A stretch of 64,000 nucleotides of DNA from Planctomycetaceae bacterium. Its GTDB lineage: Bacteria > Planctomycetota > Planctomycetia > Pirellulales > PNKZ01. The DNA is taken from the NCBI GenBank assembly GCA_016793115.1, contig JAEUIN010000326.1, positions 1 to 64,000 of the forward strand. Reading direction: 5' to 3'. This document shows positions 1 through 64,000 of this stretch, piece by piece (within the stretch, counting starts at the first letter, position 1; each line of letters begins with the position of its first letter). Made by a program: the position numbers and the translations under genes. The notes under the pieces are model-generated. The model did not search any database. It was given only the letters and a program-made list of their open reading frames with translations, and was not told where the DNA came from.

Positions 1-2
1 TG

Positions 3-1223
<1,221 letters not shown>

Positions 1224-1272
1224 TCGCGCGCCGACGTCGGCCGAGCAGGTCGACGCGGCCCGACGACGCCGT

Positions 1273-2256
1273 ATGAGTTTCGTCCTTCTTTGCGGAGCCG
1301 CCTTGGTTCCGCTTTCGATTCTGCTCGCTTCGCTCACGCCGACGACGGCTCGCGGGGCTGAGCTTTCTTCGAGCGGCTTCCGTAAGTCGACGGGAGCCAC
1401 GGTCAAGTGGCGTGCGGCGGGGAGCCGGACTTCCCAGCCGATTCGCACGGCCGACCGTGACGCGTCGCCCGAGTTGCTCTCGACCGACGACGCGGCCAAG
1501 CCGCTCCCCACGGCCGACGAGATCTCGGCCGAATACTCCACGGCCAAAGTCATGCGCGATTCGGCCGTCGTGCAGGTGCAAGCGAAGTCGGGCGCAAACA
1601 GTGCGCTCGACGATCCGTTCGGCGACGCCGCACCGGCGCAACCGACGACGCCGAGCGCCGCGCCGCGCCTGCTCACCGAGCCGCGCACGCCGACAGTTGC
1701 GCCGACGCCTGCTCCGGTTACGCCGGCCCCGAGCGGCGGCAGCCAGTTTCCGCCGTTGCCGAGTTCCAGCGATCAAATCGCCAACGCCGGGGGCATCTTT
1801 CAGCAAGAGCCCTGCCCGCAGTTGAGCGATCTGAAGGCCATCAACAAGATCACGAACAACATCGCCGCCTCGCAAGGTGAACTGCCGAAAGAATGCTACT
1901 TTGACGAGAGCGTGATCTCGCCTCAGAATCGCGCTTGGCCGATGACGTGCTATATGTGGAAGGCTTCCGGGCTCTGCCACAAGCCGCTCTACTTCGACGA
2001 AGAAGCGCTTGAACGCTACGGCCATTCGACCGGACCGTTCTCGCAGCCGATCGTCAGCGGTGCGCACTTCTTCGCGACCTTGCCGGTGCTTCCGTACAAG
2101 ATGGGCGTCAATCCGCCGTGGGAATGCCAGTACGCGTTGGGCTACTACCGACCGGGCAGCTGCGCTCCGTACATCCTGCCGGGTATCCCGATCAACGCCA
2201 ACGGCATCGCGGCTCAAGCCGCGGCCACGGCGGGAGTGATCTACCTGTTCCCTTAG
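1273..2256 (+). CDS. Secreted proline-rich protein of unknown function
   Basis: Function not recognised. From the ATG at 1273 the product has a hydrophobic signal peptide (SFVLLCGAALVPLSILLASL) followed by a likely ARG-A cleavage region. A long Ala/Pro/Thr-rich linker follows. The C-terminal domain of about 150 residues is cysteine-containing and aromatic, with the stretches ECYFDES, MTCYMWKASGLCH, LYFDEEALERYGH and PPWECQYALGYYRPGSC. The C-terminal part looks like a folded extracytoplasmic domain. The frame is also open upstream to an ATG at 1156, but that start would overlap guaB by 68 bases and bury the signal peptide, so 1273 is preferred. The stop codon lies in the loop of a perfect stem-loop. 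Confidence 0.75.
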   Translation: MSFVLLCGAALVPLSILLASLTPTTARGAELSSSGFRKSTGATVKWRAAGSRTSQPIRTADRDASPELLSTDDAAKPLPTADEISAEYSTAKVMRDSAVVQVQAKSGANSALDDPFGDAAPAQPTTPSAAPRLLTEPRTPTVAPTPAPVTPAPSGGSQFPPLPSSSDQIANAGGIFQQEPCPQLSDLKAINKITNNIAASQGELPKECYFDESVISPQNRAWPMTCYMWKASGLCHKPLYFDEEALERYGHSTGPFSQPIVSGAHFFATLPVLPYKMGVNPPWECQYALGYYRPGSCAPYILPGIPINANGIAAQAAATAGVIYLFP

Positions 2257-2265
2257 GGGAACAGG
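2244..2265 (+). other. Perfect stem-loop across the stop codon
   Basis: CCTGTTCCC (2244-2252) pairs perfectly with GGGAACAGG (2257-2265) around a TTAG tetraloop that contains the TAG stop (2254-2256). There is no T tract, so it is not itself an intrinsic terminator. It could protect the mRNA 3' end. Confidence 0.6.
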
Positions 2266-2266
2266 T

Positions 2267-2405
2267 TAGGCGCTAGGCGTCGGGCGCTAGGCGCTAGTTC
2301 AGACGGAAAACAGAACGGGCGATGCGAACACTGGTTCGCACCGCCCGTTTTTCTATTCCAACTAGCGCCTAGCGCCCGACGCCTAGCGCCCGACGCCTAG
2401 CGCCT
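2267..2405. repeat. TAGCGCC-type heptamer repeat in inverted copies framing a terminator
   Basis: The left arm 2269-2297 is the exact reverse complement of 2362-2390 (29 bases). Both arms are built from the heptamers TAGCGCC and CGACGCC. The right arm has an extra CGACGCC-TAGCGCC copy (2391-2405) that runs into the 3' end of the minus-strand FmdB gene and supplies its stop codon. The arms enclose the intrinsic terminator at 2314-2352. Confidence 0.85.
2314..2352. terminator. Intrinsic terminator between convergent genes, probably bidirectional
   Basis: AACGGGCG (2314-2321) pairs with CGCCCGTT (2342-2349) and TGCGAAC (2323-2329) pairs with GTTCGCA (2334-2340), with one A/C mismatch and a four-base loop. 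Five T residues (2348-2352) follow on the plus strand. On the minus strand the stem is followed by a looser T-rich run, the complement of GGAAAACAG. It suits the convergent genes ending at 2256 and 2397. Confidence 0.85.
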
Positions 2406-2633
2406 GCTCTCGCATCCCCCCATGCCGCATTGCGGCTTGCCGCAGCCGCCCGGGGGCATCATCGGCAAGGCGCTCGCCGATGATCCGCCGGCGACGTGTC
2501 CGGCCGGCACGCTCAAAAGCTTCGTCAGCTTCGCGCTCGCGCACTCGGGACACTCCGGCTTCTCGGCCGAATTGCGAACCAGAACCTCGACGTTTGCATC
2601 GCAAGCTTCGCAGTGATATTCGTAAAGGGGCAT
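2397..2633 (-). CDS. FmdB-family zinc-ribbon protein
   Basis: A 78-residue protein beginning MPLYEYHCEACD, the hallmark of the FmdB putative regulatory/zinc-ribbon family. Zinc ligands are Cys8, Cys11, Cys28 and Cys31, and the tail is Gly/Cys-rich (CGKPQCGMGGC), as in many members. The molecular role of the family is unsettled; the name comes from a gene beside formamidase. The frame is open further upstream, but conservation starts at the internal MPLYEY methionine at 2633, so that start is used. No Shine-Dalgarno sequence is visible. The stop codon is formed by the neighbouring heptamer repeat. Confidence 0.85.
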   Translation of the reverse strand: MPLYEYHCEACDANVEVLVRNSAEKPECPECASAKLTKLLSVPAGHVAGGSSASALPMMPPGGCGKPQCGMGGCESRR

Positions 2634-2706
2634 AGGAGGAAATGCTGAGTGCTGAATGACTGATTGTTGAATCGAAGAGCCAAGTTCTTCCTTCGTGGAA
2701 TTATAC

Positions 2707-3402
2707 ATGCCCGACGATCTCACGCTCAACCGCGAACAATCCCGCCGCGTCGACCGGCTCGCGGTCGAGCGTTACGGCATGACCGGCCTCGTGCTCATGG
2801 AAAACGCCGGCCGCGGCGCTGCGGAGATCATCGCCCGGCTGTATCGCGCCCTCCCCTCCCCGGCCGGCCCGATCGTCGTCGCCTGCGGAAAGGGGAACAA
2901 CGGCGGCGACGGCTTCGTCGTCGCTCGCCACCTGGATAACGCCGGGTTGCCGGTGCGGATCGCGTTGTTTTGCGATCCGGCTACGCTCGCCGGCGACGCC
3001 GCGGCCAACTACGAGATCGCCCGCCGCGGCGGACTCTCGATCGGAGCCTCTACGCGAGAGTTCGCTCCGAGCGACTTAGCGGCCCTATTTCGCGAGGTTT
3101 CGCTGATTATCGATGCCTTGCACGGTACTGGCATCAAGGGGGACCCGCGACCGCCGTTTGATCGGGTCATCGACTCGATCAACGCCTCCGGCAAGCCGGT
3201 CGTCGCCCTCGATCTTCCCAGCGGGCTCGACTGCGACACGGGCCTCGCGAGCCGACACACGATCCGCGCCGCGCACACGATCACGTTCGTCGCCCAGAAG
3301 CCGGGCTTCCTCATGCCGGAAGCGCGGCCATACGTCGGCGAGTTGCACGTCGTCGATATCGGCGTGCCGCGCAAACTATTGGACGACCTAAACGCGGACT
3401 AA
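2707..3402 (+). CDS. nnrE: NAD(P)H-hydrate epimerase (YjeF N-terminal domain)
   Basis: Epimerises R-NAD(P)HX to the S form so that the dehydratase can repair damaged NAD(P)H; cytosolic. The 231-residue product is a stand-alone YjeF_N domain. It has the early ENAGRGAAEII helix, the Rossmann-like motif VACGKGNNGGDGFVVAR, the DALHGTGIKG loop and ALDLPSGLDCDTG, which carries the substrate and potassium site. Unlike E. coli YjeF it has no ADP-dependent dehydratase domain, so NnrD would have to be encoded elsewhere. The ATG at 2707 gives MPDDLTLN; a GTG at 2695 is in frame but adds only four residues. Confidence 0.93.
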   Translation: MPDDLTLNREQSRRVDRLAVERYGMTGLVLMENAGRGAAEIIARLYRALPSPAGPIVVACGKGNNGGDGFVVARHLDNAGLPVRIALFCDPATLAGDAAANYEIARRGGLSIGASTREFAPSDLAALFREVSLIIDALHGTGIKGDPRPPFDRVIDSINASGKPVVALDLPSGLDCDTGLASRHTIRAAHTITFVAQKPGFLMPEARPYVGELHVVDIGVPRKLLDDLNAD

Positions 3403-3405
3403 TTC

Positions 3406-3487
3406 GAATTCCCAACGGAATTTGCGGAGTGCCCGGATCGAAGAAGCTATTCGTCTCCGTGTCCTCCCGGTTCTCCGTTGTGAATTC
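3406..3487. repeat. Inverted repeat with GAATTCACAACGGA-type arms at convergent gene ends
   Basis: GAATTCCCAACGGA (3406-3419) matches the reverse complement of TCCGTTGTGAATTC (3474-3487) with one mismatch in 14. The same arm recurs as a pair at 11029-11138 and as half-sites at 13430-13439 and 40234-40244. It sits between nnrE and glnS, which converge here. Confidence 0.75.
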
Positions 3488-3515
3488 CTCCGCCGTTGCA
3501 AGCGGTCCGCTCGGT

Positions 3516-5207
<1,692 letters not shown>

Positions 5208-5297
5208 AGTTTCATAATCCGTTGCTCACCACAGTGACCCAGAATCGCAGAAGAGACCCCTGATAGTGCTCGGAGCCTCGATGTCACCGTAGTTCAA

Positions 5298-6863
5298 TTA
5301 TTTGGAATTCGCTCGTTCCACCGCTAGGGCAATTCGCTTCAACGACCGCTCTCGGCCTAGGATCGCCAGCGTGTCGAAGAGGCCCAGGCCGACCCCCTTC
5401 CCCGTCAGCGCCACACGGAGCGGGTGGACCAACTCGCCGATCTTCTTCCCTTGCGCGGCGATGAACTGCTGCGTAAAGGCTTCCAGCGGCTCAGGCTCAA
5501 ACGTTTGCACTTCGCCGACTTGCGTGCGAAAGGCCGTGAGCAATTCGACCGCGCCCGCCGCCTTGACCGCCTTGTCAAACGCCTTCTCGTCGTACGCGAG
5601 TTTTTCGGCGGCCGTGAAGAACTCCGTGTAATTCAAAATGTCGCCGAATGTTTTGATGCGATTCCCCGCCGCGTCGATGATTTTGGCCAGCGCCGGACCG
5701 GCATCGCACGGCACCGGGTCGGTCAAGATGCCGGCCTTCTGCAGATAGGGGATCACCTTTGGCACCTTCTGCTTTGTTGGAACCTGCTGCATGTAGCGAT
5801 CTTGAAACGCCCAGAGCTTTTTCGGGTCGAAGCTCGCCGGCGCTTTCGTCACGCGCTCGAGCGAGAAGTTGGCGATCATCTCCTCGCGCGTGAGCATCTC
5901 CGTCTTGTCGTCGAGCGACCAGCCGAGGAGCACCAAGTAGTTGATGATGGCATCCGGCAAGTAACCCACCTGCTCGTAGAAGTCGACGATCACCGGATTG
6001 AACGTGTCGGCCCCGGTGGTGAGGCCCATCGCTTGCGCGATCGCGTGGCCGTGATCGTAGAGCGTTTTGAAGTCTGGGTTCTTGAGATACTGCGCAATCT
6101 TCCGTTTGCTGAGCTTGTTCTTGCTCCCCGGCTCCGCCACATACGGCAAGTGGGCATACTCCGGCAGCGGATAGCCGAGCGATTGGGCGATGAACACCTG
6201 GCGCGGCGTGTTCGACAAATGCTCTTCCGCGCGGATGACGTGCGAGATTTCAAAATCGAAGTCGTCGACCACGCTGGCCAAGTGGTAGAGGCAAGTGCCG
6301 TCGGCGCGCTGGATCACATGATCTTGCTCGCGAGCCCAATCGAAATCGACGTCGCCGCGCACGAGATCGGGGATGCGCAAAGTCCCTTCGCGCGGCATCT
6401 TCAACCTCACGACGCCTTGCCGGCCTTGCGCTTCGAACGACTTGGCCTGCGCGTCGGTTTCGGCCATCCAGGTGCGGCTGTAGACGAACGCTCGCTTCTC
6501 GGCTTCGGCCTGAGCCCGCTCGGCGGCGATTTCCTCGGTCGTGGCGTAGTCGCGATAGGCGTGACCGGAAGCCAAGAGCTTCGCGGCGGCGTCTTGATAG
6601 CGCGCGGCGCGCTGCGATTGGAAATACGGCGCGTGCGGGCCGCCGACTTCGGGGCCTTCGTTCCAGTCGATTCCGAGCCAGCGGAAGCCGTGCAAGATCG
6701 GCGCGAGCGCGGCCTCGACGTTGCGCTGCTGATCCGTGTCGTCGATACGCAGCAAAAACTGCCCGCCGTGGCGACGCGAGAAGAGCCAATTGAACAGCGC
6801 GGTGCGAACCCCGCCGATGTGCAAATAACCGGTCGGGCTGGGAGCGAAGCGAGTGCGGACCAT
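5298..6863 (-). CDS. gltX: Glutamyl-tRNA synthetase
   Basis: Charges tRNA-Glu with glutamate; class I synthetase. The 521-residue protein begins RTRFAPSPTGYLHIGG, the HIGH-equivalent motif, followed by LLRIDDTD. The KMSKS-equivalent is KLSKRK. Length and order match bacterial GluRS. Its substrate tRNA also feeds tetrapyrrole synthesis. It is the upstream gene of the gltX-glnS pair. Its 5' flank contains a C-rich stretch (G-rich on the plus strand, 6919-6940). Confidence 0.97.
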   Translation of the reverse strand: MVRTRFAPSPTGYLHIGGVRTALFNWLFSRRHGGQFLLRIDDTDQQRNVEAALAPILHGFRWLGIDWNEGPEVGGPHAPYFQSQRAARYQDAAAKLLASGHAYRDYATTEEIAAERAQAEAEKRAFVYSRTWMAETDAQAKSFEAQGRQGVVRLKMPREGTLRIPDLVRGDVDFDWAREQDHVIQRADGTCLYHLASVVDDFDFEISHVIRAEEHLSNTPRQVFIAQSLGYPLPEYAHLPYVAEPGSKNKLSKRKIAQYLKNPDFKTLYDHGHAIAQAMGLTTGADTFNPVIVDFYEQVGYLPDAIINYLVLLGWSLDDKTEMLTREEMIANFSLERVTKAPASFDPKKLWAFQDRYMQQVPTKQKVPKVIPYLQKAGILTDPVPCDAGPALAKIIDAAGNRIKTFGDILNYTEFFTAAEKLAYDEKAFDKAVKAAGAVELLTAFRTQVGEVQTFEPEPLEAFTQQFIAAQGKKIGELVHPLRVALTGKGVGLGLFDTLAILGRERSLKRIALAVERANSK

Positions 6864-6999
6864 GAGCGAGTGGGGCCGAGAGGCGAAGCGAGAAAACGCT
6901 TAGCTTAAAGGGGCGAAGGCGGAGGGGGGAGGGGGGAAGGTCGGGACGCGGCCCGGCTTTTCTCCTGCCGTGCTTGTCTTGCCGCCCCTTTCTTCGGGT

Positions 7000-8277
7000 T
7001 TAATCCTCGTAGCCGCGACGTTCCATTTCCTTGTTGCGGCGGAGCGCCTTACGCTGGGCTTTGCTCAGTTTTCGATGATCGTGATCGTCGTCGTCTTCGT
7101 CGTCCAGGTCGCTGAAGTCGGCCCGCACTTTGTTGACCTTGGCGGGGCGTCGTTCCGTCTCTCGTTCGACTTCCTCGAACGCCGACGACGGGACTTGGTT
7201 CGACGACTTGGTTGCGGTTTGCAGATCGGTCGTCTTGCGCGCCGGAGCGGCCACGGCCGTGTGCGGCGGGTCGATCTTGGTCCGCTTGAAGAAGCCGAAG
7301 AGCGAACGCTTCTCTTGCGGTTCGTCATCGTCTTCAGCTTTGCCCGCGGCCTTCGCGACTTTCGTCGTCCGTTCGGCCTTGGCCGGCTTTTCCTTCTTGG
7401 CCTTCGCCGGGCGAGGCGTGATTTCCCCTTCGGCTTCCAGCACGACGTAGCGGCCGTGCACGAGCAGCGAACCGAGGAGCAGCAAGCCGGCCGACATGAC
7501 GAGGCCCTGCTCGATCATGAGCATGTCGATGCCCGGCGGCGGCGCGAGCCAACGGAGTTCGCCGTTGAGCACCAAGAGCAAGCCGGCGACGGCGGTGAGC
7601 AGCGTGAACGAAAAGAGCGTGGTCGACGTGCGGCACTCTCGTAAGTCGAGCAACAGGCGAACCGCGACCGCTCCCAACGCCAAACTGTAGATCCCGATCC
7701 ACCAGATGGAGCCCGCGCCGAAGCCGTGTTGACGACTGAGGCCGATCGCCAGATCGCGAATCGTTTCGTGTAAGTTGGCCGAGACGTCGACGCCGAGATA
7801 GAAGCAGGCGACGGCCGCGGCGAACCAGATGCGGTAGCGGCCGTGGTAGTCGTCGGCGCGATGTTTGCGCACGGAGTAGATCACCGCGGCCGCGGCGGCG
7901 GCGAAGCTGAAGAACGTCGTCGTCAGCCAAGTCGCCAGGCTTTGTTCGCCGGCGAGTTCGAGCGCCGGAACACGGCCGGAGGCGGAGAAGCGAACGAGTT
8001 GCGGCAGATAGTAGTGTCCGGCTTCGAGCGCGCCGACGAGCGCGACGCCGGCGAAGGCCAAAGCGGCCAAGACGCCGTAGCTGCGAGGCAACAAGTCGAC
8101 GATCCGCGGTTGGCGTTTCATGCGCGCCGAATCTCCGTAGCGATTGCGAGACGGGGAGCCGGAGACTTGGCGCGCAGCGGCTTCGACGTCGGCCGACTCG
8201 GCGGAGGCCTTCCCCCCGATCAGCTCTTCAGTCAACACGCGTCGGCGACGGTCGTCCGCTCGGCCGTTTCCCAGCAT
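7000..8277 (-). CDS. Five-helix membrane protein with charged cytoplasmic tail, unknown function
   Basis: Function not recognised. After an N-terminal hydrophilic stretch there are about five hydrophobic segments (starting near YGVLAALAFAGVALVG, then TTFFSFAAAAAAVIY, WFAAAVACFYLGVDV, WIGIYSLALGAVAV and LLTAVAGLLLVLNGEL, with a sixth weaker one around MSAGLLLLGSLLV). About 150 hydrophilic residues follow, Lys/Glu/Asp-rich, including an acidic DLDDEDDDDHDH patch and a basic end. An alternative start at 8121 (MKRQPRIVDLLPRSYG) would remove 52 N-terminal residues and place the first helix close to the N-terminus. I cannot decide between them. It looks lineage-specific. Confidence 0.7.
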   Translation of the reverse strand: MLGNGRADDRRRRVLTEELIGGKASAESADVEAAARQVSGSPSRNRYGDSARMKRQPRIVDLLPRSYGVLAALAFAGVALVGALEAGHYYLPQLVRFSASGRVPALELAGEQSLATWLTTTFFSFAAAAAAVIYSVRKHRADDYHGRYRIWFAAAVACFYLGVDVSANLHETIRDLAIGLSRQHGFGAGSIWWIGIYSLALGAVAVRLLLDLRECRTSTTLFSFTLLTAVAGLLLVLNGELRWLAPPPGIDMLMIEQGLVMSAGLLLLGSLLVHGRYVVLEAEGEITPRPAKAKKEKPAKAERTTKVAKAAGKAEDDDEPQEKRSLFGFFKRTKIDPPHTAVAAPARKTTDLQTATKSSNQVPSSAFEEVERETERRPAKVNKVRADFSDLDDEDDDDHDHRKLSKAQRKALRRNKEMERRGYED

Positions 8278-8609
8278 GGTTCTGCTTGTCGCGGCGTGAT
8301 GTTCGCCGCGCCCGTGCGCAATCCGCCCTTACACGCAGGCCTATGAAAGCGCGCTCATTCGACGTCGTCGTGATCGAAGGGACCATCCCTGATCCGTGTC
8401 TAGGTAATCTCGGCATTTCCGCGCGCGGAATCTCGACGGGAACTCCTCCGCCCTCCCAATTTCGCAAGCAGTGCCGGCGGCGATCGGGGGGCGGCCAATT
8501 TTCGCCGTTGACCACGGCCGGCGGCGCAGCCTACGCTGCCGGCACGCCGGCCGACTCTTCACCGGGGCGTCGCCGTTTGCGGCGGCCTCAAAGGACCGCT
8601 CATCGCACC
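8278..8609. other. Intergenic region between divergent genes, no gene seen
   Basis: This stretch separates the membrane protein (minus strand) from the glycosyltransferase (plus strand) and must carry both promoters. The glycosyltransferase frame stays open back to 8286, but the translation there is Arg-rich and unstructured. The only promoter-like match I see is TTGACC (8508-8513) with TACGCT (8532-8537) at an 18-base spacing, which is weak. Confidence 0.4.
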
Positions 8610-10259
8610 ATGTATTCCGCTCGTATCGCACTGCCGCTGTTGATCGCCGTCGCCTGCGTGCAGCAGTATCGCTGCGTGTCGCGCGCGGTGCTGCCGGCGC
8701 AAGACGCCGTCGACTTCGTGAGCGTCGCCCAGCGAATCGATCGCGAAGGTATTTCGGCCGCGGTGCGAGCCGAACCGGTGCAGCCGCTTTTCCCCGCTTG
8801 GGTGTGCGCCGTGCATCGCGCCGGCGGCCGCCTAGGACTACTCGCCGAAAATCAATGGGGCCCGGCGGCGCAACTGGCCGCGGCCGCGGCGGCCGTGGGC
8901 TGCGTCGTCCCCGTGTTTCTACTTGCCCGGCGGTTGTTCGGCCCCGATTGCGGGTTGCTCGCCGGATTGCTGGTTTGCCTGCTGCCGGAATTCACGCGGC
9001 TCGGCGCCGACGGCGTGAGCGACAGCCTTCACTTGATGCTCGTCGGCTGGGCGCTGTGGGCCGCGGTTGCGGCGCTCGACGCCGAGGACGAATTCGCCGA
9101 CGCCTCGCTCATGTGGTGGCTTACCGGCTCGCTGCTCGGGGCCGCTTTGCTGGTGCGCGCCGAAGCGGCGGCGGTCGTCGTGGCGCTCATGTTTTGGGCT
9201 GCGATCCGAACTCTGTTCCGCCGCCGTGGCACGGCCCGCGTTTCGCTTTCCGAATTCCCCGCCGCTCCCCTGCTCTTGCCGCTCGGCGGCGGGTTGCTGC
9301 TCTGCGTCATTCCCTATGTGTCGGCCGGTCTGATCTCGCCGGCGGAGATTGCTTGGCGCGTGCGCGGCGGCGGCGCGCCGACGGAAGACGTGCCGCTCAA
9401 CCCTGCGCCGACGTCGGCCGTCGCCGGCCCGGAACAACCGTTACGCGACGCCGCGGGCGAACCGCTCGTGTTCGGGCACAAAGATCGGACGCGGAGTACT
9501 CGGTTTCACGGATTCGTCGCGACCGGCGGGGAGTTTGTTCGCGAGTTCGGACAAGCCGGCGGACTCATCGTGTTGCCGTTCGCCGTCGCCGGAGCGTGGA
9601 CGCTCGCGAAGCGGACGCGCAGACCTGCCGCGGTTTGGCTCGGCGAGTTCGTAGCGGTTCACATGGCTTTGGTGTTCGTGTTCGCCTGGCGAGGCGGGTA
9701 TCTCTCGACGCGGCACGTGCTCGGCGCGGTCGTCGGCCTGCTGCCGTATGCGGCGCTGGGAATGACGACGCTTGCGGGAATCGCGACGACGGCCGTGAGG
9801 GCGCGCGGAATTTCGGCCCGCGGCGTCGCCGGAGCCTTCGCCGCTCTGATCGCGGTCGGTTGCGTCGCCGTGACCGCGCGGCCGCTGCATGAATCGCAGT
9901 TGGCGCATCGGCGGGCCATCGAGTGGCTCGACTCGCCGGCCGCCGGGCCGGGACGGGTGCTCGATCAGCAAGGGTTCACCGCGCTCGAATCAGGCCGGAC
10001 CACGTATCGCTTCGATTCGGCCGAGCGAGCGCTGGCCGATCGCGAACTGGCCTACGTCGTCGTCGAGCGGGCCGACCTGGAGGCGGAGAGTCCGCGCGGC
10101 CGCTCGTTGCGCACGGTGCTGGGCGACGCGACCGCAGCCGCGGCGACGTTCGCCGATCCGCGCAACCGGCCGCATCGCGACGTCCTCGTTTTCGCACGCT
10201 CACAACCGCTGTTGAATCTGCAGACCGCCGGACGGGAGACTTTGATCCATGCGCGATAA
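8610..10259 (+). CDS. GT-C-fold membrane glycosyltransferase (family 39-like)
   Basis: A polytopic membrane protein of 549 residues that probably moves a sugar from a lipid carrier to an extracytoplasmic acceptor; substrate unknown. The first helix is MYSARIALPLLIAVACV. The first periplasmic loop carries acidic residues (LPAQDAVDFV) where GT-C enzymes keep a catalytic Asp. EPVQPLFPAWV and GLLAENQWGPAAQL follow, then VFLLARRLFGPDCGLLAGLL and several more helices, and finally a soluble C-terminal part. The frame is open further upstream but signal-like sequence starts at the ATG at 8610. The stop overlaps the next start by 11 bases, implying co-translation with the methyltransferase. Confidence 0.75.
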   Translation: MYSARIALPLLIAVACVQQYRCVSRAVLPAQDAVDFVSVAQRIDREGISAAVRAEPVQPLFPAWVCAVHRAGGRLGLLAENQWGPAAQLAAAAAAVGCVVPVFLLARRLFGPDCGLLAGLLVCLLPEFTRLGADGVSDSLHLMLVGWALWAAVAALDAEDEFADASLMWWLTGSLLGAALLVRAEAAAVVVALMFWAAIRTLFRRRGTARVSLSEFPAAPLLLPLGGGLLLCVIPYVSAGLISPAEIAWRVRGGGAPTEDVPLNPAPTSAVAGPEQPLRDAAGEPLVFGHKDRTRSTRFHGFVATGGEFVREFGQAGGLIVLPFAVAGAWTLAKRTRRPAAVWLGEFVAVHMALVFVFAWRGGYLSTRHVLGAVVGLLPYAALGMTTLAGIATTAVRARGISARGVAGAFAALIAVGCVAVTARPLHESQLAHRRAIEWLDSPAAGPGRVLDQQGFTALESGRTTYRFDSAERALADRELAYVVVERADLEAESPRGRSLRTVLGDATAAAATFADPRNRPHRDVLVFARSQPLLNLQTAGRETLIHAR

Positions 10260-11001
10260 CATTCATGCCTTCGTGGCCGCCGCGGCCGAGAGCTTTCCGC
10301 TCGCCGGGCCGGTGTTCGAGTTCGGCTCGTACATCGTCGGCGGGCAGGAACGCATCGGCAACTTGCGGCCGCTGTTTCCGGGGCGGCGCTACGTGGGCTG
10401 CGACATGCGCGAAGGTCCGGGAGTGGATCGCATCGAAGACCTCGGCAAGTTGACGATTGCCGGCGACAGCGTGCCGACGGTGATCTGCGTCGAAACGCTC
10501 GAGCATGTGTTCGAAGTGCGCAAGGCGGCCGATGAATTGATACGCGTGTTGAAGCCGGGCGGCATCGTCTTGATCAGCACGCCGTTCAACTTCTATTTGC
10601 ACGGCTACCCCGACGACTATTGGCGGCTTACGCCGAGCTGTTTGCAGGGTTTGCTCGCGCCGCTCGGCGCCACGGCGATCGGTTGGCAAGGGGTCGACAG
10701 TTTCCCCCACACGGTGTTTGCGATCGGCTGTAAAGCGCCCGTGCCGACGTGGTTTGCCGAGAGCTTCGGCAAATTCACCGCCGCCTTCAAGCGACGCTTG
10801 CAGGCCTTGGAAGCGGCCGAGCCGTGGCAAAAGAAACTCAAGCAGAAGCTGCTCGGCCCGCTGCGGAGCAAGGGAGAGCGGCGCAAAGAGCGCGAGTATT
10901 ACCGCACACAGTGGATCGCCGCGCAGCGGACGAGCGAAACGGCCGACGCGCGGACCGCGGTGCGACAAACGCTGGCGGATCTATCGTCGGCCCGGGAATA
11001 G
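10249..11001 (+). CDS. Class I SAM-dependent methyltransferase
   Basis: A 250-residue cytosolic enzyme. The SAM-binding region begins FEFGSYIVGGQE, followed by the acidic VGCDMREGPGVD strand end. The family-typical ICVETLEHVFEVRKAADE, RVLKPGGIVLISTPF and HGYPDDYWRLTP segments follow. The last of these is common in methyltransferases of surface-polysaccharide clusters. The start overlaps the glycosyltransferase stop by 11 bases, so the pair probably acts in one glycan pathway; that link is inference. The C-terminal 80 residues are Lys/Arg-rich and helical. Confidence 0.85.
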   Translation: MRDNIHAFVAAAAESFPLAGPVFEFGSYIVGGQERIGNLRPLFPGRRYVGCDMREGPGVDRIEDLGKLTIAGDSVPTVICVETLEHVFEVRKAADELIRVLKPGGIVLISTPFNFYLHGYPDDYWRLTPSCLQGLLAPLGATAIGWQGVDSFPHTVFAIGCKAPVPTWFAESFGKFTAAFKRRLQALEAAEPWQKKLKQKLLGPLRSKGERRKEREYYRTQWIAAQRTSETADARTAVRQTLADLSSARE

Positions 11002-11028
11002 CCTGCCGAGCCTCCCTCGCCGGTTGAA

Positions 11029-11138
11029 GAATTCACAACGGAGATCCCGGAGAACTCGGAGGTCGGAGTTGAGTCCGACGATTGTCGCGCGCTCGCCGGC
11101 TTGTATTCTCCGGAAACTCTCGATTCTCCGTTGTGAAT
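11029..11138. repeat. Inverted repeat with GAATTCACAACGGAGA arms
   Basis: ATTCACAACGGAGA (11031-11044) is the exact reverse complement of TCTCCGTTGTGAAT (11125-11138), about 80 bases apart. The inner flanks are also related (CGGAGAACTCGGAG against CTCCGGAAACTCTCG). Like the copy at 3406-3487 it lies between convergent genes, here the methyltransferase and an SDR. Confidence 0.8.
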
Positions 11139-11160
11139 CTTCCGTTCGTGCGTGCCGCGG

Positions 11161-11970
11161 CTACCAGTGCATGACGAAGCCGCCGTCGACGTTGATCGTT
11201 TGGCCGGTGACTTCGCTCGCGCGAGAGCTGGAGAGGAAGACGACCATGTCGGCGACATTTTCCGGCTTTTGCCAGCGGCCGAGCGGGACGACGTTGCGAA
11301 TCTTGTCGCCCGCCCAATCCTCGTAGCTGCGGCGCTTGTCGGCCGGTTGGGCGTCGTGCCAGGCTTGCCACACGCCCCGATTAAGCGGCGTTTGCACCAT
11401 GCCCGGGCAAACGGTGTTCACGCGCACGCCGTGCGGCGCGAGGTCTTTCGCCAGGCATTGCGCGAAGTTGATGTTCGCCGCTTTGGCCGCGCTATAAGGC
11501 GGATCGGTCTGCGAGCCGATTTGGCCGGCGACCGAGGCGATGAACGCCAGCGTGCCGCGACGCCGCTCGATGAGGCGCGGGGCGACCGTGTGGGCGACGT
11601 TCGTCATGCCCATGACGTTCACTTCGAGCACGCGCGGCCAATCGGCCGGCGTGAGATTGGTGAACGGAAAGCCGAATTTGCCGGAGCCGATCGCCGCGGC
11701 ATGGACCAGGTGATCGACCGGACCGAGTTCGACTTCCGTCGCGGCGAGCGCGGCGGCGATCGTAGCGATCTTCGTCACGTCGACGACGCGGCCGAGCGTG
11801 CGCACGCCGAACTCGTCAGCCAGGCGATTTGCCTGATCATCGACCGACGACGCGACATCCCACAGCGCGACGCGGCAGCCTTCGGCGGCGAATCCGCGAG
11901 CGACGGCCAACCCGATTCCGCTCGCGCCGCCGGTCACGACGGCGGTATGGTCTCTGAGTTCAAGGTCCAT
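11161..11970 (-). CDS. Short-chain dehydrogenase/reductase
   Basis: A classical SDR of 269 residues, a Rossmann-fold NAD(P)-dependent oxidoreductase with unknown substrate. It has the cofactor motif TGGASGIG near residue 14. An acidic residue after the second strand (ALWDVAS) suggests NAD preference. The catalytic Ser is in FIASVAGQIGS and the Tyr/Lys pair in YSAAKAAN. The C-terminal GQTINVDGGFVMHW is the usual SDR end. The gene is 34 bases downstream of the beta-propeller gene on the same strand and is probably co-transcribed with it. Confidence 0.92.
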   Translation of the reverse strand: MDLELRDHTAVVTGGASGIGLAVARGFAAEGCRVALWDVASSVDDQANRLADEFGVRTLGRVVDVTKIATIAAALAATEVELGPVDHLVHAAAIGSGKFGFPFTNLTPADWPRVLEVNVMGMTNVAHTVAPRLIERRRGTLAFIASVAGQIGSQTDPPYSAAKAANINFAQCLAKDLAPHGVRVNTVCPGMVQTPLNRGVWQAWHDAQPADKRRSYEDWAGDKIRNVVPLGRWQKPENVADMVVFLSSSRASEVTGQTINVDGGFVMHW

Positions 11971-12004
11971 GAATGGCTAGCGCCCAGTGCCAAACGCCCC
12001 GCGG

Positions 12005-13369
12005 CTATTTCTTCACGTCGTACACGAACAAGTTGTCTTGCTCGCGCAAATAGAGCTTCCCGCCGGCGACGACCGGATGCGGCCAGCTCGGGTTTTCGCA
12101 GTCGGGAATTTGGAACGTGCCGTTCACTTTGTAGCCGGCCGGCGACGCTTCGATGAGCACGACCTTGCCGTCTTGATAGCGGAAGTAGAGTTGGCCGTCG
12201 GCGTAGACGACCGCTGCGCTGCCGGAACCTTCGCCGCGGCCGCCGTCCCAGACGGTCTTGCCGGTCAGGAACTCCACGCAAATCGGGAAGCCCTTGTTGT
12301 GGCCGTTGCCGCAGTACAAATAGTCGCCGAGCAGCACGACGCCGCCGTGATGATTTTGGAAGTCCTTCGCGCCCGTGTACCAGACCTCGTCGGCCGCGAC
12401 GCCGTCGGCCGTTTTCTTGAGCTTCAAGAGCGCCGCGCCGCCGCCGCCGTAGCCGGTCGTGCAAAACACGTAGTCGTCGCGGACGATCGGCGTCGGAATG
12501 TTGGCCGTGGGGTTGGCGATCTTGTTGTAGCTCCAGAGGAACTTCCCGGTCTCGGCGTCGACGCCGACGCAGCCGCGACCGACGATCGTCACGTATTGCT
12601 TCACGCCGGCGCCGTTGGAAATGACGAGCGACGCGTAGCCCGCGCCGTCCTTGCCGTTTTCACCTTCGACCGCGAGCTTGCTGCGCCAGATTTCCTTTCC
12701 CGAGAGCTTGTCGAGCGCGACGATGCCCGCTTCGTCGCCGCCGGGAGTGACGACGACCTTGTCGCCGTCGATCAGCGGCGACTCGCTGTAAGCCCAGCCC
12801 GACATCATCTTGCCGCCGAAATCGGTCTTGAAGTTCTTGCTCCAGAGCACCTTGCCGGTCGCCGCTTCGCAGCAGAGGAAGTCGCCGTTGGTGCCGAGCG
12901 CGTAAACGCGGTCGCCGTCGACGGTGGGCGTGCAGCGCGAGCCGTGATAGCCGGTCTCTTCGAACGACGGACCGATCGGCGTCCGCCAGAGATGTTTGCC
13001 GTCGTCCGCCGAGAGTGCGAAGATGTATTGTTGGCCGGTCGAAGGGCCGCTCTTCTTTTTGCCTTTTGCGTCGGTCTTGGCGTCGGCCGAGGGCGGCAAA
13101 ATGTCGCCCATCGTGAAAATGCGGCCGTCGGCGATCGCGACGCTTGCGAACCCGCCGCCGAGGCCGGTCGCCTTCCAAGCGAGCTTCGGGCCGGCGTCCG
13201 GCCAGGCTTGCAAGAGGCCGGTTTCGGTCGAGACGGCGTCGCGATTCGGCCCGCGCCATTGCGGCCATTCGCCGGCCGGAAGACCGACGCCCGACGGTGC
13301 GGCGGCGGAGACGGTTTGCACGTAAGCGGCGACAAGGAGTGCCGACGAAAACCAAGAACGACGCTGCAT
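12005..13369 (-). CDS. Exported PQQ-type beta-propeller protein
   Basis: A 454-residue protein with an N-terminal signal peptide (RRSWFSSALLVAAYVQTVSA). The mature part begins with GEWPQWRGPNRDAVS, the characteristic opening of the planctomycete WPQWRGP propeller family. Repeated blades follow with AxxGKxLW-type motifs (AATGKVLWSKNF, DKLSGKEIWRSKL, AETGKFLWSYN). The fold is that of pyrroloquinoline-quinone dehydrogenases and BamB, but PQQ binding cannot be assumed. It probably acts in the periplasm. It precedes the SDR gene by 34 bases. Confidence 0.88.
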   Translation of the reverse strand: MQRRSWFSSALLVAAYVQTVSAAAPSGVGLPAGEWPQWRGPNRDAVSTETGLLQAWPDAGPKLAWKATGLGGGFASVAIADGRIFTMGDILPPSADAKTDAKGKKKSGPSTGQQYIFALSADDGKHLWRTPIGPSFEETGYHGSRCTPTVDGDRVYALGTNGDFLCCEAATGKVLWSKNFKTDFGGKMMSGWAYSESPLIDGDKVVVTPGGDEAGIVALDKLSGKEIWRSKLAVEGENGKDGAGYASLVISNGAGVKQYVTIVGRGCVGVDAETGKFLWSYNKIANPTANIPTPIVRDDYVFCTTGYGGGGAALLKLKKTADGVAADEVWYTGAKDFQNHHGGVVLLGDYLYCGNGHNKGFPICVEFLTGKTVWDGGRGEGSGSAAVVYADGQLYFRYQDGKVVLIEASPAGYKVNGTFQIPDCENPSWPHPVVAGGKLYLREQDNLFVYDVKK

Positions 13370-13482
13370 GACGGAGACCTTGAATTTGCTATGAGTTCAG
13401 GTTTTGAGAGCGAAAAACTTGCGTCGCCATTGTGAATTCCCTCAGGCCGAAACTCAAGGGCGGCCCGCACATGCCCGCCGGC

Positions 13483-13491
13483 TGATATGAT
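13483..13491 (+). promoter_or_regulatory. Candidate extended -10 promoter for thpR
   Basis: TGA-TATGAT (TG at 13483-13484, hexamer 13486-13491) is an extended -10 match with no good -35. It lies 32 bases before the thpR ATG. Inference from consensus only. Confidence 0.3.
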
Positions 13492-13522
13492 GAGCGTTTT
13501 GCTTTCCGTCCGTTGAGGTCGT

Positions 13523-14113
13523 ATGTCGCGCCGTCTTCGTTTGTTCATCGCCGTCGAACTGGCTCCTGTCGTCACCATGCATGCCAAGAAGCTCATTGAG
13601 CGATTGTCGGCCACCGGCGTGCGGGCCAAATGGGTCGACTCCGCGAACATGCACCTGACGCTCAAATTTCTCGGCGACGTCGACGAGATGCATCTGCCGG
13701 AGCTCTGCTCGGCGCTCGACGACGCGGCGATGGTCGTGCCGCCGTTCGATATGGAGACCGGCGGCGTCGGAGCGTTTCCCAATTTGGAGAACCCGCGCAC
13801 GCTCTGGATGGGCGTTCGACGCGGGGCCGAGGAAATCACGGAGCTGTACAACGAGATCGACTCGTGCCTCACGCCGCTCGGCTACCGCAAGGAAGATCGA
13901 TTGTTTCGCCCGCATCTGACGATCGGCCGAATGAAAGAGAACGAGCCGGACGTCTACGAAGCGCTTGCCGCCGAACTGGAACAACTCGGCGACTTCCACG
14001 GCGGCGTGACCGACGTGTGCGACGTGACGCTGTTCGCGAGCGACTTACGCGGCGGCCCGCGCGGCGGACCGAAGCACGAGGCGCTGCACACGGCGGAGCT
14101 AAAGGGCAAGTAA
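13523..14113 (+). CDS. thpR: RNA 2',3'-cyclic phosphodiesterase (2'-5' RNA ligase family)
   Basis: A 196-residue 2H phosphoesterase; the family hydrolyses 2',3'-cyclic phosphate RNA ends and is historically called 2'-5' RNA ligase. Both catalytic HxTx motifs are present, HLTLKFLG near residue 48 and HLTIGRMK near residue 132. The N-terminal [11 protein letters not shown] and the ALWVGV-like TLWMGVRRG strand are typical. A GAGG ribosome-binding site (13515-13518) sits four bases from the ATG, which supports this start. Confidence 0.93.
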
Positions 14114-14142
14114 TCGGCAGACGGTACCGCGAGGCCCCTTCG

Positions 14143-16125
14143 CTACTTCGCGCGGGGATTGGCCAGGAAGTAGAAGCGGCCGTCTTCCGCGCCGCCTAAA
14201 AAGTCGGGCACTCCGTCGCCGTCGAAATCGACGACCGCGGGGCTGACGTCGTGTCCTTCGATGTTGCGCTCGGCCAGCGCCCCTTCGTGCTTGAACGTCC
14301 AGACCGGTTTGCCGGCCGAGTCGCTCGATCGATCGACTTGGCGAAGGAAGTCGGCGTTGGCCGAGTTGAGCAACAAGTCGACGCGGCCGTCGCCGTCCCA
14401 GTCGGCGGCGCAAAGTTTGCGGCGGCCGCTCTTGCCCGCCGTGCCCCCGTTCAAGCGTAGCGGCCGGCCTTGCTCGTCGAAGAAGGCCCGCCGCGGCGGC
14501 AGCAACACGAGCTTGTCGCCTTGCTTCGCTCGTTCGAAGAGGGCGAAATAGCCTTCGACGTCGAGCATGGCGAGATCAAGCAGTCCGTCGCCGGTGAAGT
14601 CGTAGACGACGGGCGTCGTGCGCCATTGGGTGACCAGTTGCTTCCCCTGCGGGTTCCACCAGGTCCAAGCCGGCTTCGGCGCCGGTCCTGGCCATTCGAC
14701 TTCGATCGGTTGCGGCGCGGCGAGCTTCGGTGCGCTCTTACCGCCTTCGTTGCGGAGCCATTCGACTTTTCCCCAGATGGAATTGAAGACGACGTCTTGC
14801 AGCCCGTCGCCGTCCCAATCGGCGACGTTCAGCGTCGTGTAGCCCCACTTGGCTTCCGCCGGCCCTTGAATGCTGCCGTTGGCTCCGGCGAGAACGCGGA
14901 ACGTCTTGCCGCCCGCTTCCAAACGCCGGGGCGCGGCCCACTTCGGCTGCGCGACCTTGGGGCCGGAGAGGTTTTCAAACAGCTCGATGTAGCCGGCCGT
15001 GTTGCCGCTGACGATGTCCACGTCGCCGTCGCCGTCCCAATCGCAGCCGACCGGCGTGGCGAGAGCGCCGCACTTCAAGGTTTCGGCTTCTTGTTGGAAG
15101 TAGCGCGGTTCGAGGAACAGCGGCGCGTGCTGCGCGCCGAACTTGCTCGTGTTTTCGACGAGCGCCACTCGGCCGTCTTCGTCGCCGACGACGAGATCCA
15201 AGTCGCCGTCGCGATCCCAGTCGAAGGCGATCGGCACGATCATTTCCAAATCCATAGCGAGACGCTTGCCGTCGGGAGTTTGAACCCCCTGCCCCGCGGC
15301 ATATTCGGGCTTGGTGCGCGTGCCCGTGTTTTCAAAGTAAGTGAAGCCGTCGAGGAATTCACCGCATAACAGGTCGAGGTCGCCGTCGCCGTCGAAGTCG
15401 GCGAAGTTAGGCGTCGGTGCGCCGAAGACGTCGACCGGCTTACCCTCGGCCTTCACTTTCTTCGGCTTGTCGTACTTCGGTTCCTTCGTCGTGCCGGTGT
15501 TGCGCAGCAGCAGGACGAAGCCGTGCAGCGGGCCCATCGTCCACTTGCCCTCGGCGTCCCAGGCGTCGTCCCAACCGTAGTAGCTCCAATCTTCGATACC
15601 GACGACGAGGTCGAGCGCGCCGTCGCCGTCGTAATCGGCGTAGCGCCATTCGTTGTGGCGCAGACGCGGACCTTTCAGCGCGGGCCCGACCGGCTTGTAG
15701 AACTTGCTCGACACGCCGAGCGCGACCTTTTCATCGAGCCCGGTCTTAAGGAAGTTCGGGTATTCCGCGCCGGGCGTGAGGACGCGCATTCCGGCGTCGG
15801 TGTAGCTGGGGAGCACGTAGTGCGTGGTGCGGCTGAGCCACTTGCCCGGTTTGAAGACGGGGAACTTGTTCTTCGCCGTGTCGCCCGTCGCGTTCTCAAA
15901 GAGCCAGATGCCGTTCGACGGCTTGTCCGGACAGGAGACGACCAGGTCGTAGTCGCCGTCGCCGTCGGCGTCGCAGGGGACCGGCCAGGCCCAGAGGCCG
16001 ACGCCGAGATCGACGGCGAGGCCCGGATGGTTGTACGGCAAGCGATCGAGAGCCGACGCCGAGCGGACGGCGGCGAGCAAAGCGAGGGCGACGAGAACGT
16101 ACGACGATAGGCGAGCGATCGTCAT
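14143..16125 (-). CDS. Exported FG-GAP/VCBS beta-propeller repeat protein
   Basis: A protein of about 660 residues with a signal peptide (ARLSSYVLVALALLAAVRSA). At least eight calcium-loop repeats of the form DxDGDGxxDL follow (DADGDGDYDL, DYDGDGALDL, DFDGDGDLDL, DWDRDGDLDL, DWDGDGDVDI, DWDGDGLQDV, DWDGDGRVDL, DFDGDGVPDF), interleaved with LFENxxG segments. This is the integrin-alpha-like FG-GAP/VCBS propeller, expected to be extracytoplasmic and calcium-stabilised. Partner unknown. The ATG at 16125 begins the signal peptide; the frame is open 65 codons further upstream, into the cytochrome oxidase flank, but that extension reads as non-coding. It follows the cox genes on the same strand by 136 bases and may or may not share their transcript. 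Confidence 0.88.
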   Translation of the reverse strand: MTIARLSSYVLVALALLAAVRSASALDRLPYNHPGLAVDLGVGLWAWPVPCDADGDGDYDLVVSCPDKPSNGIWLFENATGDTAKNKFPVFKPGKWLSRTTHYVLPSYTDAGMRVLTPGAEYPNFLKTGLDEKVALGVSSKFYKPVGPALKGPRLRHNEWRYADYDGDGALDLVVGIEDWSYYGWDDAWDAEGKWTMGPLHGFVLLLRNTGTTKEPKYDKPKKVKAEGKPVDVFGAPTPNFADFDGDGDLDLLCGEFLDGFTYFENTGTRTKPEYAAGQGVQTPDGKRLAMDLEMIVPIAFDWDRDGDLDLVVGDEDGRVALVENTSKFGAQHAPLFLEPRYFQQEAETLKCGALATPVGCDWDGDGDVDIVSGNTAGYIELFENLSGPKVAQPKWAAPRRLEAGGKTFRVLAGANGSIQGPAEAKWGYTTLNVADWDGDGLQDVVFNSIWGKVEWLRNEGGKSAPKLAAPQPIEVEWPGPAPKPAWTWWNPQGKQLVTQWRTTPVVYDFTGDGLLDLAMLDVEGYFALFERAKQGDKLVLLPPRRAFFDEQGRPLRLNGGTAGKSGRRKLCAADWDGDGRVDLLLNSANADFLRQVDRSSDSAGKPVWTFKHEGALAERNIEGHDVSPAVVDFDGDGVPDFLGGAEDGRFYFLANPRAK

Positions 16126-16261
16126 CGGAAGACTCACGACGAGAGGAGGAGGCGGGGCGAACGATTGCGTCCAGCCTAATCGACTTGCACCTGAGATGCG
16201 TGCGGATTCGTCGGGCCGACGTTCTTGCACACCGCCGCTCGCTCGAAGACTAACGCGCCGG

Positions 16262-16705
16262 TTAGTGGGGGTGCGTGTCGGGGAGCGCGGGAGCCGATTC
16301 GAGGATCTCGATCTTTTCAATCACCGTGCGGCTGGGGGAGCCTTCGGCCAGCGGATCTTCGCCGCGGAACCGGCGCGAATCGTACTCGATGACGATGCCG
16401 ACGATCAGAATCGCGATCCAAATCGTGGCGCTCACGGCCGTGATCCACGTGAGGCGCGGGCTGTCGGCCAAGTGCATGAAGTAGAGCACCACGAGCACGG
16501 CCTTGACCGTGGCGATCGACATCGCAATGGGCAGGTTCCAATTGCCGAAGTGCTTGAAGGAAACGGCGACCGTGACGACGAGCAAGACCATGAGCGCGGC
16601 GTAGACCGCGTAGTAGATCTTGAGAACGTTCGCGCCGTGACCGCCGTGCGCGCCGTGGCCGTCGCCGTGAGGACTGGTCGAGGAATGTTCGTGTTTGTCG
16701 CTCAT
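16262..16705 (-). CDS. ctaF: Cytochrome c oxidase subunit IV (prokaryotic)
   Basis: A 147-residue small oxidase subunit. It has a His-rich N-terminus and three transmembrane helices (IYYAVYAALMVLLVVTVAV, LPIAMSIATVKAVLVVLYF and ITAVSATIWIAILIVGIVI), with the family motif KAVLVVLYFMHL. It stabilises the oxidase core. Its ATG (16703-16705) overlaps the subunit III stop by one base (TGATG), so translation is coupled. Confidence 0.9.
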   Translation of the reverse strand: MSDKHEHSSTSPHGDGHGAHGGHGANVLKIYYAVYAALMVLLVVTVAVSFKHFGNWNLPIAMSIATVKAVLVVLYFMHLADSPRLTWITAVSATIWIAILIVGIVIEYDSRRFRGEDPLAEGSPSRTVIEKIEILESAPALPDTHPH

Positions 16706-17397
16706 CAGCTTCGGTCGATCAAATAGAGCAGCGGGAAGAGGAAGATCCAGACCAAGTCGACCAAGTGCCAGTAAAGACCGAGCACGTCGATCGAACTGCT
16801 GCGATGATTCCAAAAGTGCGGCTTGCCGACTTGCCAAATGAAATAGGCGAGCAGGCCGATGCCGATGACCATGTGCAAGGCGTGCAGGCCGGTCATGGCT
16901 AAGTAGATGGAGATAAAGAGCTTGATGCCCTGGTCGTGCACGCCGTGATTGGCCCACGGCAGGTCAAACGCCGGCAGCGCGTGATGTTCGTACTTGTGAT
17001 AGTACTCGATCGCTTTGATGACGAGGAACAACGTGCCGAGCAGGGCCGTGACGATGAGAAAGAGCCGCGACTTCTTCATGTCGTCGTTTTCGGCCGCGTT
17101 CACGGCCAACGCCATCGTGAGGCTGCTGGTGAGCAGGGCGAAGGTGTTGAAGGTGCCGAGTTCCAAGTTCAGGTCGCGGCTGCCGGCGACGAAGGCGTCG
17201 TGGTAGAGGAAGCGGTAGACCGCGTAGACGGTGAACAGGCCGCCGAAGAACATCACTTCTTGGGCGATGAAGACCCACATGCCCAAGAGGCACGCATCGC
17301 GCCGGGCGGCGGGCGATTCGAAGTGGTCGACGTGCCCGCCGTGCTGCGTCGGAGCATGCGACTCGGGAGCGGTGGGTGTGAGAGCTGTGGTCGTCAT
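16705..17397 (-). CDS. ctaE: Cytochrome c oxidase subunit III
   Basis: A 230-residue subunit with five to seven transmembrane helices in the inner membrane. It shows family motifs such as LGMWVFIAQEVMFFGGLF, with the conserved helix-III Glu, TMALAVNAAENDD, TGLHALHMVIGIGLL and SSIDVLGLYWHLVDLVWIFLFPLLYL. The N-terminus is His-rich and extended. The start codon directly abuts the subunit I stop (TAAATG, no gap) and the stop overlaps ctaF. Confidence 0.95.
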   Translation of the reverse strand: MTTTALTPTAPESHAPTQHGGHVDHFESPAARRDACLLGMWVFIAQEVMFFGGLFTVYAVYRFLYHDAFVAGSRDLNLELGTFNTFALLTSSLTMALAVNAAENDDMKKSRLFLIVTALLGTLFLVIKAIEYYHKYEHHALPAFDLPWANHGVHDQGIKLFISIYLAMTGLHALHMVIGIGLLAYFIWQVGKPHFWNHRSSSIDVLGLYWHLVDLVWIFLFPLLYLIDRS

Positions 17398-19062
17398 TTA
17401 GTGTTCTTCCGGAAGGATGGCGCTTTCCGGGTAGTAGTAGGCTTCGTGCTCGACGATCGGGATGTCGCGGAAGTTCTCGGTGACCGGCGGACTCGAGGTT
17501 TGCCACTCGAGGCCCGGCGCGCCCCAAGGATTGGGAGGGGCGTCCTTGCCGTACTTGAGCGACCAGATCAGGTAGCAAATCGGGAACAGGTAGCCGACGC
17601 CGAGAATCGACGCTCCGGCCGACGACATCACGTTGAGCATCTGGAATTCTTCCGGATAGACGTGATAACGCCGCGGCATGCCGAGATAGCCGAGGATGAA
17701 CTGCGGGAAGAAGGTGAGATTGAAGCCGACGAAGACGAGGATCGCCGAAAAGCGGGCCCAACTCTCGGCGTACATCTTGCCGGTCATCTTCGGCCACCAG
17801 TAGTGGATGCCGCCGAGGTAGGCCATCACGGTGCCGCCGACCATGATGTAGTGAAAGTGGGCGACGACGAAGTAGGTGTCGTGCACGTGGACGTCGACGG
17901 CGACGGCGGCGAGAAACAAGCCGGTGAGCCCGCCGATCGTGAACAAGCCGAGGAAGCCGAGGGCGTAGAGCAGCGGCGTGGCGAACAGGAGCCGGCCCTT
18001 GTAGAGCGTGGCCGTCCAGTTGAAGACCTTGATGGCGGAGGGAATCGCGATGAGCAGGCTCAAGATCGAGAACACCAAGCCCGCGTAGGTCGACTGCCCG
18101 CTCACGAACATGTGGTGGCCCCAGACCAAGAAACCGAGCACGGCGATGCCGAGGCTGGCGAAGGCCACGAAGCGGTAGCCGAACACGCGATTGCGCGTGA
18201 AGGCGGCGACGAGTTCGCTGATCACGCCGAAGGCCGGCAAGATCATGATGTACACGGCCGGATGCGAGTAGAACCAGAACAGATGCTGGAACAGGATCGG
18301 ATCGCCGCCGAGCGCCGGATCGAAGATGCCCACTTTGAAGGCCCGCTCGATGCCGACCAGCAAGATCGTGACGGCGACGACCGGCGTGCCGAGGATGATG
18401 ATGAGGCTGGTGGCGTAGTGCGACCAGATGAACAGCGGCAAGCGGAACCAAGTCATGCCCGGCGCGCGGAGCTTATGCACCGTGACGATGATGTTCAGGC
18501 CGGTGAGGATCGAGGAGAAGCCGTTAATGAAGACGGCCACGGCCGTCATCATGACGTAGGTGTTGGCGTAGGTGCTGCTGTACGGCGTGTAGAACGTCCA
18601 GCCGGTATCGACGCCGCCGGCGAGCATGACCCAGACGGTCATCGTGCCGGCGATCATGAATAGGTACCAACTCATGAGGTTGAGCAGCGGAAACGCGAGA
18701 TCGCGCGCGCCGACCATGAGCGGAACCAAGAAGTTTCCCATCACGGCGGGGATCGCCGGAATGAGGAAGAAGAAGATCATCATCACGCCGTGGAGCGTGA
18801 AGAGTCGGTTGTAGGTTTCCGATTGGAACATGTCGCCTTCGGGCGTCATGAGTTCCAGGCGGAACAGCACGGCGGCGGCGCCGCCGATGCAGAAAAAGAA
18901 CGTGATGCCGAGCAGGTAGAGGATGCCGATGCGCTTGTGATCGCGCGTGAGCAACCAGGAGCGGACCGTGTAGGCCGCGTTCAGGTAGTTCGGCTCGGGA
19001 TACGATTGCGGCGCGGGCTCGGGAGCGGGCGACGGCTTGGCGGGCGGTTCGGCGAGGCTCAC
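17398..19062 (-). CDS. ctaD: Cytochrome c oxidase subunit I, A2-type (YS motif)
   Basis: The catalytic heme-copper oxidase core reduces O2 to water and pumps protons. The 554-residue product carries His91 and His404 for the low-spin heme, His267 and the His316-His317 pair for CuB, Tyr271 for the His-Tyr crosslink, His402 for the active heme, and the K-channel lysine in AIKVFNW (Lys345). In place of the D-channel Glu of HPEVY it has Tyr265-Ser266 in [10 protein letters not shown], the mark of A2-type oxidases. A GTG start (19062-19060) overlaps the subunit II stop by four bases. Confidence 0.96.
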
Positions 19063-20117
19063 GGCTTGGAACCTCCAAAGGTCGAAGGCGTGGTTCCCGA
19101 CGGACCGACGGCCGGCGGCGGGCTGCCCGCTCCGGCGGCAGTTCCCGTCGCGCCTGCGGCCGGATGAGCTCCGGTCGACGACGCCGGATCCAGCGACTTG
19201 ATGTAGGCGATCAACTGCAACACTCCCTCTTCATCGATCTGTCCCTGGAAGGTCGGCATCAGCGGCTGATAGCCGGCGACGATCTTGTCGTTGGGACGCA
19301 AAATGGATTCTCGCAAGTATTCTTGATCGGCGGTCGCCGTGCGGCCGTCGGCCAAGCGAACCGGTTTGCCGAACAGACCGGCGAGCGACGGAGCGCGGGC
19401 CGGTTGGGTTTCAGTCGCCATGTGGCACGAGCCGCAGCGGTATTGCTCGAAGAGGCGACCGCCGGCGACGGCCGGCATTTCCTGCGCCTTGCCGCCGGCC
19501 AGCCAGTTTTCATAGTCGGCCTGCGACATGACGACGATCTTGCCGACCATGCGCGAGTGGCTGGTGCCGCAATACTCGGCGCAGAACAGGTGGTAGGTGC
19601 CGACCTTATCGGCCTCGAACCACGCGGTCGTATAGGTGCCGGGCAGCACGTCTTGCTTGATGCGGAACGCCGGCACGTAGAAGCTATGGATGACGTCTTG
19701 GCTGATCATCGTGAGCTGCACCGGCCGGTTGACCGGGACGTGCAGGACGTCGATCTCGCGGCGCCCAGTCGGCTGCTGGAACTTCCACATCCATTGCCGT
19801 CCGACGACGGCGACCTGCATCGAATCGTGCGGGGCGCGGCGGATTTCGAAAAAGAGCTGGGCGCTCCAAAAGAAGATCACCAACAAGATCGGCAGCGGGC
19901 CGATGAGCCACGCCATCTCGAGCTTTTTGTTGGGCAGGTAGGGCGTGCGGTCGACGTCGTTTTTGCGGCGATAGCGAATCGCCAGGAAGACGACCATCAC
20001 GGCGATGGCGAGCGAAAGGACGACCGTGATTCCGGTGATGAACCAGAACAAAGCGTCGATGCGCGGGGCGATCGTCGAAGCGGCTTCGGGGAATAGTTGT
20101 AAGTCGGCGTCGTTCAC
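19059..20117 (-). CDS. ctaC: Cytochrome c oxidase subunit II with fused cytochrome c domain (caa3 type)
   Basis: This subunit accepts electrons from cytochrome c and passes them through CuA to subunit I. The product is 352 residues with two N-terminal transmembrane helices. A cupredoxin domain follows with all CuA ligands: His144, Cys179, Glu181 (backbone), Cys183, His187 and Met190 within [13 protein letters not shown]. The C-terminal class I cytochrome c domain has CGSCH at 228-232 and a likely Met ligand at 287. An Ala/Pro/Gly-rich tail follows. The GTG start at 20117 forms a GTGA overlap with the SCO stop; the frame runs further upstream but that part is an antisense-like Arg-rich shadow of SCO. 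Confidence 0.95.
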
Positions 20118-20983
20118 GGCGTCCTCCCCGCACGCTCGCGGCGCAACATGGTGGTGACGAACAACGCGATGCCGCAGACGGTCGCAATGCCCGCCGTGCG
20201 CAACAGTCGCATGATCGCCAATCCGTATTTGCCCGTCGTCGGGTCGTAGTGGAAACAAAGCATCAGAAACTGATCGACCGCGGAACCGATTTTCTCTTCG
20301 GCCGCGTCGATCAGGGCGAACCGCATGTCGCGGGTCGAATAGTCGATGCCGTAAAAGTAGCGGGCCGTGGTGCCGGCCGGAGTGACGACGAGCACGCCGG
20401 CGGCGTGAGCATATTGCTTGATCTTCTCGTCGTAGCGGTATTTGAAGCCGACTTCGTCGGCGAGCTTGGTGATGCTCGCTTGGTCGCCGCAGAGGAAGTG
20501 CACGCCCGCTCCGGCTTGATCGCCGCGCTTGTATTGCGCGAGAAACGCGGAGCGTTTGCGGAGGGCCATGAGCGGCGTTTCGTCGGGCGAGATGCTGACG
20601 ACGACGACGTCGAACTCGCGGCCCGCCTCGAAGTCGATGCCTTTGAGCGTGGTGAGCAAGCCGTGCAACACTTGGTTGCAGAGCATCGGGCATTCGTAGT
20701 AGCCGAGCATCAGCACGACCGGCCGTTTGCCGAACAATTCGCCGAGTTGCAGTTCGCGGCCGTCTTGATCGCGGAACTTGTTGTCGAGCGAGATCTTTTG
20801 GCCGAGACGCTGTTCGATGGCGACGCCTTCGCCGGGAGCGACTTTCGGCGCGAGATCGGGCACCACGCCTTCGGCGTTGCCGCCCGTCGCCGGGCCTGCC
20901 GAGGCATGATTAACGAATGCCGATGAGATCAGCGCGAATGCGGCGGTGACGACGATGCGGCGAAGCTGCGACGAGTGCGTCAT
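20114..20983 (-). CDS. SCO1/SenC-family copper chaperone for the oxidase
   Basis: A thioredoxin-fold protein of about 289 residues that delivers copper to, or reduces, the CuA site of subunit II. It has an N-terminal signal/anchor (RRIVVTAAFALISSAFV), the metal-binding YYECPMLC motif (Cys98, Cys102) and VVVVSISPDETP. A downstream His in KQYAHAAGVLVVTP fits the third ligand. The C-terminal hydrophobic segment RTAGIATVCGIALFVTTML should anchor it in the membrane. The start overlaps the upstream gene (ATGA) and the stop overlaps ctaC (GTGA), which fits a co-assembled product. Confidence 0.92.
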   Translation of the reverse strand: MTHSSQLRRIVVTAAFALISSAFVNHASAGPATGGNAEGVVPDLAPKVAPGEGVAIEQRLGQKISLDNKFRDQDGRELQLGELFGKRPVVLMLGYYECPMLCNQVLHGLLTTLKGIDFEAGREFDVVVVSISPDETPLMALRKRSAFLAQYKRGDQAGAGVHFLCGDQASITKLADEVGFKYRYDEKIKQYAHAAGVLVVTPAGTTARYFYGIDYSTRDMRFALIDAAEEKIGSAVDQFLMLCFHYDPTTGKYGLAIMRLLRTAGIATVCGIALFVTTMLRRERAGRTP

Positions 20984-21717
20984 GGGCGGGCTCCCGTAGG
21001 CGACGCCGTGGCCGTGGGTTTCGGCAGCGTCGGAGCGGACGGGCCGAGCGATGGGCCGGCCATCACGCTCGGTTGGCCGGCCGTCGGAGCGGCGGGCGAA
21101 GTGAGCGCGGGAGACGGAGCGGTCGCGGCGGGAGCCGGCGTGGATGTAGTCGTCGCTGCGCCGGCGGCGGGGGCGGCCGTGCCGGTCGGCGCGGCGGCCG
21201 GCCATTTCGGCAGCCCCGACTTCTCGACGATCTTCATCGCCCGTTCGATCGGAATATGGAGGTGCTTGCGTTCGGCGTCGGCCCAAGCAAATTCTTGCAG
21301 CGCCGCTTCTTGTTCGACGCGCATCTTCGCCATCACCGAAGCCGGCGACTCTTGCAGGTTCGGCGCCGGGGGCGGCGAGCGCTCGCCGGCCCGCAGCGTA
21401 GGCAGCGGACGCTCGGCGGCGATGTCGTCGGACAGCCATTGATACTGGCCGTAGATTACGGCCATCGTAACGACGAGGCTGACGACCATGACGGCCAAGA
21501 ACCAAGCGATGCCCGCGATGCTGACGTCGTTGGAGTCTTGCACCGAGGGGCCGATGTATTCGTCGTCGTCGTGCGGCGACGGCTTGAGCGCCACGCTCGG
21601 CGGGTTCGCCGAGCCGTAGTCGTCGACGACGCCGTCTTCGTCGGCGCCGACGTTCTGCGTCGAGAGATCGACTTCTTCTTCGGGCAGACCGGCGTTGTTC
21701 TGATTTTCGCTCGACAT
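20980..21717 (-). CDS. Single-pass membrane protein embedded in the ACIII-cox operon, unknown function
   Basis: The product has 245 residues: an acidic N-terminal region, one clear transmembrane helix (about 67-90, SIAGIAWFLAVMVVSLVVTM), then a segment rich in conserved-looking residues, PLPTLRAGERSPPPAPNLQ and QEAALQEFAWADAER-KHLHIPIERAM. It ends in a long Ala/Pro/Thr tail. The IPI-x-x-AM segment resembles that of unnamed proteins I associate with ACIII-oxidase clusters. It overlaps both neighbours by one and four bases, so it is co-translated with ActF and SCO. An assembly or linker role is inference. Confidence 0.8.
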   Translation of the reverse strand: MSSENQNNAGLPEEEVDLSTQNVGADEDGVVDDYGSANPPSVALKPSPHDDDEYIGPSVQDSNDVSIAGIAWFLAVMVVSLVVTMAVIYGQYQWLSDDIAAERPLPTLRAGERSPPPAPNLQESPASVMAKMRVEQEAALQEFAWADAERKHLHIPIERAMKIVEKSGLPKWPAAAPTGTAAPAAGAATTTSTPAPAATAPSPALTSPAAPTAGQPSVMAGPSLGPSAPTLPKPTATASPTGARP

Positions 21718-23042
21718 TAGTGCGACCCTCCGGCCGATTCGCGGGGCAAATCGTACTCGTAGGCGGGACGTTGCATCTTCAGATCGAAGAGATACAGTGC
21801 GACGCCGCCGAGCAGCAGCGCCGTACTGACGACGGCTCCGGCGACGCCGAACGTCAGTTCCGAGAAATTCGCCGGCATCACTTGCCAGGTCATGTCGACC
21901 AGACGCATCGCGACGACGCCCAGGGCGATGCGGCCGACGATGCTCGGGGTGCGCTTGTTGCGACGAACCATCAACGAAACGAACGGCGCGGCGTATTGCA
22001 GCAGCACGAGCATCAAGCCGACGATCAGCCAGCCGTGGTCGCTACGTTTTAAGTACCACACGGTTTCTTCCGGCAAGTCGCCGTACCAGATGATGAGGAA
22101 CTGCGAGAACGCCGTGTAGGTCCACAACATGGTGAACGCGAGCATCAAATTGCCGAGGTCTTGGATCGGCGTCGCGTGGTGGCTATGGCCGAGTTCGCTC
22201 TCGCCGGGACCGAGGTGGCGCACATGGCCGTGCGGATTCGGCTCGTGATGCGGATGCTCGGGCGCGACCATCTCGCCGTCGAACTCTCCCATCTTCAAGT
22301 TGTCGCCGCCGCCGAGGCCGACCGCCATCATGACGTGCGACACGATCGAGGTGTTGAAGGCGATCGCCGAGAGGGCTTGGCCGATGACGAAGATGACGCC
22401 GTAGGCGGCGGAGTACCAATGCGGATCAAGCGACATGGCCCAGTCGATCGAGGCGAACGTCATCGACACGCCGTAGAGGCCGATCGCTTGGGCGGAACCG
22501 ACGCGCACGCGACGGGCGGAATCGAACGTCCGCTGTTTGGCGTTGCGGCCTTCCAAGAAGCGGACGTAGGCCGCTAAGAGGAACCACAAGGCGAAGTAGC
22601 CGACGGCCCGCAGTTGGAACCAATGGGTGTTGAGATACGGTTTCTTGAAGTTGAGGATCTTATCGGTTTGGTGCGAGGCAGGCTCGTGTTCGTAGTGAGC
22701 CCACTCGTAGATATTCACGGTGTCGAGCGCGATCGGCACGAACAGCAACGCCATGAGCGGCAGCAGCGACGCGGCGGCGCGGGCCGACACACGCACCTGG
22801 CGGCCCCACTGGCCGCCGGTCAGGTTGTGCAGATAAATAAGAGCCTGCGAGCCGAGTACGACTCCGAGTACGAACAAGTAACCGGCCAGATAAGCCGATA
22901 TGAAAAGCTTGTGACCGCCGGCGGCAAAGGCGACGACGGAGCCGACCGCGCCGACGGCGAGGGCCACAAGCGCGCCTTTGCGCAGGCCGGGCGGAGTTCG
23001 CGGCGCGTCGGCCGGCAAAACGTCGTGAGCGTGAGAACCCAT
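21717..23042 (-). CDS. actF: Alternative complex III subunit ActF (NrfD-like quinol-binding membrane protein)
   Basis: One of the two NrfD/PsrC-like integral subunits of the quinol:cytochrome c oxidoreductase. The 441-residue product has about ten helices, starting ALVALAVGAVGSVVAFAAG and LFISAYLAGYLFVLGVVLGS. It has QALIYLHNLTGGQWG and the ActF-like loop DTVNIYEWAHYE followed by ILNFKKPYLNTHWF. A His-rich loop (HPHHEPNPHGHVRH) lies mid-protein. Start and stop overlap the flanking genes as TAATG on both sides. Confidence 0.9.
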   Translation of the reverse strand: MGSHAHDVLPADAPRTPPGLRKGALVALAVGAVGSVVAFAAGGHKLFISAYLAGYLFVLGVVLGSQALIYLHNLTGGQWGRQVRVSARAAASLLPLMALLFVPIALDTVNIYEWAHYEHEPASHQTDKILNFKKPYLNTHWFQLRAVGYFALWFLLAAYVRFLEGRNAKQRTFDSARRVRVGSAQAIGLYGVSMTFASIDWAMSLDPHWYSAAYGVIFVIGQALSAIAFNTSIVSHVMMAVGLGGGDNLKMGEFDGEMVAPEHPHHEPNPHGHVRHLGPGESELGHSHHATPIQDLGNLMLAFTMLWTYTAFSQFLIIWYGDLPEETVWYLKRSDHGWLIVGLMLVLLQYAAPFVSLMVRRNKRTPSIVGRIALGVVAMRLVDMTWQVMPANFSELTFGVAGAVVSTALLLGGVALYLFDLKMQRPAYEYDLPRESAGGSH

Positions 23043-23689
23043 TACTTCGTCCCCCCGGCGCCGGCGGCGGGAGACGCGGGCTTAGCGGCGGCGGCGTCCA
23101 AGTGCTGTCGTTCTTCTTTCGTGAGCGGAACCGAGGTCATGTCTTCCGGCGTCGCGTAGCGGCTGAGCTGCAACGCGCGAATGTAGGCGGAGATCGCCCA
23201 ACGATCGTCGGTCGAGATTTGTTTGCGATAGCTCGCCATGGCGCCGAAACCTTGCGTCATGACGTCGAAGTAGTGGCCGACGGGCAAGCCGCGCAGCCGA
23301 TCGGTGTGGAACGACGGCGGCTTGAGAAATCCGCGCCGCACGATCATGCCGTCGCCGTCGCCGAGGCGACCGTGGCAGGGCGTGCAGTAAATCGTGAAAC
23401 GCTCTTGGCCGCGGGCCAGCAGCTTGGCGTCGACAGAAAGCGGAATCTCGGTGACGAAGCCGGAGCCTTCACGGCCGGTCTCGCGCGGTCCGTCGACGAC
23501 GGGGCGTCCGCGCGGCACCACGTTCGGCTCGTAAGGGCGAGCCGAGCGGCCGTCTTCGAAGAACGGACTTCCTTCCAGCGGTTCGTATTTCGGCTGATCG
23601 TACATGTCGGAATGACAACCGAAGGCTGCGGCGGCGCTCAAGGCGACGATCAGAAGCGCAGATCGGTACCGGCTGCGGAGCGAAGTCAC
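23042..23689 (-). CDS. actE: Alternative complex III subunit ActE (monohaem cytochrome c lipoprotein)
   Basis: A 215-residue exported protein with a lipobox-like signal (ALLIVALSAAAAFGC, Cys25). One class I cytochrome c domain contains CTPCH (Cys102, Cys105, His106). ActE carries electrons at the periplasmic face of ACIII towards the oxidase. It starts at GTG 23689, overlapping the actD stop (GTGA), and ends in TAATG with actF. The C-terminus is Ala/Pro-rich. Confidence 0.92.
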   Translation of the reverse strand: MTSLRSRYRSALLIVALSAAAAFGCHSDMYDQPKYEPLEGSPFFEDGRSARPYEPNVVPRGRPVVDGPRETGREGSGFVTEIPLSVDAKLLARGQERFTIYCTPCHGRLGDGDGMIVRRGFLKPPSFHTDRLRGLPVGHYFDVMTQGFGAMASYRKQISTDDRWAISAYIRALQLSRYATPEDMTSVPLTKEERQHLDAAAAKPASPAAGAGGTK

Positions 23690-24240
23690 TTATGCACCTC
23701 GCTAATCTGCAGCGGCTTAAATTGCTCGAAGAAGGCGATCACTTCATCCACGTTGAACTTCGGGTCGGCGGCCTGAATCGAAAGGAAAAAGCGGTCGCGG
23801 CTCGCCAGCGTGAACTCCGGACAGTTGAACACCGGGTGATACGGCATCGGCAGACCGTTGAGGGCGAGCATGCCGAGCACCGCGGCGAAGGCGGCGAAGA
23901 GAATCGTGAGTTCGAACGTCACCGGAATGAACGCCGGCCAGCTATGCAGAGGGCGGCCGCCGATGTTGAGCGGGTAAGCGATCACCGAGCAATAGTATTG
24001 GAGTCCGTAGCCGGTCAGGCCGCCGACGACGGCGGCGCAGAACACGAAGCGCGGCAGTCGCGTCGGGCGGAAGGCCAACGCTTCTTCGATCCCTTCGACG
24101 GGGAACGGCGAATAGGCTTCCATGCGCTTGTAGCCGGCCGCGGTGGCCGCACGCGCGGCGGCGACGAGCGCTTCCGGCGTATCGAACGCCGCCATCACGC
24201 CGTAGGTGTCGCGCGGTTTCAGATGTTGTGTAGGTTGCAT
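23686..24240 (-). CDS. actD: Alternative complex III subunit ActD (DUF3341)
   Basis: A 184-residue membrane subunit. It begins with the DUF3341 signature YGVMAAFDTPEALVAAARAA and YKRMEAYSPFPVEGIEEAL. Two transmembrane helices follow (FVFCAAVVGGLTGYGLQYY and FELTILFAAFAAVLGMLAL), separated by the typical GGRPLHSWPAFIPV loop. It packs against the membrane arm of ACIII. It lies 50 bases from actC and overlaps actE. Confidence 0.93.
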   Translation of the reverse strand: MQPTQHLKPRDTYGVMAAFDTPEALVAAARAATAAGYKRMEAYSPFPVEGIEEALAFRPTRLPRFVFCAAVVGGLTGYGLQYYCSVIAYPLNIGGRPLHSWPAFIPVTFELTILFAAFAAVLGMLALNGLPMPYHPVFNCPEFTLASRDRFFLSIQAADPKFNVDEVIAFFEQFKPLQISEVHK

Positions 24241-24290
24241 AAGTGAGTCCGGCCTGCCGAACGGTTGCGTCGGCCGACGCCGGGATTAGA

Positions 24291-25718
24291 TCAATGCTTG
24301 ACGGGCTTGCTCTGGGCGTCGGGTTCGTCGGGCGACATATGTTCGACTAATTCGCGCATTTCGAAGATCGAGATCATCGGCAGCACGCGAATGAAAATGA
24401 ACAGCAACGAAAAGAACAGGCCGAGCGTGCCGATGTACATCGTCCAGTCGTACGTCGACGGGTAGTACATGCCCCACGACGCAGGCAGGAAGTCGCGGTG
24501 CAAGCTCGTCACGATGATGACGAACCGCTCGAGCCACATGCCGACGTTGACGATAATCGAGATCACGAACAGGATCGCCGGGTTGGCGCGAATGCGGTGC
24601 GACCAAAGCAACTGTGGAATCGCGATGTTGCAGGCGATCAACGCCCAGTAGCTCCAGGCGTACGGCCCGAACATGCGGTTGAGCTGCATGTAGGCTTCGT
24701 AGGTGTTGGCGCTGTACCAGGCGAAGAAGGCTTCCATGGCATAGCCGTAGGCCACCATCAGGCCGGTGGCCAACATCACTTTGGCCATGTTGTCCAAGTG
24801 CTTGGCGGTGATGAAGTCTTCGAGGCGGTAGACCTTGCGGATCGGAATCGCCAGCGTCAGCACCATCGCAAAGCCTGAGTAGACGGCGCCGGCGACGAAG
24901 TACGGCGGGAACATCGTGTTGTGCCAGCCGGGAATGACCGATGTCGCGAAGTCGAAACCGACGATCGTGTGCACGGAGACGACGAGCGGCGTGGCAAGCG
25001 CCGCCAACAGCAAATAGGCGGTGTGGTAACGGTGCCAGTGTCGCGCCGAGCCGCGCCAGCCGAGGGCGAGCATGCCGTAGACGAACTGGCTGATCTTGTT
25101 TTTGGCCCGATCGCGGAGCGTGGCCAAGTCGGGCACGAGGCCGACATACCAGAACAGCGCCGACACGGTGGCGTAGGTCGAGATTGCGAACACGTCCCAA
25201 ATGAGAGCGCTGCGAAATTGCGGCCAAATGCCCATCGTGTTCGGGTACGGGAACACCCAGTAGCAGAGCCAGACGCGGCCCATATGGAACAGCGGGAACA
25301 TGCCGGCGCAAGCGACGGCGAACAGCGTCATCGCTTCGGCGAAGCGGTTGATGCTCGTACGCCAGTCCTGACGAACGAGCAACAGCACGGCGGAGATGAG
25401 GGTGCCCGCGTGGCCGATGCCGACCCACCACACGAAGTTGATGATGTCGAAGCCCCAGCCGACGGGAACGTTCAAGCCCCACACGCCGATGCCGGTCGCC
25501 ACGAGGTGGCAGATGGTGTAGAGGAACACCATCAAGAGCATGAACGAGATCGAGAAGCCGATGATCCAGCCGCGCGGCAAGCCCTTCTGCAACACGATCG
25601 AGCTGATGTGATCAGTGACCGTGGCGTAGGTGTGGCCTGGCGCCAAGACCGGCGTGCCGGCGACGGGAATGTCGGCGGAAGCGGCGGTGCTGCTCGTCTT
25701 AGGGGAGTCGGTGGGCAT
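24291..25718 (-). CDS. actC: Alternative complex III subunit ActC (NrfD/PsrC-like)
   Basis: A 475-residue integral membrane protein, the quinol-binding NrfD/PsrC-family partner of ActB. It has about ten helices, with typical ACIII segments FDIINFVWWVGIGHAGTLIS, CAGMFPLFHMGRVWLCYW, FPYPNTMGIWPQFRSALIWD and HWHRYHTAYLL. Acidic and His residues in these helices are candidates for quinol chemistry and possible proton transfer. It lies 20 bases after actB and 50 before actD. Confidence 0.94.
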   Translation of the reverse strand: MPTDSPKTSSTAASADIPVAGTPVLAPGHTYATVTDHISSIVLQKGLPRGWIIGFSISFMLLMVFLYTICHLVATGIGVWGLNVPVGWGFDIINFVWWVGIGHAGTLISAVLLLVRQDWRTSINRFAEAMTLFAVACAGMFPLFHMGRVWLCYWVFPYPNTMGIWPQFRSALIWDVFAISTYATVSALFWYVGLVPDLATLRDRAKNKISQFVYGMLALGWRGSARHWHRYHTAYLLLAALATPLVVSVHTIVGFDFATSVIPGWHNTMFPPYFVAGAVYSGFAMVLTLAIPIRKVYRLEDFITAKHLDNMAKVMLATGLMVAYGYAMEAFFAWYSANTYEAYMQLNRMFGPYAWSYWALIACNIAIPQLLWSHRIRANPAILFVISIIVNVGMWLERFVIIVTSLHRDFLPASWGMYYPSTYDWTMYIGTLGLFFSLLFIFIRVLPMISIFEMRELVEHMSPDEPDAQSKPVKH

Positions 25719-25738
25719 GAGGCTTCGTTAACGCGACC

Positions 25739-28700
25739 TTAGTGTGCGGCTTCGTGGGCATCTTCGTCGGCCGGCGTGTCGGCTTGCGGGCCGACCTGGA
25801 CGACGGCGCCGGTCAGCGACGGATGCGGATTCGTAACATGAGAGAGATAAGTCGTTCGCGGACGGGTGCCGAGTTCTTCGAGCACGCCGTAGTTGCGCGG
25901 ATCGTTCTTGAGTTTCGACACGCGGGAGTTCGGGTCGTTCAAGTCGCCGAACACGATGGCTTGCGAGGAACAGGCCGCTTGGCAGGCGGTGACGACCGCG
26001 CCGTCGGCGATTTTCATCGGCTTGCCGGTCGCCGCCGCTTCCTTCGAAGCTTCGATGCGAGCGTAGTTGATCCGCTGCACGCAATAGGTGCACTTCTCCA
26101 TCACGCCGCGCGAGCGAACGGTGACGTCGGGGTTGGCGACGAGCGCCGCGAGCGGAGAATCGTAGACGGCATACTCCAAGAAGTTGAAGCGCCGCGCCTT
26201 ATACGGACAGTTGTTCGAGCAGTAACGCGTGCCGACGCAACGATTGTAGGTCATCTCGTTGAGACCTTCATTGCTGTGCGTCGTCGCCGCGACCGGGCAG
26301 ACGACTTCGCACGGCGCGTGTTCGCAGTGTTGGCACGCCGACGGCTGAAGAAGCAACTGCGGGTCTTCTTCGCTGCCGGCGAAGTAGCGATCGAGCCGGA
26401 GCCAGTGCATCTCGCGGCCCTTTTCGACCCCTTCGGGACCGACGACCGGGATATTGTTTTCAGCTTGGCAAGCGGTCACGCAAGCGCCGCAATCGAGGCA
26501 GCGCGAAGCGTCGACGACCATGCCCCAGGCCGCCCCCTCGTATTTCCAATCGGGATACATCGAGGCGTGATGCTGCGCGTGCCCCTTCTCGTGCTCGGCG
26601 CCGTCGTGCGATTGGGCCATTTCCGCCGGCGCGACGGCGGCGACCGAGACGACGTTGAGCACGTTGTTCGGATCGCTGAAGTAAGCACGACCGTTCGACA
26701 TCGACGTCTGCTTCGGCGGCGCCTTGAGCCGCTCGGCGATCGTGTTGAGATGGTAAGAGCGGACGATGTCGCGCCCTTCCATGTTGTGGTGGTGTTGAGT
26801 GCAGGGGAGCGCTTGCTTGCCGCCGGTCTTCTTCAGCGTCAGGCCGCGCCCAATCGACATCGCCGCGGCGGTGCGCAGCGGGTAGACGTCGAAGCCGCGT
26901 CCGTCGGCGATCTTCGCGCCGCTGCGCCGGCCGTAGCCGTAGTGCAGCGTGACGGACCCTTCGGCGATGCCCGGGGCGACCCACACCGCTCCGGTCACGG
27001 TCCGTGAGCCAAGCGTGACTTCGACGACGTCGTTGCTTTCAAGGCCGAGATCTTGGGCGCTTTTGGGGCCGATGAGCACCGCATTGGTCCACGTCAACCG
27101 AGTCCAGGTCTTCGGCAACTCCTGCAGCCAGCCGTTTCCGGCGAAGCGGCCGTCCCAAATGGTCGGGTCGGGAGCAAACACGGCTTCCAGAGCCTGCGCG
27201 TCGCCGGAACGTACGTCAGCTTCATTCCACACGTCGGCGGCGACCGGTGTGGCAGTGACGCTGATCGGCTTTGCGGCACTCTCGGCGACGAGGCCGTCGT
27301 GCACGCTCGTACGCCAGAAGGTTTCGAAGTTGTCGCGTCCCGGTTGCCAAGTGGCGCGGACGATATCGTAGGTCGATTCAACGGCGCGGCCCGTCGCGGC
27401 CGACAGGAATTCGTATTCCGTCTTGCCGCGGTAGAGCGGTGCGATGAGCGGTTGCACGATCGAAGCGGTGCCGTCGTAAGCTTTGACGTCGCCCCACTGC
27501 TCAAGGAAATGCGTCGCGGCGATGTGCCAGTTGCAGAGCTGACTCGTTTCGTCGAAGTGCGTGCTCCAATGAGCCGAGAGCCGCTTCACCTTGACGAGTT
27601 GCTTGGCGAAATCGAGGTCGGCGGGAGCGTCGAAAGCCGGATTGCCGCCGACGATGAGCAGAATGTCGACCTGTCCGGCTTCGATATCCTTGCAGAGCTG
27701 CGTGAGCGACGCGACATGGTCGGCCGGGATGTCTTCGACGGGATCGGTGTAGACGACCGTTTGGCCGACGCTGCCGAGTTGCTGATTGAGCGAGTAGGCG
27801 AGCCAGTGGACTTGCCACGGCATGCGATCGCCGGCGATGACGACGCTCGCGCCGCGATTGGCTTCTAGATCCGCAGCGACGGCGTTCAACCAAGCGCCGA
27901 CTTTACCTTCGCCGAGCCACGGAGCCGCGGGCACGCCCCCCTGCCCGCCCACGCGACGGGCGAGTTCCCGAGCGAGTTCGACAATTTGCGTCGGCTTGAG
28001 TGGCAGGCGGTGGTCGGCCGCGCCTCCGGTGCCCGTCGCACTCGACTCGGCTACGTAGAGCCGATTCATCGTCGTCGCGCCGTCGGTCAGGTTGCGGCCG
28101 TCCATGAAGTCGCGCGCGTAGCGGACGCTGCCGTCGACCGACGCGAGGAAGTCGGCGTCGAGCGAGACGACGATCTTGGCTTGCTTGAAGCGATAGACCG
28201 GGGTCACCGAACGGCCGAAGGCCCGCTGTTGGGCGCGAAAGGCTTCGTCGGCGTGCGTCGGATCGTACTGATGACGACGCGATTCCGGGTATTGCTGAGC
28301 GAGCTCGCGCAATTGACGAGCCAAGGTGGGCGAGACGACCGATTGCGTCAGAATGCGCAGGCCGGCTCCGCCCGGCTTCAATTCCTGAAGAGCGTTGCGC
28401 AGGTCGAGGAGATACGCTTCCCAGGTGGCGATTTCACCAAGCTTGCGCACGGTTTGCGATCGTTCGGGATCGTAGAGCCCGAGCACCGCGGCTTGAGCGA
28501 CGGCGTCGGTGGCGCCGAGCGACGCCGGGTGCAGTTGATTGCCTTCGATCTTCGTGGGGCGGCCGTTGTGGCTTTCGGCCAGAAGACCGATGGTGCGGCC
28601 TGAAAAGCTCATTGCGGTGGCGAAAAACACCGCGTCGCCCGAGACGCCGTATTCCGGCATCTTCGAATAAGGGACGATTTGCTCGGGCGGTTGGCCGATG

Positions 28701-28903
28701 CAGCCGGTAAACGAACTCGCCACTCCGGCCAGGGCCAGCGAAGCTCCGAGGCGGCCCATGAATTCGCGCCGGTCGATGCCCGCGATGTAGCCCGACGCGT
28801 CGATCGACGGCGCTGCTGGAACGGCCGGTGCGTCGCCGCGAGCCTCTTCAAGGCTGCGCCAGACGGTCGAACCGCTTGAAGTTTGCGACGAAGCCGGCGT
28901 CAT
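25739..28903 (-). CDS. actB: Alternative complex III subunit ActB (molybdopterin-oxidoreductase-like plus Fe-S domains)
   Basis: A fused peripheral subunit of about 1054 residues, exported by a Tat-like signal (DRREFMGRLGASLALAGVAS). The N-terminal two thirds resemble molybdopterin oxidoreductases, though ACIII members are known to lack the cofactor. The C-terminal ferredoxin-like part has the cysteine clusters CLDCGACVTAC, CQHCEHAPCEVVC, CVGTRYCSNNC, CTYCVQR and CQAAC, enough for about four Fe-S clusters. They form the electron wire from quinol towards the haems. The start at 28903 (MTPASSQTSSG) is chosen because the upstream open frame is low-complexity. Confidence 0.95.
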   Translation of the reverse strand: MTPASSQTSSGSTVWRSLEEARGDAPAVPAAPSIDASGYIAGIDRREFMGRLGASLALAGVASSFTGCIGQPPEQIVPYSKMPEYGVSGDAVFFATAMSFSGRTIGLLAESHNGRPTKIEGNQLHPASLGATDAVAQAAVLGLYDPERSQTVRKLGEIATWEAYLLDLRNALQELKPGGAGLRILTQSVVSPTLARQLRELAQQYPESRRHQYDPTHADEAFRAQQRAFGRSVTPVYRFKQAKIVVSLDADFLASVDGSVRYARDFMDGRNLTDGATTMNRLYVAESSATGTGGAADHRLPLKPTQIVELARELARRVGGQGGVPAAPWLGEGKVGAWLNAVAADLEANRGASVVIAGDRMPWQVHWLAYSLNQQLGSVGQTVVYTDPVEDIPADHVASLTQLCKDIEAGQVDILLIVGGNPAFDAPADLDFAKQLVKVKRLSAHWSTHFDETSQLCNWHIAATHFLEQWGDVKAYDGTASIVQPLIAPLYRGKTEYEFLSAATGRAVESTYDIVRATWQPGRDNFETFWRTSVHDGLVAESAAKPISVTATPVAADVWNEADVRSGDAQALEAVFAPDPTIWDGRFAGNGWLQELPKTWTRLTWTNAVLIGPKSAQDLGLESNDVVEVTLGSRTVTGAVWVAPGIAEGSVTLHYGYGRRSGAKIADGRGFDVYPLRTAAAMSIGRGLTLKKTGGKQALPCTQHHHNMEGRDIVRSYHLNTIAERLKAPPKQTSMSNGRAYFSDPNNVLNVVSVAAVAPAEMAQSHDGAEHEKGHAQHHASMYPDWKYEGAAWGMVVDASRCLDCGACVTACQAENNIPVVGPEGVEKGREMHWLRLDRYFAGSEEDPQLLLQPSACQHCEHAPCEVVCPVAATTHSNEGLNEMTYNRCVGTRYCSNNCPYKARRFNFLEYAVYDSPLAALVANPDVTVRSRGVMEKCTYCVQRINYARIEASKEAAATGKPMKIADGAVVTACQAACSSQAIVFGDLNDPNSRVSKLKNDPRNYGVLEELGTRPRTTYLSHVTNPHPSLTGAVVQVGPQADTPADEDAHEAAH

Positions 28904-28985
28904 GCGAAATACCTTGCCTGCGGCCGGCGGCGTGCGGCCGAGCGGCGATGAGTTGGAAAGTGCGACATCGACGAGAAGTCCGACA

Positions 28986-29630
28986 TTAGTAGTGACACGC
29001 CGAGCAGGTCGTGGGATTACGAACTTGATACTTTTCGATAAGAACTTGTTGGCCTTTGTCGTCCGGCGTCTCCGACGCGAGTCGGAACACGTCGCTGCGC
29101 GGGCGGATGTGCTCTTCCGGCGAGCGGTGACAATCAAGGCACCAGCGCATGTGCAGCGACGAGGTGCGCCAAGTCAGCGGCATCTTGTCGATGCGGCCGT
29201 GGCAAACCACGCAGCCCATGCCCTTAGCGACGTGAATACTGTGATCGAAATGCACGAAGTCGGGAACGTCCGTCACGCGGGTCCACTTCAGCGGTTTATT
29301 CGTCGCGAAGCTCTCGCGAACGGGCGCCAGCTTCGGGCTGTCGGACCAAATCTGCGAGTGACAGTTCATGCAGATTTCGGTGGCCGGAATGCCGGCGAAC
29401 GGCGAGTTCTCCACCGAGGTATGGCAGTAGCGGCAGTCGAGGCCGAGACCTGAGACGTGGTGCTCGTGGCTGAAATCGACCGGTTGGGTCCGCACGACGT
29501 ATGCTTGCGTGGCGTAGTCCGAGGTCGTGATCATGTAGATCAGACCGAGTGCGCCGGCGGCGGCCAGCAGCGCGCCAAAAATCGTCGCTCGAGAGACGAC
29601 GTTTGTAAGCGGATGAAACAGCTGCGACAT
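28986..29630 (-). CDS. actA: Alternative complex III subunit ActA (pentahaem cytochrome c)
   Basis: The first gene of the respiratory operon. The product has 214 residues with an N-terminal membrane anchor (about 14-36) and five CxxCH haem motifs: CRYCH (66), CMNCH (87), CVVCH (140), CLDCH (164) and CSACH (209). Additional His residues (HEHHVS, HFDHSIHVAKGMG) can be distal ligands. ActA passes electrons from the Fe-S subunit to ActE. The MSQLFHPLTN start at 29630 is the family-like one; the frame is open 53 codons further upstream without convincing coding character. Confidence 0.94.
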   Translation of the reverse strand: MSQLFHPLTNVVSRATIFGALLAAAGALGLIYMITTSDYATQAYVVRTQPVDFSHEHHVSGLGLDCRYCHTSVENSPFAGIPATEICMNCHSQIWSDSPKLAPVRESFATNKPLKWTRVTDVPDFVHFDHSIHVAKGMGCVVCHGRIDKMPLTWRTSSLHMRWCLDCHRSPEEHIRPRSDVFRLASETPDDKGQQVLIEKYQVRNPTTCSACHY

Positions 29631-30287
29631 GGATGACGGCGCTGGGGTGTTGCTCGCGGCGACGTCTGCACTTGTCGTGCCGTGCGTGATCAACTCACGC
29701 CGTCGCTGCGACGATGAACTCTCGAACCGATACGAACGACGAACCGCAAAACGCAAAGAGCGGACGGCCCGAGGGCGCTCGATCTTCACTTGAACTCATT
29801 CTTGTCGCGAACGCGATTTCGTCGCCGTTGGGCCCGCAAAAAGCGGATTCTCGATCACGGACGGCCGGAATCGTTTGCGCGTCGTACTCACCTTCTGGAG
29901 AAGGGCCGTACGAAAAGTTCCTTGTTTACCAGCGCCGGTATTCCGTCCGCATCCGCCGAATGGCGGAGTGTCTGCCGAAAATTCCTAAATCCTCCCTGCG
30001 CGCGTCTTAAGCAAGTGCTCGGAGATGACGGAAGTGCCGAGCGGGCGCGCGGAAATTCGCCGTAGAGCGAATCGCCTATCTAGGATCGACAATACGATTG
30101 CAAGCGACGTACGTAGGCCGAGCGCGCTCGCAATGAATCGACGCAGAGCGAAATACTAATGTCGCTCGCAAAAGTCCGCAAGGGAGCGCTCGCGCGAGTC
30201 GGACGCCGCATTACGGCTTGACAAAATTGCAATGCGAATTCCGCGCAGCGTCATGACGAGATGCAAAGCTCGCTGCGCCGCGCGACG
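29631..30287. other. Leader and promoter region of the ACIII-cox operon, no gene seen
   Basis: About 650 bases with only short Arg-rich frames. It must hold the promoter of the twelve-gene minus-strand operon and the 3' end of the upstream redoxin-fusion gene. The least bad promoter-like match on the minus strand is a TTGCGG/TAGTAT pair at about 30150-30182, with a 17-base spacer; it would give a leader of roughly 500 bases. CGCTCGCAA occurs twice in about 40 bases (near 30127 and 30163). No tRNA or riboswitch fold was recognised. Confidence 0.35.
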
Positions 30288-32405
30288 TTAAGTTTTACGT
30301 TGTAGAAGAATCCGCAGCTTTTCGAATTCGCTCGTATTGAGCTTGCCGTCGCCGTCGGAATCGAAACGCTTAAAAACTACATCGACGATCTGTGGATTTT
30401 CTTTAACCTTCGCCAAGTTTGCGGCGGCCAAGCGAAGTTCTTCGCAGGAGACGCCGCCGTCGTCGTCGGTGTCGCACCGACGAAATAGCGCTCGCGCGAC
30501 CGCTTCACCGGACACGGCACCTCGCGCGCCGCCGCCGCCGCCGGCGCTGCGCTCCGGAAGGGCCTCGCCCGGCTTGGCGTCGGGCACGATGTACTCGACG
30601 TAGCCGAGATGCATTTCGTCGTAGGTCTGCGCGCCCCAGCGAACCGTCTGCGTCGGATCGGGATTGGCCGGGTTGCCGGCGCTGTTGTCGTACCAAGCGG
30701 TGAAGGAAAGCACGTCGCCGCGCGCGAACTTCTTCGGTTCCGCATAGCGGTAGGCAAGTTGCCAATTGAAATCGTAGCGCGGTATGTCGAGCAGGTTTTG
30801 TTCGCCGGCTTTCGTGGTCGCATCGTAGCGGCAGGCTTTGCCGCGCAGGTGCATATGCGGCAACAGCGCGAGCACTTCGACGTCGTGCGGGATTCTCAAT
30901 TGCGCGGTTTCGCGGTGGTTCGCCTCGCCGGGCGGAATGCTGATCCGCGCGTTGACGATGCCGGCGACGCGGACCTCATGTCGGGGCGGTTCCTCGGCGA
31001 ACACGAGTCCGATTTCCGTCTTGTCTTCCGTCGCGGCGCCGTTGGGCGTGTAATGCATCTGAAATCGCAGCACGGTCCCTTTCGGCAAACGCTTCGCGAG
31101 CCCGGCGGGATAAATGATCGAACTGTTGCCCGGAACGTAAATCGCCCAGTAGCCGTCGCGTCCCTCTTGTTGATCGTCGGCCGCCACGGACGCGTCGTCG
31201 GCCCCATGCACGAAAACCAGGACGTGGTGCACGACTTCGCGATTGCCCGGCCGAATTTCGACGGCCCGCACCCACTTGTCTTCCGGCAACTTCGTCTCGA
31301 CGAGGATGTTTTGATACGGCATCGTGCCCGTTGCTTTGATCGCAACCGGTTTGTCGAACGAGAAGATCGCATCGGGCTTACCGATCGACCAGTCGGAAGC
31401 GAAGCGTCGCGTCACGGGGGCATCGGCTTCATCGCCCAGGGGACGTTCTCCGGCCAGCCACTCCAACAGTGCGGCCTCGTCGTCGGGGGAGAGCGAGCGA
31501 TCGTTCGCCCAGACGAGTTCCTGTTCCGATTCGCTCGAAGTCGACTTGGCGTCGGGCGCGGCGAACCAGGGCGGCATCGTGCCCCTCTCGACGACTTGGC
31601 GAATCATCGGCGCGTGGGCCGCGAGGTCGTCGGCCGTGGTGAGCGAGAACGGCGCCGCTCCGCCGTCGCGATGGCACTCCGCGCAATGACGGTCGACGAT
31701 GCGCGAGATCCGATTGTGATAGGTGACGGAGTTGTCGTGCGCTTGATCAAGCGGTCGCTCGGCCGATGCCAAGACGCAGCCGGGAGCGTCGGTCGCGGCG
31801 ACCTCGGGCCGCATGTTCGCGAGCGACGCTTCTAGGGCGTCGGCCAAGTAGCGACGCCGCGGCGCGTCGAGCGAATAGCCGAAGCCGTATTGATCGTCGA
31901 TCGCGCCGTGGTAGACGACCGTGCGGGCGGCGTCGACCACGACGACGTCGGTCGTCGTCCGCGCGCCGATCGCGGCGGACAACGCTTCGTCGGCATCGTG
32001 AACGTAGGTCGTTCCGGCCGGAAACTTTCCGCGCGCCGCGCGCATCGCCGCGACGTCGTCGCTCGACATGGGATTGATCAAGACAAAGCCCACGTCGCGC
32101 GCGGCCGTGTCGGCGGACAGCTTCTCGAGCGTCGGTAAATACTTTTTGCTTAGCGGGCACGAAGTGCTCGTGAGCGCCAGCACCGTCAGGCGGCGGCTCT
32201 TCGCGATTTGCCCCAACCGAAGTTCTCGGCCGTCGAGGTCGCGAATCGCAATGTCGGGCAGCATCCGCCCGATTCCTCGCTCCAAGGGATTGAGCAAACG
32301 CGGACCTTGGCGAAGGTCCGCAGCAGGAGTCGATGCGTCGCTCGGCGCGGCGCAAGCGAAGGCGGCGCAGACGAACGCCGGCGCAAGGCGATAGACGGGC
32401 ATCAT
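30288..32405 (-). CDS. Exported redoxin / cytochrome c / copper monooxygenase-like / EF-hand fusion protein
   Basis: A 705-residue exported protein (signal about 1-24) with four parts. Residues 45-195 form a redoxin domain with a single active-site-position Cys (TSCPLSKKY, Cys83). Residues 225-300 hold one haem motif CAECH (241-245) with a likely Met277 ligand. Residues 330-610 resemble the peptidylglycine hydroxylating monooxygenase fold, with His393-His394, His451, His517, His519 and Met598 (DEMHLGYVEY) matching its two copper sites. Residues 640-700 carry two EF-hand loops (DTDDDGGVSCEE, DSDGDGKLNTSE). Substrate unknown. A single Cys suggests that the redoxin is not a classical disulfide reductase. 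Confidence 0.82.
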   Translation of the reverse strand: MMPVYRLAPAFVCAAFACAAPSDASTPAADLRQGPRLLNPLERGIGRMLPDIAIRDLDGRELRLGQIAKSRRLTVLALTSTSCPLSKKYLPTLEKLSADTAARDVGFVLINPMSSDDVAAMRAARGKFPAGTTYVHDADEALSAAIGARTTTDVVVVDAARTVVYHGAIDDQYGFGYSLDAPRRRYLADALEASLANMRPEVAATDAPGCVLASAERPLDQAHDNSVTYHNRISRIVDRHCAECHRDGGAAPFSLTTADDLAAHAPMIRQVVERGTMPPWFAAPDAKSTSSESEQELVWANDRSLSPDDEAALLEWLAGERPLGDEADAPVTRRFASDWSIGKPDAIFSFDKPVAIKATGTMPYQNILVETKLPEDKWVRAVEIRPGNREVVHHVLVFVHGADDASVAADDQQEGRDGYWAIYVPGNSSIIYPAGLAKRLPKGTVLRFQMHYTPNGAATEDKTEIGLVFAEEPPRHEVRVAGIVNARISIPPGEANHRETAQLRIPHDVEVLALLPHMHLRGKACRYDATTKAGEQNLLDIPRYDFNWQLAYRYAEPKKFARGDVLSFTAWYDNSAGNPANPDPTQTVRWGAQTYDEMHLGYVEYIVPDAKPGEALPERSAGGGGGARGAVSGEAVARALFRRCDTDDDGGVSCEELRLAAANLAKVKENPQIVDVVFKRFDSDGDGKLNTSEFEKLRILLQRKT

Positions 32406-32767
32406 GGCGAAAGCGGATAAGGGAGGTCGGGCTGAAGTTCGGATCGTCGAAGTACCTACCCCGGACCCGACGGAAAAGTTCCGGCGAGTGGTTGAATTTC
32501 ACTCCTCACGGCGATTTGTACCTTGCCGGCGCGATTCATTTTCACCCTGCCGCCTTCATCGTTTTGACGACATTCGTTTTTACCGGCCAACGCCGAATAT
32601 CTTCATAAGCAATTGCGCAATTCTCGGGACTTTCGCACGTTTGCAGCGCGTCCGGCGCGTTACCGCGGATCAAGGCACGGCAACTGCTTACTGTTTCGTA
32701 ATGCCCGCTCTGCCGCCGATTTACTCTCGCGAAATTCTTGAACGCTCACCGGATCGAGGAATGAATT
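32406..32767. other. Divergent promoter region between the fusion protein and the YXWXPGYW gene
   Basis: There is no convincing gene; the plus-strand frames here read as shadows. It must hold two divergent promoters. The ribosome-binding site GAGGA (32756-32760), seven bases before the ATG at 32768, is the clearest signal. A sigma-54-like element is annotated separately. Confidence 0.45.
32673..32688 (+). promoter_or_regulatory. Candidate sigma-54 (-24/-12) promoter
   Basis: AGGCACGGCAACTGCT keeps GG and GC at the required 10-base separation and matches TGGCACG-N4-TTGCW except at the first base and the first T of TTGC. It lies about 80 bases before the ATG at 32768. Inference from consensus. 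Confidence 0.25.
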
Positions 32768-35062
32768 ATGTCTTCATTGGCCCGCGCCGCCGTGTTGGCG
32801 GCGATAGTCGGTTATATCGTTTCGCAACCTTGCCCGGTCGTCGCCCAAGCCCCGGCTCCGATCGGGGCGGATCCAGGCGAGGTGCTCACGCGCGGGCCGA
32901 TCCATGAAGCGTTCGCCGTACCGGTCGGGTTCGACCCCGCGGTCGGCGCAGTCATCACGAGGGAGCCGCCGGCGGACGTGGAGGAACTTCCGCCGGAAGT
33001 TTCCCCCGACGACCCGAATGCGATCTGGATCGGCGGCTATTGGGTCTGGGACGACGAACGTAACGACTTTATCTGGATTAGCGGCGTGTGGCGCGTGCCT
33101 CCCCCTGATCATCGCTGGGTGAGCGGCTATTGGACGCAAGTCGAAGGCGGATTTCAGCGGATCGCCGGCTTCTGGTCGCCGCTTGATACGCGCGTCGTCA
33201 ATTATGTGCCGATGCCGCCCGAAAGCTTAGAGGCCGGGCCTAATGCGCCGGCTCCCGGCGACAATTACTTCTGGGTCCCCGGCCAATGGGTCTGGGCGGA
33301 CGGACGTTACGCGTGGCGCGGCGGCTACTGGGCTCCTTCGCAAACCAATTGGGTCTGGATACCCGCCACGTATTACTACACTCCGCGCGGCTGCATCTAC
33401 AGCGCGGGCTATTGGGATTATCCGTCATGGTCGAGTCGCGGCATGATGTTCGCGCCCGTCTACTTCCAACCTGCCGTCTATGCTCAACCAAATTTCCGTT
33501 ACGCGCCGCGCGTATTGATTGCGGCGACCCAAGTGCTCGTGCATCTGTTCGCGCGGCCGAACTACGGGAGCTACTACTTCGGCGACTACTACGGCAATCA
33601 ATACGCCGGAGCCGGCTACTATCCGTGGTTCGCGGCGGCAAACGTGAACCGCGGAGCCGGTTGGTACGATCCGTTCTACGTCTACCAGCGAACACATTAC
33701 GGCCGGACCAATCCGAATTGGCTCGACGACTATCGTCGGTCGTACACTTACTTCGCGTCGAACCAAGACGCGCGCCCGCGACATACCTATGCGGAACAAC
33801 GCCGCTTCGCGGAGCGGAACAACTTGCGCGACATCGATTTCTCCAAGGTCGGCTTGCAACAAGCGAATCCGATTCAAACGACGATCCTCGGAGTAGCATT
33901 GAACGACGCCGTCAGCAATCAGTCGCTTGCGAAGCAGATTCGTAAGGTCGACGAACGACAGCGCGAAAGCTGGCAAAAACGCTCGCAAGAGATCAAGCAA
34001 TTTGCGAAGCAACAACGGCTTGATGTTGAAACTAGGAGTGCCGGAAGCGTCGCTCTCGATGGGGCCGCCGGCCGCGGTCCAGGATCCCGTCCCGATCCTA
34101 ACGCCCGCCCCGATGCCCAACGCCGCGCGTCGGTCGAACCGCAGGCCGCGCCGTCGCTGCAGCTGCCGGAAGTGACTCCCGAAGTCGCCGCCGCGGCGAA
34201 GCCGGCGGGCGGTGAAGCACCTCCGCCGAAGGATGCAGCGCCGAATCCCAGCCCGGATCGCCCGCAGCCTGATGTCGGTCGCGTCCCAGGCCGCGGGCCT
34301 AATGAGAACGTTGGCAACGGTCGCGGTTCTGATCCCTCGCGCGTCGGCGGGCGGCCGCCGCGCCCCGGCGAACCGGACCGAACGAATTTGAACTTGCCGC
34401 CTCGTGATGCGACCGCGACGCCCATTCCCGGTACCGGCGATACCGGAACCTCGCGGCCCGTCGAAATGCCGCGTGTGACCGACAACCCAAGCATTCGACC
34501 GCCTGAGGCGGGAAGCCCAAACGTGCCGCCCGGCACGCCGTCGCCGAGCGATCGAGTTCAACGCGGTAATCGGGCCGGCAGCCTTGAGCCGGGGGAGCCG
34601 CGCCAAGACCTGCCGCGGAATCCGGCGGGCATGGTTCCGCCGGGCCAAACGCCTGGTGCTGCCGTGCCGCCGGGGCCGGGAAGCGGTTCGCGAGCGCGAG
34701 TCAATGCGCCGGGCGGCTCCATTCCTAACGCCGTGAATCCCGCTGAACTTCCTCCGGGCCTCCGCAAGCAGATGGGACGAGGGCAAGCCGATCCGCCGGG
34801 AGATCGTAGTCCGCCGACCGGCACGCGGCCCCCGGCACTAAATTCTCCGCCGCAAAGTAATCTGTCGACGGGCGGATTTCCGCCGGGGCAGCAACGCAAA
34901 CGCGAAGGTCGGCCGCCTCAGGCGGGACCGAAATCGGAATCGGACCGCGGTCCGCCTCCCCGAGCCGCAGCGCCTAGCGATAACGCGCCTTCTCCGAGCG
35001 GGGCTCGACCCGATAAGAAGAAAGAAAAAGACAAGGAAGAAAAAGAAAAGAAGAAGAAATAG
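32768..35062 (+). CDS. Exported YXWXPGYW-repeat protein with proline-rich tail
   Basis: The product has 764 residues. A signal peptide (about 1-27, SLARAAVLAAIVGYIVSQPC) is followed by at least seven aromatic repeats of the WxxGxW type (IWIGGYWVW, IWISGVWRV, RWVSGYW, RIAGFW, FWVPGQWVW, AWRGGYW, YSAGYWDY). A Tyr/Asn-rich region comes next, then about 350 residues of Pro/Gly/Arg-rich disorder ending in a Lys/Glu run. YXWXPGYW proteins are common in planctomycetes and thought to be surface or periplasmic; their function is unknown. GAGGA at 32756-32760 supports this ATG. Two stem-loops follow the stop. Confidence 0.85.
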   Translation: MSSLARAAVLAAIVGYIVSQPCPVVAQAPAPIGADPGEVLTRGPIHEAFAVPVGFDPAVGAVITREPPADVEELPPEVSPDDPNAIWIGGYWVWDDERNDFIWISGVWRVPPPDHRWVSGYWTQVEGGFQRIAGFWSPLDTRVVNYVPMPPESLEAGPNAPAPGDNYFWVPGQWVWADGRYAWRGGYWAPSQTNWVWIPATYYYTPRGCIYSAGYWDYPSWSSRGMMFAPVYFQPAVYAQPNFRYAPRVLIAATQVLVHLFARPNYGSYYFGDYYGNQYAGAGYYPWFAAANVNRGAGWYDPFYVYQRTHYGRTNPNWLDDYRRSYTYFASNQDARPRHTYAEQRRFAERNNLRDIDFSKVGLQQANPIQTTILGVALNDAVSNQSLAKQIRKVDERQRESWQKRSQEIKQFAKQQRLDVETRSAGSVALDGAAGRGPGSRPDPNARPDAQRRASVEPQAAPSLQLPEVTPEVAAAAKPAGGEAPPPKDAAPNPSPDRPQPDVGRVPGRGPNENVGNGRGSDPSRVGGRPPRPGEPDRTNLNLPPRDATATPIPGTGDTGTSRPVEMPRVTDNPSIRPPEAGSPNVPPGTPSPSDRVQRGNRAGSLEPGEPRQDLPRNPAGMVPPGQTPGAAVPPGPGSGSRARVNAPGGSIPNAVNPAELPPGLRKQMGRGQADPPGDRSPPTGTRPPALNSPPQSNLSTGGFPPGQQRKREGRPPQAGPKSESDRGPPPRAAAPSDNAPSPSGARPDKKKEKDKEEKEKKKK

Positions 35063-35128
35063 GGGCGATGCGTCGCCCGATCGAGTTCGATGGTCAAGCA
35101 CGGGAGGAAGAACAGCCCGTGCTTGACC
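35063..35128 (+). terminator. Two stem-loops after the stop codon, candidate terminator
   Basis: Directly after the TAG, GGGCGA (35063-35068) pairs with TCGCCC (35073-35078) around a four-base loop. Then GGTCAAGCACGGG (35092-35104) pairs perfectly over 13 bp with CCCGTGCTTGACC (35116-35128), with an 11-base loop. Only a short T run (ATTTTGG) follows, so termination strength is uncertain. Confidence 0.55.
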
Positions 35129-35194
35129 GCATTTTGGCGGAAATTGGCTGCGGACGGTTGCTGTTGTTTAGCAAACCGGCGAGGGCGATAAACC

Positions 35195-35223
35195 TTGTCT
35201 CACCCGCCGGCCGACGTTATTAT
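35195..35223 (+). promoter_or_regulatory. Candidate sigma-70 promoter for the DUF1501 gene
   Basis: TTGTCT (35195-35200) and TATTAT (35218-35223) have an exact 17-base spacer; the -10 matches 5 of 6 consensus bases. It would give a leader of about 110 bases before the ATG at 35342. Confidence 0.45.
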
Positions 35224-35341
35224 CGGCGCTCGTTGATGCTTGCCGCGATAGCCTGCGTGTCCGGCCGATCGCGAATGTCCCTCCTGCCTCGTTTCCCTGC
35301 CTGGTCCGCTCTCCCGCCATAATCCTTCGAGGGCTGTTGCG

Positions 35342-36790
35342 ATGCTCACCGTTTATGGCGGTTTCGATCGCCTGTGCTCGGGTATTTCGCGGCGCAAATT
35401 GCTGCAGGTCGGCGGGGCCGGGTTGTTTGGTCTGACGCTCCCCAAGGTGCTCGCGGCTGAAGAGCTCCACCACGCCGGGGGCGGCTCGCCGAAGCCGAGG
35501 GCCAAGAGCGTGATCTTCCTGCTGCTCTACGGCGGGCCGAGCCAACTCGAAACGTTTGACATGAAGCCCGACGCGCCGAGCACGCTGCGCGGGCCGTTTC
35601 AGCCGATCGCCGCGCGCACGCCCGAGTTGCGCATCAGCGAACACTTGCCGAGGTTGGCAGCGGCAAGCGATAAATTTTGCGTCGTGCGTTCAATGACGCA
35701 TCCATACAACGACCACAGCACGGCGGGCCATTACATTCAAACAGGTCGGCCGTGGCACGTACCGATCGGGGCCGGTTTCAACGCTACGAGCAAAGATTGG
35801 CCGGCGATGGGCTCGATCGTCGAATACATGGAGCAGCGTCGCGGCCGGCTGCGCGACGTCCCCAACTACGCCTACTTGCCGAATCTACTGGGCCACCTGC
35901 AAAAGTTTTCCACGCGGCTTGATCGGCCCGGCGGCTACGGCGGTTGGCTCGGTCGCGGCTACGATCCGCTGGCGACCGACATCAAGAAGCGAGATCCCGA
36001 CGACAATCCTTACTTCCGCAATTGCACCGACGACGAACTCGACTACCGCATCAAAGGCTTATCGAGCGACGGTGAGATGACGCTCGACCGACTCGACGGC
36101 CGCCGCTCGTTGCTGGAACAGTTCGACGTCGCGCGGCGCGGCATCGAAGCGAAGCCGGCGGGCATCGACTCGTACGATAAGTTTCGGCATCGCGCGCTCG
36201 CGCTCGTGAGCTCGCCGAAAACCCGCGACGCGCTCGACATTCGGCAAGAATCGGCCGCAATGCGCGATCGCTACGGCCGGCATCTGTTCGGCCAATCGGT
36301 GCTCGTCGCCCGCCGGCTCGTCGAAGCCGGCACTCGATTCGTGACCGTCGCTTGGGACACGCCCAACGGCTACTCCTGGGATTCTCACATCAACGCCGAC
36401 GATCAACGCGACTTTTTGCTCCCAGGCCTCGATCAAACGCTCTCCGCTCTGCTCGAAGACTTGGAGCAACGCGGCTTGCTGGATGAAACGCTCGTGGTTT
36501 GCTGCGGCGAAATGGGACGCACGCCGAAAGCCGGCAAGAACTGGGGACGCGGTCACTGGAGCACGTTGTTTCCGGCGATTCTCGCCGGGGCAGGCGTTCG
36601 CGGCGGCACGTTATATGGAGCCAGCGATCGCGACGCCGCCTATCCCGTCGAAAAGCCGACGTCGCCCGAAGACCTTGCGGCGACGATCTTCACCGCCTTA
36701 GGCATCGACCCTGCGCAACGCATCCACGATCCGCAAGGCCGCCCGGTCGCGCTGACCGACGACGGCGAATCGCTGCCGATCTTCGGATGA
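35342..36790 (+). CDS. Tat-exported DUF1501 protein
   Basis: A 482-residue member of the sulfatase-like DUF1501 family, abundant in planctomycetes. The N-terminus carries a twin-arginine signal (SRRKLLQVGGAGLFGLTLP). The body has typical segments VIFLLLYGGPSQLETFD, VRSMTHPYNDHSTAGHYIQTG, LDETLVVCCGEMGRTPKAG and GHWSTLFPAILAGAGVRGGT. The fold resembles alkaline phosphatase and sulfatase enzymes, but no activity is established. It usually pairs with a DUF1549/DUF1553 cytochrome; here it stands alone, while a second DUF1501 gene in this window (44282) has the partner. Confidence 0.92.
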   Translation: MLTVYGGFDRLCSGISRRKLLQVGGAGLFGLTLPKVLAAEELHHAGGGSPKPRAKSVIFLLLYGGPSQLETFDMKPDAPSTLRGPFQPIAARTPELRISEHLPRLAAASDKFCVVRSMTHPYNDHSTAGHYIQTGRPWHVPIGAGFNATSKDWPAMGSIVEYMEQRRGRLRDVPNYAYLPNLLGHLQKFSTRLDRPGGYGGWLGRGYDPLATDIKKRDPDDNPYFRNCTDDELDYRIKGLSSDGEMTLDRLDGRRSLLEQFDVARRGIEAKPAGIDSYDKFRHRALALVSSPKTRDALDIRQESAAMRDRYGRHLFGQSVLVARRLVEAGTRFVTVAWDTPNGYSWDSHINADDQRDFLLPGLDQTLSALLEDLEQRGLLDETLVVCCGEMGRTPKAGKNWGRGHWSTLFPAILAGAGVRGGTLYGASDRDAAYPVEKPTSPEDLAATIFTALGIDPAQRIHDPQGRPVALTDDGESLPIFG

Positions 36791-36806
36791 CGTTTCGCAC
36801 ACGCCG

Positions 36807-37160
36807 TCAACCCTTCACGCGATAGCCGATGCGTTCGAGTGCCGCACGCACCGCGTCGAGATGTTTGCCTTGGATCTCGATCGTGTCGTCTTTGTGCGTG
36901 CCGCCTGCGCCGCAGGCCGCTTTGAGTTGCCCTACGAGCCCGGGGAAATCATTGTCGGCGGCGGCGAGCCCGCGGACCACGGTGACGAATCGTCCGCCGG
37001 TTCGCTTCTCGACGGCGAGCTTCGCCGACTGCTTGTTCGGCGGCAACGATTCGCGCGCCGGCGCCGGCGGGGGCGGGCACCGGCACTCCGCTTCGAGAGC
37101 GCCGCAGCGATCACAGCGCGGCGGTACGTCCCATTGTGTTCCGGCGAAGAGGCGTCCCAT
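36807..37160 (-). CDS. yciH: SUI1/YciH-family translation factor
   Basis: A 117-residue protein with the eIF1/SUI1 fold at its C-terminal end (about 50-117). It has the family's GLVGQLKAACGAGGTHKDD and IEIQGKHLDAVRAALERIGY. The N-terminal CDRCGALEAECRC could bind zinc. In E. coli YciH can affect start-codon selection but is not essential; its role in bacteria is modest. It converges with the DUF1501 gene, 16 bases apart. Confidence 0.9.
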   Translation of the reverse strand: MGRLFAGTQWDVPPRCDRCGALEAECRCPPPPAPARESLPPNKQSAKLAVEKRTGGRFVTVVRGLAAADNDFPGLVGQLKAACGAGGTHKDDTIEIQGKHLDAVRAALERIGYRVKG

Positions 37161-37232
37161 CGATTTTGTTATCCCCCAGGAAGCGGCGGAAGAATCGCTA
37201 TTTGATCGAATCTCGCCCGCTCCGCAAATGCG

Positions 37233-37261
37233 TTGCGATTCGCCGTCGACGGCGACATACT
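37233..37261 (+). promoter_or_regulatory. Candidate promoter with palindromic operator-like spacer
   Basis: TTGCGA (37233-37238) and CATACT (37256-37261) flank a 17-base spacer. The spacer contains the perfect 16-base palindrome TCGCCGTCGACGGCGA (37240-37255). It lies 60 bases before the Gfo/Idh/MocA ATG. Consensus matches are 4 of 6 for both boxes. Confidence 0.3.
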
Positions 37262-37320
37262 AATCGTTCCCGCCCGCGTTTCCTTCCGCATTTTTCTCCG
37301 CACCGTTTGGGAGTTCTTCG

Positions 37321-38658
37321 ATGTCGCTGCGCACTTCGCGTCGTACGTTCGTTAAATCGTTGGCCGCCGCAGGCGCGCTCGGTTCGTTTTCGGCCGTGAG
37401 CTACGGCCGCGTTTTCAAAGCGCAAGAGAAACTGCGCGTCGCGAGCATCGGCACCGGCGGTAAAGGGTGGAGCGACTTGAACGGCGTCGCCGCGAGCCCC
37501 GCGGTCGAAGTCGTCGCGCTCTGCAACATCGACGATTCGAAGCAACACCTCGGCCAAGCGAAAGAGAAGTATTCGCAGGCCCGCGTCTACGCCGATTGGC
37601 GCAAGCTGCTCGATGAAGCGAAAGACATCGACGGCGTGATCGTGAGCACGCCCGACCACATGCATGCGCCGATTTCGCTCGCGGCGATGGCGCTCGGCAA
37701 GCACGTGTTCTGCCAGAAGCCGCTCACACACACCGTGTTTGAAGCTCGCCAAATGACGCTCGCCGCGAAGAAGGCCGGCGTGGTCACGCAGATGGGCAAC
37801 CAAATTCAATCGCACGAAGCCTATCGTACGGCCGTCGCCGCCGTGCATAGCGGCCTCATCGGCAAGGTGAAGGCGGTTCACTCCTGGCAAGGCGGCTCGC
37901 CGCGTTGGCCGCGGGCCATCGAGCGCCCCGCCGGCAGCGACCCGATTCCCGCCGGCGTGCATTGGGACTTGTGGCTCGGCGTCGCTCCGGAGCGGCCTTA
38001 CAAGGCGGAGATGTATCACCCGTTCAACTGGCGCGGCTGGCAAGACTACGGCACCGGCCAACTTGGCGACTTCGGCTGTCACATTCTTGATCCGGTCTTC
38101 AAGTCGCTGAAGCTCACCGCGCCGACGAGCCTCGTCGCGGAAGCCCCGCCGATTAACAACGAGTCGTGGACCAAGAGCGCCACGGTCCGCTACCAATTTC
38201 CGGGTACGGAATACACGACCGGGCCGATCATCGTCACTTGGTACGACGCCGAAGGCGTGCAACCGCCGCGCGACGTGCTCGGCGACGTTCCGGCCGACGC
38301 CCAGCTTCCAAACGCAGGCAGCGTGCTCGTCGGCGAGAAGGGTTCGCTGGTCGTGCCGCATGTCAAGCTGCCGACCGCGTATCCGTTGGACAAGTTCAAG
38401 GAAGTGCCCCACGTGGCCGGCGTCGACCACTACGTGCAATGGGCCGATGCTTGCCGCGGCGTCGGCGAAACGACCTCGCATTTCGACTACGCCGGCCCGC
38501 TCACCGAAACGGTGATGCTCGGCACGATCGCCGTGCGGTTGCCGAAAGAAGAACTCAAGTGGGACGCCGCGAAGCTCACGATTACCAACTCCTCGACGGC
38601 GCAGGCCATGGTGTCGAAGCCGTACCGCAAGGGTTGGGAACCGGCTTGGATCGGCTAA
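37321..38658 (+). CDS. Tat-exported Gfo/Idh/MocA-family oxidoreductase
   Basis: A 445-residue NAD(P)-dependent sugar or inositol dehydrogenase-like enzyme. It has a twin-arginine signal (SRRTFVKSLAAAGALGSF), so it should be exported folded with its cofactor. The Rossmann motif is VASIGTGGKGWSDL. The nucleotide-site segment VSTPDHMHAPISLAAM and the CQKPLTHT motif, with the usual Lys, follow. GQLGDFGCHILDPVFK carries the Asp/His pair found in active members. The exact substrate is unknown. The large number of Tat-exported paralogues is a planctomycete trait. Confidence 0.92.
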   Translation: MSLRTSRRTFVKSLAAAGALGSFSAVSYGRVFKAQEKLRVASIGTGGKGWSDLNGVAASPAVEVVALCNIDDSKQHLGQAKEKYSQARVYADWRKLLDEAKDIDGVIVSTPDHMHAPISLAAMALGKHVFCQKPLTHTVFEARQMTLAAKKAGVVTQMGNQIQSHEAYRTAVAAVHSGLIGKVKAVHSWQGGSPRWPRAIERPAGSDPIPAGVHWDLWLGVAPERPYKAEMYHPFNWRGWQDYGTGQLGDFGCHILDPVFKSLKLTAPTSLVAEAPPINNESWTKSATVRYQFPGTEYTTGPIIVTWYDAEGVQPPRDVLGDVPADAQLPNAGSVLVGEKGSLVVPHVKLPTAYPLDKFKEVPHVAGVDHYVQWADACRGVGETTSHFDYAGPLTETVMLGTIAVRLPKEELKWDAAKLTITNSSTAQAMVSKPYRKGWEPAWIG

Positions 38659-38962
38659 GCCGCAAAGGGCCGCAGCATTGGGCGCGTCGACTGCGGCGGC
38701 CGGTGAAATCGTCATCGTCGTCCTGTGGTCGGTGCGCATTTATTCGAGGGATAGATGCGCACCCCTATTGTCTTACTTAAATCCGCGCATCTATCGACCG
38801 AATAGATGCGCGGTTTGCGCATCTTTTCGAGCGCAGTCTTCGCTGCGGACGAAGGCGATCCCGCACCCCGCAACGTACAAGCTGCCGCGCGCGATTTCCA
38901 ACGCAGTTTTTGGCCGGCCCCCGAGTCGTCGCGGCGGCCGGAAATTGCCGCGGGCGGCTACG
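38659..38962. other. Intergenic region between convergent genes, carries a double-hairpin repeat
   Basis: No gene is seen. The Gfo/Idh/MocA gene and the minus-strand enolase-superfamily gene end here. The middle is filled by the double hairpin at 38731-38813. A further partial GCGCATCT copy (38817-38824) followed by TTTT could let the second hairpin end transcription. Confidence 0.6.
38731..38813. repeat. Tandem hairpins built on GCGCATCTAT
   Basis: Hairpin one: GGTGCGCAT (38731-38739) pairs with ATGCGCACC (38755-38763), and TAT with ATA after one mismatch, with a seven-base loop. Hairpin two: CCGCGCATCTAT (38783-38794) pairs perfectly with ATAGATGCGCGG (38802-38813), again with a seven-base loop. 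The two are 19 bases apart and share the same core. Confidence 0.85.
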
Positions 38963-40201
38963 TTAAACGGAGTATTTCTTAATCACGTCTTCATCGATCT
39001 CGATGCCGAGCCCCGGGCCGGTCGGCACGTCGACCGTGCCGTCGTCGTTGAGTCGTAGCGGCGACACCGCTAGTTCCTCCCGGAAGGGGTTCTCCGCCGT
39101 GTCGAACTCCAGCATCGGTTCTTCCGCCGTGTAGTTAAACGTCGGCGGATCGATCAGCGACACCGTATGGAGAGTGGCGGCGATGCCGATCGCGCCGCTC
39201 CAGCAATGGGGCACGCAGGGAATGCTGTAGAGACGGGCCATGTCCGCGATGAAGAGCGCCTCGCCGATGCCGCCGCAGAGCACGACGTCGGGTTGGATGA
39301 TGTCGAACGAACGGTCGACGATCTTGTCGCGGGCCGCGCTGCGCGAATCGAGACCTTCGCCGCCGGCGATCGCGATGTCGAGCGAGCGCGTGAGTTCGTC
39401 GTAACCGGCATAGTCGAGCCCTTGCGGCAGCGGCTCTTCGAAGCAATAGAAGTCGAGCTTTTCGAGTTCTTTGCCGAACTGCACGGCCTCGTGAATCGTG
39501 AACGCGCCGTTGGCGTCGGTGAGCAGTCGGATATCTGCGCCGACGGCTTCGCGTACTTTCGCGAGCACCGCCAAGTCGCGGCGCCGCTCGAAGCGGCCGG
39601 TCCGCATCTTCATCGCTTTGAAGCCTCGCTCCTTGAGCTTGGCGGCTTCGGACGGAAACTGTTCCTCCGGCTTGACTCCGTCGGTGTAGTTCATGCCGGA
39701 GGCGTAGGCGAGCACCTTGTCGCGCACGCGGCCGCCGAACAGTTCGGCGATCGGCTTGCCGAGAGCTTTGCCGCGCAAGTCGTTCAGTGCGACGTCGACG
39801 CCGCCGACGGCCCGCCCGTCGCCGAAGTTGGCTCCCCACATGGCCCGCCAGAGCTTGCGATGCTCGAGCGGATTCTTGCCGAGCAGCGCCGGTTTGATCT
39901 TCGTTTCGATCGCGCCCTGCGCTCCGCCGACGTCGGCCGTCTCCCCCCAACCGATCAAGCCCGAATCGGTCGAGATCTTGATCACCAGCGATTGGCGAAA
40001 CTCCGACAGCGCGATGGAGACGCCGATGGCGCGCGGCAGCTTGTGCTTGAGCAGAAACGTTTCGACGTTGGTGATCGTGAGCGCACTCGGCTTAGCTTCC
40101 GGTTCGTCGGCTCCCCGCGCACCCCGGCCTGCCGCAATTGCGGCCGCCGCGGAAATTGTGGATGCCAGCAGCTTCCGACGCGAAAAAGTTCGTTCGGTCA
40201 T
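38963..40201 (-). CDS. Tat-exported enolase-superfamily enzyme (mandelate racemase/muconate lactonizing type)
   Basis: A 412-residue protein with a twin-arginine signal (SRRKLLASTISAAAAIAAG). An N-terminal capping domain precedes a TIM barrel. The KxK-like site is KAMKMRTGR. The three metal ligands appear in LLTDANGAF (Asp), CFEEPLP (Glu) and IAGGEG (Glu). A late His sits in PCVPHCWSG. This pattern fits the muconate-lactonizing or mandelate racemase groups acting on acid sugars or dipeptides; the substrate cannot be named. It is divergent from the LamG-cytochrome gene, with an inverted repeat between them. Confidence 0.9.
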   Translation of the reverse strand: MTERTFSRRKLLASTISAAAAIAAGRGARGADEPEAKPSALTITNVETFLLKHKLPRAIGVSIALSEFRQSLVIKISTDSGLIGWGETADVGGAQGAIETKIKPALLGKNPLEHRKLWRAMWGANFGDGRAVGGVDVALNDLRGKALGKPIAELFGGRVRDKVLAYASGMNYTDGVKPEEQFPSEAAKLKERGFKAMKMRTGRFERRRDLAVLAKVREAVGADIRLLTDANGAFTIHEAVQFGKELEKLDFYCFEEPLPQGLDYAGYDELTRSLDIAIAGGEGLDSRSAARDKIVDRSFDIIQPDVVLCGGIGEALFIADMARLYSIPCVPHCWSGAIGIAATLHTVSLIDPPTFNYTAEEPMLEFDTAENPFREELAVSPLRLNDDGTVDVPTGPGLGIEIDEDVIKKYSV

Positions 40202-40292
40202 GCGTTCCGCCTCCGCTCGGCCAAGTGGAAAATGAATTCACAACTCCGCCCAATTTAGCGGGCCCAGCGGAACTCCGACATCGTTGCGGTCC

Positions 40293-40342
40293 TTGTTCGG
40301 CCGGTAAGCATGTGGCACAATAGATGTGACGTTTACCGGCCG
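40293..40342 (+). promoter_or_regulatory. Candidate promoter overlapped by an inverted-repeat operator
   Basis: CGGCCGGTAA (40298-40307) is the perfect reverse complement of TTACCGGCCG (40333-40342). A weak promoter, TTGTTC (40293-40298) with CACAAT (40316-40321) at a 17-base spacing, lies within it, so the arms would flank the -10 box. It sits in the divergent region between the enolase-superfamily and LamG-cytochrome genes. Confidence 0.35.
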
Positions 40343-40446
40343 GCCGCCGGGCGACGTTCCCGCCTCCGTCCGTCGTCGCATTAGTTATCCCGATGCTGCG
40401 GCGGCTCCCGCCCTGCCCTACCTCTAGACGTTCAAAGGCCCTGCCG

Positions 40447-43400
40447 ATGAAACGTATGCTCGCGCTGTTGCCGGCGATGCTTTTTTCGTTCGTCGCCGCC
40501 GCCGCTTCCGCCGCCCCCGCGGTCTCCTGGGAGTTTGGCCAAGAGGAACAATCGCCGCTGCTGGCCCACGGCGGCGTCACCCGCGACATTCCCGGCCCGC
40601 GTCCGCCCGAGTATCCCGATTTCGATTCGGGCAACACGGCCGTGAAGTTTCCCGGCGGCGGCGCTTACTTCTCGTTCGCCGACACCGGCGCGAAGAGCCC
40701 GCTCGACTTCACCAACGGCGACTCAATCACGATCGAGGCTTGGGTAAAGATCGACGAGATCAAAGACAACGAAAACCTCTACGTCATCGGGAAAGGCCGC
40801 ACCGGTTCCCCCGGCTTCGCCGCCGACAATCAGAACTGGGCTCTGCGGCTTCGCGGGCTGAAAGGCAAAGCCGCGGTGAGTTTCCTCTTCGCGACGACCC
40901 CCGCCGCGGGCGTCACCAAGAGCGACGCCCACTGGCATCGCTGGACGACGTTTGAAGGCTTCCCGCCGAAAACCGGTTGGCACTACGTGGCCGCGACGTA
41001 TCAGTTCGGCAAGCCGGAGAGCGTGCGCGGTTGGATCGACGGCAAGTCGCTGCCCGGCTTTTGGGACATGGGCGGTGCCACCGCTGAGAAGCCGGTGACG
41101 GACGACGATGCCGTTTGGATCGGTTCGTCGCAAGGGGGCCGGTCGAGCAACAGCTTTCGCGGCACGCTCGATTCGATTGCCGTCCATCGCGCGGTGCTCG
41201 ACGACAAGACGTTGGCGAAGCGCTTTCGCCGAGTCGGCGAACCGGTCGCCGCGAAGCCGGCGAAAGAGGTGATGCCGGATCTCGGCGCGCTGCCGCCCGG
41301 GCGCGTGCTCGTGACGTTCGCCGAAGGAATGCCTGCCCACAATCGTTGGCTCAACGACGATGAAAAATGGCCGCGCGAGTCGTTGCGCTACGACTCGGGC
41401 GAGTTCCTGCTGCCGCGCTTGCCGGTGAAGTACGACGAATGGGGCATTCGCGATGCCTGGAAGGCTCCGGTCTTGGTCCGGCTCGCGGCCGACGTCGCGT
41501 TGCCGCCGGGCAAACGTACCTTTTTGCTGCGCGCTCGCGGCCAAAGTCGGTTGTGGATCGACGGCGACGTCGTGGCGCGTACGAAAGCGATCGCCGGTTC
41601 GCCGAGCGGGGAGGAAGACGTCACGCCCGTCGCCCAGCCGCCGTTGCCGGGATTGCGCTCGGCTGAGCACCGTTTGCAGGAAGAATTCGGCGAGTTCGAA
41701 GTGCCCGCCGGCGGCAAGTGCCGCGTGGTGCTCGAAACGCTCGCCGGCGGCGAGAAGTTTCGCGCCGAACCAGGCGAGTTGACCGTCGCCGTGAAGTCGG
41801 TCGACGGCGACTCCTACGAGATCCTTCAACCGGTCGGAACGACCGCCGCGCCGCTGCCGCTGAAGGATGCGGCCGTTGAGGCCGCGCTGGTGCGCATCCA
41901 AGCCGATCTCACGGCTTACGACGATTTCCGCCGTCATCAAGCCGCGGCGAGCCGCGAAGCGTACTGGGAGAAGCGTCGCACCGCCGCGCGCGATTGGGCC
42001 GAGAAGCATCCCGCCCCGCCGGTGCCGTCGACCAAAAGCGGCGCGAAGCACCCGATCGACGCCTTCGTCGCCGCGAAGATCGAAAACGCTTTAGCCGCGC
42101 AGGCCGAAACCTCGCCGGCGGACGCCGAGCATTTCCACTCGAATGTGTTGCCGATCCTTCGCAACCAGTGTTTCCGCTGCCATGGCGACAAGGTGCAAGG
42201 CGGCCTACAACTCAACTCGCGCGAAGCGCTGTTGAAAGAGGGCGATTCCGGCATGCCGGCCGTGGTCGCCGGCGACGCCAAAGAAAGCGAGTTGATTCGC
42301 CGCATTCGCGCCGAGAGCGAGGACGAGCGCATGCCGCCTGTCGGCAGCGGCTTGAAGGCGGCGGATATCGCGACGCTGGAGAAATGGATCAACGACGGCG
42401 CCGAGTGGCCCGCCTTACCGCTCGCCCCGCAGCAAACGACCTACTCCGCGCCGTTGAACGACGCGGCGTTTCTGCGCCGTGCGTATCTCGACGTCGTCGG
42501 CCTCGTGCCGACCGAAGCGGAAGCCCTCGCATTCTTACAAGATCGCTCGGCCGACAAGCGCGAGAAGTTGATCGACAAGCTCCTGGCCGATCCGCGGCGA
42601 GCCGATCACTGGGTCGGCTATTGGCAAGACTTGCTGGCCGAGAACCCGACGCTGATCAACGCCACGCTCAACAGCACCGGCCCCTTCCGGTGGTATCTCT
42701 ACGATTCGCTGCGCGACGACAAGCCGCTGGATCGCATGGTGACGGAATTGATGATGCTCCGCGGCGGCGCGCACGACGGCGGCAGCGCCGGGTTCGGGCT
42801 GGCGGCTCAAAACGACGCGCCGTACGCCGCGAAGGGACAAGTCGTCGCGGCTTCGTTCCTGGGATTGGAATTGCAGTGCGCTCGTTGCCACGATTCGCCT
42901 TACCACAGCACGAAGCAGCGCGACTTGTATTCGCTGGCCGCGATGTTCGGCCGCGCGCCGACGACCGTGCCGAAGACGAGTTCGGTGCCCGCCGCGTTTT
43001 TTGAGAACAAAGCGCGCGAATCGCTGATCAAGGTGACGCTCAAGCCGGGCGAACCGGTGGAGCCGAAGTGGCCGTTCGCCGCGGTCACCGGCGCGGCCGA
43101 CGACAAGACGCTCGACGCCTTATGTGAAAAGCCGACGGATACGCGCGAGCGGCTCGCGGCTCTGGTCACCGCGCCGCAGAACACTCGTTTCGCGCAAGTG
43201 GTCGTCAATCGCATCTGGCGGCGATATATGGGGGCGGGCATCGTCGAGCCCGCCCACGATTGGGAGGGAAAGGTCGCGAGTCACCCGCAGTTGCTGGAGT
43301 GGCTGGCGCATGAATTCGTCGCCCACGGCTACGACGTGAAGCACGTCGAGCGGCTGATTCTCACGTCGCAGGCCTATCAGCGCGAAGCGACGGGCGACAA

Positions 43401-44169
43401 CCTCACGGCCGCCGCCGACGTGCGCTTCTTCAACGCGCCGGAAACCCGCCGACTGTCGGCCGAGCAAGTGGTCGATTCTCTCTTCGCCGCCTCCGGCCTA
43501 CCGATGGACGTCGAGCCGATGACGCTCGACCCCGACGGACGTCGTCCGGCGAGCAATCGCAACCACTTCGGCCGCGTGACGCGCTCGTGGCAGTTTATCA
43601 GTTTGTCGAATGAGCGCGATCGTCCGAGCCTGACCTTGCCGCGCGCCGCGGCCGTGTGCGAAGTGCTCGAGACCTTCGGATGGTCGGCCGCACGGCAGAC
43701 GCCGAAGACCGATCGTGAGACCGCGCCGAACGTACTCCAGCCCGGCGTGCTCGCCAATAGTTCGCTCACCGTGACGCTCACGCGGGCCGCGCTCGACAGC
43801 CCGTTGGCCGATTTAGCGGTCGAAGCGAAGAGTCCGGCGGCGCTGGTCGATTCGATTTTCCTTCGCTTCTTGAGCCGGTTGCCGACGGCGGCCGAGCGGC
43901 AGACGTTTGTCGCGGCGCTCGGCGATGGATTTGAGGAACGGGTGCTGCCGGCCGATCAAGTGAAGCGTCCGCCGCCGCCGAAACGGTTGCCGCAGGTCAC
44001 GTGGTCGAATCACTTGCGTTCGGAAGCGAACGTGATTCAGCAAGAATGGGAGAAGCGGACGCGCCAAGGGCCGCCGGCCGATCCGCGGCTGAATCCGAAG
44101 TGGCGCGAAACATATGAAGACGTCGTCTGGAGCGTAGTCAACACGCGGGAGTTTGTTTGGATGCCGTAG
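40447..44169 (+). CDS. Planctomycete cytochrome: LamG + PSCyt1 + DUF1549 + DUF1553
   Basis: An exported protein of about 1240 residues (signal KRMLALLPAMLFSFVAAAAS). A concanavalin-like LamG region comes first (ITIEAWVKI, WIGSSQGG, FRGTLDSIAVHRAVL). The PSCyt1 cytochrome domain has CFRCH at 575-579. DUF1549 (AFLRRAYLDVVGLVPTEAEA) has a second motif CARCH at 811-815. DUF1553 forms the C-terminus, with the usual RRLSAEQVVDSLFAASGL. The family is thought to take part in extracytoplasmic polysaccharide or redox processes, without proven activity. ATG 40447 is chosen for its signal peptide; the frame opens 18 codons earlier. Confidence 0.92.
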   Translation: MKRMLALLPAMLFSFVAAAASAAPAVSWEFGQEEQSPLLAHGGVTRDIPGPRPPEYPDFDSGNTAVKFPGGGAYFSFADTGAKSPLDFTNGDSITIEAWVKIDEIKDNENLYVIGKGRTGSPGFAADNQNWALRLRGLKGKAAVSFLFATTPAAGVTKSDAHWHRWTTFEGFPPKTGWHYVAATYQFGKPESVRGWIDGKSLPGFWDMGGATAEKPVTDDDAVWIGSSQGGRSSNSFRGTLDSIAVHRAVLDDKTLAKRFRRVGEPVAAKPAKEVMPDLGALPPGRVLVTFAEGMPAHNRWLNDDEKWPRESLRYDSGEFLLPRLPVKYDEWGIRDAWKAPVLVRLAADVALPPGKRTFLLRARGQSRLWIDGDVVARTKAIAGSPSGEEDVTPVAQPPLPGLRSAEHRLQEEFGEFEVPAGGKCRVVLETLAGGEKFRAEPGELTVAVKSVDGDSYEILQPVGTTAAPLPLKDAAVEAALVRIQADLTAYDDFRRHQAAASREAYWEKRRTAARDWAEKHPAPPVPSTKSGAKHPIDAFVAAKIENALAAQAETSPADAEHFHSNVLPILRNQCFRCHGDKVQGGLQLNSREALLKEGDSGMPAVVAGDAKESELIRRIRAESEDERMPPVGSGLKAADIATLEKWINDGAEWPALPLAPQQTTYSAPLNDAAFLRRAYLDVVGLVPTEAEALAFLQDRSADKREKLIDKLLADPRRADHWVGYWQDLLAENPTLINATLNSTGPFRWYLYDSLRDDKPLDRMVTELMMLRGGAHDGGSAGFGLAAQNDAPYAAKGQVVAASFLGLELQCARCHDSPYHSTKQRDLYSLAAMFGRAPTTVPKTSSVPAAFFENKARESLIKVTLKPGEPVEPKWPFAAVTGAADDKTLDALCEKPTDTRERLAALVTAPQNTRFAQVVVNRIWRRYMGAGIVEPAHDWEGKVASHPQLLEWLAHEFVAHGYDVKHVERLILTSQAYQREATGDNLTAAADVRFFNAPETRRLSAEQVVDSLFAASGLPMDVEPMTLDPDGRRPASNRNHFGRVTRSWQFISLSNERDRPSLTLPRAAAVCEVLETFGWSAARQTPKTDRETAPNVLQPGVLANSSLTVTLTRAALDSPLADLAVEAKSPAALVDSIFLRFLSRLPTAAERQTFVAALGDGFEERVLPADQVKRPPPPKRLPQVTWSNHLRSEANVIQQEWEKRTRQGPPADPRLNPKWRETYEDVVWSVVNTREFVWMP

Positions 44170-44187
44170 GGATCCTAATGTCCGCCT

Positions 44188-44259
44188 GTAGGGAACGCCC
44201 TCCGCGGCGTTCCGGTACGTGGTCTATCGCTTGAGGAACGCCGCCGAGGCGTTCCCTAC
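44188..44259. repeat. Inverted pair of GGAACGCC hairpins
   Basis: GTAGGGAACGCC (44188-44199) is the perfect reverse complement of GGCGTTCCCTAC (44248-44259). Each half is itself a hairpin (GGAACGCC with GGCGTTCC around a six- or five-base loop). It lies between two co-oriented genes, so any termination would be partial. Confidence 0.8.
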
Positions 44260-44281
44260 CGAGTCAACCGAGAGCCTTATC

Positions 44282-45571
44282 ATGAATCGTCGTGAGTTCC
44301 TCGCCGCCGGCGCCGCGACCGCGCTGTCGACTTCGCTGTTGCCGTCGCTCGCGCGGGCGTCGACTTCCTCGCCGGCCTCGCCGCTTTTGAAGGGAAAGGC
44401 CGAGCATGTGATTTCCATTTGGCTCGGCGGCGGCATGGGGCAGATCGATACGTTCGATCCGAAACGCCGGGGCGACCCGAAAAAGAAGCTCGCTGGGTCG
44501 TACTACGACTCGATTCCGACGGCGGTGAAAGACGTTCGGCTCTGCGAGCACTTCAAAGAGCTGGCTCCGTTGATGGACCGCGTTACGGCCGTGCGCACGG
44601 TGAATCATGCCGTGATCGACGAACACGCCGCGGCCACGAATTGGATGCACGTCGGCCGACCGGTGAGCGGAACCGTGGTGTACCCGTCGTTCGGTTCGAT
44701 CATCGCCCACGAACGGGGCGCGGGCGCCGACGGCGCCCCGCCGTATGTACTCATCGGCTATCCCAACGCCTCGCGCGGGCCCGGATTCCTGGGCGCGAAA
44801 GCCGGCTATCTTTATCTCACCGACACCGGCCGCGGGCCGGCGGGCCTGTCGCGACCGGAAGGAATCGGCGACGTGCGGCAATCGCGGCGCGAGAAGTTTT
44901 TAGCGGCGATGCGCTCTTCGCAACCGGCCGCGGCCGACGTGCGGCTGCGCGATTACGACGCCGCGATCGAGCAAAGCCTGAAGCTTAGCGGACCGGAGTT
45001 CAGGCAGGCCTTCGAACTCGGTTCGGAGAAGGCCGATTTGCGCAACGGCTACGGCGGTGAATTCGGACAACGCTGCCTGTTGGCTCGTCGCCTCTGCGAG
45101 CGCGGCGTGAGGTTCATCGAGGTGTCGCACAATCTCAACTTTTTGAACGGTGCCGGCTGGGACGTCCACAACAGCGGTATTTTGCAGCAGCACGAACTGA
45201 TCAAGGAGATGGACAAAGCGGTATCGGCGCTGATTCTCGATCTGGAAGCGCGGAAGATGCTTGATAAGACGTTGATCGTGATCACGACCGAGTTCGGTCG
45301 GCCGCCGGAATTCGACTCGGGAGGCGGTCGCGGCCACCAAGGTTCGGCGTTCACGTGCGTGCTCGCGGGCGGCGGGCTCAAGCACCGCGGCGCCTACGGC
45401 GTGACCGACGAACTGTCGAAGAAGATCGTCAGCGATCCGGTTTCGGTGCCCGATTTCTTCGCGACGATTCACGCGGCCGTCGGCGTCGACTATTCGAAGA
45501 ATCTCTACGACGGCGATCGCCCGGTCCCGGTGACCGACGGCGGCAAGCCGATCGCGGCTCTGTTCGCTTAA
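44282..45571 (+). CDS. Tat-exported DUF1501 protein paired with the cytochrome
   Basis: A 429-residue DUF1501 protein with a twin-arginine signal ([20 protein letters not shown]). Typical segments are [56 protein letters not shown] and [19 protein letters not shown]. It sits 112 bases after the DUF1549/DUF1553 cytochrome gene, the standard planctomycete pairing. The ATG at 44282 opens the Tat signal; the upstream open frame crosses the hairpin repeat and is not coding. Confidence 0.92.
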
Positions 45572-45577
45572 GCCACG

Positions 45578-46339
45578 ATGACTAGCCGAGTCGCCGTCGT
45601 GACCGGCGCAGGCTCCGGCATCGGCCGGGCCGTGGCGCCGGCGTTGTTGCAAGAAGGCTACGCCGTCGCGCTCGTCGGGCGTCGCGCCGACGCGCTCGCC
45701 GAAACGGCTCGACTGGCGCTTGCGGCCGGCGCCGATGCGGAGCGAATTCTTACGCGCCCCGCCGACGTCACCGATCCCGCCGCGGTGCGCACGTTGTTCG
45801 ACGACGTCGCGGCCCGCTACGGGCGCGTCGATTTGGTATTCAACAATGCGGGCGTCGGCGCGCCGCCGGTTCCGCTCGACGAACTCTCCGACGAACAGTG
45901 GCGGCGCGTCGTCGACGTGAACTTGAGCGGCGCGTTTTACTGCACGCGCGAGGCGTTTCGCGTGATGAAGGCCCAGTCGCCGCGCGGCGGGCGAATCATC
46001 AACAACGGCTCCATTTCGGCACAGACGCCGCGGCCGTTCTCGGCTCCTTACACGGCGACGAAGCACGCGATCACCGGCCTCACCAAATCAGCCGCGCTCG
46101 ACGGACGGGCCTTCGACATCGCAGTCGGGCAGATCGACATCGGCAACGCCGCGACCGAACTCACGGCGCGCATGAAAGACGGCGTGCCGCAAGCCGACGG
46201 CAGCCTGCGACCGGAGCCGACGATGAACGTCGAGCATGTGGCTCGCGCCGTCGTCTATATGGCGAGCCTGCCGCTCGACGCCAACGTCTTGCATCTCACG
46301 GTCATGGCGACCGGAATGCCGCTGGTTGGTCGCGGGTAG
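45578..46339 (+). CDS. Short-chain dehydrogenase/reductase
   Basis: A 253-residue classical SDR. The cofactor motif is TGAGSGIG (about residues 8-15), followed by [10 protein letters not shown], whose Arg pair suggests [13 protein letters not shown], the catalytic Ser in NNGSISAQ and the Tyr/Lys in [10 protein letters not shown] are present. It ends without the common glycine-rich tail. Only six bases separate it from the DUF1501 gene, so it is probably in the same transcript as the cytochrome cassette. Substrate unknown. Confidence 0.92.
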
Positions 46340-46347
46340 CGCGCGAT

Positions 46348-47439
46348 TTAGTCCGCAAATAGCGGCAGCGCTTCGTAAGGGAACTGCAATACGATGAGCG
46401 CCATCGCCGTGGCGTATTCGTCGCCGATGTTCGGGTCGGTCCAATGCCCCGCAGCCGTGCGGCGTTTGAGAAATTCGTCGCGAGCCGGCGGATACCAAAC
46501 GTCCCAAACGTTCCCGCCCGCTTGATAGGCGACTTGTGCGGCGTAGAACGTGCCGTAGTAGAAATATTCTTCGCCGCCCGCAGGCTTAGGCGGCGTGAAC
46601 GGTTTCGCCAAGTAGCGGCGACCGTCGAGAACCGACGAATCGTTTTCGAACCCATACGCCGTGAGCACGGCGACGGCCGCCGCCGAGCGTGGAAACAGCG
46701 AGGTCGGCGGGTCTTGGCGGCGATAACGATAGCCGCCGTCCGGATTTTGGCAGAGCTTTAAGAAGTTCAAGCCGCGCGCGACCGTGTCGCCCGGGATGCT
46801 CACTCCGGCCTGTCGCGCGGAGTAGAGCGCCATGAGTTGACAGGCGGAGACGGAGACGTCGCCGTCGTCCGGGTCGGGCGTATAGCGCCAGGAGCCTTCG
46901 GCGCTTTGCGCGGCGACGATCAAATCGACTCCCCGGCGCAGCGCTTGGCCGACCTGCGGCCGCTCGTCGGAGCCGAGCACTTGGCCGAGGTAGGTCACGG
47001 CAAAGCCGTGTCCGTACATCGGTGCGTGCGTCTTAACGACTTCCTCGACGATGAAGCCGTCGGGACGAGCGCGGCCGAGCAAATAGTCGGTGCAGCCGCG
47101 CACGGCCGCCGAATAACGGCCCCGTGCGCCGCCGTAGGACAAAAATGCCAAACCGGCCAAGGCGCAAACGCCGACATTGCGTGCGTAGCCGCCGGCCGCG
47201 CCGAAGCCGCCGTCGGGCTGTTGCTTCGCGGCCAGCCAAACGAGGCCGGCTTCGATCGCCGCCCGCGTTTCGGCGGTGATGTGTTCGGGTTCGGCCGCCG
47301 ACGTCGCGGGGACGATCGGAGTTTGACCCAGCGCGCGGCGGCGCGGCGAGGAATCGACGGCGGCAGACAAGCTTGCGGCCGCGAAGTAGGCCAACGCGCG
47401 GCGTCGTGAGATGTGCGGTGGTTGTCGCTCGTCGGTCAC
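46348..47439 (-). CDS. Exported squalene-cyclase/prenyltransferase-like repeat protein
   Basis: From the GTG at 47439 the product is about 363 residues, with a twin-arginine-like signal (SRRRALAYFAAASLSAAV). An alpha/alpha barrel follows with QW-like repeats (QQPDGGFG, AAQSAEGSWRY, CQNPDGGYRYR). The DxDD acid motif of true cyclases is not evident; DPDDGDVSVSACQ is the nearest acidic stretch. Planctomycetes encode many such exported proteins with no known activity. The longer open frame upstream crosses a hairpin and promoter-like site, so this start is favoured. It converges with the SDR, 8 bases apart. Confidence 0.8.
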   Translation of the reverse strand: MTDERQPPHISRRRALAYFAAASLSAAVDSSPRRRALGQTPIVPATSAAEPEHITAETRAAIEAGLVWLAAKQQPDGGFGAAGGYARNVGVCALAGLAFLSYGGARGRYSAAVRGCTDYLLGRARPDGFIVEEVVKTHAPMYGHGFAVTYLGQVLGSDERPQVGQALRRGVDLIVAAQSAEGSWRYTPDPDDGDVSVSACQLMALYSARQAGVSIPGDTVARGLNFLKLCQNPDGGYRYRRQDPPTSLFPRSAAAVAVLTAYGFENDSSVLDGRRYLAKPFTPPKPAGGEEYFYYGTFYAAQVAYQAGGNVWDVWYPPARDEFLKRRTAAGHWTDPNIGDEYATAMALIVLQFPYEALPLFAD

Positions 47440-47457
47440 GCCGGTTCCCCAACATCC

Positions 47458-47490
47458 GGCGGACGGTCGCCGGGAGTGCGACCGTCCGCC
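47458..47490 (-). other. Perfect 12-bp leader hairpin
   Basis: GGCGGACGGTCG (47458-47469) pairs perfectly with CGACCGTCCGCC (47479-47490) around nine bases. On the minus strand it lies just before the GTG at 47439 and just after a promoter-like site, so it would fold at the very 5' end of that mRNA. No T tract follows in that direction. Confidence 0.65.
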
Positions 47491-47498
47491 TGAAGTCG

Positions 47499-47507
47499 AG
47501 TATACCA
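47499..47507 (-). promoter_or_regulatory. Candidate extended -10 promoter
   Basis: On the minus strand TGG-TATACT matches an extended -10 (hexamer 47504-47499). No -35 is evident. Predicted start of transcription is near 47492, two bases before the leader hairpin. Confidence 0.4.
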
Positions 47508-47584
47508 GACGTTTGCGCGACGCCCTCTTGTGCGGGCCGGGGAGCAGCATCGTGACGACGAAAACGTTTATCCCTATCGTACGG

Positions 47585-47992
47585 TTACTGAGGCTGAACG
47601 GCCTTCGGGTCCATCCAGAACAGTTCCCACACATGGCCGTCGGGATCGCGGAAGCTGGTGCCGTACATAAAACCGTGGTCCTGCGCGGGCATGTGCGGCG
47701 AACCGCCTGCGGATAAGGCCGTAGTGGTGAGCTTGTCGACTTCCTCGCGGCTAACGCAGGAGATCGCAACGAGCACTTCCGTAGTCGTCATGGCGTCGGC
47801 GATACCGTTGACGATGAACTGCTTAAACTTCTCATGAGTGAGCAGCATGGCGAAGTTGTGTTCGCTGATCACGAGGCAGGCCGCGGTGGCGTCGGTGAAT
47901 TGCTCGTTAAATGTGAAGCCGAGCTTTTTGAAGAAGGCCGTTGATTTCGCGAGATCGCGAACCGGAAGATTGACGAATAATTGGCGCGACAT
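47585..47992 (-). CDS. VOC-family (glyoxalase-like) protein
   Basis: A 135-residue vicinal-oxygen-chelate protein of the glyoxalase/dioxygenase/bleomycin-resistance superfamily. It begins RQLFVNLPVRDLAKSTAFFKKLGF, the canonical first beta-alpha unit. It ends with SFRDPDGHVWELFWMDP, whose Glu is a usual metal ligand. This subgroup (HNFAMLLTHEKFKQF) is often annotated as extradiol-dioxygenase-like and frequently sits beside YCII/DGPF genes, as here. The substrate is unknown. The MSRQLF start at 47992 is chosen because the frame upstream is not conserved-looking. Confidence 0.9.
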   Translation of the reverse strand: MSRQLFVNLPVRDLAKSTAFFKKLGFTFNEQFTDATAACLVISEHNFAMLLTHEKFKQFIVNGIADAMTTTEVLVAISCVSREEVDKLTTTALSAGGSPHMPAQDHGFMYGTSFRDPDGHVWELFWMDPKAVQPQ

Positions 47993-48075
47993 GATGTTGG
48001 TCCGAGAAAAGTTGAAAAATACGGAAGTCGAGACGCGAACGTTTTGCCTCGCTGCGGGCGAACGGCAAGCTCGGT

Positions 48076-48954
48076 TCACGCGTCGAGCGGAATGCGAATT
48101 TCGATGCCGCTCTTTTGAGCTTCCGGCTTGAAGCTCTTGGGATAGACCTCGAGGCACGGCGCTTTAGCGACCTTCAGGCCGCAGTCGGGAATCCACTGCT
48201 TCCAGATCGTCTCGAATGTTTTCGGTAGATCGGTCACCGGACCGTCGACGGTGAACACGGCGTAACGGCGCGCCGGAATCTCGAGCGTTTGCCAGCGGGA
48301 GCCCGGTTGAGAACCGGCGGCGATTTGCACGGCGCACAGGTAGTCGAAGCTGCAATCATCGGCGCCGTTATGGCACACGCCGAACGAGGCATCGCCGATT
48401 CGGCCGGGAACGTGCGACATTTGCGGCGCGAATTCGCCCCACTGCTTGCAGATTTCCTGCATCGTCTCTTTCGTATACCGCTTGCCTGTGCCGGCGAAGG
48501 TCATGGCATCCGAACTCTCAAAACGTATGTCGCCCAACCCGAGGGATTTGGCGCGAAGTCGCGCTTCTTGCTCGCGCAATTCGGGCGTAAAGCTCTCGCC
48601 GAAATCTTCGGCCGCAAAAACTTGTCGAATTTCGACGTCGCAAATCTCTTCGTGCGGGTTGGGGCAGCGCTTCACCCAGTCGAGCGCCTCTTGCATCGAT
48701 TTGACGTTCCAAATCCAAAAACCGGCGATGAGTTCCTTGGTTTCAGCGAACGGACCGTCGGTCACGGTGCGTTTCACGCCGTCGAACGTGACCCGATGGC
48801 CGCGCGACGACGGATGCAACCCTTCGCCGGCGAGCATGATTCCGGCGTTGACGAGTTGCTCGTTGTAAGCGCCCATCTCCGTAAGCAGTTTTTCGCTCGG
48901 CATTTCGCCGGCTTCCGAAGCCCGCGAGGCTTTGACGATCACCATGACTTTCAT
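48076..48954 (-). CDS. YCII (DGPF) domain fused to a GyrI-like/effector-binding domain
   Basis: A 292-residue cytosolic protein. Residues 1-115 are a YCII-related domain with the DGPF motif at 66-69 (TVTDGPFAETKELIAGFW). Residues about 135-292 resemble GyrI-like/AraC effector-binding domains (FAPQMSHVPGRIGDASFGVC, EIPARRYAVFTVDGPV, FETIWKQWIPDCGLK). GyrI-like domains bind small hydrophobic or drug ligands; YCII domains may be small enzymes. The fusion suggests a ligand-sensing or detoxifying product. The ribosome-binding site AGGAG is visible just upstream on the minus strand (48962-48966). It lies in the ECF42 block. Confidence 0.85.
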   Translation of the reverse strand: MKVMVIVKASRASEAGEMPSEKLLTEMGAYNEQLVNAGIMLAGEGLHPSSRGHRVTFDGVKRTVTDGPFAETKELIAGFWIWNVKSMQEALDWVKRCPNPHEEICDVEIRQVFAAEDFGESFTPELREQEARLRAKSLGLGDIRFESSDAMTFAGTGKRYTKETMQEICKQWGEFAPQMSHVPGRIGDASFGVCHNGADDCSFDYLCAVQIAAGSQPGSRWQTLEIPARRYAVFTVDGPVTDLPKTFETIWKQWIPDCGLKVAKAPCLEVYPKSFKPEAQKSGIEIRIPLDA

Positions 48955-49031
48955 CAGCGCACTCCTAGATATTGAGAGGTGACGATGTGGGAATTGAGGC
49001 TTGCTGGGGGGAAGGGACGGGATGGAGGGCG

Positions 49032-49424
49032 CTACAGGTCGGTCTTGGAACCGATCGCGGGTAGGCGGTCGATTGCCGGTAGGCCCGACAGTTCGAACAC
49101 GGGACGGATCTCGATCGTGCCTTTGCGGGCGGCGGGAATGCGCGAGGCGACCGCGATCGCCTCGTCAAGATCGGCGACGTCAATGAGAAAATAGCCGCCG
49201 AGTTGCTCCGTCGTTTCGGCGAACGGACCGTCGGTCGTCAGCCGGCCGGAGCCGCGCATCTTAACGCACGTCGCGGTGGCGACCGGGTGCAGCGGGCTCG
49301 CCCCGAGGTATTTCCCTTGCGAGGCCAGTTCATGGCAGAGTTGCGTAGATTCGGCCATGCAATCCATGCGTTCTTCGTGCGTCCATGAGTCTTCCGCGCC
49401 GTAGGCCAACAACATGTACTTCAT
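49032..49424 (-). CDS. YCII-related DGPF-domain protein
   Basis: A 130-residue protein beginning with the family signature MKYMLLAYGAED. The DGPF motif is at 65-68 (LTTDGPFAETTEQLGGYFLI), followed by DLDEAIAVASRIPAARKGTIEIRP. The family (COG3795) is the hallmark neighbour and likely target of ECF42 sigma factors. Enzymatic role unknown. It lies 46 bases after the DUF1579 gene and 77 before the YCII-GyrI fusion. Confidence 0.93.
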   Translation of the reverse strand: MKYMLLAYGAEDSWTHEERMDCMAESTQLCHELASQGKYLGASPLHPVATATCVKMRGSGRLTTDGPFAETTEQLGGYFLIDVADLDEAIAVASRIPAARKGTIEIRPVFELSGLPAIDRLPAIGSKTDL

Positions 49425-49470
49425 GATGTCTTTTCCGTAGTCATCAATTGGGTAATGAAGAATTTGCGGT

Positions 49471-49947
49471 TTAGGCGACACGGCGGTGGGTGCCGAACAT
49501 GAACTCGGTCCAGTTGCCGTCGTCGCCGAGGATTTGCGAACGCAGGTTCCAGTGATCGTCGTCGATGAACTCGACGATGTCCTGATAGCGCGCCGTGCCA
49601 CTGCCGTCCATTTTCGGACCGGTCGTGTCGAGCACGACGCGATTGCCGGCAGGATCATAGTCGCCGACATAGTTCCAGATGTTGCCCATCATTGAACCGA
49701 CGAACGAGCCGACGTATTTTCCCAGCGCCGGATCGAAGCCTAGCGTCATGATCGAGGACCACTTGTTTCCGTCGTGAGTCCCTTCCGTTTCCAGAATCAA
49801 CCACATGCCGCCCAGAGAACGAGCTTGAACGGTGCCTTGAGAGACGTTGCCGGGTTGATCCGGCCCGCCTTCGCACTTGTGTTCAAACTTCCATTTGCCG
49901 ACGAGTCGGTCGAGGCGTTGGTGTTCGGTTTGGGGTGCGGCGAACAT
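49471..49947 (-). CDS. DUF1579-family protein
   Basis: A 158-residue small beta-rich protein with the DUF1579 features HQRLDRLVGKWKFE near the N-terminus, MWLILETEG, IMTLGFDPALGKYVGSFVGS and VVLDTTGPKMDG. Function unknown; lipocalin-like binding has been guessed for such folds. A GGAGAA ribosome-binding site precedes the ATG at 49947. It is the second gene of the ECF42 block, 103 bases after the sigma factor. Confidence 0.88.
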   Translation of the reverse strand: MFAAPQTEHQRLDRLVGKWKFEHKCEGGPDQPGNVSQGTVQARSLGGMWLILETEGTHDGNKWSSIMTLGFDPALGKYVGSFVGSMMGNIWNYVGDYDPAGNRVVLDTTGPKMDGSGTARYQDIVEFIDDDHWNLRSQILGDDGNWTEFMFGTHRRVA

Positions 49948-50050
49948 GCGGCTTCTCCGAAGGCGGTGCGTTAGTCGTGACTTCACCCAGTAGTCGAGTG
50001 AGATTCTCCTCGATCGACATCACTCGCCAAGAATCTGCCGAAAAATTCTT

Positions 50051-51301
50051 TTAGGCGAGTTCGGCCAGCCGTTTGCGCAAGAAGCGGCGTTCGGGCTCTT
50101 GTTGAGCGAGCGCCAGTGCCCGCTCGTAAGCTACGCGAGCGTCGAGAGTTCGGCCGAGGCGTCGGCAGAGATCGGCCCGCGCGGCATGAGCGAGGTGATA
50201 GCTCTCCAATTCACCCCGATGGAGGATCCGGTCGATGATTTCCAAGCCGGCTGCGGGACCGTCGCGCATGGCCAGGGCGACGGCGCGATTAAGTTCTACG
50301 ATCGGGGAGGGACTGCCTGCCGCCAGGAGATCGTACAGGGCGACGATCTGCCGCCAATCGGTCGTCGCGGTCGAGTCGGCATCGGCATGAACGGCCGAGA
50401 TAGCGGCTTGGAGCGTATAAACTCCGAATTGACGCGAGGCGAGCGAACGCTCGACGAGTTGTTTTCCCTCGGCAATTTGTTCGCGATTCCACAGCGAACG
50501 GTCTTGGTCGTCGAGCAGCACGATTTCGCCGTCGGCCGAGGTGCGTGCCGCTCGGCGCGATTCGTGGAGCAACATCAGTGCGAGGAGCCCCATCACCTCC
50601 GGATCCGGCAGCAACTCGAGCACGAGCCTGCCCAAGCGAATGGCTTCGGCGGATAGATTCGGCCGCGTATGAGTCTCCCCCGACGACGCCGAATAGCCCT
50701 CATTGAAAACGAGATAGATCACCGCGAGCACGGAACCGAGTCGCTCGGGAAATTCCGCGAGCGACGGTACGACGAACGGAATGCCCGCGTCGCGGATCTT
50801 GCTTTTCGCTCTTACGATTCGTTGCGCGATCGTCGCGGGATTCGTGAGGAACGAGGCGGCTATCTGCTCCGTCGTCAGTTCGCATACCTCGCGGAGCGTC
50901 ATCGCTACTTGCGACGCGGGCGCGAGCGCCGAATGGCAGCACGTGAAGACGAGTCGCAATCGATCGTCTTCTATTTCTTGCTCGGCGCGTCGAGAGTTGA
51001 CCTGCGAGAGCAACGTGAGCCGGCGGCCGACCGCTTCGCGGACGTCTTGTGAGCGGGTTTTTCGCCGCAAGACATCGATCGCCTTGAAACGGCCGGTCGA
51101 AACCAGCCAGGCGCGCGGATTCTCGGGAATGCCGGATTCCCGCCACTGCTCGACGGCGGCGACGAACGCTTCATGCAGCGCTTCCTCCGCAAGATCGAAA
51201 TCGCCGATCAGGCGGACCAGGGTGGCAAACACGCGGCGCGATTCTTGAGCATAGATTTGTGCGACGAACTCGCGGGAGTTCGGTGTCCCGGCTGCGGTCA
51301 T
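50051..51301 (-). CDS. ECF42-type RNA polymerase sigma factor with C-terminal TPR-like extension
   Basis: A 416-residue sigma factor. Sigma-2 lies at about 10-90 ([41 protein letters not shown]). Sigma-4 lies at about 115-175 ([44 protein letters not shown]). A long helical extension follows with [11 protein letters not shown] and TPR-like helices to the end. No anti-sigma gene is adjacent, in line with ECF42, where the extension controls activity. The two DGPF genes downstream fit the described ECF42 context. The ATG at 51301 is used; the frame is open 51 codons further upstream without family-like sequence. Confidence 0.92.
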
Positions 51302-51549
51302 CGGCGTGGTAGGCTCCGGGATAAGGGCGGTCAAATCGTCGGATATCGGTGCGGCTGAGCTTGCGGCGGCCTCAACGACAAATTCGCGCCAAACGTCAGC
51401 CTCGGCACCACGGGCGCGCGGGGGGTGTTCGCAGGCGTGTGCGGTAACGTGCAATTTAACCGGCGCGACGATCGAACTCGAACTAAGTTTGATTTGGTTC
51501 CCCCCTCGGTTGCAGGGATCGGGCGCCGATCTTTCAAGGACTATGGACG

Positions 51550-52809
51550 ATGTTTCGACGCATTCCGTTGACGATGCTGAGCGAGGGGTACGTTCTCGCT
51601 TCCGCAGTCCACGACGATGGGCTGCGGTTGTTGCTCGGCCCAGGCATGCCGATCAGTAAAGACTTGATGTCGGGCTTGCATAAGCGCGGCATTCGCGACG
51701 TCGTCGTGGCCGAGCGCGATTGGCGGCGACTGACGGCCTTCAGTTCGCAAGGCAAATCACGCAAAGCGCTGCCGCGGCACCTTCCCGTCAGGCTGCAGAC
51801 GCACACGGAGTCGAGCCGCGAACTCGACGCGGCTCTCGAAGCCGCCCCGGATTGCCATATCACGCCCTCCGAGAATCCGTTTTCGCAACACATTGAACGC
51901 CGCGGCGCGACGGCCTATGACCGCGAAAACATGGATGCGATGCTCGACCATCATCAAGAAGCGGTCGAGCAGGTCGACGAATTGATGCGTCAGTTGAATC
52001 GCGGCGGCGAAGTTTCCGCGGAGGCGGTAAGATCGGTCACGGGCCAAGCTCTCGAGCGGGCGCGCCAAGACCTCGATTTGTTCGTTTGCATGGGAATCAA
52101 TCCGAGCGAGAGCAACGAGATTTCCGTTCATTCTTCGAATGTTTCCGTGCTCGCCGTCGCGCTCGGAGCGATGCTGAATCTTGATACCGAAGCTTTGACC
52201 GACCTCGGCATGGGGTGCCTCGTGCACAACGCCGGGATGTTGAAAATCGACGAACAACTGTACAAATCGCCGGATCTCGTTAACGAACAGGATTTCGTCG
52301 AAATCGCCAAACATCCGGTCATCGCGACCGACATGCTCTACAAAAACATGAGTCGCGTGTCGCTCGGTGTGCGGATGATCGTCTATCAAATGCACGAACG
52401 TTGCAACGGCTGCGGCTATCCGCGCGGCAGAACCGGCGAGACAATCCACCCGCTGGCGAAGATCGCGATGGTGGCCGACGCCTACGTGGCGCTGGTCTCG
52501 AAGCGGCCGCACCGTCCGGCAATGCTTCCCTACTTTGCCATGACGAAGATGCTGGAAGATGTGAAGGATGGCTTATACGACTCCAACGTCGTCCGGGCCC
52601 TTCTGCACACCGTGTCGTTGTTCCCGATCGGCTCGTTCGTCGAATTGAGCGACGGTCGCATCGGAAAAACGATACGCGCCAACGGGCCGAACTACGATCG
52701 GCCGATCGTCGAAGTGCGCGAAAAAGGTTCGAGCCGACCCTCGGAAATTGTCGACTTGAGCGACGAACCGCTGATTCGAGTGGTCAAAGCGCTGGCTCAG
52801 CCGAACTGA
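51550..52809 (+). CDS. HD-GYP-domain protein with degenerate catalytic HD
   Basis: A 419-residue protein. An N-terminal region of about 120 residues resembles the small domain before many HD-GYP modules. The HD-GYP domain follows at 190-350. Canonical residues kept are the first His ([10 protein letters not shown]), HP (255-256), the GYP signature [12 protein letters not shown] (282-293) and the late Asp in MVADAYVAL (310). The eponymous HD is His226-Asn227 in CLVHNAGML, so cyclic-di-GMP hydrolysis is probably lost or changed. It ends with a small beta-rich tail. An AAGGA ribosome-binding site lies about 11 bases before the ATG. Confidence 0.88.
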
Positions 52810-53023
52810 AACGCACGCTTCGTCGCGGCATTAGATTTAGTAACGGCGGCACGCCGCCCTCGAGCAAAATCCCGGCTTGAGGATTACACGGCGCACTTCG
52901 TGCCGCGGACTGCTACAATCGCGACAATGGCGGTTGCGGGCCACGTCCCGAATCGCTGCGAGTCCTGCGTTTTCTTTGTCGTAGCCGCCGCGATTAATCG
53001 GCGATGCGGCGGAGCCCCAAAGC

Positions 53024-55726
53024 GTGCAGAATGGCGCCGCTCAAGGATTGACGCGCGAGACGACGCCGATGGTGTTCGGCGCCGAAGGCGATTCTCTTGG
53101 CGGGCCGTTTCCGCCGCTTTCGTCCACCCGAGTGCTCCGGTCCGCGTGCCTTCTGGCGGCGTTGCTGACGTCAACGGGCGTCGCCGCGCCGCTCCCCGTG
53201 TTTCCGGATCTCGATTCGGCTTGGACGGGCTATCGCCAGGGACGCTACGAAGAAGCTCTTGCCGCCGCGGAGCAAGCCACGGCGAATCGCTACGCCGAAC
53301 CCGCATGGTGGCGGTTGCGATTGCAGGCCCTGGCGACGCTCGGAAAGTACCGCCCCGGCTTAGAAGCACTTAAGCAAGCGCAACGATATCACAACGCCGA
53401 TGCCGCCTTGCGCGTGATCGGTTACGACATTCAGCGGCAACTGGGCAATTTGGAAGACGGTAAGCGATCGCTCGACGAGTTGCTCCGCACCGTCGCTGCC
53501 GCCCCTTGGCGCTATAGCTCGCCCGACGATCGCATCTGGATCGGTCGCGCCGCCGAACGCCTGGGAGCCGATGCCCGCGAAGTGCTGGAAGGCTATTACG
53601 ATCAGGCTCAGAAGGTGGATCCTGATCTGCGGGAAGGATACCTGGCCGTCGGCGAACTCGCCTTACGGAAAGCGGACCTCACGGTTGCGGCGGAGTCGTT
53701 TCGCAAGGGGGTGGAGAGACATCCCGACGATCCCGACCTGCTCTACGGGCTCTCGCGCGCCTTGGCCGAAGATGAGGAGAAAGAAAGCGCAGCTCTCTTG
53801 GCTCGCACGCTCGAGCTCAACCCGCGCCATTTACCGAGCCTGTTCGCTAAGGCCGAAGAGGCCCTCTCGCTGGAAGACTATCCGGCGGCTGCGGCCACGC
53901 TCGACGAAATCTCGCAGATCAATCCGAACGAACCGCGGACATGGGCGTTGCGCGCGGTGCTCGCAAATCTGCAGGCCGACGACTTCGCCGAATGGTTTTG
54001 CCGCGAGTCGGCCTTGAATCTCTGGGCGAACAACCCCGAAGTCGATCATCTGATCGGCAAAAAGCTTTCGCAGGCCTATCGATTCAGCGAAGGCGCGGCC
54101 CATCAGAAAGCTGCTTTGAAGATCGATCCGGATTATTTGCCTGCAAAAACGCAGCTCGCGCAAGATCTCCTGCGACTCGGCGACGATGCGGAAGGGTGGC
54201 GGCTCGTCGCGGAGGCCCAGGAGGCCGATCCGTACGACGTCGTGCTCTACAACTTGTCGACGCTCAAAGACCGGCTAAATGCTTACGTCACGCTCACGTC
54301 GCCGCACTTTCGCGTGCACATGGAGCGGCGCGAGGCGGCCGTTTACGGCACGCGCGTCGTGGCCCTGCTGGAGCGAGCTTGCGAAACGCTCGGCAAAAAA
54401 TACGGTTGGATGCCGCCGCAGCCGGTCGCCGTCGAGATTCTCACCCATCAGCAAGACTTCGCCATTCGCACATTCGGTTTGCCCGGCGGCGACGGCATTC
54501 TCGGCGTCTGCTTCGGCATGGTCATCACGGCCAATAGCCCGGCCGCCCTGCCCGGCCGCACCAACAGTTGGGAAGCGACGCTCTGGCATGAATACTGCCA
54601 CGTGGTCACGCTCGAGCAGACGAGGCATCGCATCCCGCGCTGGCTCAGCGAAGGCATCTCGGTCTACGAAGAACGCCAAGCCGACCGTGCGTGGGGCGAT
54701 CGGCTCGATCGCGATCTGCGTCAAATGGTCCTCGGCGGTGAGCTGACGCCCGTGTCGCGGCTCAACGAGGCGTTCCGCAATCCCAAGTCGGGCGAGCATT
54801 TCAATCTCGCTTACTACGCCGCCTCGCTCGTCGTCGAGTTCCTCGTCGAAAAGCATGGCCGGGCGACGCTCCAGAAGCTGCTCGCCGACGTCGCGGCCGG
54901 TTTGCCCATCAACGAAGCTTTGGAACTCCGCGTCGGTCCGCTCGCCGGGATCGATGCGGCGTTCGACGCCTATGCCCGAGCCAAGGCCGCGGCGTACGGC
55001 CCGAAAGTCGATTGGACCGACGACGAGAATCCGCCGCCTCGCGGTGTCCTCGCATCGAAAATCGCGGAATGGCTGAAAAACAGGCCTCAACACTATCTCG
55101 GTCGCAGCCTCTACGCGCAAGCATTGATCAAGGAGGAGAGATGGGAAGAGGCCAAGCGGGCGGCCCAGTCCTTGGTTGACGATGCCCCCCAGTGGGTGGG
55201 TGACGATAGTCCTTACACTCTGCTCGCCAAGATCCACCGAGAGCTGGGCGACGCCCCGGCCGAACGCCAAGTTCTCGAAGCCTCGGCCGCCGCGTCGTCC
55301 GACGCCGTCGCGACCTATCGCCGGCTGATCGATTTGGCCGCCGAAGCCGGTGATCTGGCCGCGGTCGTGAAGAACGTCGATCGCTACATCGCGGTGCAGC
55401 CGCTCGATGAGTCGCCCTATCGCAAGCTGGCCGAGCTTTCCGTCGCGAAGCCCGAGGCGGCGGCCGGCATACGCACGAAAGCCGTCGCCGCCGCGCGGGC
55501 CCTCGTCGCGCTCGAGCCGGATGATCGCGCCGGCGCGCACTTCCTCTTGGCCCAAACGCTGCATGCCGCGGGCGACGTCGAAGCGAAGCGCCACGCGCTG
55601 CTCGCGCTCGAGGAGACGCCGCGCTTCCGCGCCGGGCAATCGTTGCTGCTCGCGATCGTCGCCGCGGAACGAAAAGCCGCGGCGCAACCATCCGCCCCGC
55701 GTCCTCCCACCAGGGTGCAGCCATGA
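53024..55726 (+). CDS. TPR protein with embedded gluzincin metalloprotease-like domain
   Basis: A 900-residue exported protein. The hydrophobic signal lies at about 38-54 (LRSACLLAALLTSTGVA), so the true start may be ATG 53069 or GTG 53132 rather than GTG 53024. N-terminal TPR repeats (AYQGRYEEALAAAE-like, DLTVAAESFRKGVERHPDDPD) run to about residue 420. A peptidase-MA-like domain has HEYCH (His522, Glu523, His526) and a glutamate 17 residues on (WLSEGISVYEE, Glu543), a complete zinc site. C-terminal TPR-like repeats follow. It heads the DUF4159/MoxR operon and overlaps the next start (ATGA). Substrate unknown. Confidence 0.85.
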   Translation: MQNGAAQGLTRETTPMVFGAEGDSLGGPFPPLSSTRVLRSACLLAALLTSTGVAAPLPVFPDLDSAWTGYRQGRYEEALAAAEQATANRYAEPAWWRLRLQALATLGKYRPGLEALKQAQRYHNADAALRVIGYDIQRQLGNLEDGKRSLDELLRTVAAAPWRYSSPDDRIWIGRAAERLGADAREVLEGYYDQAQKVDPDLREGYLAVGELALRKADLTVAAESFRKGVERHPDDPDLLYGLSRALAEDEEKESAALLARTLELNPRHLPSLFAKAEEALSLEDYPAAAATLDEISQINPNEPRTWALRAVLANLQADDFAEWFCRESALNLWANNPEVDHLIGKKLSQAYRFSEGAAHQKAALKIDPDYLPAKTQLAQDLLRLGDDAEGWRLVAEAQEADPYDVVLYNLSTLKDRLNAYVTLTSPHFRVHMERREAAVYGTRVVALLERACETLGKKYGWMPPQPVAVEILTHQQDFAIRTFGLPGGDGILGVCFGMVITANSPAALPGRTNSWEATLWHEYCHVVTLEQTRHRIPRWLSEGISVYEERQADRAWGDRLDRDLRQMVLGGELTPVSRLNEAFRNPKSGEHFNLAYYAASLVVEFLVEKHGRATLQKLLADVAAGLPINEALELRVGPLAGIDAAFDAYARAKAAAYGPKVDWTDDENPPPRGVLASKIAEWLKNRPQHYLGRSLYAQALIKEERWEEAKRAAQSLVDDAPQWVGDDSPYTLLAKIHRELGDAPAERQVLEASAAASSDAVATYRRLIDLAAEAGDLAAVVKNVDRYIAVQPLDESPYRKLAELSVAKPEAAAGIRTKAVAAARALVALEPDDRAGAHFLLAQTLHAAGDVEAKRHALLALEETPRFRAGQSLLLAIVAAERKAAAQPSAPRPPTRVQP

Positions 55727-56565
55727 AGCAACTCGGCGCTTGGCTCGACCGTCGTCGCGCGGCGTTCGCCGTCGCCGCGTCCTTGGCGTTGCTGCTCATC
55801 GCGGGCGACGAACTCACGGCGCAGCGCCGCTTCGGCCGCGTGCCGCAGTTCGATCGCAACGGCGTGCCCACCTGGGAGCTCGATCCCGAAATGCCCGACG
55901 ACGTCTTCACCTTCGTGCGGCTCCGCTACGACTCGTCGTACCGCAGCTACAAGTGGGCGACCGACTACCCCGACGCCGATCTCAATCTCTCCTACCGGCT
56001 GCAGCAACTCACGTCGATGCGCTCGCACCCCGACGGCAAAGTGGTCGACATTCTCGACCCCGCGTTGTTCGACAACCCGTTCACCTACATGATCGAGCCG
56101 GGCGACATCATCCTTTCCGACGAGGAAGCGGCCGTGTTGCGGCGCTATTTGCTGAGCGGCGGATTCCTCATGGTCGACGACTTTTGGGGGGAAGAAGAGT
56201 GGGACAACTTCCACTTCGCCTTCAAACAAATCTTCCCCGACCGCGAATTGAAGGAACTCCCGGCCGAGCATCCGGTGTTTCATTGCGTGTACGACTTGAA
56301 GGAGAAGCCGCAGGTGCCGTCGATCGGCATGGCCCAGGCCGGCCGCTCGCAAGGCATCACTTACGAACGCCGCGACGCCGAAGAGCCGCACTACAAAGCC
56401 TGCTTCGACGACAAGGGCCGCATGATGATGATCGTCTGCCACAACACCGATCTGGGCGACGGCTGGGAACGCGAGGGGGAAGACGAATGGTACTTCCGCG
56501 AGTTCTCGGAAAAGAAATCGTATCCGCTGGGGATCAACATTTTGTTCTATCAGTTCACGCACTGA
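55723..56565 (+). CDS. Exported DUF4159 protein
   Basis: A 280-residue protein with a signal peptide (FAVAASLALLLIAGDELTA). DUF4159 features follow: FTFVRLRYDSSYRSYKWATD, FDNPFTYMIEPGDIILSDEE, LRRYLLSGGFLMVDDFWG and the C-terminal SYPLGINILFYQFTH. The family resembles glutamine-amidotransferase-like folds and is often found beside MoxR/DUF58/BatA genes; function unknown. The start overlaps the protease gene by four bases (ATGA). A double-hairpin repeat follows the stop. Confidence 0.92.
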   Translation: MKQLGAWLDRRRAAFAVAASLALLLIAGDELTAQRRFGRVPQFDRNGVPTWELDPEMPDDVFTFVRLRYDSSYRSYKWATDYPDADLNLSYRLQQLTSMRSHPDGKVVDILDPALFDNPFTYMIEPGDIILSDEEAAVLRRYLLSGGFLMVDDFWGEEEWDNFHFAFKQIFPDRELKELPAEHPVFHCVYDLKEKPQVPSIGMAQAGRSQGITYERRDAEEPHYKACFDDKGRMMMIVCHNTDLGDGWEREGEDEWYFREFSEKKSYPLGINILFYQFTH

Positions 56566-56588
56566 AGCTTTGTGAGGAATGTATGGGC

Positions 56589-56654
56589 GGGTGCCACGGG
56601 TGGCTTGTCCACCCGTGCTGAAAACACTGGTGGGCAAGCCACCAGTGCCACCCG
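56589..56654. repeat. Inverted pair of GGGTGCCAC hairpins
   Basis: CACGGGTGG (56595-56603) pairs with CCACCCGTG (56609-56617) around CTTGT, and CACTGGTGG (56625-56633) pairs with CCACCAGTG (56639-56647) around GCAAG. The whole right half is an imperfect inverted copy of the left half (GGGTGCCAC outer arms against GTGCCACCC). It lies between the DUF4159 and MoxR genes. Confidence 0.85.
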
Positions 56655-56705
56655 GTCCGGCGTCTTCTCCGAAAACTAAAAACTGAAAACCCAAAACCGC
56701 TTCCG

Positions 56706-57716
56706 ATGGAACTCACCTACGAACAAGAACAAGCCGCGGTCGAGCAGTTGCGGGCCGGTAAGGTGCGCGTCGACAAAGAGCTTTCCAAGGTCATCGTCGG
56801 CCAGCGCGAGGCGGTCGAGCAGTTGCTCATCTCGCTGTTCGCCGGCGGTCATTGCCTGCTCACCGGCGCGCCGGGGCTCGCCAAGACGTTGCTCGTCAAG
56901 TCGATCGCGCAGGTCTTTCATCTCAACTTCCAGCGCATCCAGTTCACGCCCGATTTGATGCCCGCCGACATCACCGGCACCGAGATCCTGCAAGAGACCG
57001 ACGACGGGCGGCGCGCCCTCGCCTTCGTCCGCGGGCCGATCTTCACCAACGTGCTGCTCGCCGACGAAATCAACCGCACGCCGCCGAAAACGCAAGCCGC
57101 CTTGCTGGAGGCGATGCAGGAGCATCAGGTCACCGCGGCGGGCCGGCGCTATCCGCTCGAAGAGCCGTTCTTCGTCTTGGCGACGCAGAACCCGATCGAA
57201 ATGGAAGGGACCTATCCCTTGCCGGAAGCGCAGCTCGACCGCTTCATGTTCAACGTCGTGATCGACTATCTGCCGGAAGACGATGAAGTCGCGGTGGTCA
57301 AGCAAACGACGTCGCGCCGCCCGGAGCCGATCGAAGCGCTGTTCACGGGCGAAGACGTCGAGCGGTTCCACGAGGTCGTGCGCCGCGTCCCGGTCGCCGA
57401 GGAAGTCGTCCGTTATGCCGTGCGGCTCGCGGCCGTAAGTCGCCCGTCGCAGGCCGGCGCCCCCGACTTCGTAAAGCAATGGGTGAGTTGGGGCGCAGGC
57501 ACCCGCGCAGCGCAGTATTTGATTCTCGGCGCGAAGGCTCGCGCGCTCCTCGCCGGCCGCGTCCATGCGACGGCCGACGACATTCGCGCCTTGGCCGTGC
57601 CGGTGCTCCGGCATCGCGTGTTGGTGAACTACCGCGCCGAAGCGGAAGGAATTACCGTCGATCAAGTCATCAAACGCCTCATCGAACAAGTTCCCAACCC
57701 CGTCGCCGAGAAGTGA
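56706..57716 (+). CDS. MoxR-family AAA+ ATPase
   Basis: A 336-residue cytosolic AAA+ chaperone-like ATPase. The Walker A is GAPGLAKT (54-61), the Walker B LLADEINRTPPKTQAA (about 118-133). Sensor 1 is FFVLATQNPIEMEGTYPLPEAQLDRF and the C-terminal lid contains KARALLAGR. MoxR proteins work with vWA-domain partners, here encoded by the next two genes. A probable role is maturation of, or signalling to, an envelope complex. It starts 140 bases after the DUF4159 gene, past the hairpin repeat. Confidence 0.96.
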   Translation: MELTYEQEQAAVEQLRAGKVRVDKELSKVIVGQREAVEQLLISLFAGGHCLLTGAPGLAKTLLVKSIAQVFHLNFQRIQFTPDLMPADITGTEILQETDDGRRALAFVRGPIFTNVLLADEINRTPPKTQAALLEAMQEHQVTAAGRRYPLEEPFFVLATQNPIEMEGTYPLPEAQLDRFMFNVVIDYLPEDDEVAVVKQTTSRRPEPIEALFTGEDVERFHEVVRRVPVAEEVVRYAVRLAAVSRPSQAGAPDFVKQWVSWGAGTRAAQYLILGAKARALLAGRVHATADDIRALAVPVLRHRVLVNYRAEAEGITVDQVIKRLIEQVPNPVAEK

Positions 57717-57726
57717 CGCCAGTTCT

Positions 57727-57783
57727 CCCCTCACTCGCCCCGTGTTTTCCGAAATGCCGGGAGAGGGGCCGAGGGTCAGGGGG
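57727..57783. repeat. Imperfect GC-rich inverted repeat between MoxR and DUF58 genes
   Basis: CCCCTCACTCGCCCC (57727-57741) is an imperfect reverse complement of GGGGCCGAGGGTCAGGGG (about 57765-57782). The G-rich right half resembles an intergenic element I have seen in other planctomycete genomes (inference). No gene lies here. Confidence 0.45.
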
Positions 57784-57821
57784 CTGCGTCGTCATGTGTC
57801 ATCAAGTTAAGTAACGCGTTC

Positions 57822-58799
57822 ATGCCTCAGGCCGAATCCCAACACGCACCCGTCCGCCAGGCCGGCTGGATCGATCCCGCCGCGCTGATGCGCATCAAGC
57901 ATCTCGAACTGCGGGCCAAGGTCGTCGTCGAGGGGTTTTTCTCCGGCCTGCACCGCAGCCCCTATCATGGCTTCTCCGTCGAGTTTACCGAGTATCGCCA
58001 ATACTCGCCGGGCGACGATCCCCGCTATCTCGATTGGAAGCTCTTCGCCCGCAGCGACCGCTACTACATCAAGCGGTTTGAAGACGAAACGAACCTGCGT
58101 TGCCACTTGGTGGTCGATCTGAGTCGGTCGATGGATTACGGTTCGCGCGGGTACACGAAGGCCGACTACGCGCGCACGCTCGCGGCCACCCTGGCCTATT
58201 TCCTGCAAACCCAGCGCGATGCCGCCGGGCTGACGACGTTTCACGAGCAAATCGGCGATTATTTGCCGGCCCGCTACCGGCCGGGGCACTTGCGGCGATT
58301 GATGTTGCTGCTCGATCGCGCCGCGGCGGGCAAATCGACCAGCCTGACGAAGCCCATCGAGCGCGTCGCCGAGTTGTTGGCAAAGCGCGGCGTCGTGGTC
58401 GTCGTCTCCGACTTCCTCGCGCCGCTCGACGGGCTCGCGACGCAATTGGCCGCGCTGACGTCGCGCGGCCACGAAGTCGTTCTCTTTCAAACGCTCGATC
58501 CGGCCGAGACGACGTTCGACTTCGGCGAAGCGGCCTTGTTCGTCGATGCCGAAAGCGGCCGCGAGTTGTACGTCGATCCGCAAGCCGCACGCGCCGAGTA
58601 TTTGCGCCGCTTCGAGGAGCATCGCCGCCGGTTGCAAGAATCGGCCGATCAACTCGGCATCGCTCTGCATTCGTTCACGACCGATCGGCCGTTGGAACTG
58701 GCCTTGTTCGACTACCTGCAAAGCCGCGAGCGGCGCGGCCGGCCGACGCGGCGGCGCGCGATGACCGGCGGCGGTGCGGGCGGCGGAGGGCGAGCATGA
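57822..58799 (+). CDS. DUF58 protein with vWA-like domain
   Basis: A 325-residue protein of the MoxR-linked DUF58 family. It has the DUF58 signature YRQYSPGDDPRYLDWKLFAR, immediately followed by KRFEDETNLRCHLVVDLSRS. The latter carries a DxSxS metal-binding MIDAS motif. VVVVSDFLAPLDGL and a C-terminal Arg-rich tail follow. Expected to bind MoxR and the membrane vWA partner. The stop overlaps the next ATG (ATGA). Confidence 0.95.
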   Translation: MPQAESQHAPVRQAGWIDPAALMRIKHLELRAKVVVEGFFSGLHRSPYHGFSVEFTEYRQYSPGDDPRYLDWKLFARSDRYYIKRFEDETNLRCHLVVDLSRSMDYGSRGYTKADYARTLAATLAYFLQTQRDAAGLTTFHEQIGDYLPARYRPGHLRRLMLLLDRAAAGKSTSLTKPIERVAELLAKRGVVVVVSDFLAPLDGLATQLAALTSRGHEVVLFQTLDPAETTFDFGEAALFVDAESGRELYVDPQAARAEYLRRFEEHRRRLQESADQLGIALHSFTTDRPLELALFDYLQSRERRGRPTRRRAMTGGGAGGGGRA

Positions 58800-61057
58800 G
58801 CTTTCTCGCTCCCTGGTTCATCGTGGCGGGCATCGCGGCCGTCGGGCTGCCGATCGTGTTTCATTTGTTCCGCCGCACGCCGCGCGGCCGCGTGCCGTTT
58901 AGTTCGCTGATGTTTCTCACGCCGAGCCCGCCGCGGCTCACGAGCCGCAGTCGGCTCGACCATTGGCCGCTGCTGCTCCTGCGGGCGCTCGTCTTGGTGT
59001 TGTTGGCTTTGGCGTTCGGTCGGCCCCTCTGGCGGCAACTGGTGGAAACGGGCGCGGAGCAAGCCGCGGGGAAGCGCACCTTGCTGTTGGTCGATACCAG
59101 CGCGAGCATGCGCCGGACCGATCTGTGGCCGCAAGCGCAAGCCGCGCTGCGCAAGTTCGTCGCCGCGAGCGCGCCGCAAGATGAGCTCGCGATCGTCGCC
59201 TTCGACACGTCGACGCGCACGCCGGTCACGTTCGACCTGTGGAGGCAAACGCCGCACACGGAGCGGGCCGGATTGACGGAGGCGGCGCTCGCCGAACTCG
59301 CGCCGAGTTGGAACGGCACGCACTTCGATCAGGCCCTCGCCGCGGCGGCCGACGCCTTGGAAACCGCGGCCCATGCCAAACGAGAGGCGGCCGACGGAGC
59401 GCGGCCGGCCGAGATCGTGCTCATCACCGATCTCCAAACCGGCGGGCGGACGCAAGGCTTGCAGGCCTACGAGTGGCCGGAGCGAGCCGGATTGCGCGTC
59501 GTGCCGCTGACGACGTCGACGGTCAACGCCGGGGTGCAGGCCTTGGAAACCTCGAATGAAACGGCCGACGCCGCCGTCGCCGCCGTTCGCCCGCGCGTTT
59601 TGGTGACCAACGCCGTGAACTCCTCGCGCGAGCAGTTCGAACTGGTGTGGCAAGAGCCTGGGAGCAAGCCGCAAGATCCATCAAAAGCCGGAGCCGGTGC
59701 GAAGTCGACGCCGACCTATGTTCCGCCCGGACAAACGCGAGTCGTGCGCACCCCTGCTCCGCCGGCCGGCGACGTGTTGCGACTCGAGCTGCGCGGCGAC
59801 GACGAGCCGTTCGACAATACGTTGTGGTTCGTGCCGCCCCGCAAAGAGCGGCTCCGCGTCTTGCATCTGGCCGAGGAAAAGTCAGACGATCCGCAAACGC
59901 TCCGCTATTTCTTGGAGCGCGCCTTCGCTTCGTCGGGCGCGCGGCGCACCGTCGCGGTCGAGACGATCGACCCGCACGCGGCCGGCGTGCGCGTGCCCGG
60001 CCTGAGCGAACTCGACGACGTCGCGCTGGTCGTCGTCGCCGTCGAGAAGGCGTTGCCGCCCGATTGGATTAAGTCGCTCGCGACTTGGATCGAGCGCGGC
60101 GGACAAGCGGCGGCGGTGATTCAATCGCCGGCGAGCGCGGCCTGGCGCGATGTGCTGCCGGCCGACGTGGGCGGGGCGGAGAAGATCAAAGTCGCGGAGC
60201 CGAAACAGGCGAACGAATACGCCTTGCTCAGTCAGATCGATTTCCGGCATCCGCTCTTCGCCCCGCTGGCCGATCCACGCTATTCCGACTTCACGAAGAT
60301 TCGCTTTTGGAAACATCGCACGCTCTCGCTCGACGACGGGTTGAAAGACCGCGTGCAAGTGTTGGCCCGCTTCGACTCGGGCGAGCCGGCGATCGTCGAC
60401 GTGCCGCTCGGCGCAGGTCGCGCCGTGTTGTTCGCCTCCGGCTGGCAACCGCGCGAGAGTCAGTTGGGCGTGTCGAGCAAGTTCGTGCCGATCGTGTCGA
60501 CGCTCGTCGACCTGGGAAGCCGCGGCGAGGCGACGACGGCGACGTTCGCCGCCGGCGAAACGATCGATTTGGCGGCGCTGGGCCGCTCGGAAACGCAGGA
60601 AAGTCGGAAAGGTGAGGCGACTGCCGAACCACGGCCGAATGCGACGCAGCCGAATACGACGCGGGCGCGCGCCGTCGGACCCTGGACGATTCGCGATCCC
60701 GCCGGCAAGGAGACCGCGGTAGCGGCCGATCGGCCGACGTATACGTTCGCGGCCGGGCCGGGCGTGTACGAGATTCGGTCGGCCGATGCGCTGCGGCGCG
60801 TCGCCGTGAATCTCGCGGCCGACGAATCAAAGACCGCGCCGCTCGGCGTCGAAACGCTGGAATCGCTCGGCGTGCGGCTCGCGAAAGATGATGCCGCGCC
60901 GACCCCCGCAATGATCGCCGAGCGACGGACGTTGCAACTGGAGGAGTTGGAGTCGAAGCAGCAACTGTGGCGCGCCGGCGTCTTGGCGGCAATCGTGTTG
61001 CTGATCGCCGAGACCTGGTACGCCGGGCGAGTCGCGCGGCGCGAAAGCGTCGCTTAG
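58796..61057 (+). CDS. BatA/vWA membrane protein
   Basis: A 753-residue inner-membrane protein. It begins with the BatA N-terminal motif SFLAPWFIVAGIAAVGLPIV and FHLFRRTPRGRVPFSSLMFL. A second helix (PLLLLRALVLVLLALAFGRPLW) follows. The vWA domain has an intact MIDAS start LLLVDTSASMRR. A long extracytoplasmic region contains a further domain with VVVAVEKALPPDWIKSLATW and GAGRAVLFASGW. A last helix (AGVLAAIVLLIAETWYAGRV) closes the protein. It resembles Bacteroides BatA-like proteins linked to aerotolerance, but in planctomycetes the role is unknown. Confidence 0.92.
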   Translation: MSFLAPWFIVAGIAAVGLPIVFHLFRRTPRGRVPFSSLMFLTPSPPRLTSRSRLDHWPLLLLRALVLVLLALAFGRPLWRQLVETGAEQAAGKRTLLLVDTSASMRRTDLWPQAQAALRKFVAASAPQDELAIVAFDTSTRTPVTFDLWRQTPHTERAGLTEAALAELAPSWNGTHFDQALAAAADALETAAHAKREAADGARPAEIVLITDLQTGGRTQGLQAYEWPERAGLRVVPLTTSTVNAGVQALETSNETADAAVAAVRPRVLVTNAVNSSREQFELVWQEPGSKPQDPSKAGAGAKSTPTYVPPGQTRVVRTPAPPAGDVLRLELRGDDEPFDNTLWFVPPRKERLRVLHLAEEKSDDPQTLRYFLERAFASSGARRTVAVETIDPHAAGVRVPGLSELDDVALVVVAVEKALPPDWIKSLATWIERGGQAAAVIQSPASAAWRDVLPADVGGAEKIKVAEPKQANEYALLSQIDFRHPLFAPLADPRYSDFTKIRFWKHRTLSLDDGLKDRVQVLARFDSGEPAIVDVPLGAGRAVLFASGWQPRESQLGVSSKFVPIVSTLVDLGSRGEATTATFAAGETIDLAALGRSETQESRKGEATAEPRPNATQPNTTRARAVGPWTIRDPAGKETAVAADRPTYTFAAGPGVYEIRSADALRRVAVNLAADESKTAPLGVETLESLGVRLAKDDAAPTPAMIAERRTLQLEELESKQQLWRAGVLAAIVLLIAETWYAGRVARRESVA

Positions 61058-61084
61058 CTTGCAGACAAGGGAAGTGGGAGGACG

Positions 61085-64000
61085 ATGATGCAACCTGCGA
61101 ATCCTCACTACACGCTGGCCGCCGAACTGCGCCAAGTCGCCGGTCGCTTTCGTCGCTTGTCGATGTGGCGCGCCCTGACGGTCGTCTGGCTCGCGGCGCT
61201 CGCCGTGTGGGGGGCCGTCGCCTTGTTGCGGCCCGAGACGGCGACGCGACAAACGGCGCCGGCGGCGATTCTGGCCGCCATGGCGGCGGCGAGCGTCGCC
61301 GCGCTGTGGCAATGGCTGCGGCGCGTCGATCTCGGCGGAGTGGCCGAGCGCGTCGAGCTCCTACACCCCGAGCTGCAAACGAAACTGCTCGCGGCCTACG
61401 AAACCGAGCGAGCCAATCCGCCGCACAAGCGCGGATTCTTGGAGAACGAGGTGATTCATGAGGCCCGCCTGCACGCGGTGACTCACGATCGCTGGCGCGC
61501 CGTGGTGCCGACGGCGAAGATTCGCGGCTGGGCGCTGCTCCAGACTTTGGCGCTCATCGCCTTCGTCGTCGTGGCGGCGAGCGGCGGCGACGGTCGCAGT
61601 TCGGCGGAACTCGCCGCGACGGCGGCCGCCGCGAGTGCGACGACCGAGAAGCCGCTCGACGTCGTGATCGAACCCGGCGACGTCGAACTCGAACGCGGGA
61701 GCGATTTACTGGTGTTGGCCCGGTTTGCGAGCCCGCGGCAGTTGCCGCGCGAAGCGACGCTCGTCGCCGACGCCTCCGGCAAAGCGTCGCAGCGCGTCGC
61801 GCTCACGCAAAGCTTAAGCGACCCGATCTTCGCAGGTCGGGTGCTCGACGTGCGCGAGGATCTAACGTACCGCGTATCGTTCGGCGCGCAGCGGACGAAG
61901 GATTTCCGCGTGACCGTGTTCGATTATCCGGAAGTGGAGCGGGTCGACGCGGAGATCGTCTATCCGTCGTACACGGAATTGCCGAAGCGGCGGATCGAAG
62001 ACGTGCGGCAGCTCGCCGTGCTCGAAGGCTCGGAAGTGCGGATCGAGTGCCGCTTGAACAAACCGGCGGCGAAGGCGGAACTGACGAGCGAAGGGGGCGA
62101 CCCGCTGCCGCTCACGGCCGACGCCGCTGATCCGACGCTCTATGCCGCGGCGGTGACCGTCGCGCAGAGCATCCGCTACAAGGTGGCGCTGGCCGACGAC
62201 AAGGGGCGTGCCAATCGACAGGCGACGGAGATCGTCGTCGAGGTGCTGCCGAACCGGCCGCCGGAGTTGAAGCTGCTGTTTCCGCGGAACGACGTCGGCG
62301 TGACGCCGTTGCAGGAGTTGCCGCTGGAAGCGGAAACGATGGACGACTTCGGCGTGATCCGCTGGGGCTTGGCGTTTGAGCTGACGGGCAAGGCTTCGCG
62401 CACGGTGACGCTCGGCGAGAAGCTGCCGGCGAAGGAAAAGGTCGGCGGCAAGCACTTGCTCGCCTTGGAAGATTTGAAGGCCGCGCCGGATGAACTCTTG
62501 GCGTGGCACGCCTGGGCCGAAGACATGGGGCCCGACGGCAAGTTGCGCCGCGTGACGAGCGACATCTTCTTCGCCGAAGTGAACCCGTTTGAAGAGATCT
62601 TTCGCGAGGCGAACGCGCCTTCCGGTCCGCCGGGAGAATCGCAGCGCGCGGCCGATGAAGCAGCGAAGCTGCAGAAAGAGATCATCTCGGCGACTTGGAA
62701 CTTGCGGCGACGCGAGACGGCCGCAGCGCCGTCGGCCGCCTACGCATCGGACGCGCAGGTGATCGCCGACTCGCAGCGCAAGGCGCTCGAGTCGCTGGAG
62801 AAGCTGAAGGAGAAGCTGCGTTCGCCCGAGGCGCAGGAGATCGCGCGAGAAGTGGAGCAGCAGATGCAAGCGGCGGCGACGGAGCTTTCGGCCGCGGTCG
62901 CCGCGAATTCTCTCGAACCGCTCGCAGCGGCCCTCGCCGCCGAACAAGCGGCCTATCAAGGCTTGCTGAAGCTGCGGGCCCGCGAGAGCCAGGTGTCGCG
63001 GAGCCGCAATGCGCAAGGGGGCGGCGGCGCCGAGAGCGCCAACCGCCAAAAGCTCGATCAGTTGGAACTGAGCGAGGAGCAGAATCTCTACGAGACGCGC
63101 AAGGCCGCCCAGGAACAACAGGCCACGCCGGCCCAGCGCGAGCAGGAAGAGTTTCTCAAACGGCTGCGCGACTTGGCTAAACGCCAAGAGGATCTGAACG
63201 AGAAGATCAAGGAACTGCAGGCCGCGCTCGAGGCCGCGAAAGACGAAGCGACGAAGCAGCAGATCGAGAAGCAACTCAAGCGGCTTCGCGACGAGCAGCG
63301 CGATTTGCTGCGCGACGTGGACCAATTGAAGAACGACGTCGATAAGCCGGAACATGCGGAACCGCAGGCCGAGGCGAGCAAGCAACTGGCGGAGACCCGG
63401 GAGAACGTGCGGCAGGCGAGCGATGCGTTGGAGAAGGGAGAGACGTCGCAGGCGCTCAACGCCGGCACGCGGGCCGAAAGCCAACTCGACAAGCTGCGCG
63501 AAGACTTTCGCAAGCAAACGGCCGGGCAGTTCAACGAGGAAGTACGCGACCTGCTCGACCGCGCGCAGCAGTTGGACGAGCGTCAACAAAAGATCGGCGA
63601 AGAGTTGGTCGGCGGCGAGAAGCCTGCGGCCGAGGCGAAACCGAGCAAAGGTTTGCGTTCGCCGGAGAAAGAAACCGAAACGAAGCTCGCCGAAGAGTTG
63701 GAGCAACAGAAGAAAGAGCTTGGTGAAGTGCTCGACCGGGCGCGCGAGATCACGGAGCGCGCCGAGGGGAACGAACCGCTGCTGTCGAAGCAACTCTACG
63801 ACGCCGTGCGCGAAGCCCACCATAAACAGACGGCGCAAGCGGTCGACATGCTCAAGCAACTCGTCGAGCATGGATTCCAGGAGGAGGCGGCCCGGGTGGA
63901 ACCGCAGGCTCGCGCCGGAGTGAAGCAACTGCGCGATAAGATCGAGAAGGCCGCGCAAGGGGTGATCGGCGACGACGTAAAGAGCTTGCGACGGGCGAAG
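61085..64000 (+). CDS. Large coiled-coil membrane protein (DUF4175-like), 3' end cut by the window
   Basis: An open frame of about 970 codons from the ATG at 61085, still open at the window end. It starts MMQPANPHYTLAAELRQVAG, followed by two N-terminal helices (WRALTVVWLAALAVWGAVAL and APAAILAAMAAASVAAL) and a third at about 149-166 (GWALLQTLALIAFVVVAA). A beta-rich extracytoplasmic part (VVIEPGDVELERGSDLLVLA) comes next. From about residue 520 onwards it is a long Gln/Glu/Lys-rich coiled coil. It starts 27 bases after the BatA/vWA gene and belongs to the same operon. The N-terminal layout resembles DUF4175 proteins found beside MoxR/BatA genes; a tether or scaffold role is inference. The minus-strand frame over 61862-63958 is its shadow. 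Confidence 0.85.
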   Translation, partial: MMQPANPHYTLAAELRQVAGRFRRLSMWRALTVVWLAALAVWGAVALLRPETATRQTAPAAILAAMAAASVAALWQWLRRVDLGGVAERVELLHPELQTKLLAAYETERANPPHKRGFLENEVIHEARLHAVTHDRWRAVVPTAKIRGWALLQTLALIAFVVVAASGGDGRSSAELAATAAAASATTEKPLDVVIEPGDVELERGSDLLVLARFASPRQLPREATLVADASGKASQRVALTQSLSDPIFAGRVLDVREDLTYRVSFGAQRTKDFRVTVFDYPEVERVDAEIVYPSYTELPKRRIEDVRQLAVLEGSEVRIECRLNKPAAKAELTSEGGDPLPLTADAADPTLYAAAVTVAQSIRYKVALADDKGRANRQATEIVVEVLPNRPPELKLLFPRNDVGVTPLQELPLEAETMDDFGVIRWGLAFELTGKASRTVTLGEKLPAKEKVGGKHLLALEDLKAAPDELLAWHAWAEDMGPDGKLRRVTSDIFFAEVNPFEEIFREANAPSGPPGESQRAADEAAKLQKEIISATWNLRRRETAAAPSAAYASDAQVIADSQRKALESLEKLKEKLRSPEAQEIAREVEQQMQAAATELSAAVAANSLEPLAAALAAEQAAYQGLLKLRARESQVSRSRNAQGGGGAESANRQKLDQLELSEEQNLYETRKAAQEQQATPAQREQEEFLKRLRDLAKRQEDLNEKIKELQAALEAAKDEATKQQIEKQLKRLRDEQRDLLRDVDQLKNDVDKPEHAEPQAEASKQLAETRENVRQASDALEKGETSQALNAGTRAESQLDKLREDFRKQTAGQFNEEVRDLLDRAQQLDERQQKIGEELVGGEKPAAEAKPSKGLRSPEKETETKLAEELEQQKKELGEVLDRAREITERAEGNEPLLSKQLYDAVREAHHKQTAQAVDMLKQLVEHGFQEEAARVEPQARAGVKQLRDKIEKAAQGVIGDDVKSLRRAK

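Follow-up and report, generated by a model that had tools for sequence, protein, structure and literature searches.

The textbook examples of uncoupled dicopper hydroxylases, PHM and DBH, are known mainly from eukaryotes and depend on ascorbate. Both need two one-electron reductions, for which ascorbate is the donor in animals, and the route by which electrons cross the ~11 Å from the CuH to the CuM site is still debated. DBH carries a DOMON domain, and its ascorbate is recycled by a separate cytochrome b561. A haem-linked copper oxygenase system is known from cellobiose dehydrogenase and LPMO. The bacterial family related to PHM and DBH that is considered here is large and apparently unstudied; no published study of it was found among the open-licence papers covered. 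A paper on double-jelly-roll capsids lists PHM as a double-jelly-roll family widespread in eukaryotes (PMC8812541); like a paper on NHLRC2 (PMC6107167), it serves as context only.

The gene analysed lies in a window of 64,000 nucleotides (positions 1 to 64,000 of contig JAEUIN010000326.1 from a Planctomycetaceae bacterium), to which the coordinates given without a locus identifier refer. The gene is on the minus strand, the original prediction having given no strand. Its product is probably an exported, PHM/DBH-fold dicopper monooxygenase equipped with a haem electron donor of its own, a function deduced from sequence comparison and predicted structure. Pfam recognizes a Redoxin/AhpC-TSA domain (residues 48-167, E 4e-11), Cytochrome_CBB3 with a weak match (residues 234-280) and an EF-hand pair (residues 636-697, EF-hand_7 E 3e-10) with two canonical 12-residue Ca loops; the extents and the functional residues are listed in Table 1. 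Every residue named in the original prediction (Cys83, CAECH 241-245, the five His residues and Met598) was found at its predicted position, an agreement far beyond chance. Promoter and terminator scans gave nothing informative.

Table 1. Position of the fusion gene and of its domains and functional residues in the window.
Feature	Positions	Strand	Basis or remark
Whole gene, redoxin - cytochrome c - PHM-like - EF-hand fusion	30288..32405	-	705 aa, ATG start, stop codon included
Probable export signal, residues ~1-24	32334..32405	-	hydrophobic; pLDDT <50 at residues 7-18; putative
Thioredoxin-fold redoxin domain, residues 45-213	31767..32273	-	Pfam Redoxin/AhpC-TSA, Foldseek, profile
Cys83, nucleophile-position Cys in CPxS	32157..32159	-	conservation
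Cys210, second conserved Cys, GC motif at redoxin/cytochrome junction	31776..31778	-	conservation
Mono-haem cytochrome c domain, residues 226-320	31446..31730	-	weak Pfam Cytochrome_CBB3; family occurrence
Haem-binding CAECH, residues 241-245	31671..31685	-	C, C, H invariant
M277-P-P-W, probable axial Met of haem	31566..31577	-	invariant; axial role putative
PHM/DBH-like double jelly roll, residues 322-612	30570..31442	-	profile match and model
His393-His394 (PHM H107, H108; CuH)	31224..31229	-	invariant; aligned to PHM
His451 (PHM H172; CuH)	31053..31055	-	invariant; aligned to PHM
His517-x-His519 (PHM H242, H244; CuM)	30849..30857	-	invariant; aligned to PHM
Met598 (PHM M314; CuM), in DEM	30612..30614	-	84/84 readable rows; aligned to PHM
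EF-hand loop 1, DTDDDGGVSCEE, residues 645-656	30438..30473	-	Pfam EF-hand_7, EF-hand_1
EF-hand loop 2, DSDGDGKLNTSE, residues 682-693	30327..30362	-	Pfam EF-hand_1, EF-hand_6

Relatives were collected by one scan of bacterial genomes, which yielded 80 proteins (44-61% identity) from Planctomycetota, Verrucomicrobiota, Armatimonadota and one MAG labelled Actinomycetota; the alignment, paralogues included, comprises 85 sequences. In a close-match survey of Planctomycetota (E <1e-60) the protein was present in 112 of 294 genomes, and a PHM-profile survey found matches in 52 of 118 genomes. The PHM-profile matches total 12 and 8 in two of the genomes, each of which contains a tandem run of three PHM-fusion genes (L131, G153:C46, and L132, G110:C233, respectively). 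Close homologues (57-61% identity) occur in two of the three same-genus genomes searched. The organism's own genome has three further PHM-domain genes (L128, L129 and L130, on C404, C81 and C154), one of which encodes a cytochrome and a PHM domain without a redoxin.

Cu2_monoox_C (PF03712) is a borderline match for residues 502-606 (22.4 bits, cut-off 23) and scores 25.7 bits in the genome scan; the N-terminal domain of the superfamily (PF01082) has no Pfam match in the protein or in 40 relatives, a weak one being present in the paralogue L083. Since this model misses them, family members are likely named by their redoxin alone. A PDB search with residues 331-451 as a single sequence returned no match. 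A profile of residues 322-612, in contrast to the single sequence, retrieved human DBH (4zel, E 6e-8) and rat PHM (1opm, E 1e-5) and aligns the six ligands with their counterparts in both. Two AlphaFold2 models, a full-length one (pLDDT 88.9, pTM 0.82) and one restricted to the PHM region (pLDDT 90.8, pTM 0.86), have PHM/DBH as their best PDB fold matches in Foldseek (E 1e-12 to 1e-14), the PHM-region model giving TM 0.68/0.66 to PHM at E 1e-12. Between these predicted models and PHM the global TM is 0.6-0.7 with an rmsd of ~5 Å; the fold is thus shared, while the two jelly rolls may be arranged differently to each other than in PHM.

His393, His394, His451, His517 and His519 are invariant in the 85-sequence alignment, and Met598 is absent only where the end of a contig cuts the row. 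The PHM-like fold and the complete set of six ligands, both claimed in the original prediction, are thus borne out by the first rank of PHM/DBH in the fold search and by the invariance of the aligned residues; the missing fold match that was named there as a refutation did not occur. In the wider PHM-domain set the CuM ligands are invariant except in truncated rows and in L192 (G088:C40), a weak PHM-profile match without copper ligands, which is possibly a degenerate or diverged copy. The position of PHM Gln170 is occupied by Gln449 (Gln in 77/104 rows), and that of PHM Tyr318 is aromatic in most of the 104 rows. A two-jelly-roll PHM fold together with complete CuH and CuM ligand sets, as predicted here by model and alignment, is what characterizes the PHM/DBH superfamily, and the protein would be expected to bind copper.

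The resemblance to PHM probably does not extend to its substrate. In the profile alignment the carboxylate anchor of PHM, Arg240, is aligned with Leu515, no Arg is conserved at this position among the 104 members (the commonest residues being M, T, F, A, G and S), and Pfam detects no domain of a lyase partner (PAL, NHL beta-propeller) in the protein. Leu515 and the lack of a PAL/NHL domain speak against peptide alpha-hydroxylation, the reaction of PHM proper. The designation "peptidylglycine-monooxygenase-like" is consequently right for the fold but not for the substrate; with no conserved Arg at the Arg240 position, "peptidylglycine" is here the name of a fold. No gene neighbour pointing to a substrate was found at the loci examined.

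The planctomycete PHM-domain ORFs (n=104) fall into 73 with redoxin, cytochrome and PHM domains, 29 with cytochrome and PHM only, and two with PHM alone, of which one (L117) is a contig-end fragment and the other (L159) is a disrupted copy whose truncated redoxin lies in a different frame. The cytochrome, present in 102/104, is near-obligatory; with the redoxin in only 73/104, the haem is the constant partner of the copper domain in Planctomycetota. The C, C and H of CAECH and the MPPW motif are invariant in 85/85 sequences of the near family and in all 102 cytochrome domains of the wider set, so that the features of a c-type cytochrome (CxxCH and a distal ligand) can be recognized in the sequence, Met277 being the putative axial ligand. 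Of the new results this near-obligatory cytochrome is the strongest, and the idea of a haem-fed copper enzyme draws its main support from it, although the linkage is an association and not proof of electron transfer. Of the "self-contained electron supply" suggested earlier, the haem part is plausible and strengthened by these counts, but an essential part for the redoxin is not supported, since 29 ORFs combine cytochrome and PHM without one.

We propose that CuH (His393, His394 and His451) would receive electrons singly from the covalently attached haem c, which would be held by Cys241/Cys244, His245 and probably Met277 and have periplasmic or respiratory carriers as its own electron source. 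CuM (His517, His519 and Met598) would bind O2 and hydroxylate a C-H bond of the substrate, which is probably not a glycine-extended peptide. PHM and DBH need two electrons, delivered singly, and a haem c in the same chain could plausibly take the place of ascorbate; with hardly any family member lacking the haem domain, these bacteria may feed from haem the copper sites that animals feed with vitamin C. The redoxin would be a helper thiol module with two Cys residues (Cys83/Cys210), dispensable in part of the family and perhaps removing peroxide or preventing the oxidation of Cys or copper sites, and the EF hands would be interchangeable surface or attachment modules. More tentatively, the family may represent a class of dicopper monooxygenases widespread in bacteria, with a covalently attached c-type haem in place of ascorbate as one-electron donor and with a C-H substrate that is attacked, possibly together with the secreted esterases encoded next to some members; we consider this wider picture quite possible.

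The redoxin had been predicted to be of the one-Cys type, which the family contradicts. Cys83 is found in 84/84 readable relatives and Cys210, near-invariant alongside it, in 84/85 rows of the near family; in the wider redoxin set (73 rows, the query included and some of them cut short) the counts are 67/73 and 61/73, respectively. The redoxin profile matches 2ywi, 2cvb and 3u5r (E 3e-36 for 2ywi, to 6e-34) with both Cys aligned, and the same three are fold matches in Foldseek (TM 0.77-0.81 of target). The peroxiredoxin motif PxxxTxxC is absent from the domain, there being no Pro at -7 from Cys83. Identity as a one-Cys peroxiredoxin is ruled out by Cys210, by the missing motif and by the thioredoxin-like nature of the nearest solved proteins, and the conserved, aligned Cys pair marks the domain as a two-Cys thioredoxin-like module. 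The same Cys pair occurs in stand-alone redoxins of the organism's own genome.

The redoxin could alternatively be a maturation module (ResA/CcmG or TlpA-like) that holds the CxxCH or the copper site in reduced form so that cofactors can be loaded, and has no role in turnover. ResA is indeed among the next fold and profile matches, and the redoxin is dispensable in the family; the best matches, however, belong to the CP...GC family (2ywi, 2cvb, 3u5r) and not to the CxxC type of ResA, which leaves this role somewhat unlikely. Such a role would account for nothing but the redoxin and does not conflict with the haem-fed monooxygenase that we favour.

A different direction of electron flow is suggested by the genes next to the fusion gene. 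Downstream of it, on the same strand and after a gap of ~0.5 kb, lies a gene set resembling alternative complex III (20983-29789, minus strand), composed of a multihaem cytochrome c7-like protein, a long Fe-S protein with a Tat-like start, an NrfD membrane subunit and the following genes, two of whose products have no Pfam match. The haem could accordingly be an electron exit or a docking cytochrome of a dehydrogenase- or oxidase-like protein that passes substrate electrons to the respiratory chain, which would suit a near-obligatory cytochrome. PHM chemistry, however, consumes electrons, and neither this gap nor the absence of the arrangement even from the nearest relatives (L001, L002) favours such an exit, which we regard as improbable. 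A functional link to the complex-III-like genes as a general rule was rejected because no relative shares the neighbourhood; as none of them keeps the gene order, the neighbourhood is not used as evidence here. No family-wide conserved operon was found when sought across the loci of the relatives.

Other neighbours recur in parts of the family. On the other side of the gene, a divergent, secreted-looking protein of 764 aa (32768-35059, plus strand) contains repeated units rich in Tyr/Trp and is not matched by Pfam; a homologue lies at the same place in L001 and L002. It is followed by a DUF1501 protein (35342-36787) and a PSCyt1/DUF1549/DUF1553 and DUF1501 pair (40393-45568); in L001 and L002 the copper monooxygenase gene has a pair of this type directly downstream. 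Neighbours of the secreted esterase or beta-lactamase type (clusters c7, c10, c20 and c21) are common to only some of the Pirellula-like and Opitutae loci, and gene clusters are shared between one Pirellula-like and one Opitutae locus. Secreted esterase, beta-lactamase-type and EF-hand hydrolase genes stand beside or near the monooxygenase gene at L003:10007-16392, L034:6080-12763, L006, L009, L012, L046 and L070. The esterase and hydrolase neighbours, taken as raw co-occurrence, hint at a possible catabolic role.

It could also be argued that the PHM domain is a peroxygenase for which the redoxin sets the H2O2 level at the active site, a two-Cys thiol domain being fused to it in 73/104 members. 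The 29 members that keep the haem without a redoxin, and a redoxin that lacks the peroxiredoxin motif and is closest to thioredoxin-like proteins rather than to peroxiredoxins, make this very improbable.

The two C-terminal EF hands had been taken to suggest calcium regulation. By motif, EF hands are located at the C-terminus in 34, at the N-terminus in 29, at both ends in 10 and at neither in 12 of the 85 sequences, and this position label changes at least 25 times on the tree. As they move between the termini or are missing, calcium regulation is not supported as a property of the enzyme, and a swappable attachment or surface module fits them better than calcium control of catalysis. Some genes adjoining family members also encode EF hands. 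Least likely of all is a non-catalytic protein of PHM fold that binds copper and haem and acts as a sensor, metal store or adhesin, a reading which EF hands, a probable export signal and the lack of a substrate-binding Arg might suggest, but which is at odds with two copper sites, a single Met ligand and a DEM motif that are invariant across several phyla, as expected for catalysis.

We favour, then, a haem-fed dicopper monooxygenase. The PHM/DBH type itself is already known; what is new is a dicopper oxygenase of this type with a built-in haem c domain, the putative donor. If the haem is the donor, we know of no self-reducing PHM/DBH-type enzyme described before; such a protein would be a soluble system in which electron delivery can be followed optically by a reporter that is already built in, and would reveal how PHM/DBH-type chemistry is driven where ascorbate is lacking. 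Proteins of this kind are present in ~40% of the sampled planctomycete genomes.

Compared with PHM (1PHM, 1OPM, 3MLL), the planctomycete protein has the same double jelly roll, the three-His CuH and His-His-Met CuM sites in register, the Gln before the third CuH His and the DEM motif followed by an aromatic residue; it differs in its low identity (~17%), in having no equivalent of Arg240 and no PAL, and in its fused haem c, redoxin and EF hands. DBH (4ZEL) is the best sequence-profile match and joint best fold match, with the same six ligands, and is set apart by the c-type haem that the planctomycete protein holds within the same chain. The redoxin domain resembles the CP...GC two-Cys thioredoxin-like proteins 2YWI, 2CVB/2YWO and 3U5R, which are stand-alone and not fused. 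The nearest working analogy is that of cellobiose dehydrogenase and LPMO, where a haem protein is the one-electron donor to a copper oxygenase, albeit with another fold, a b-type haem, separate proteins and one copper.
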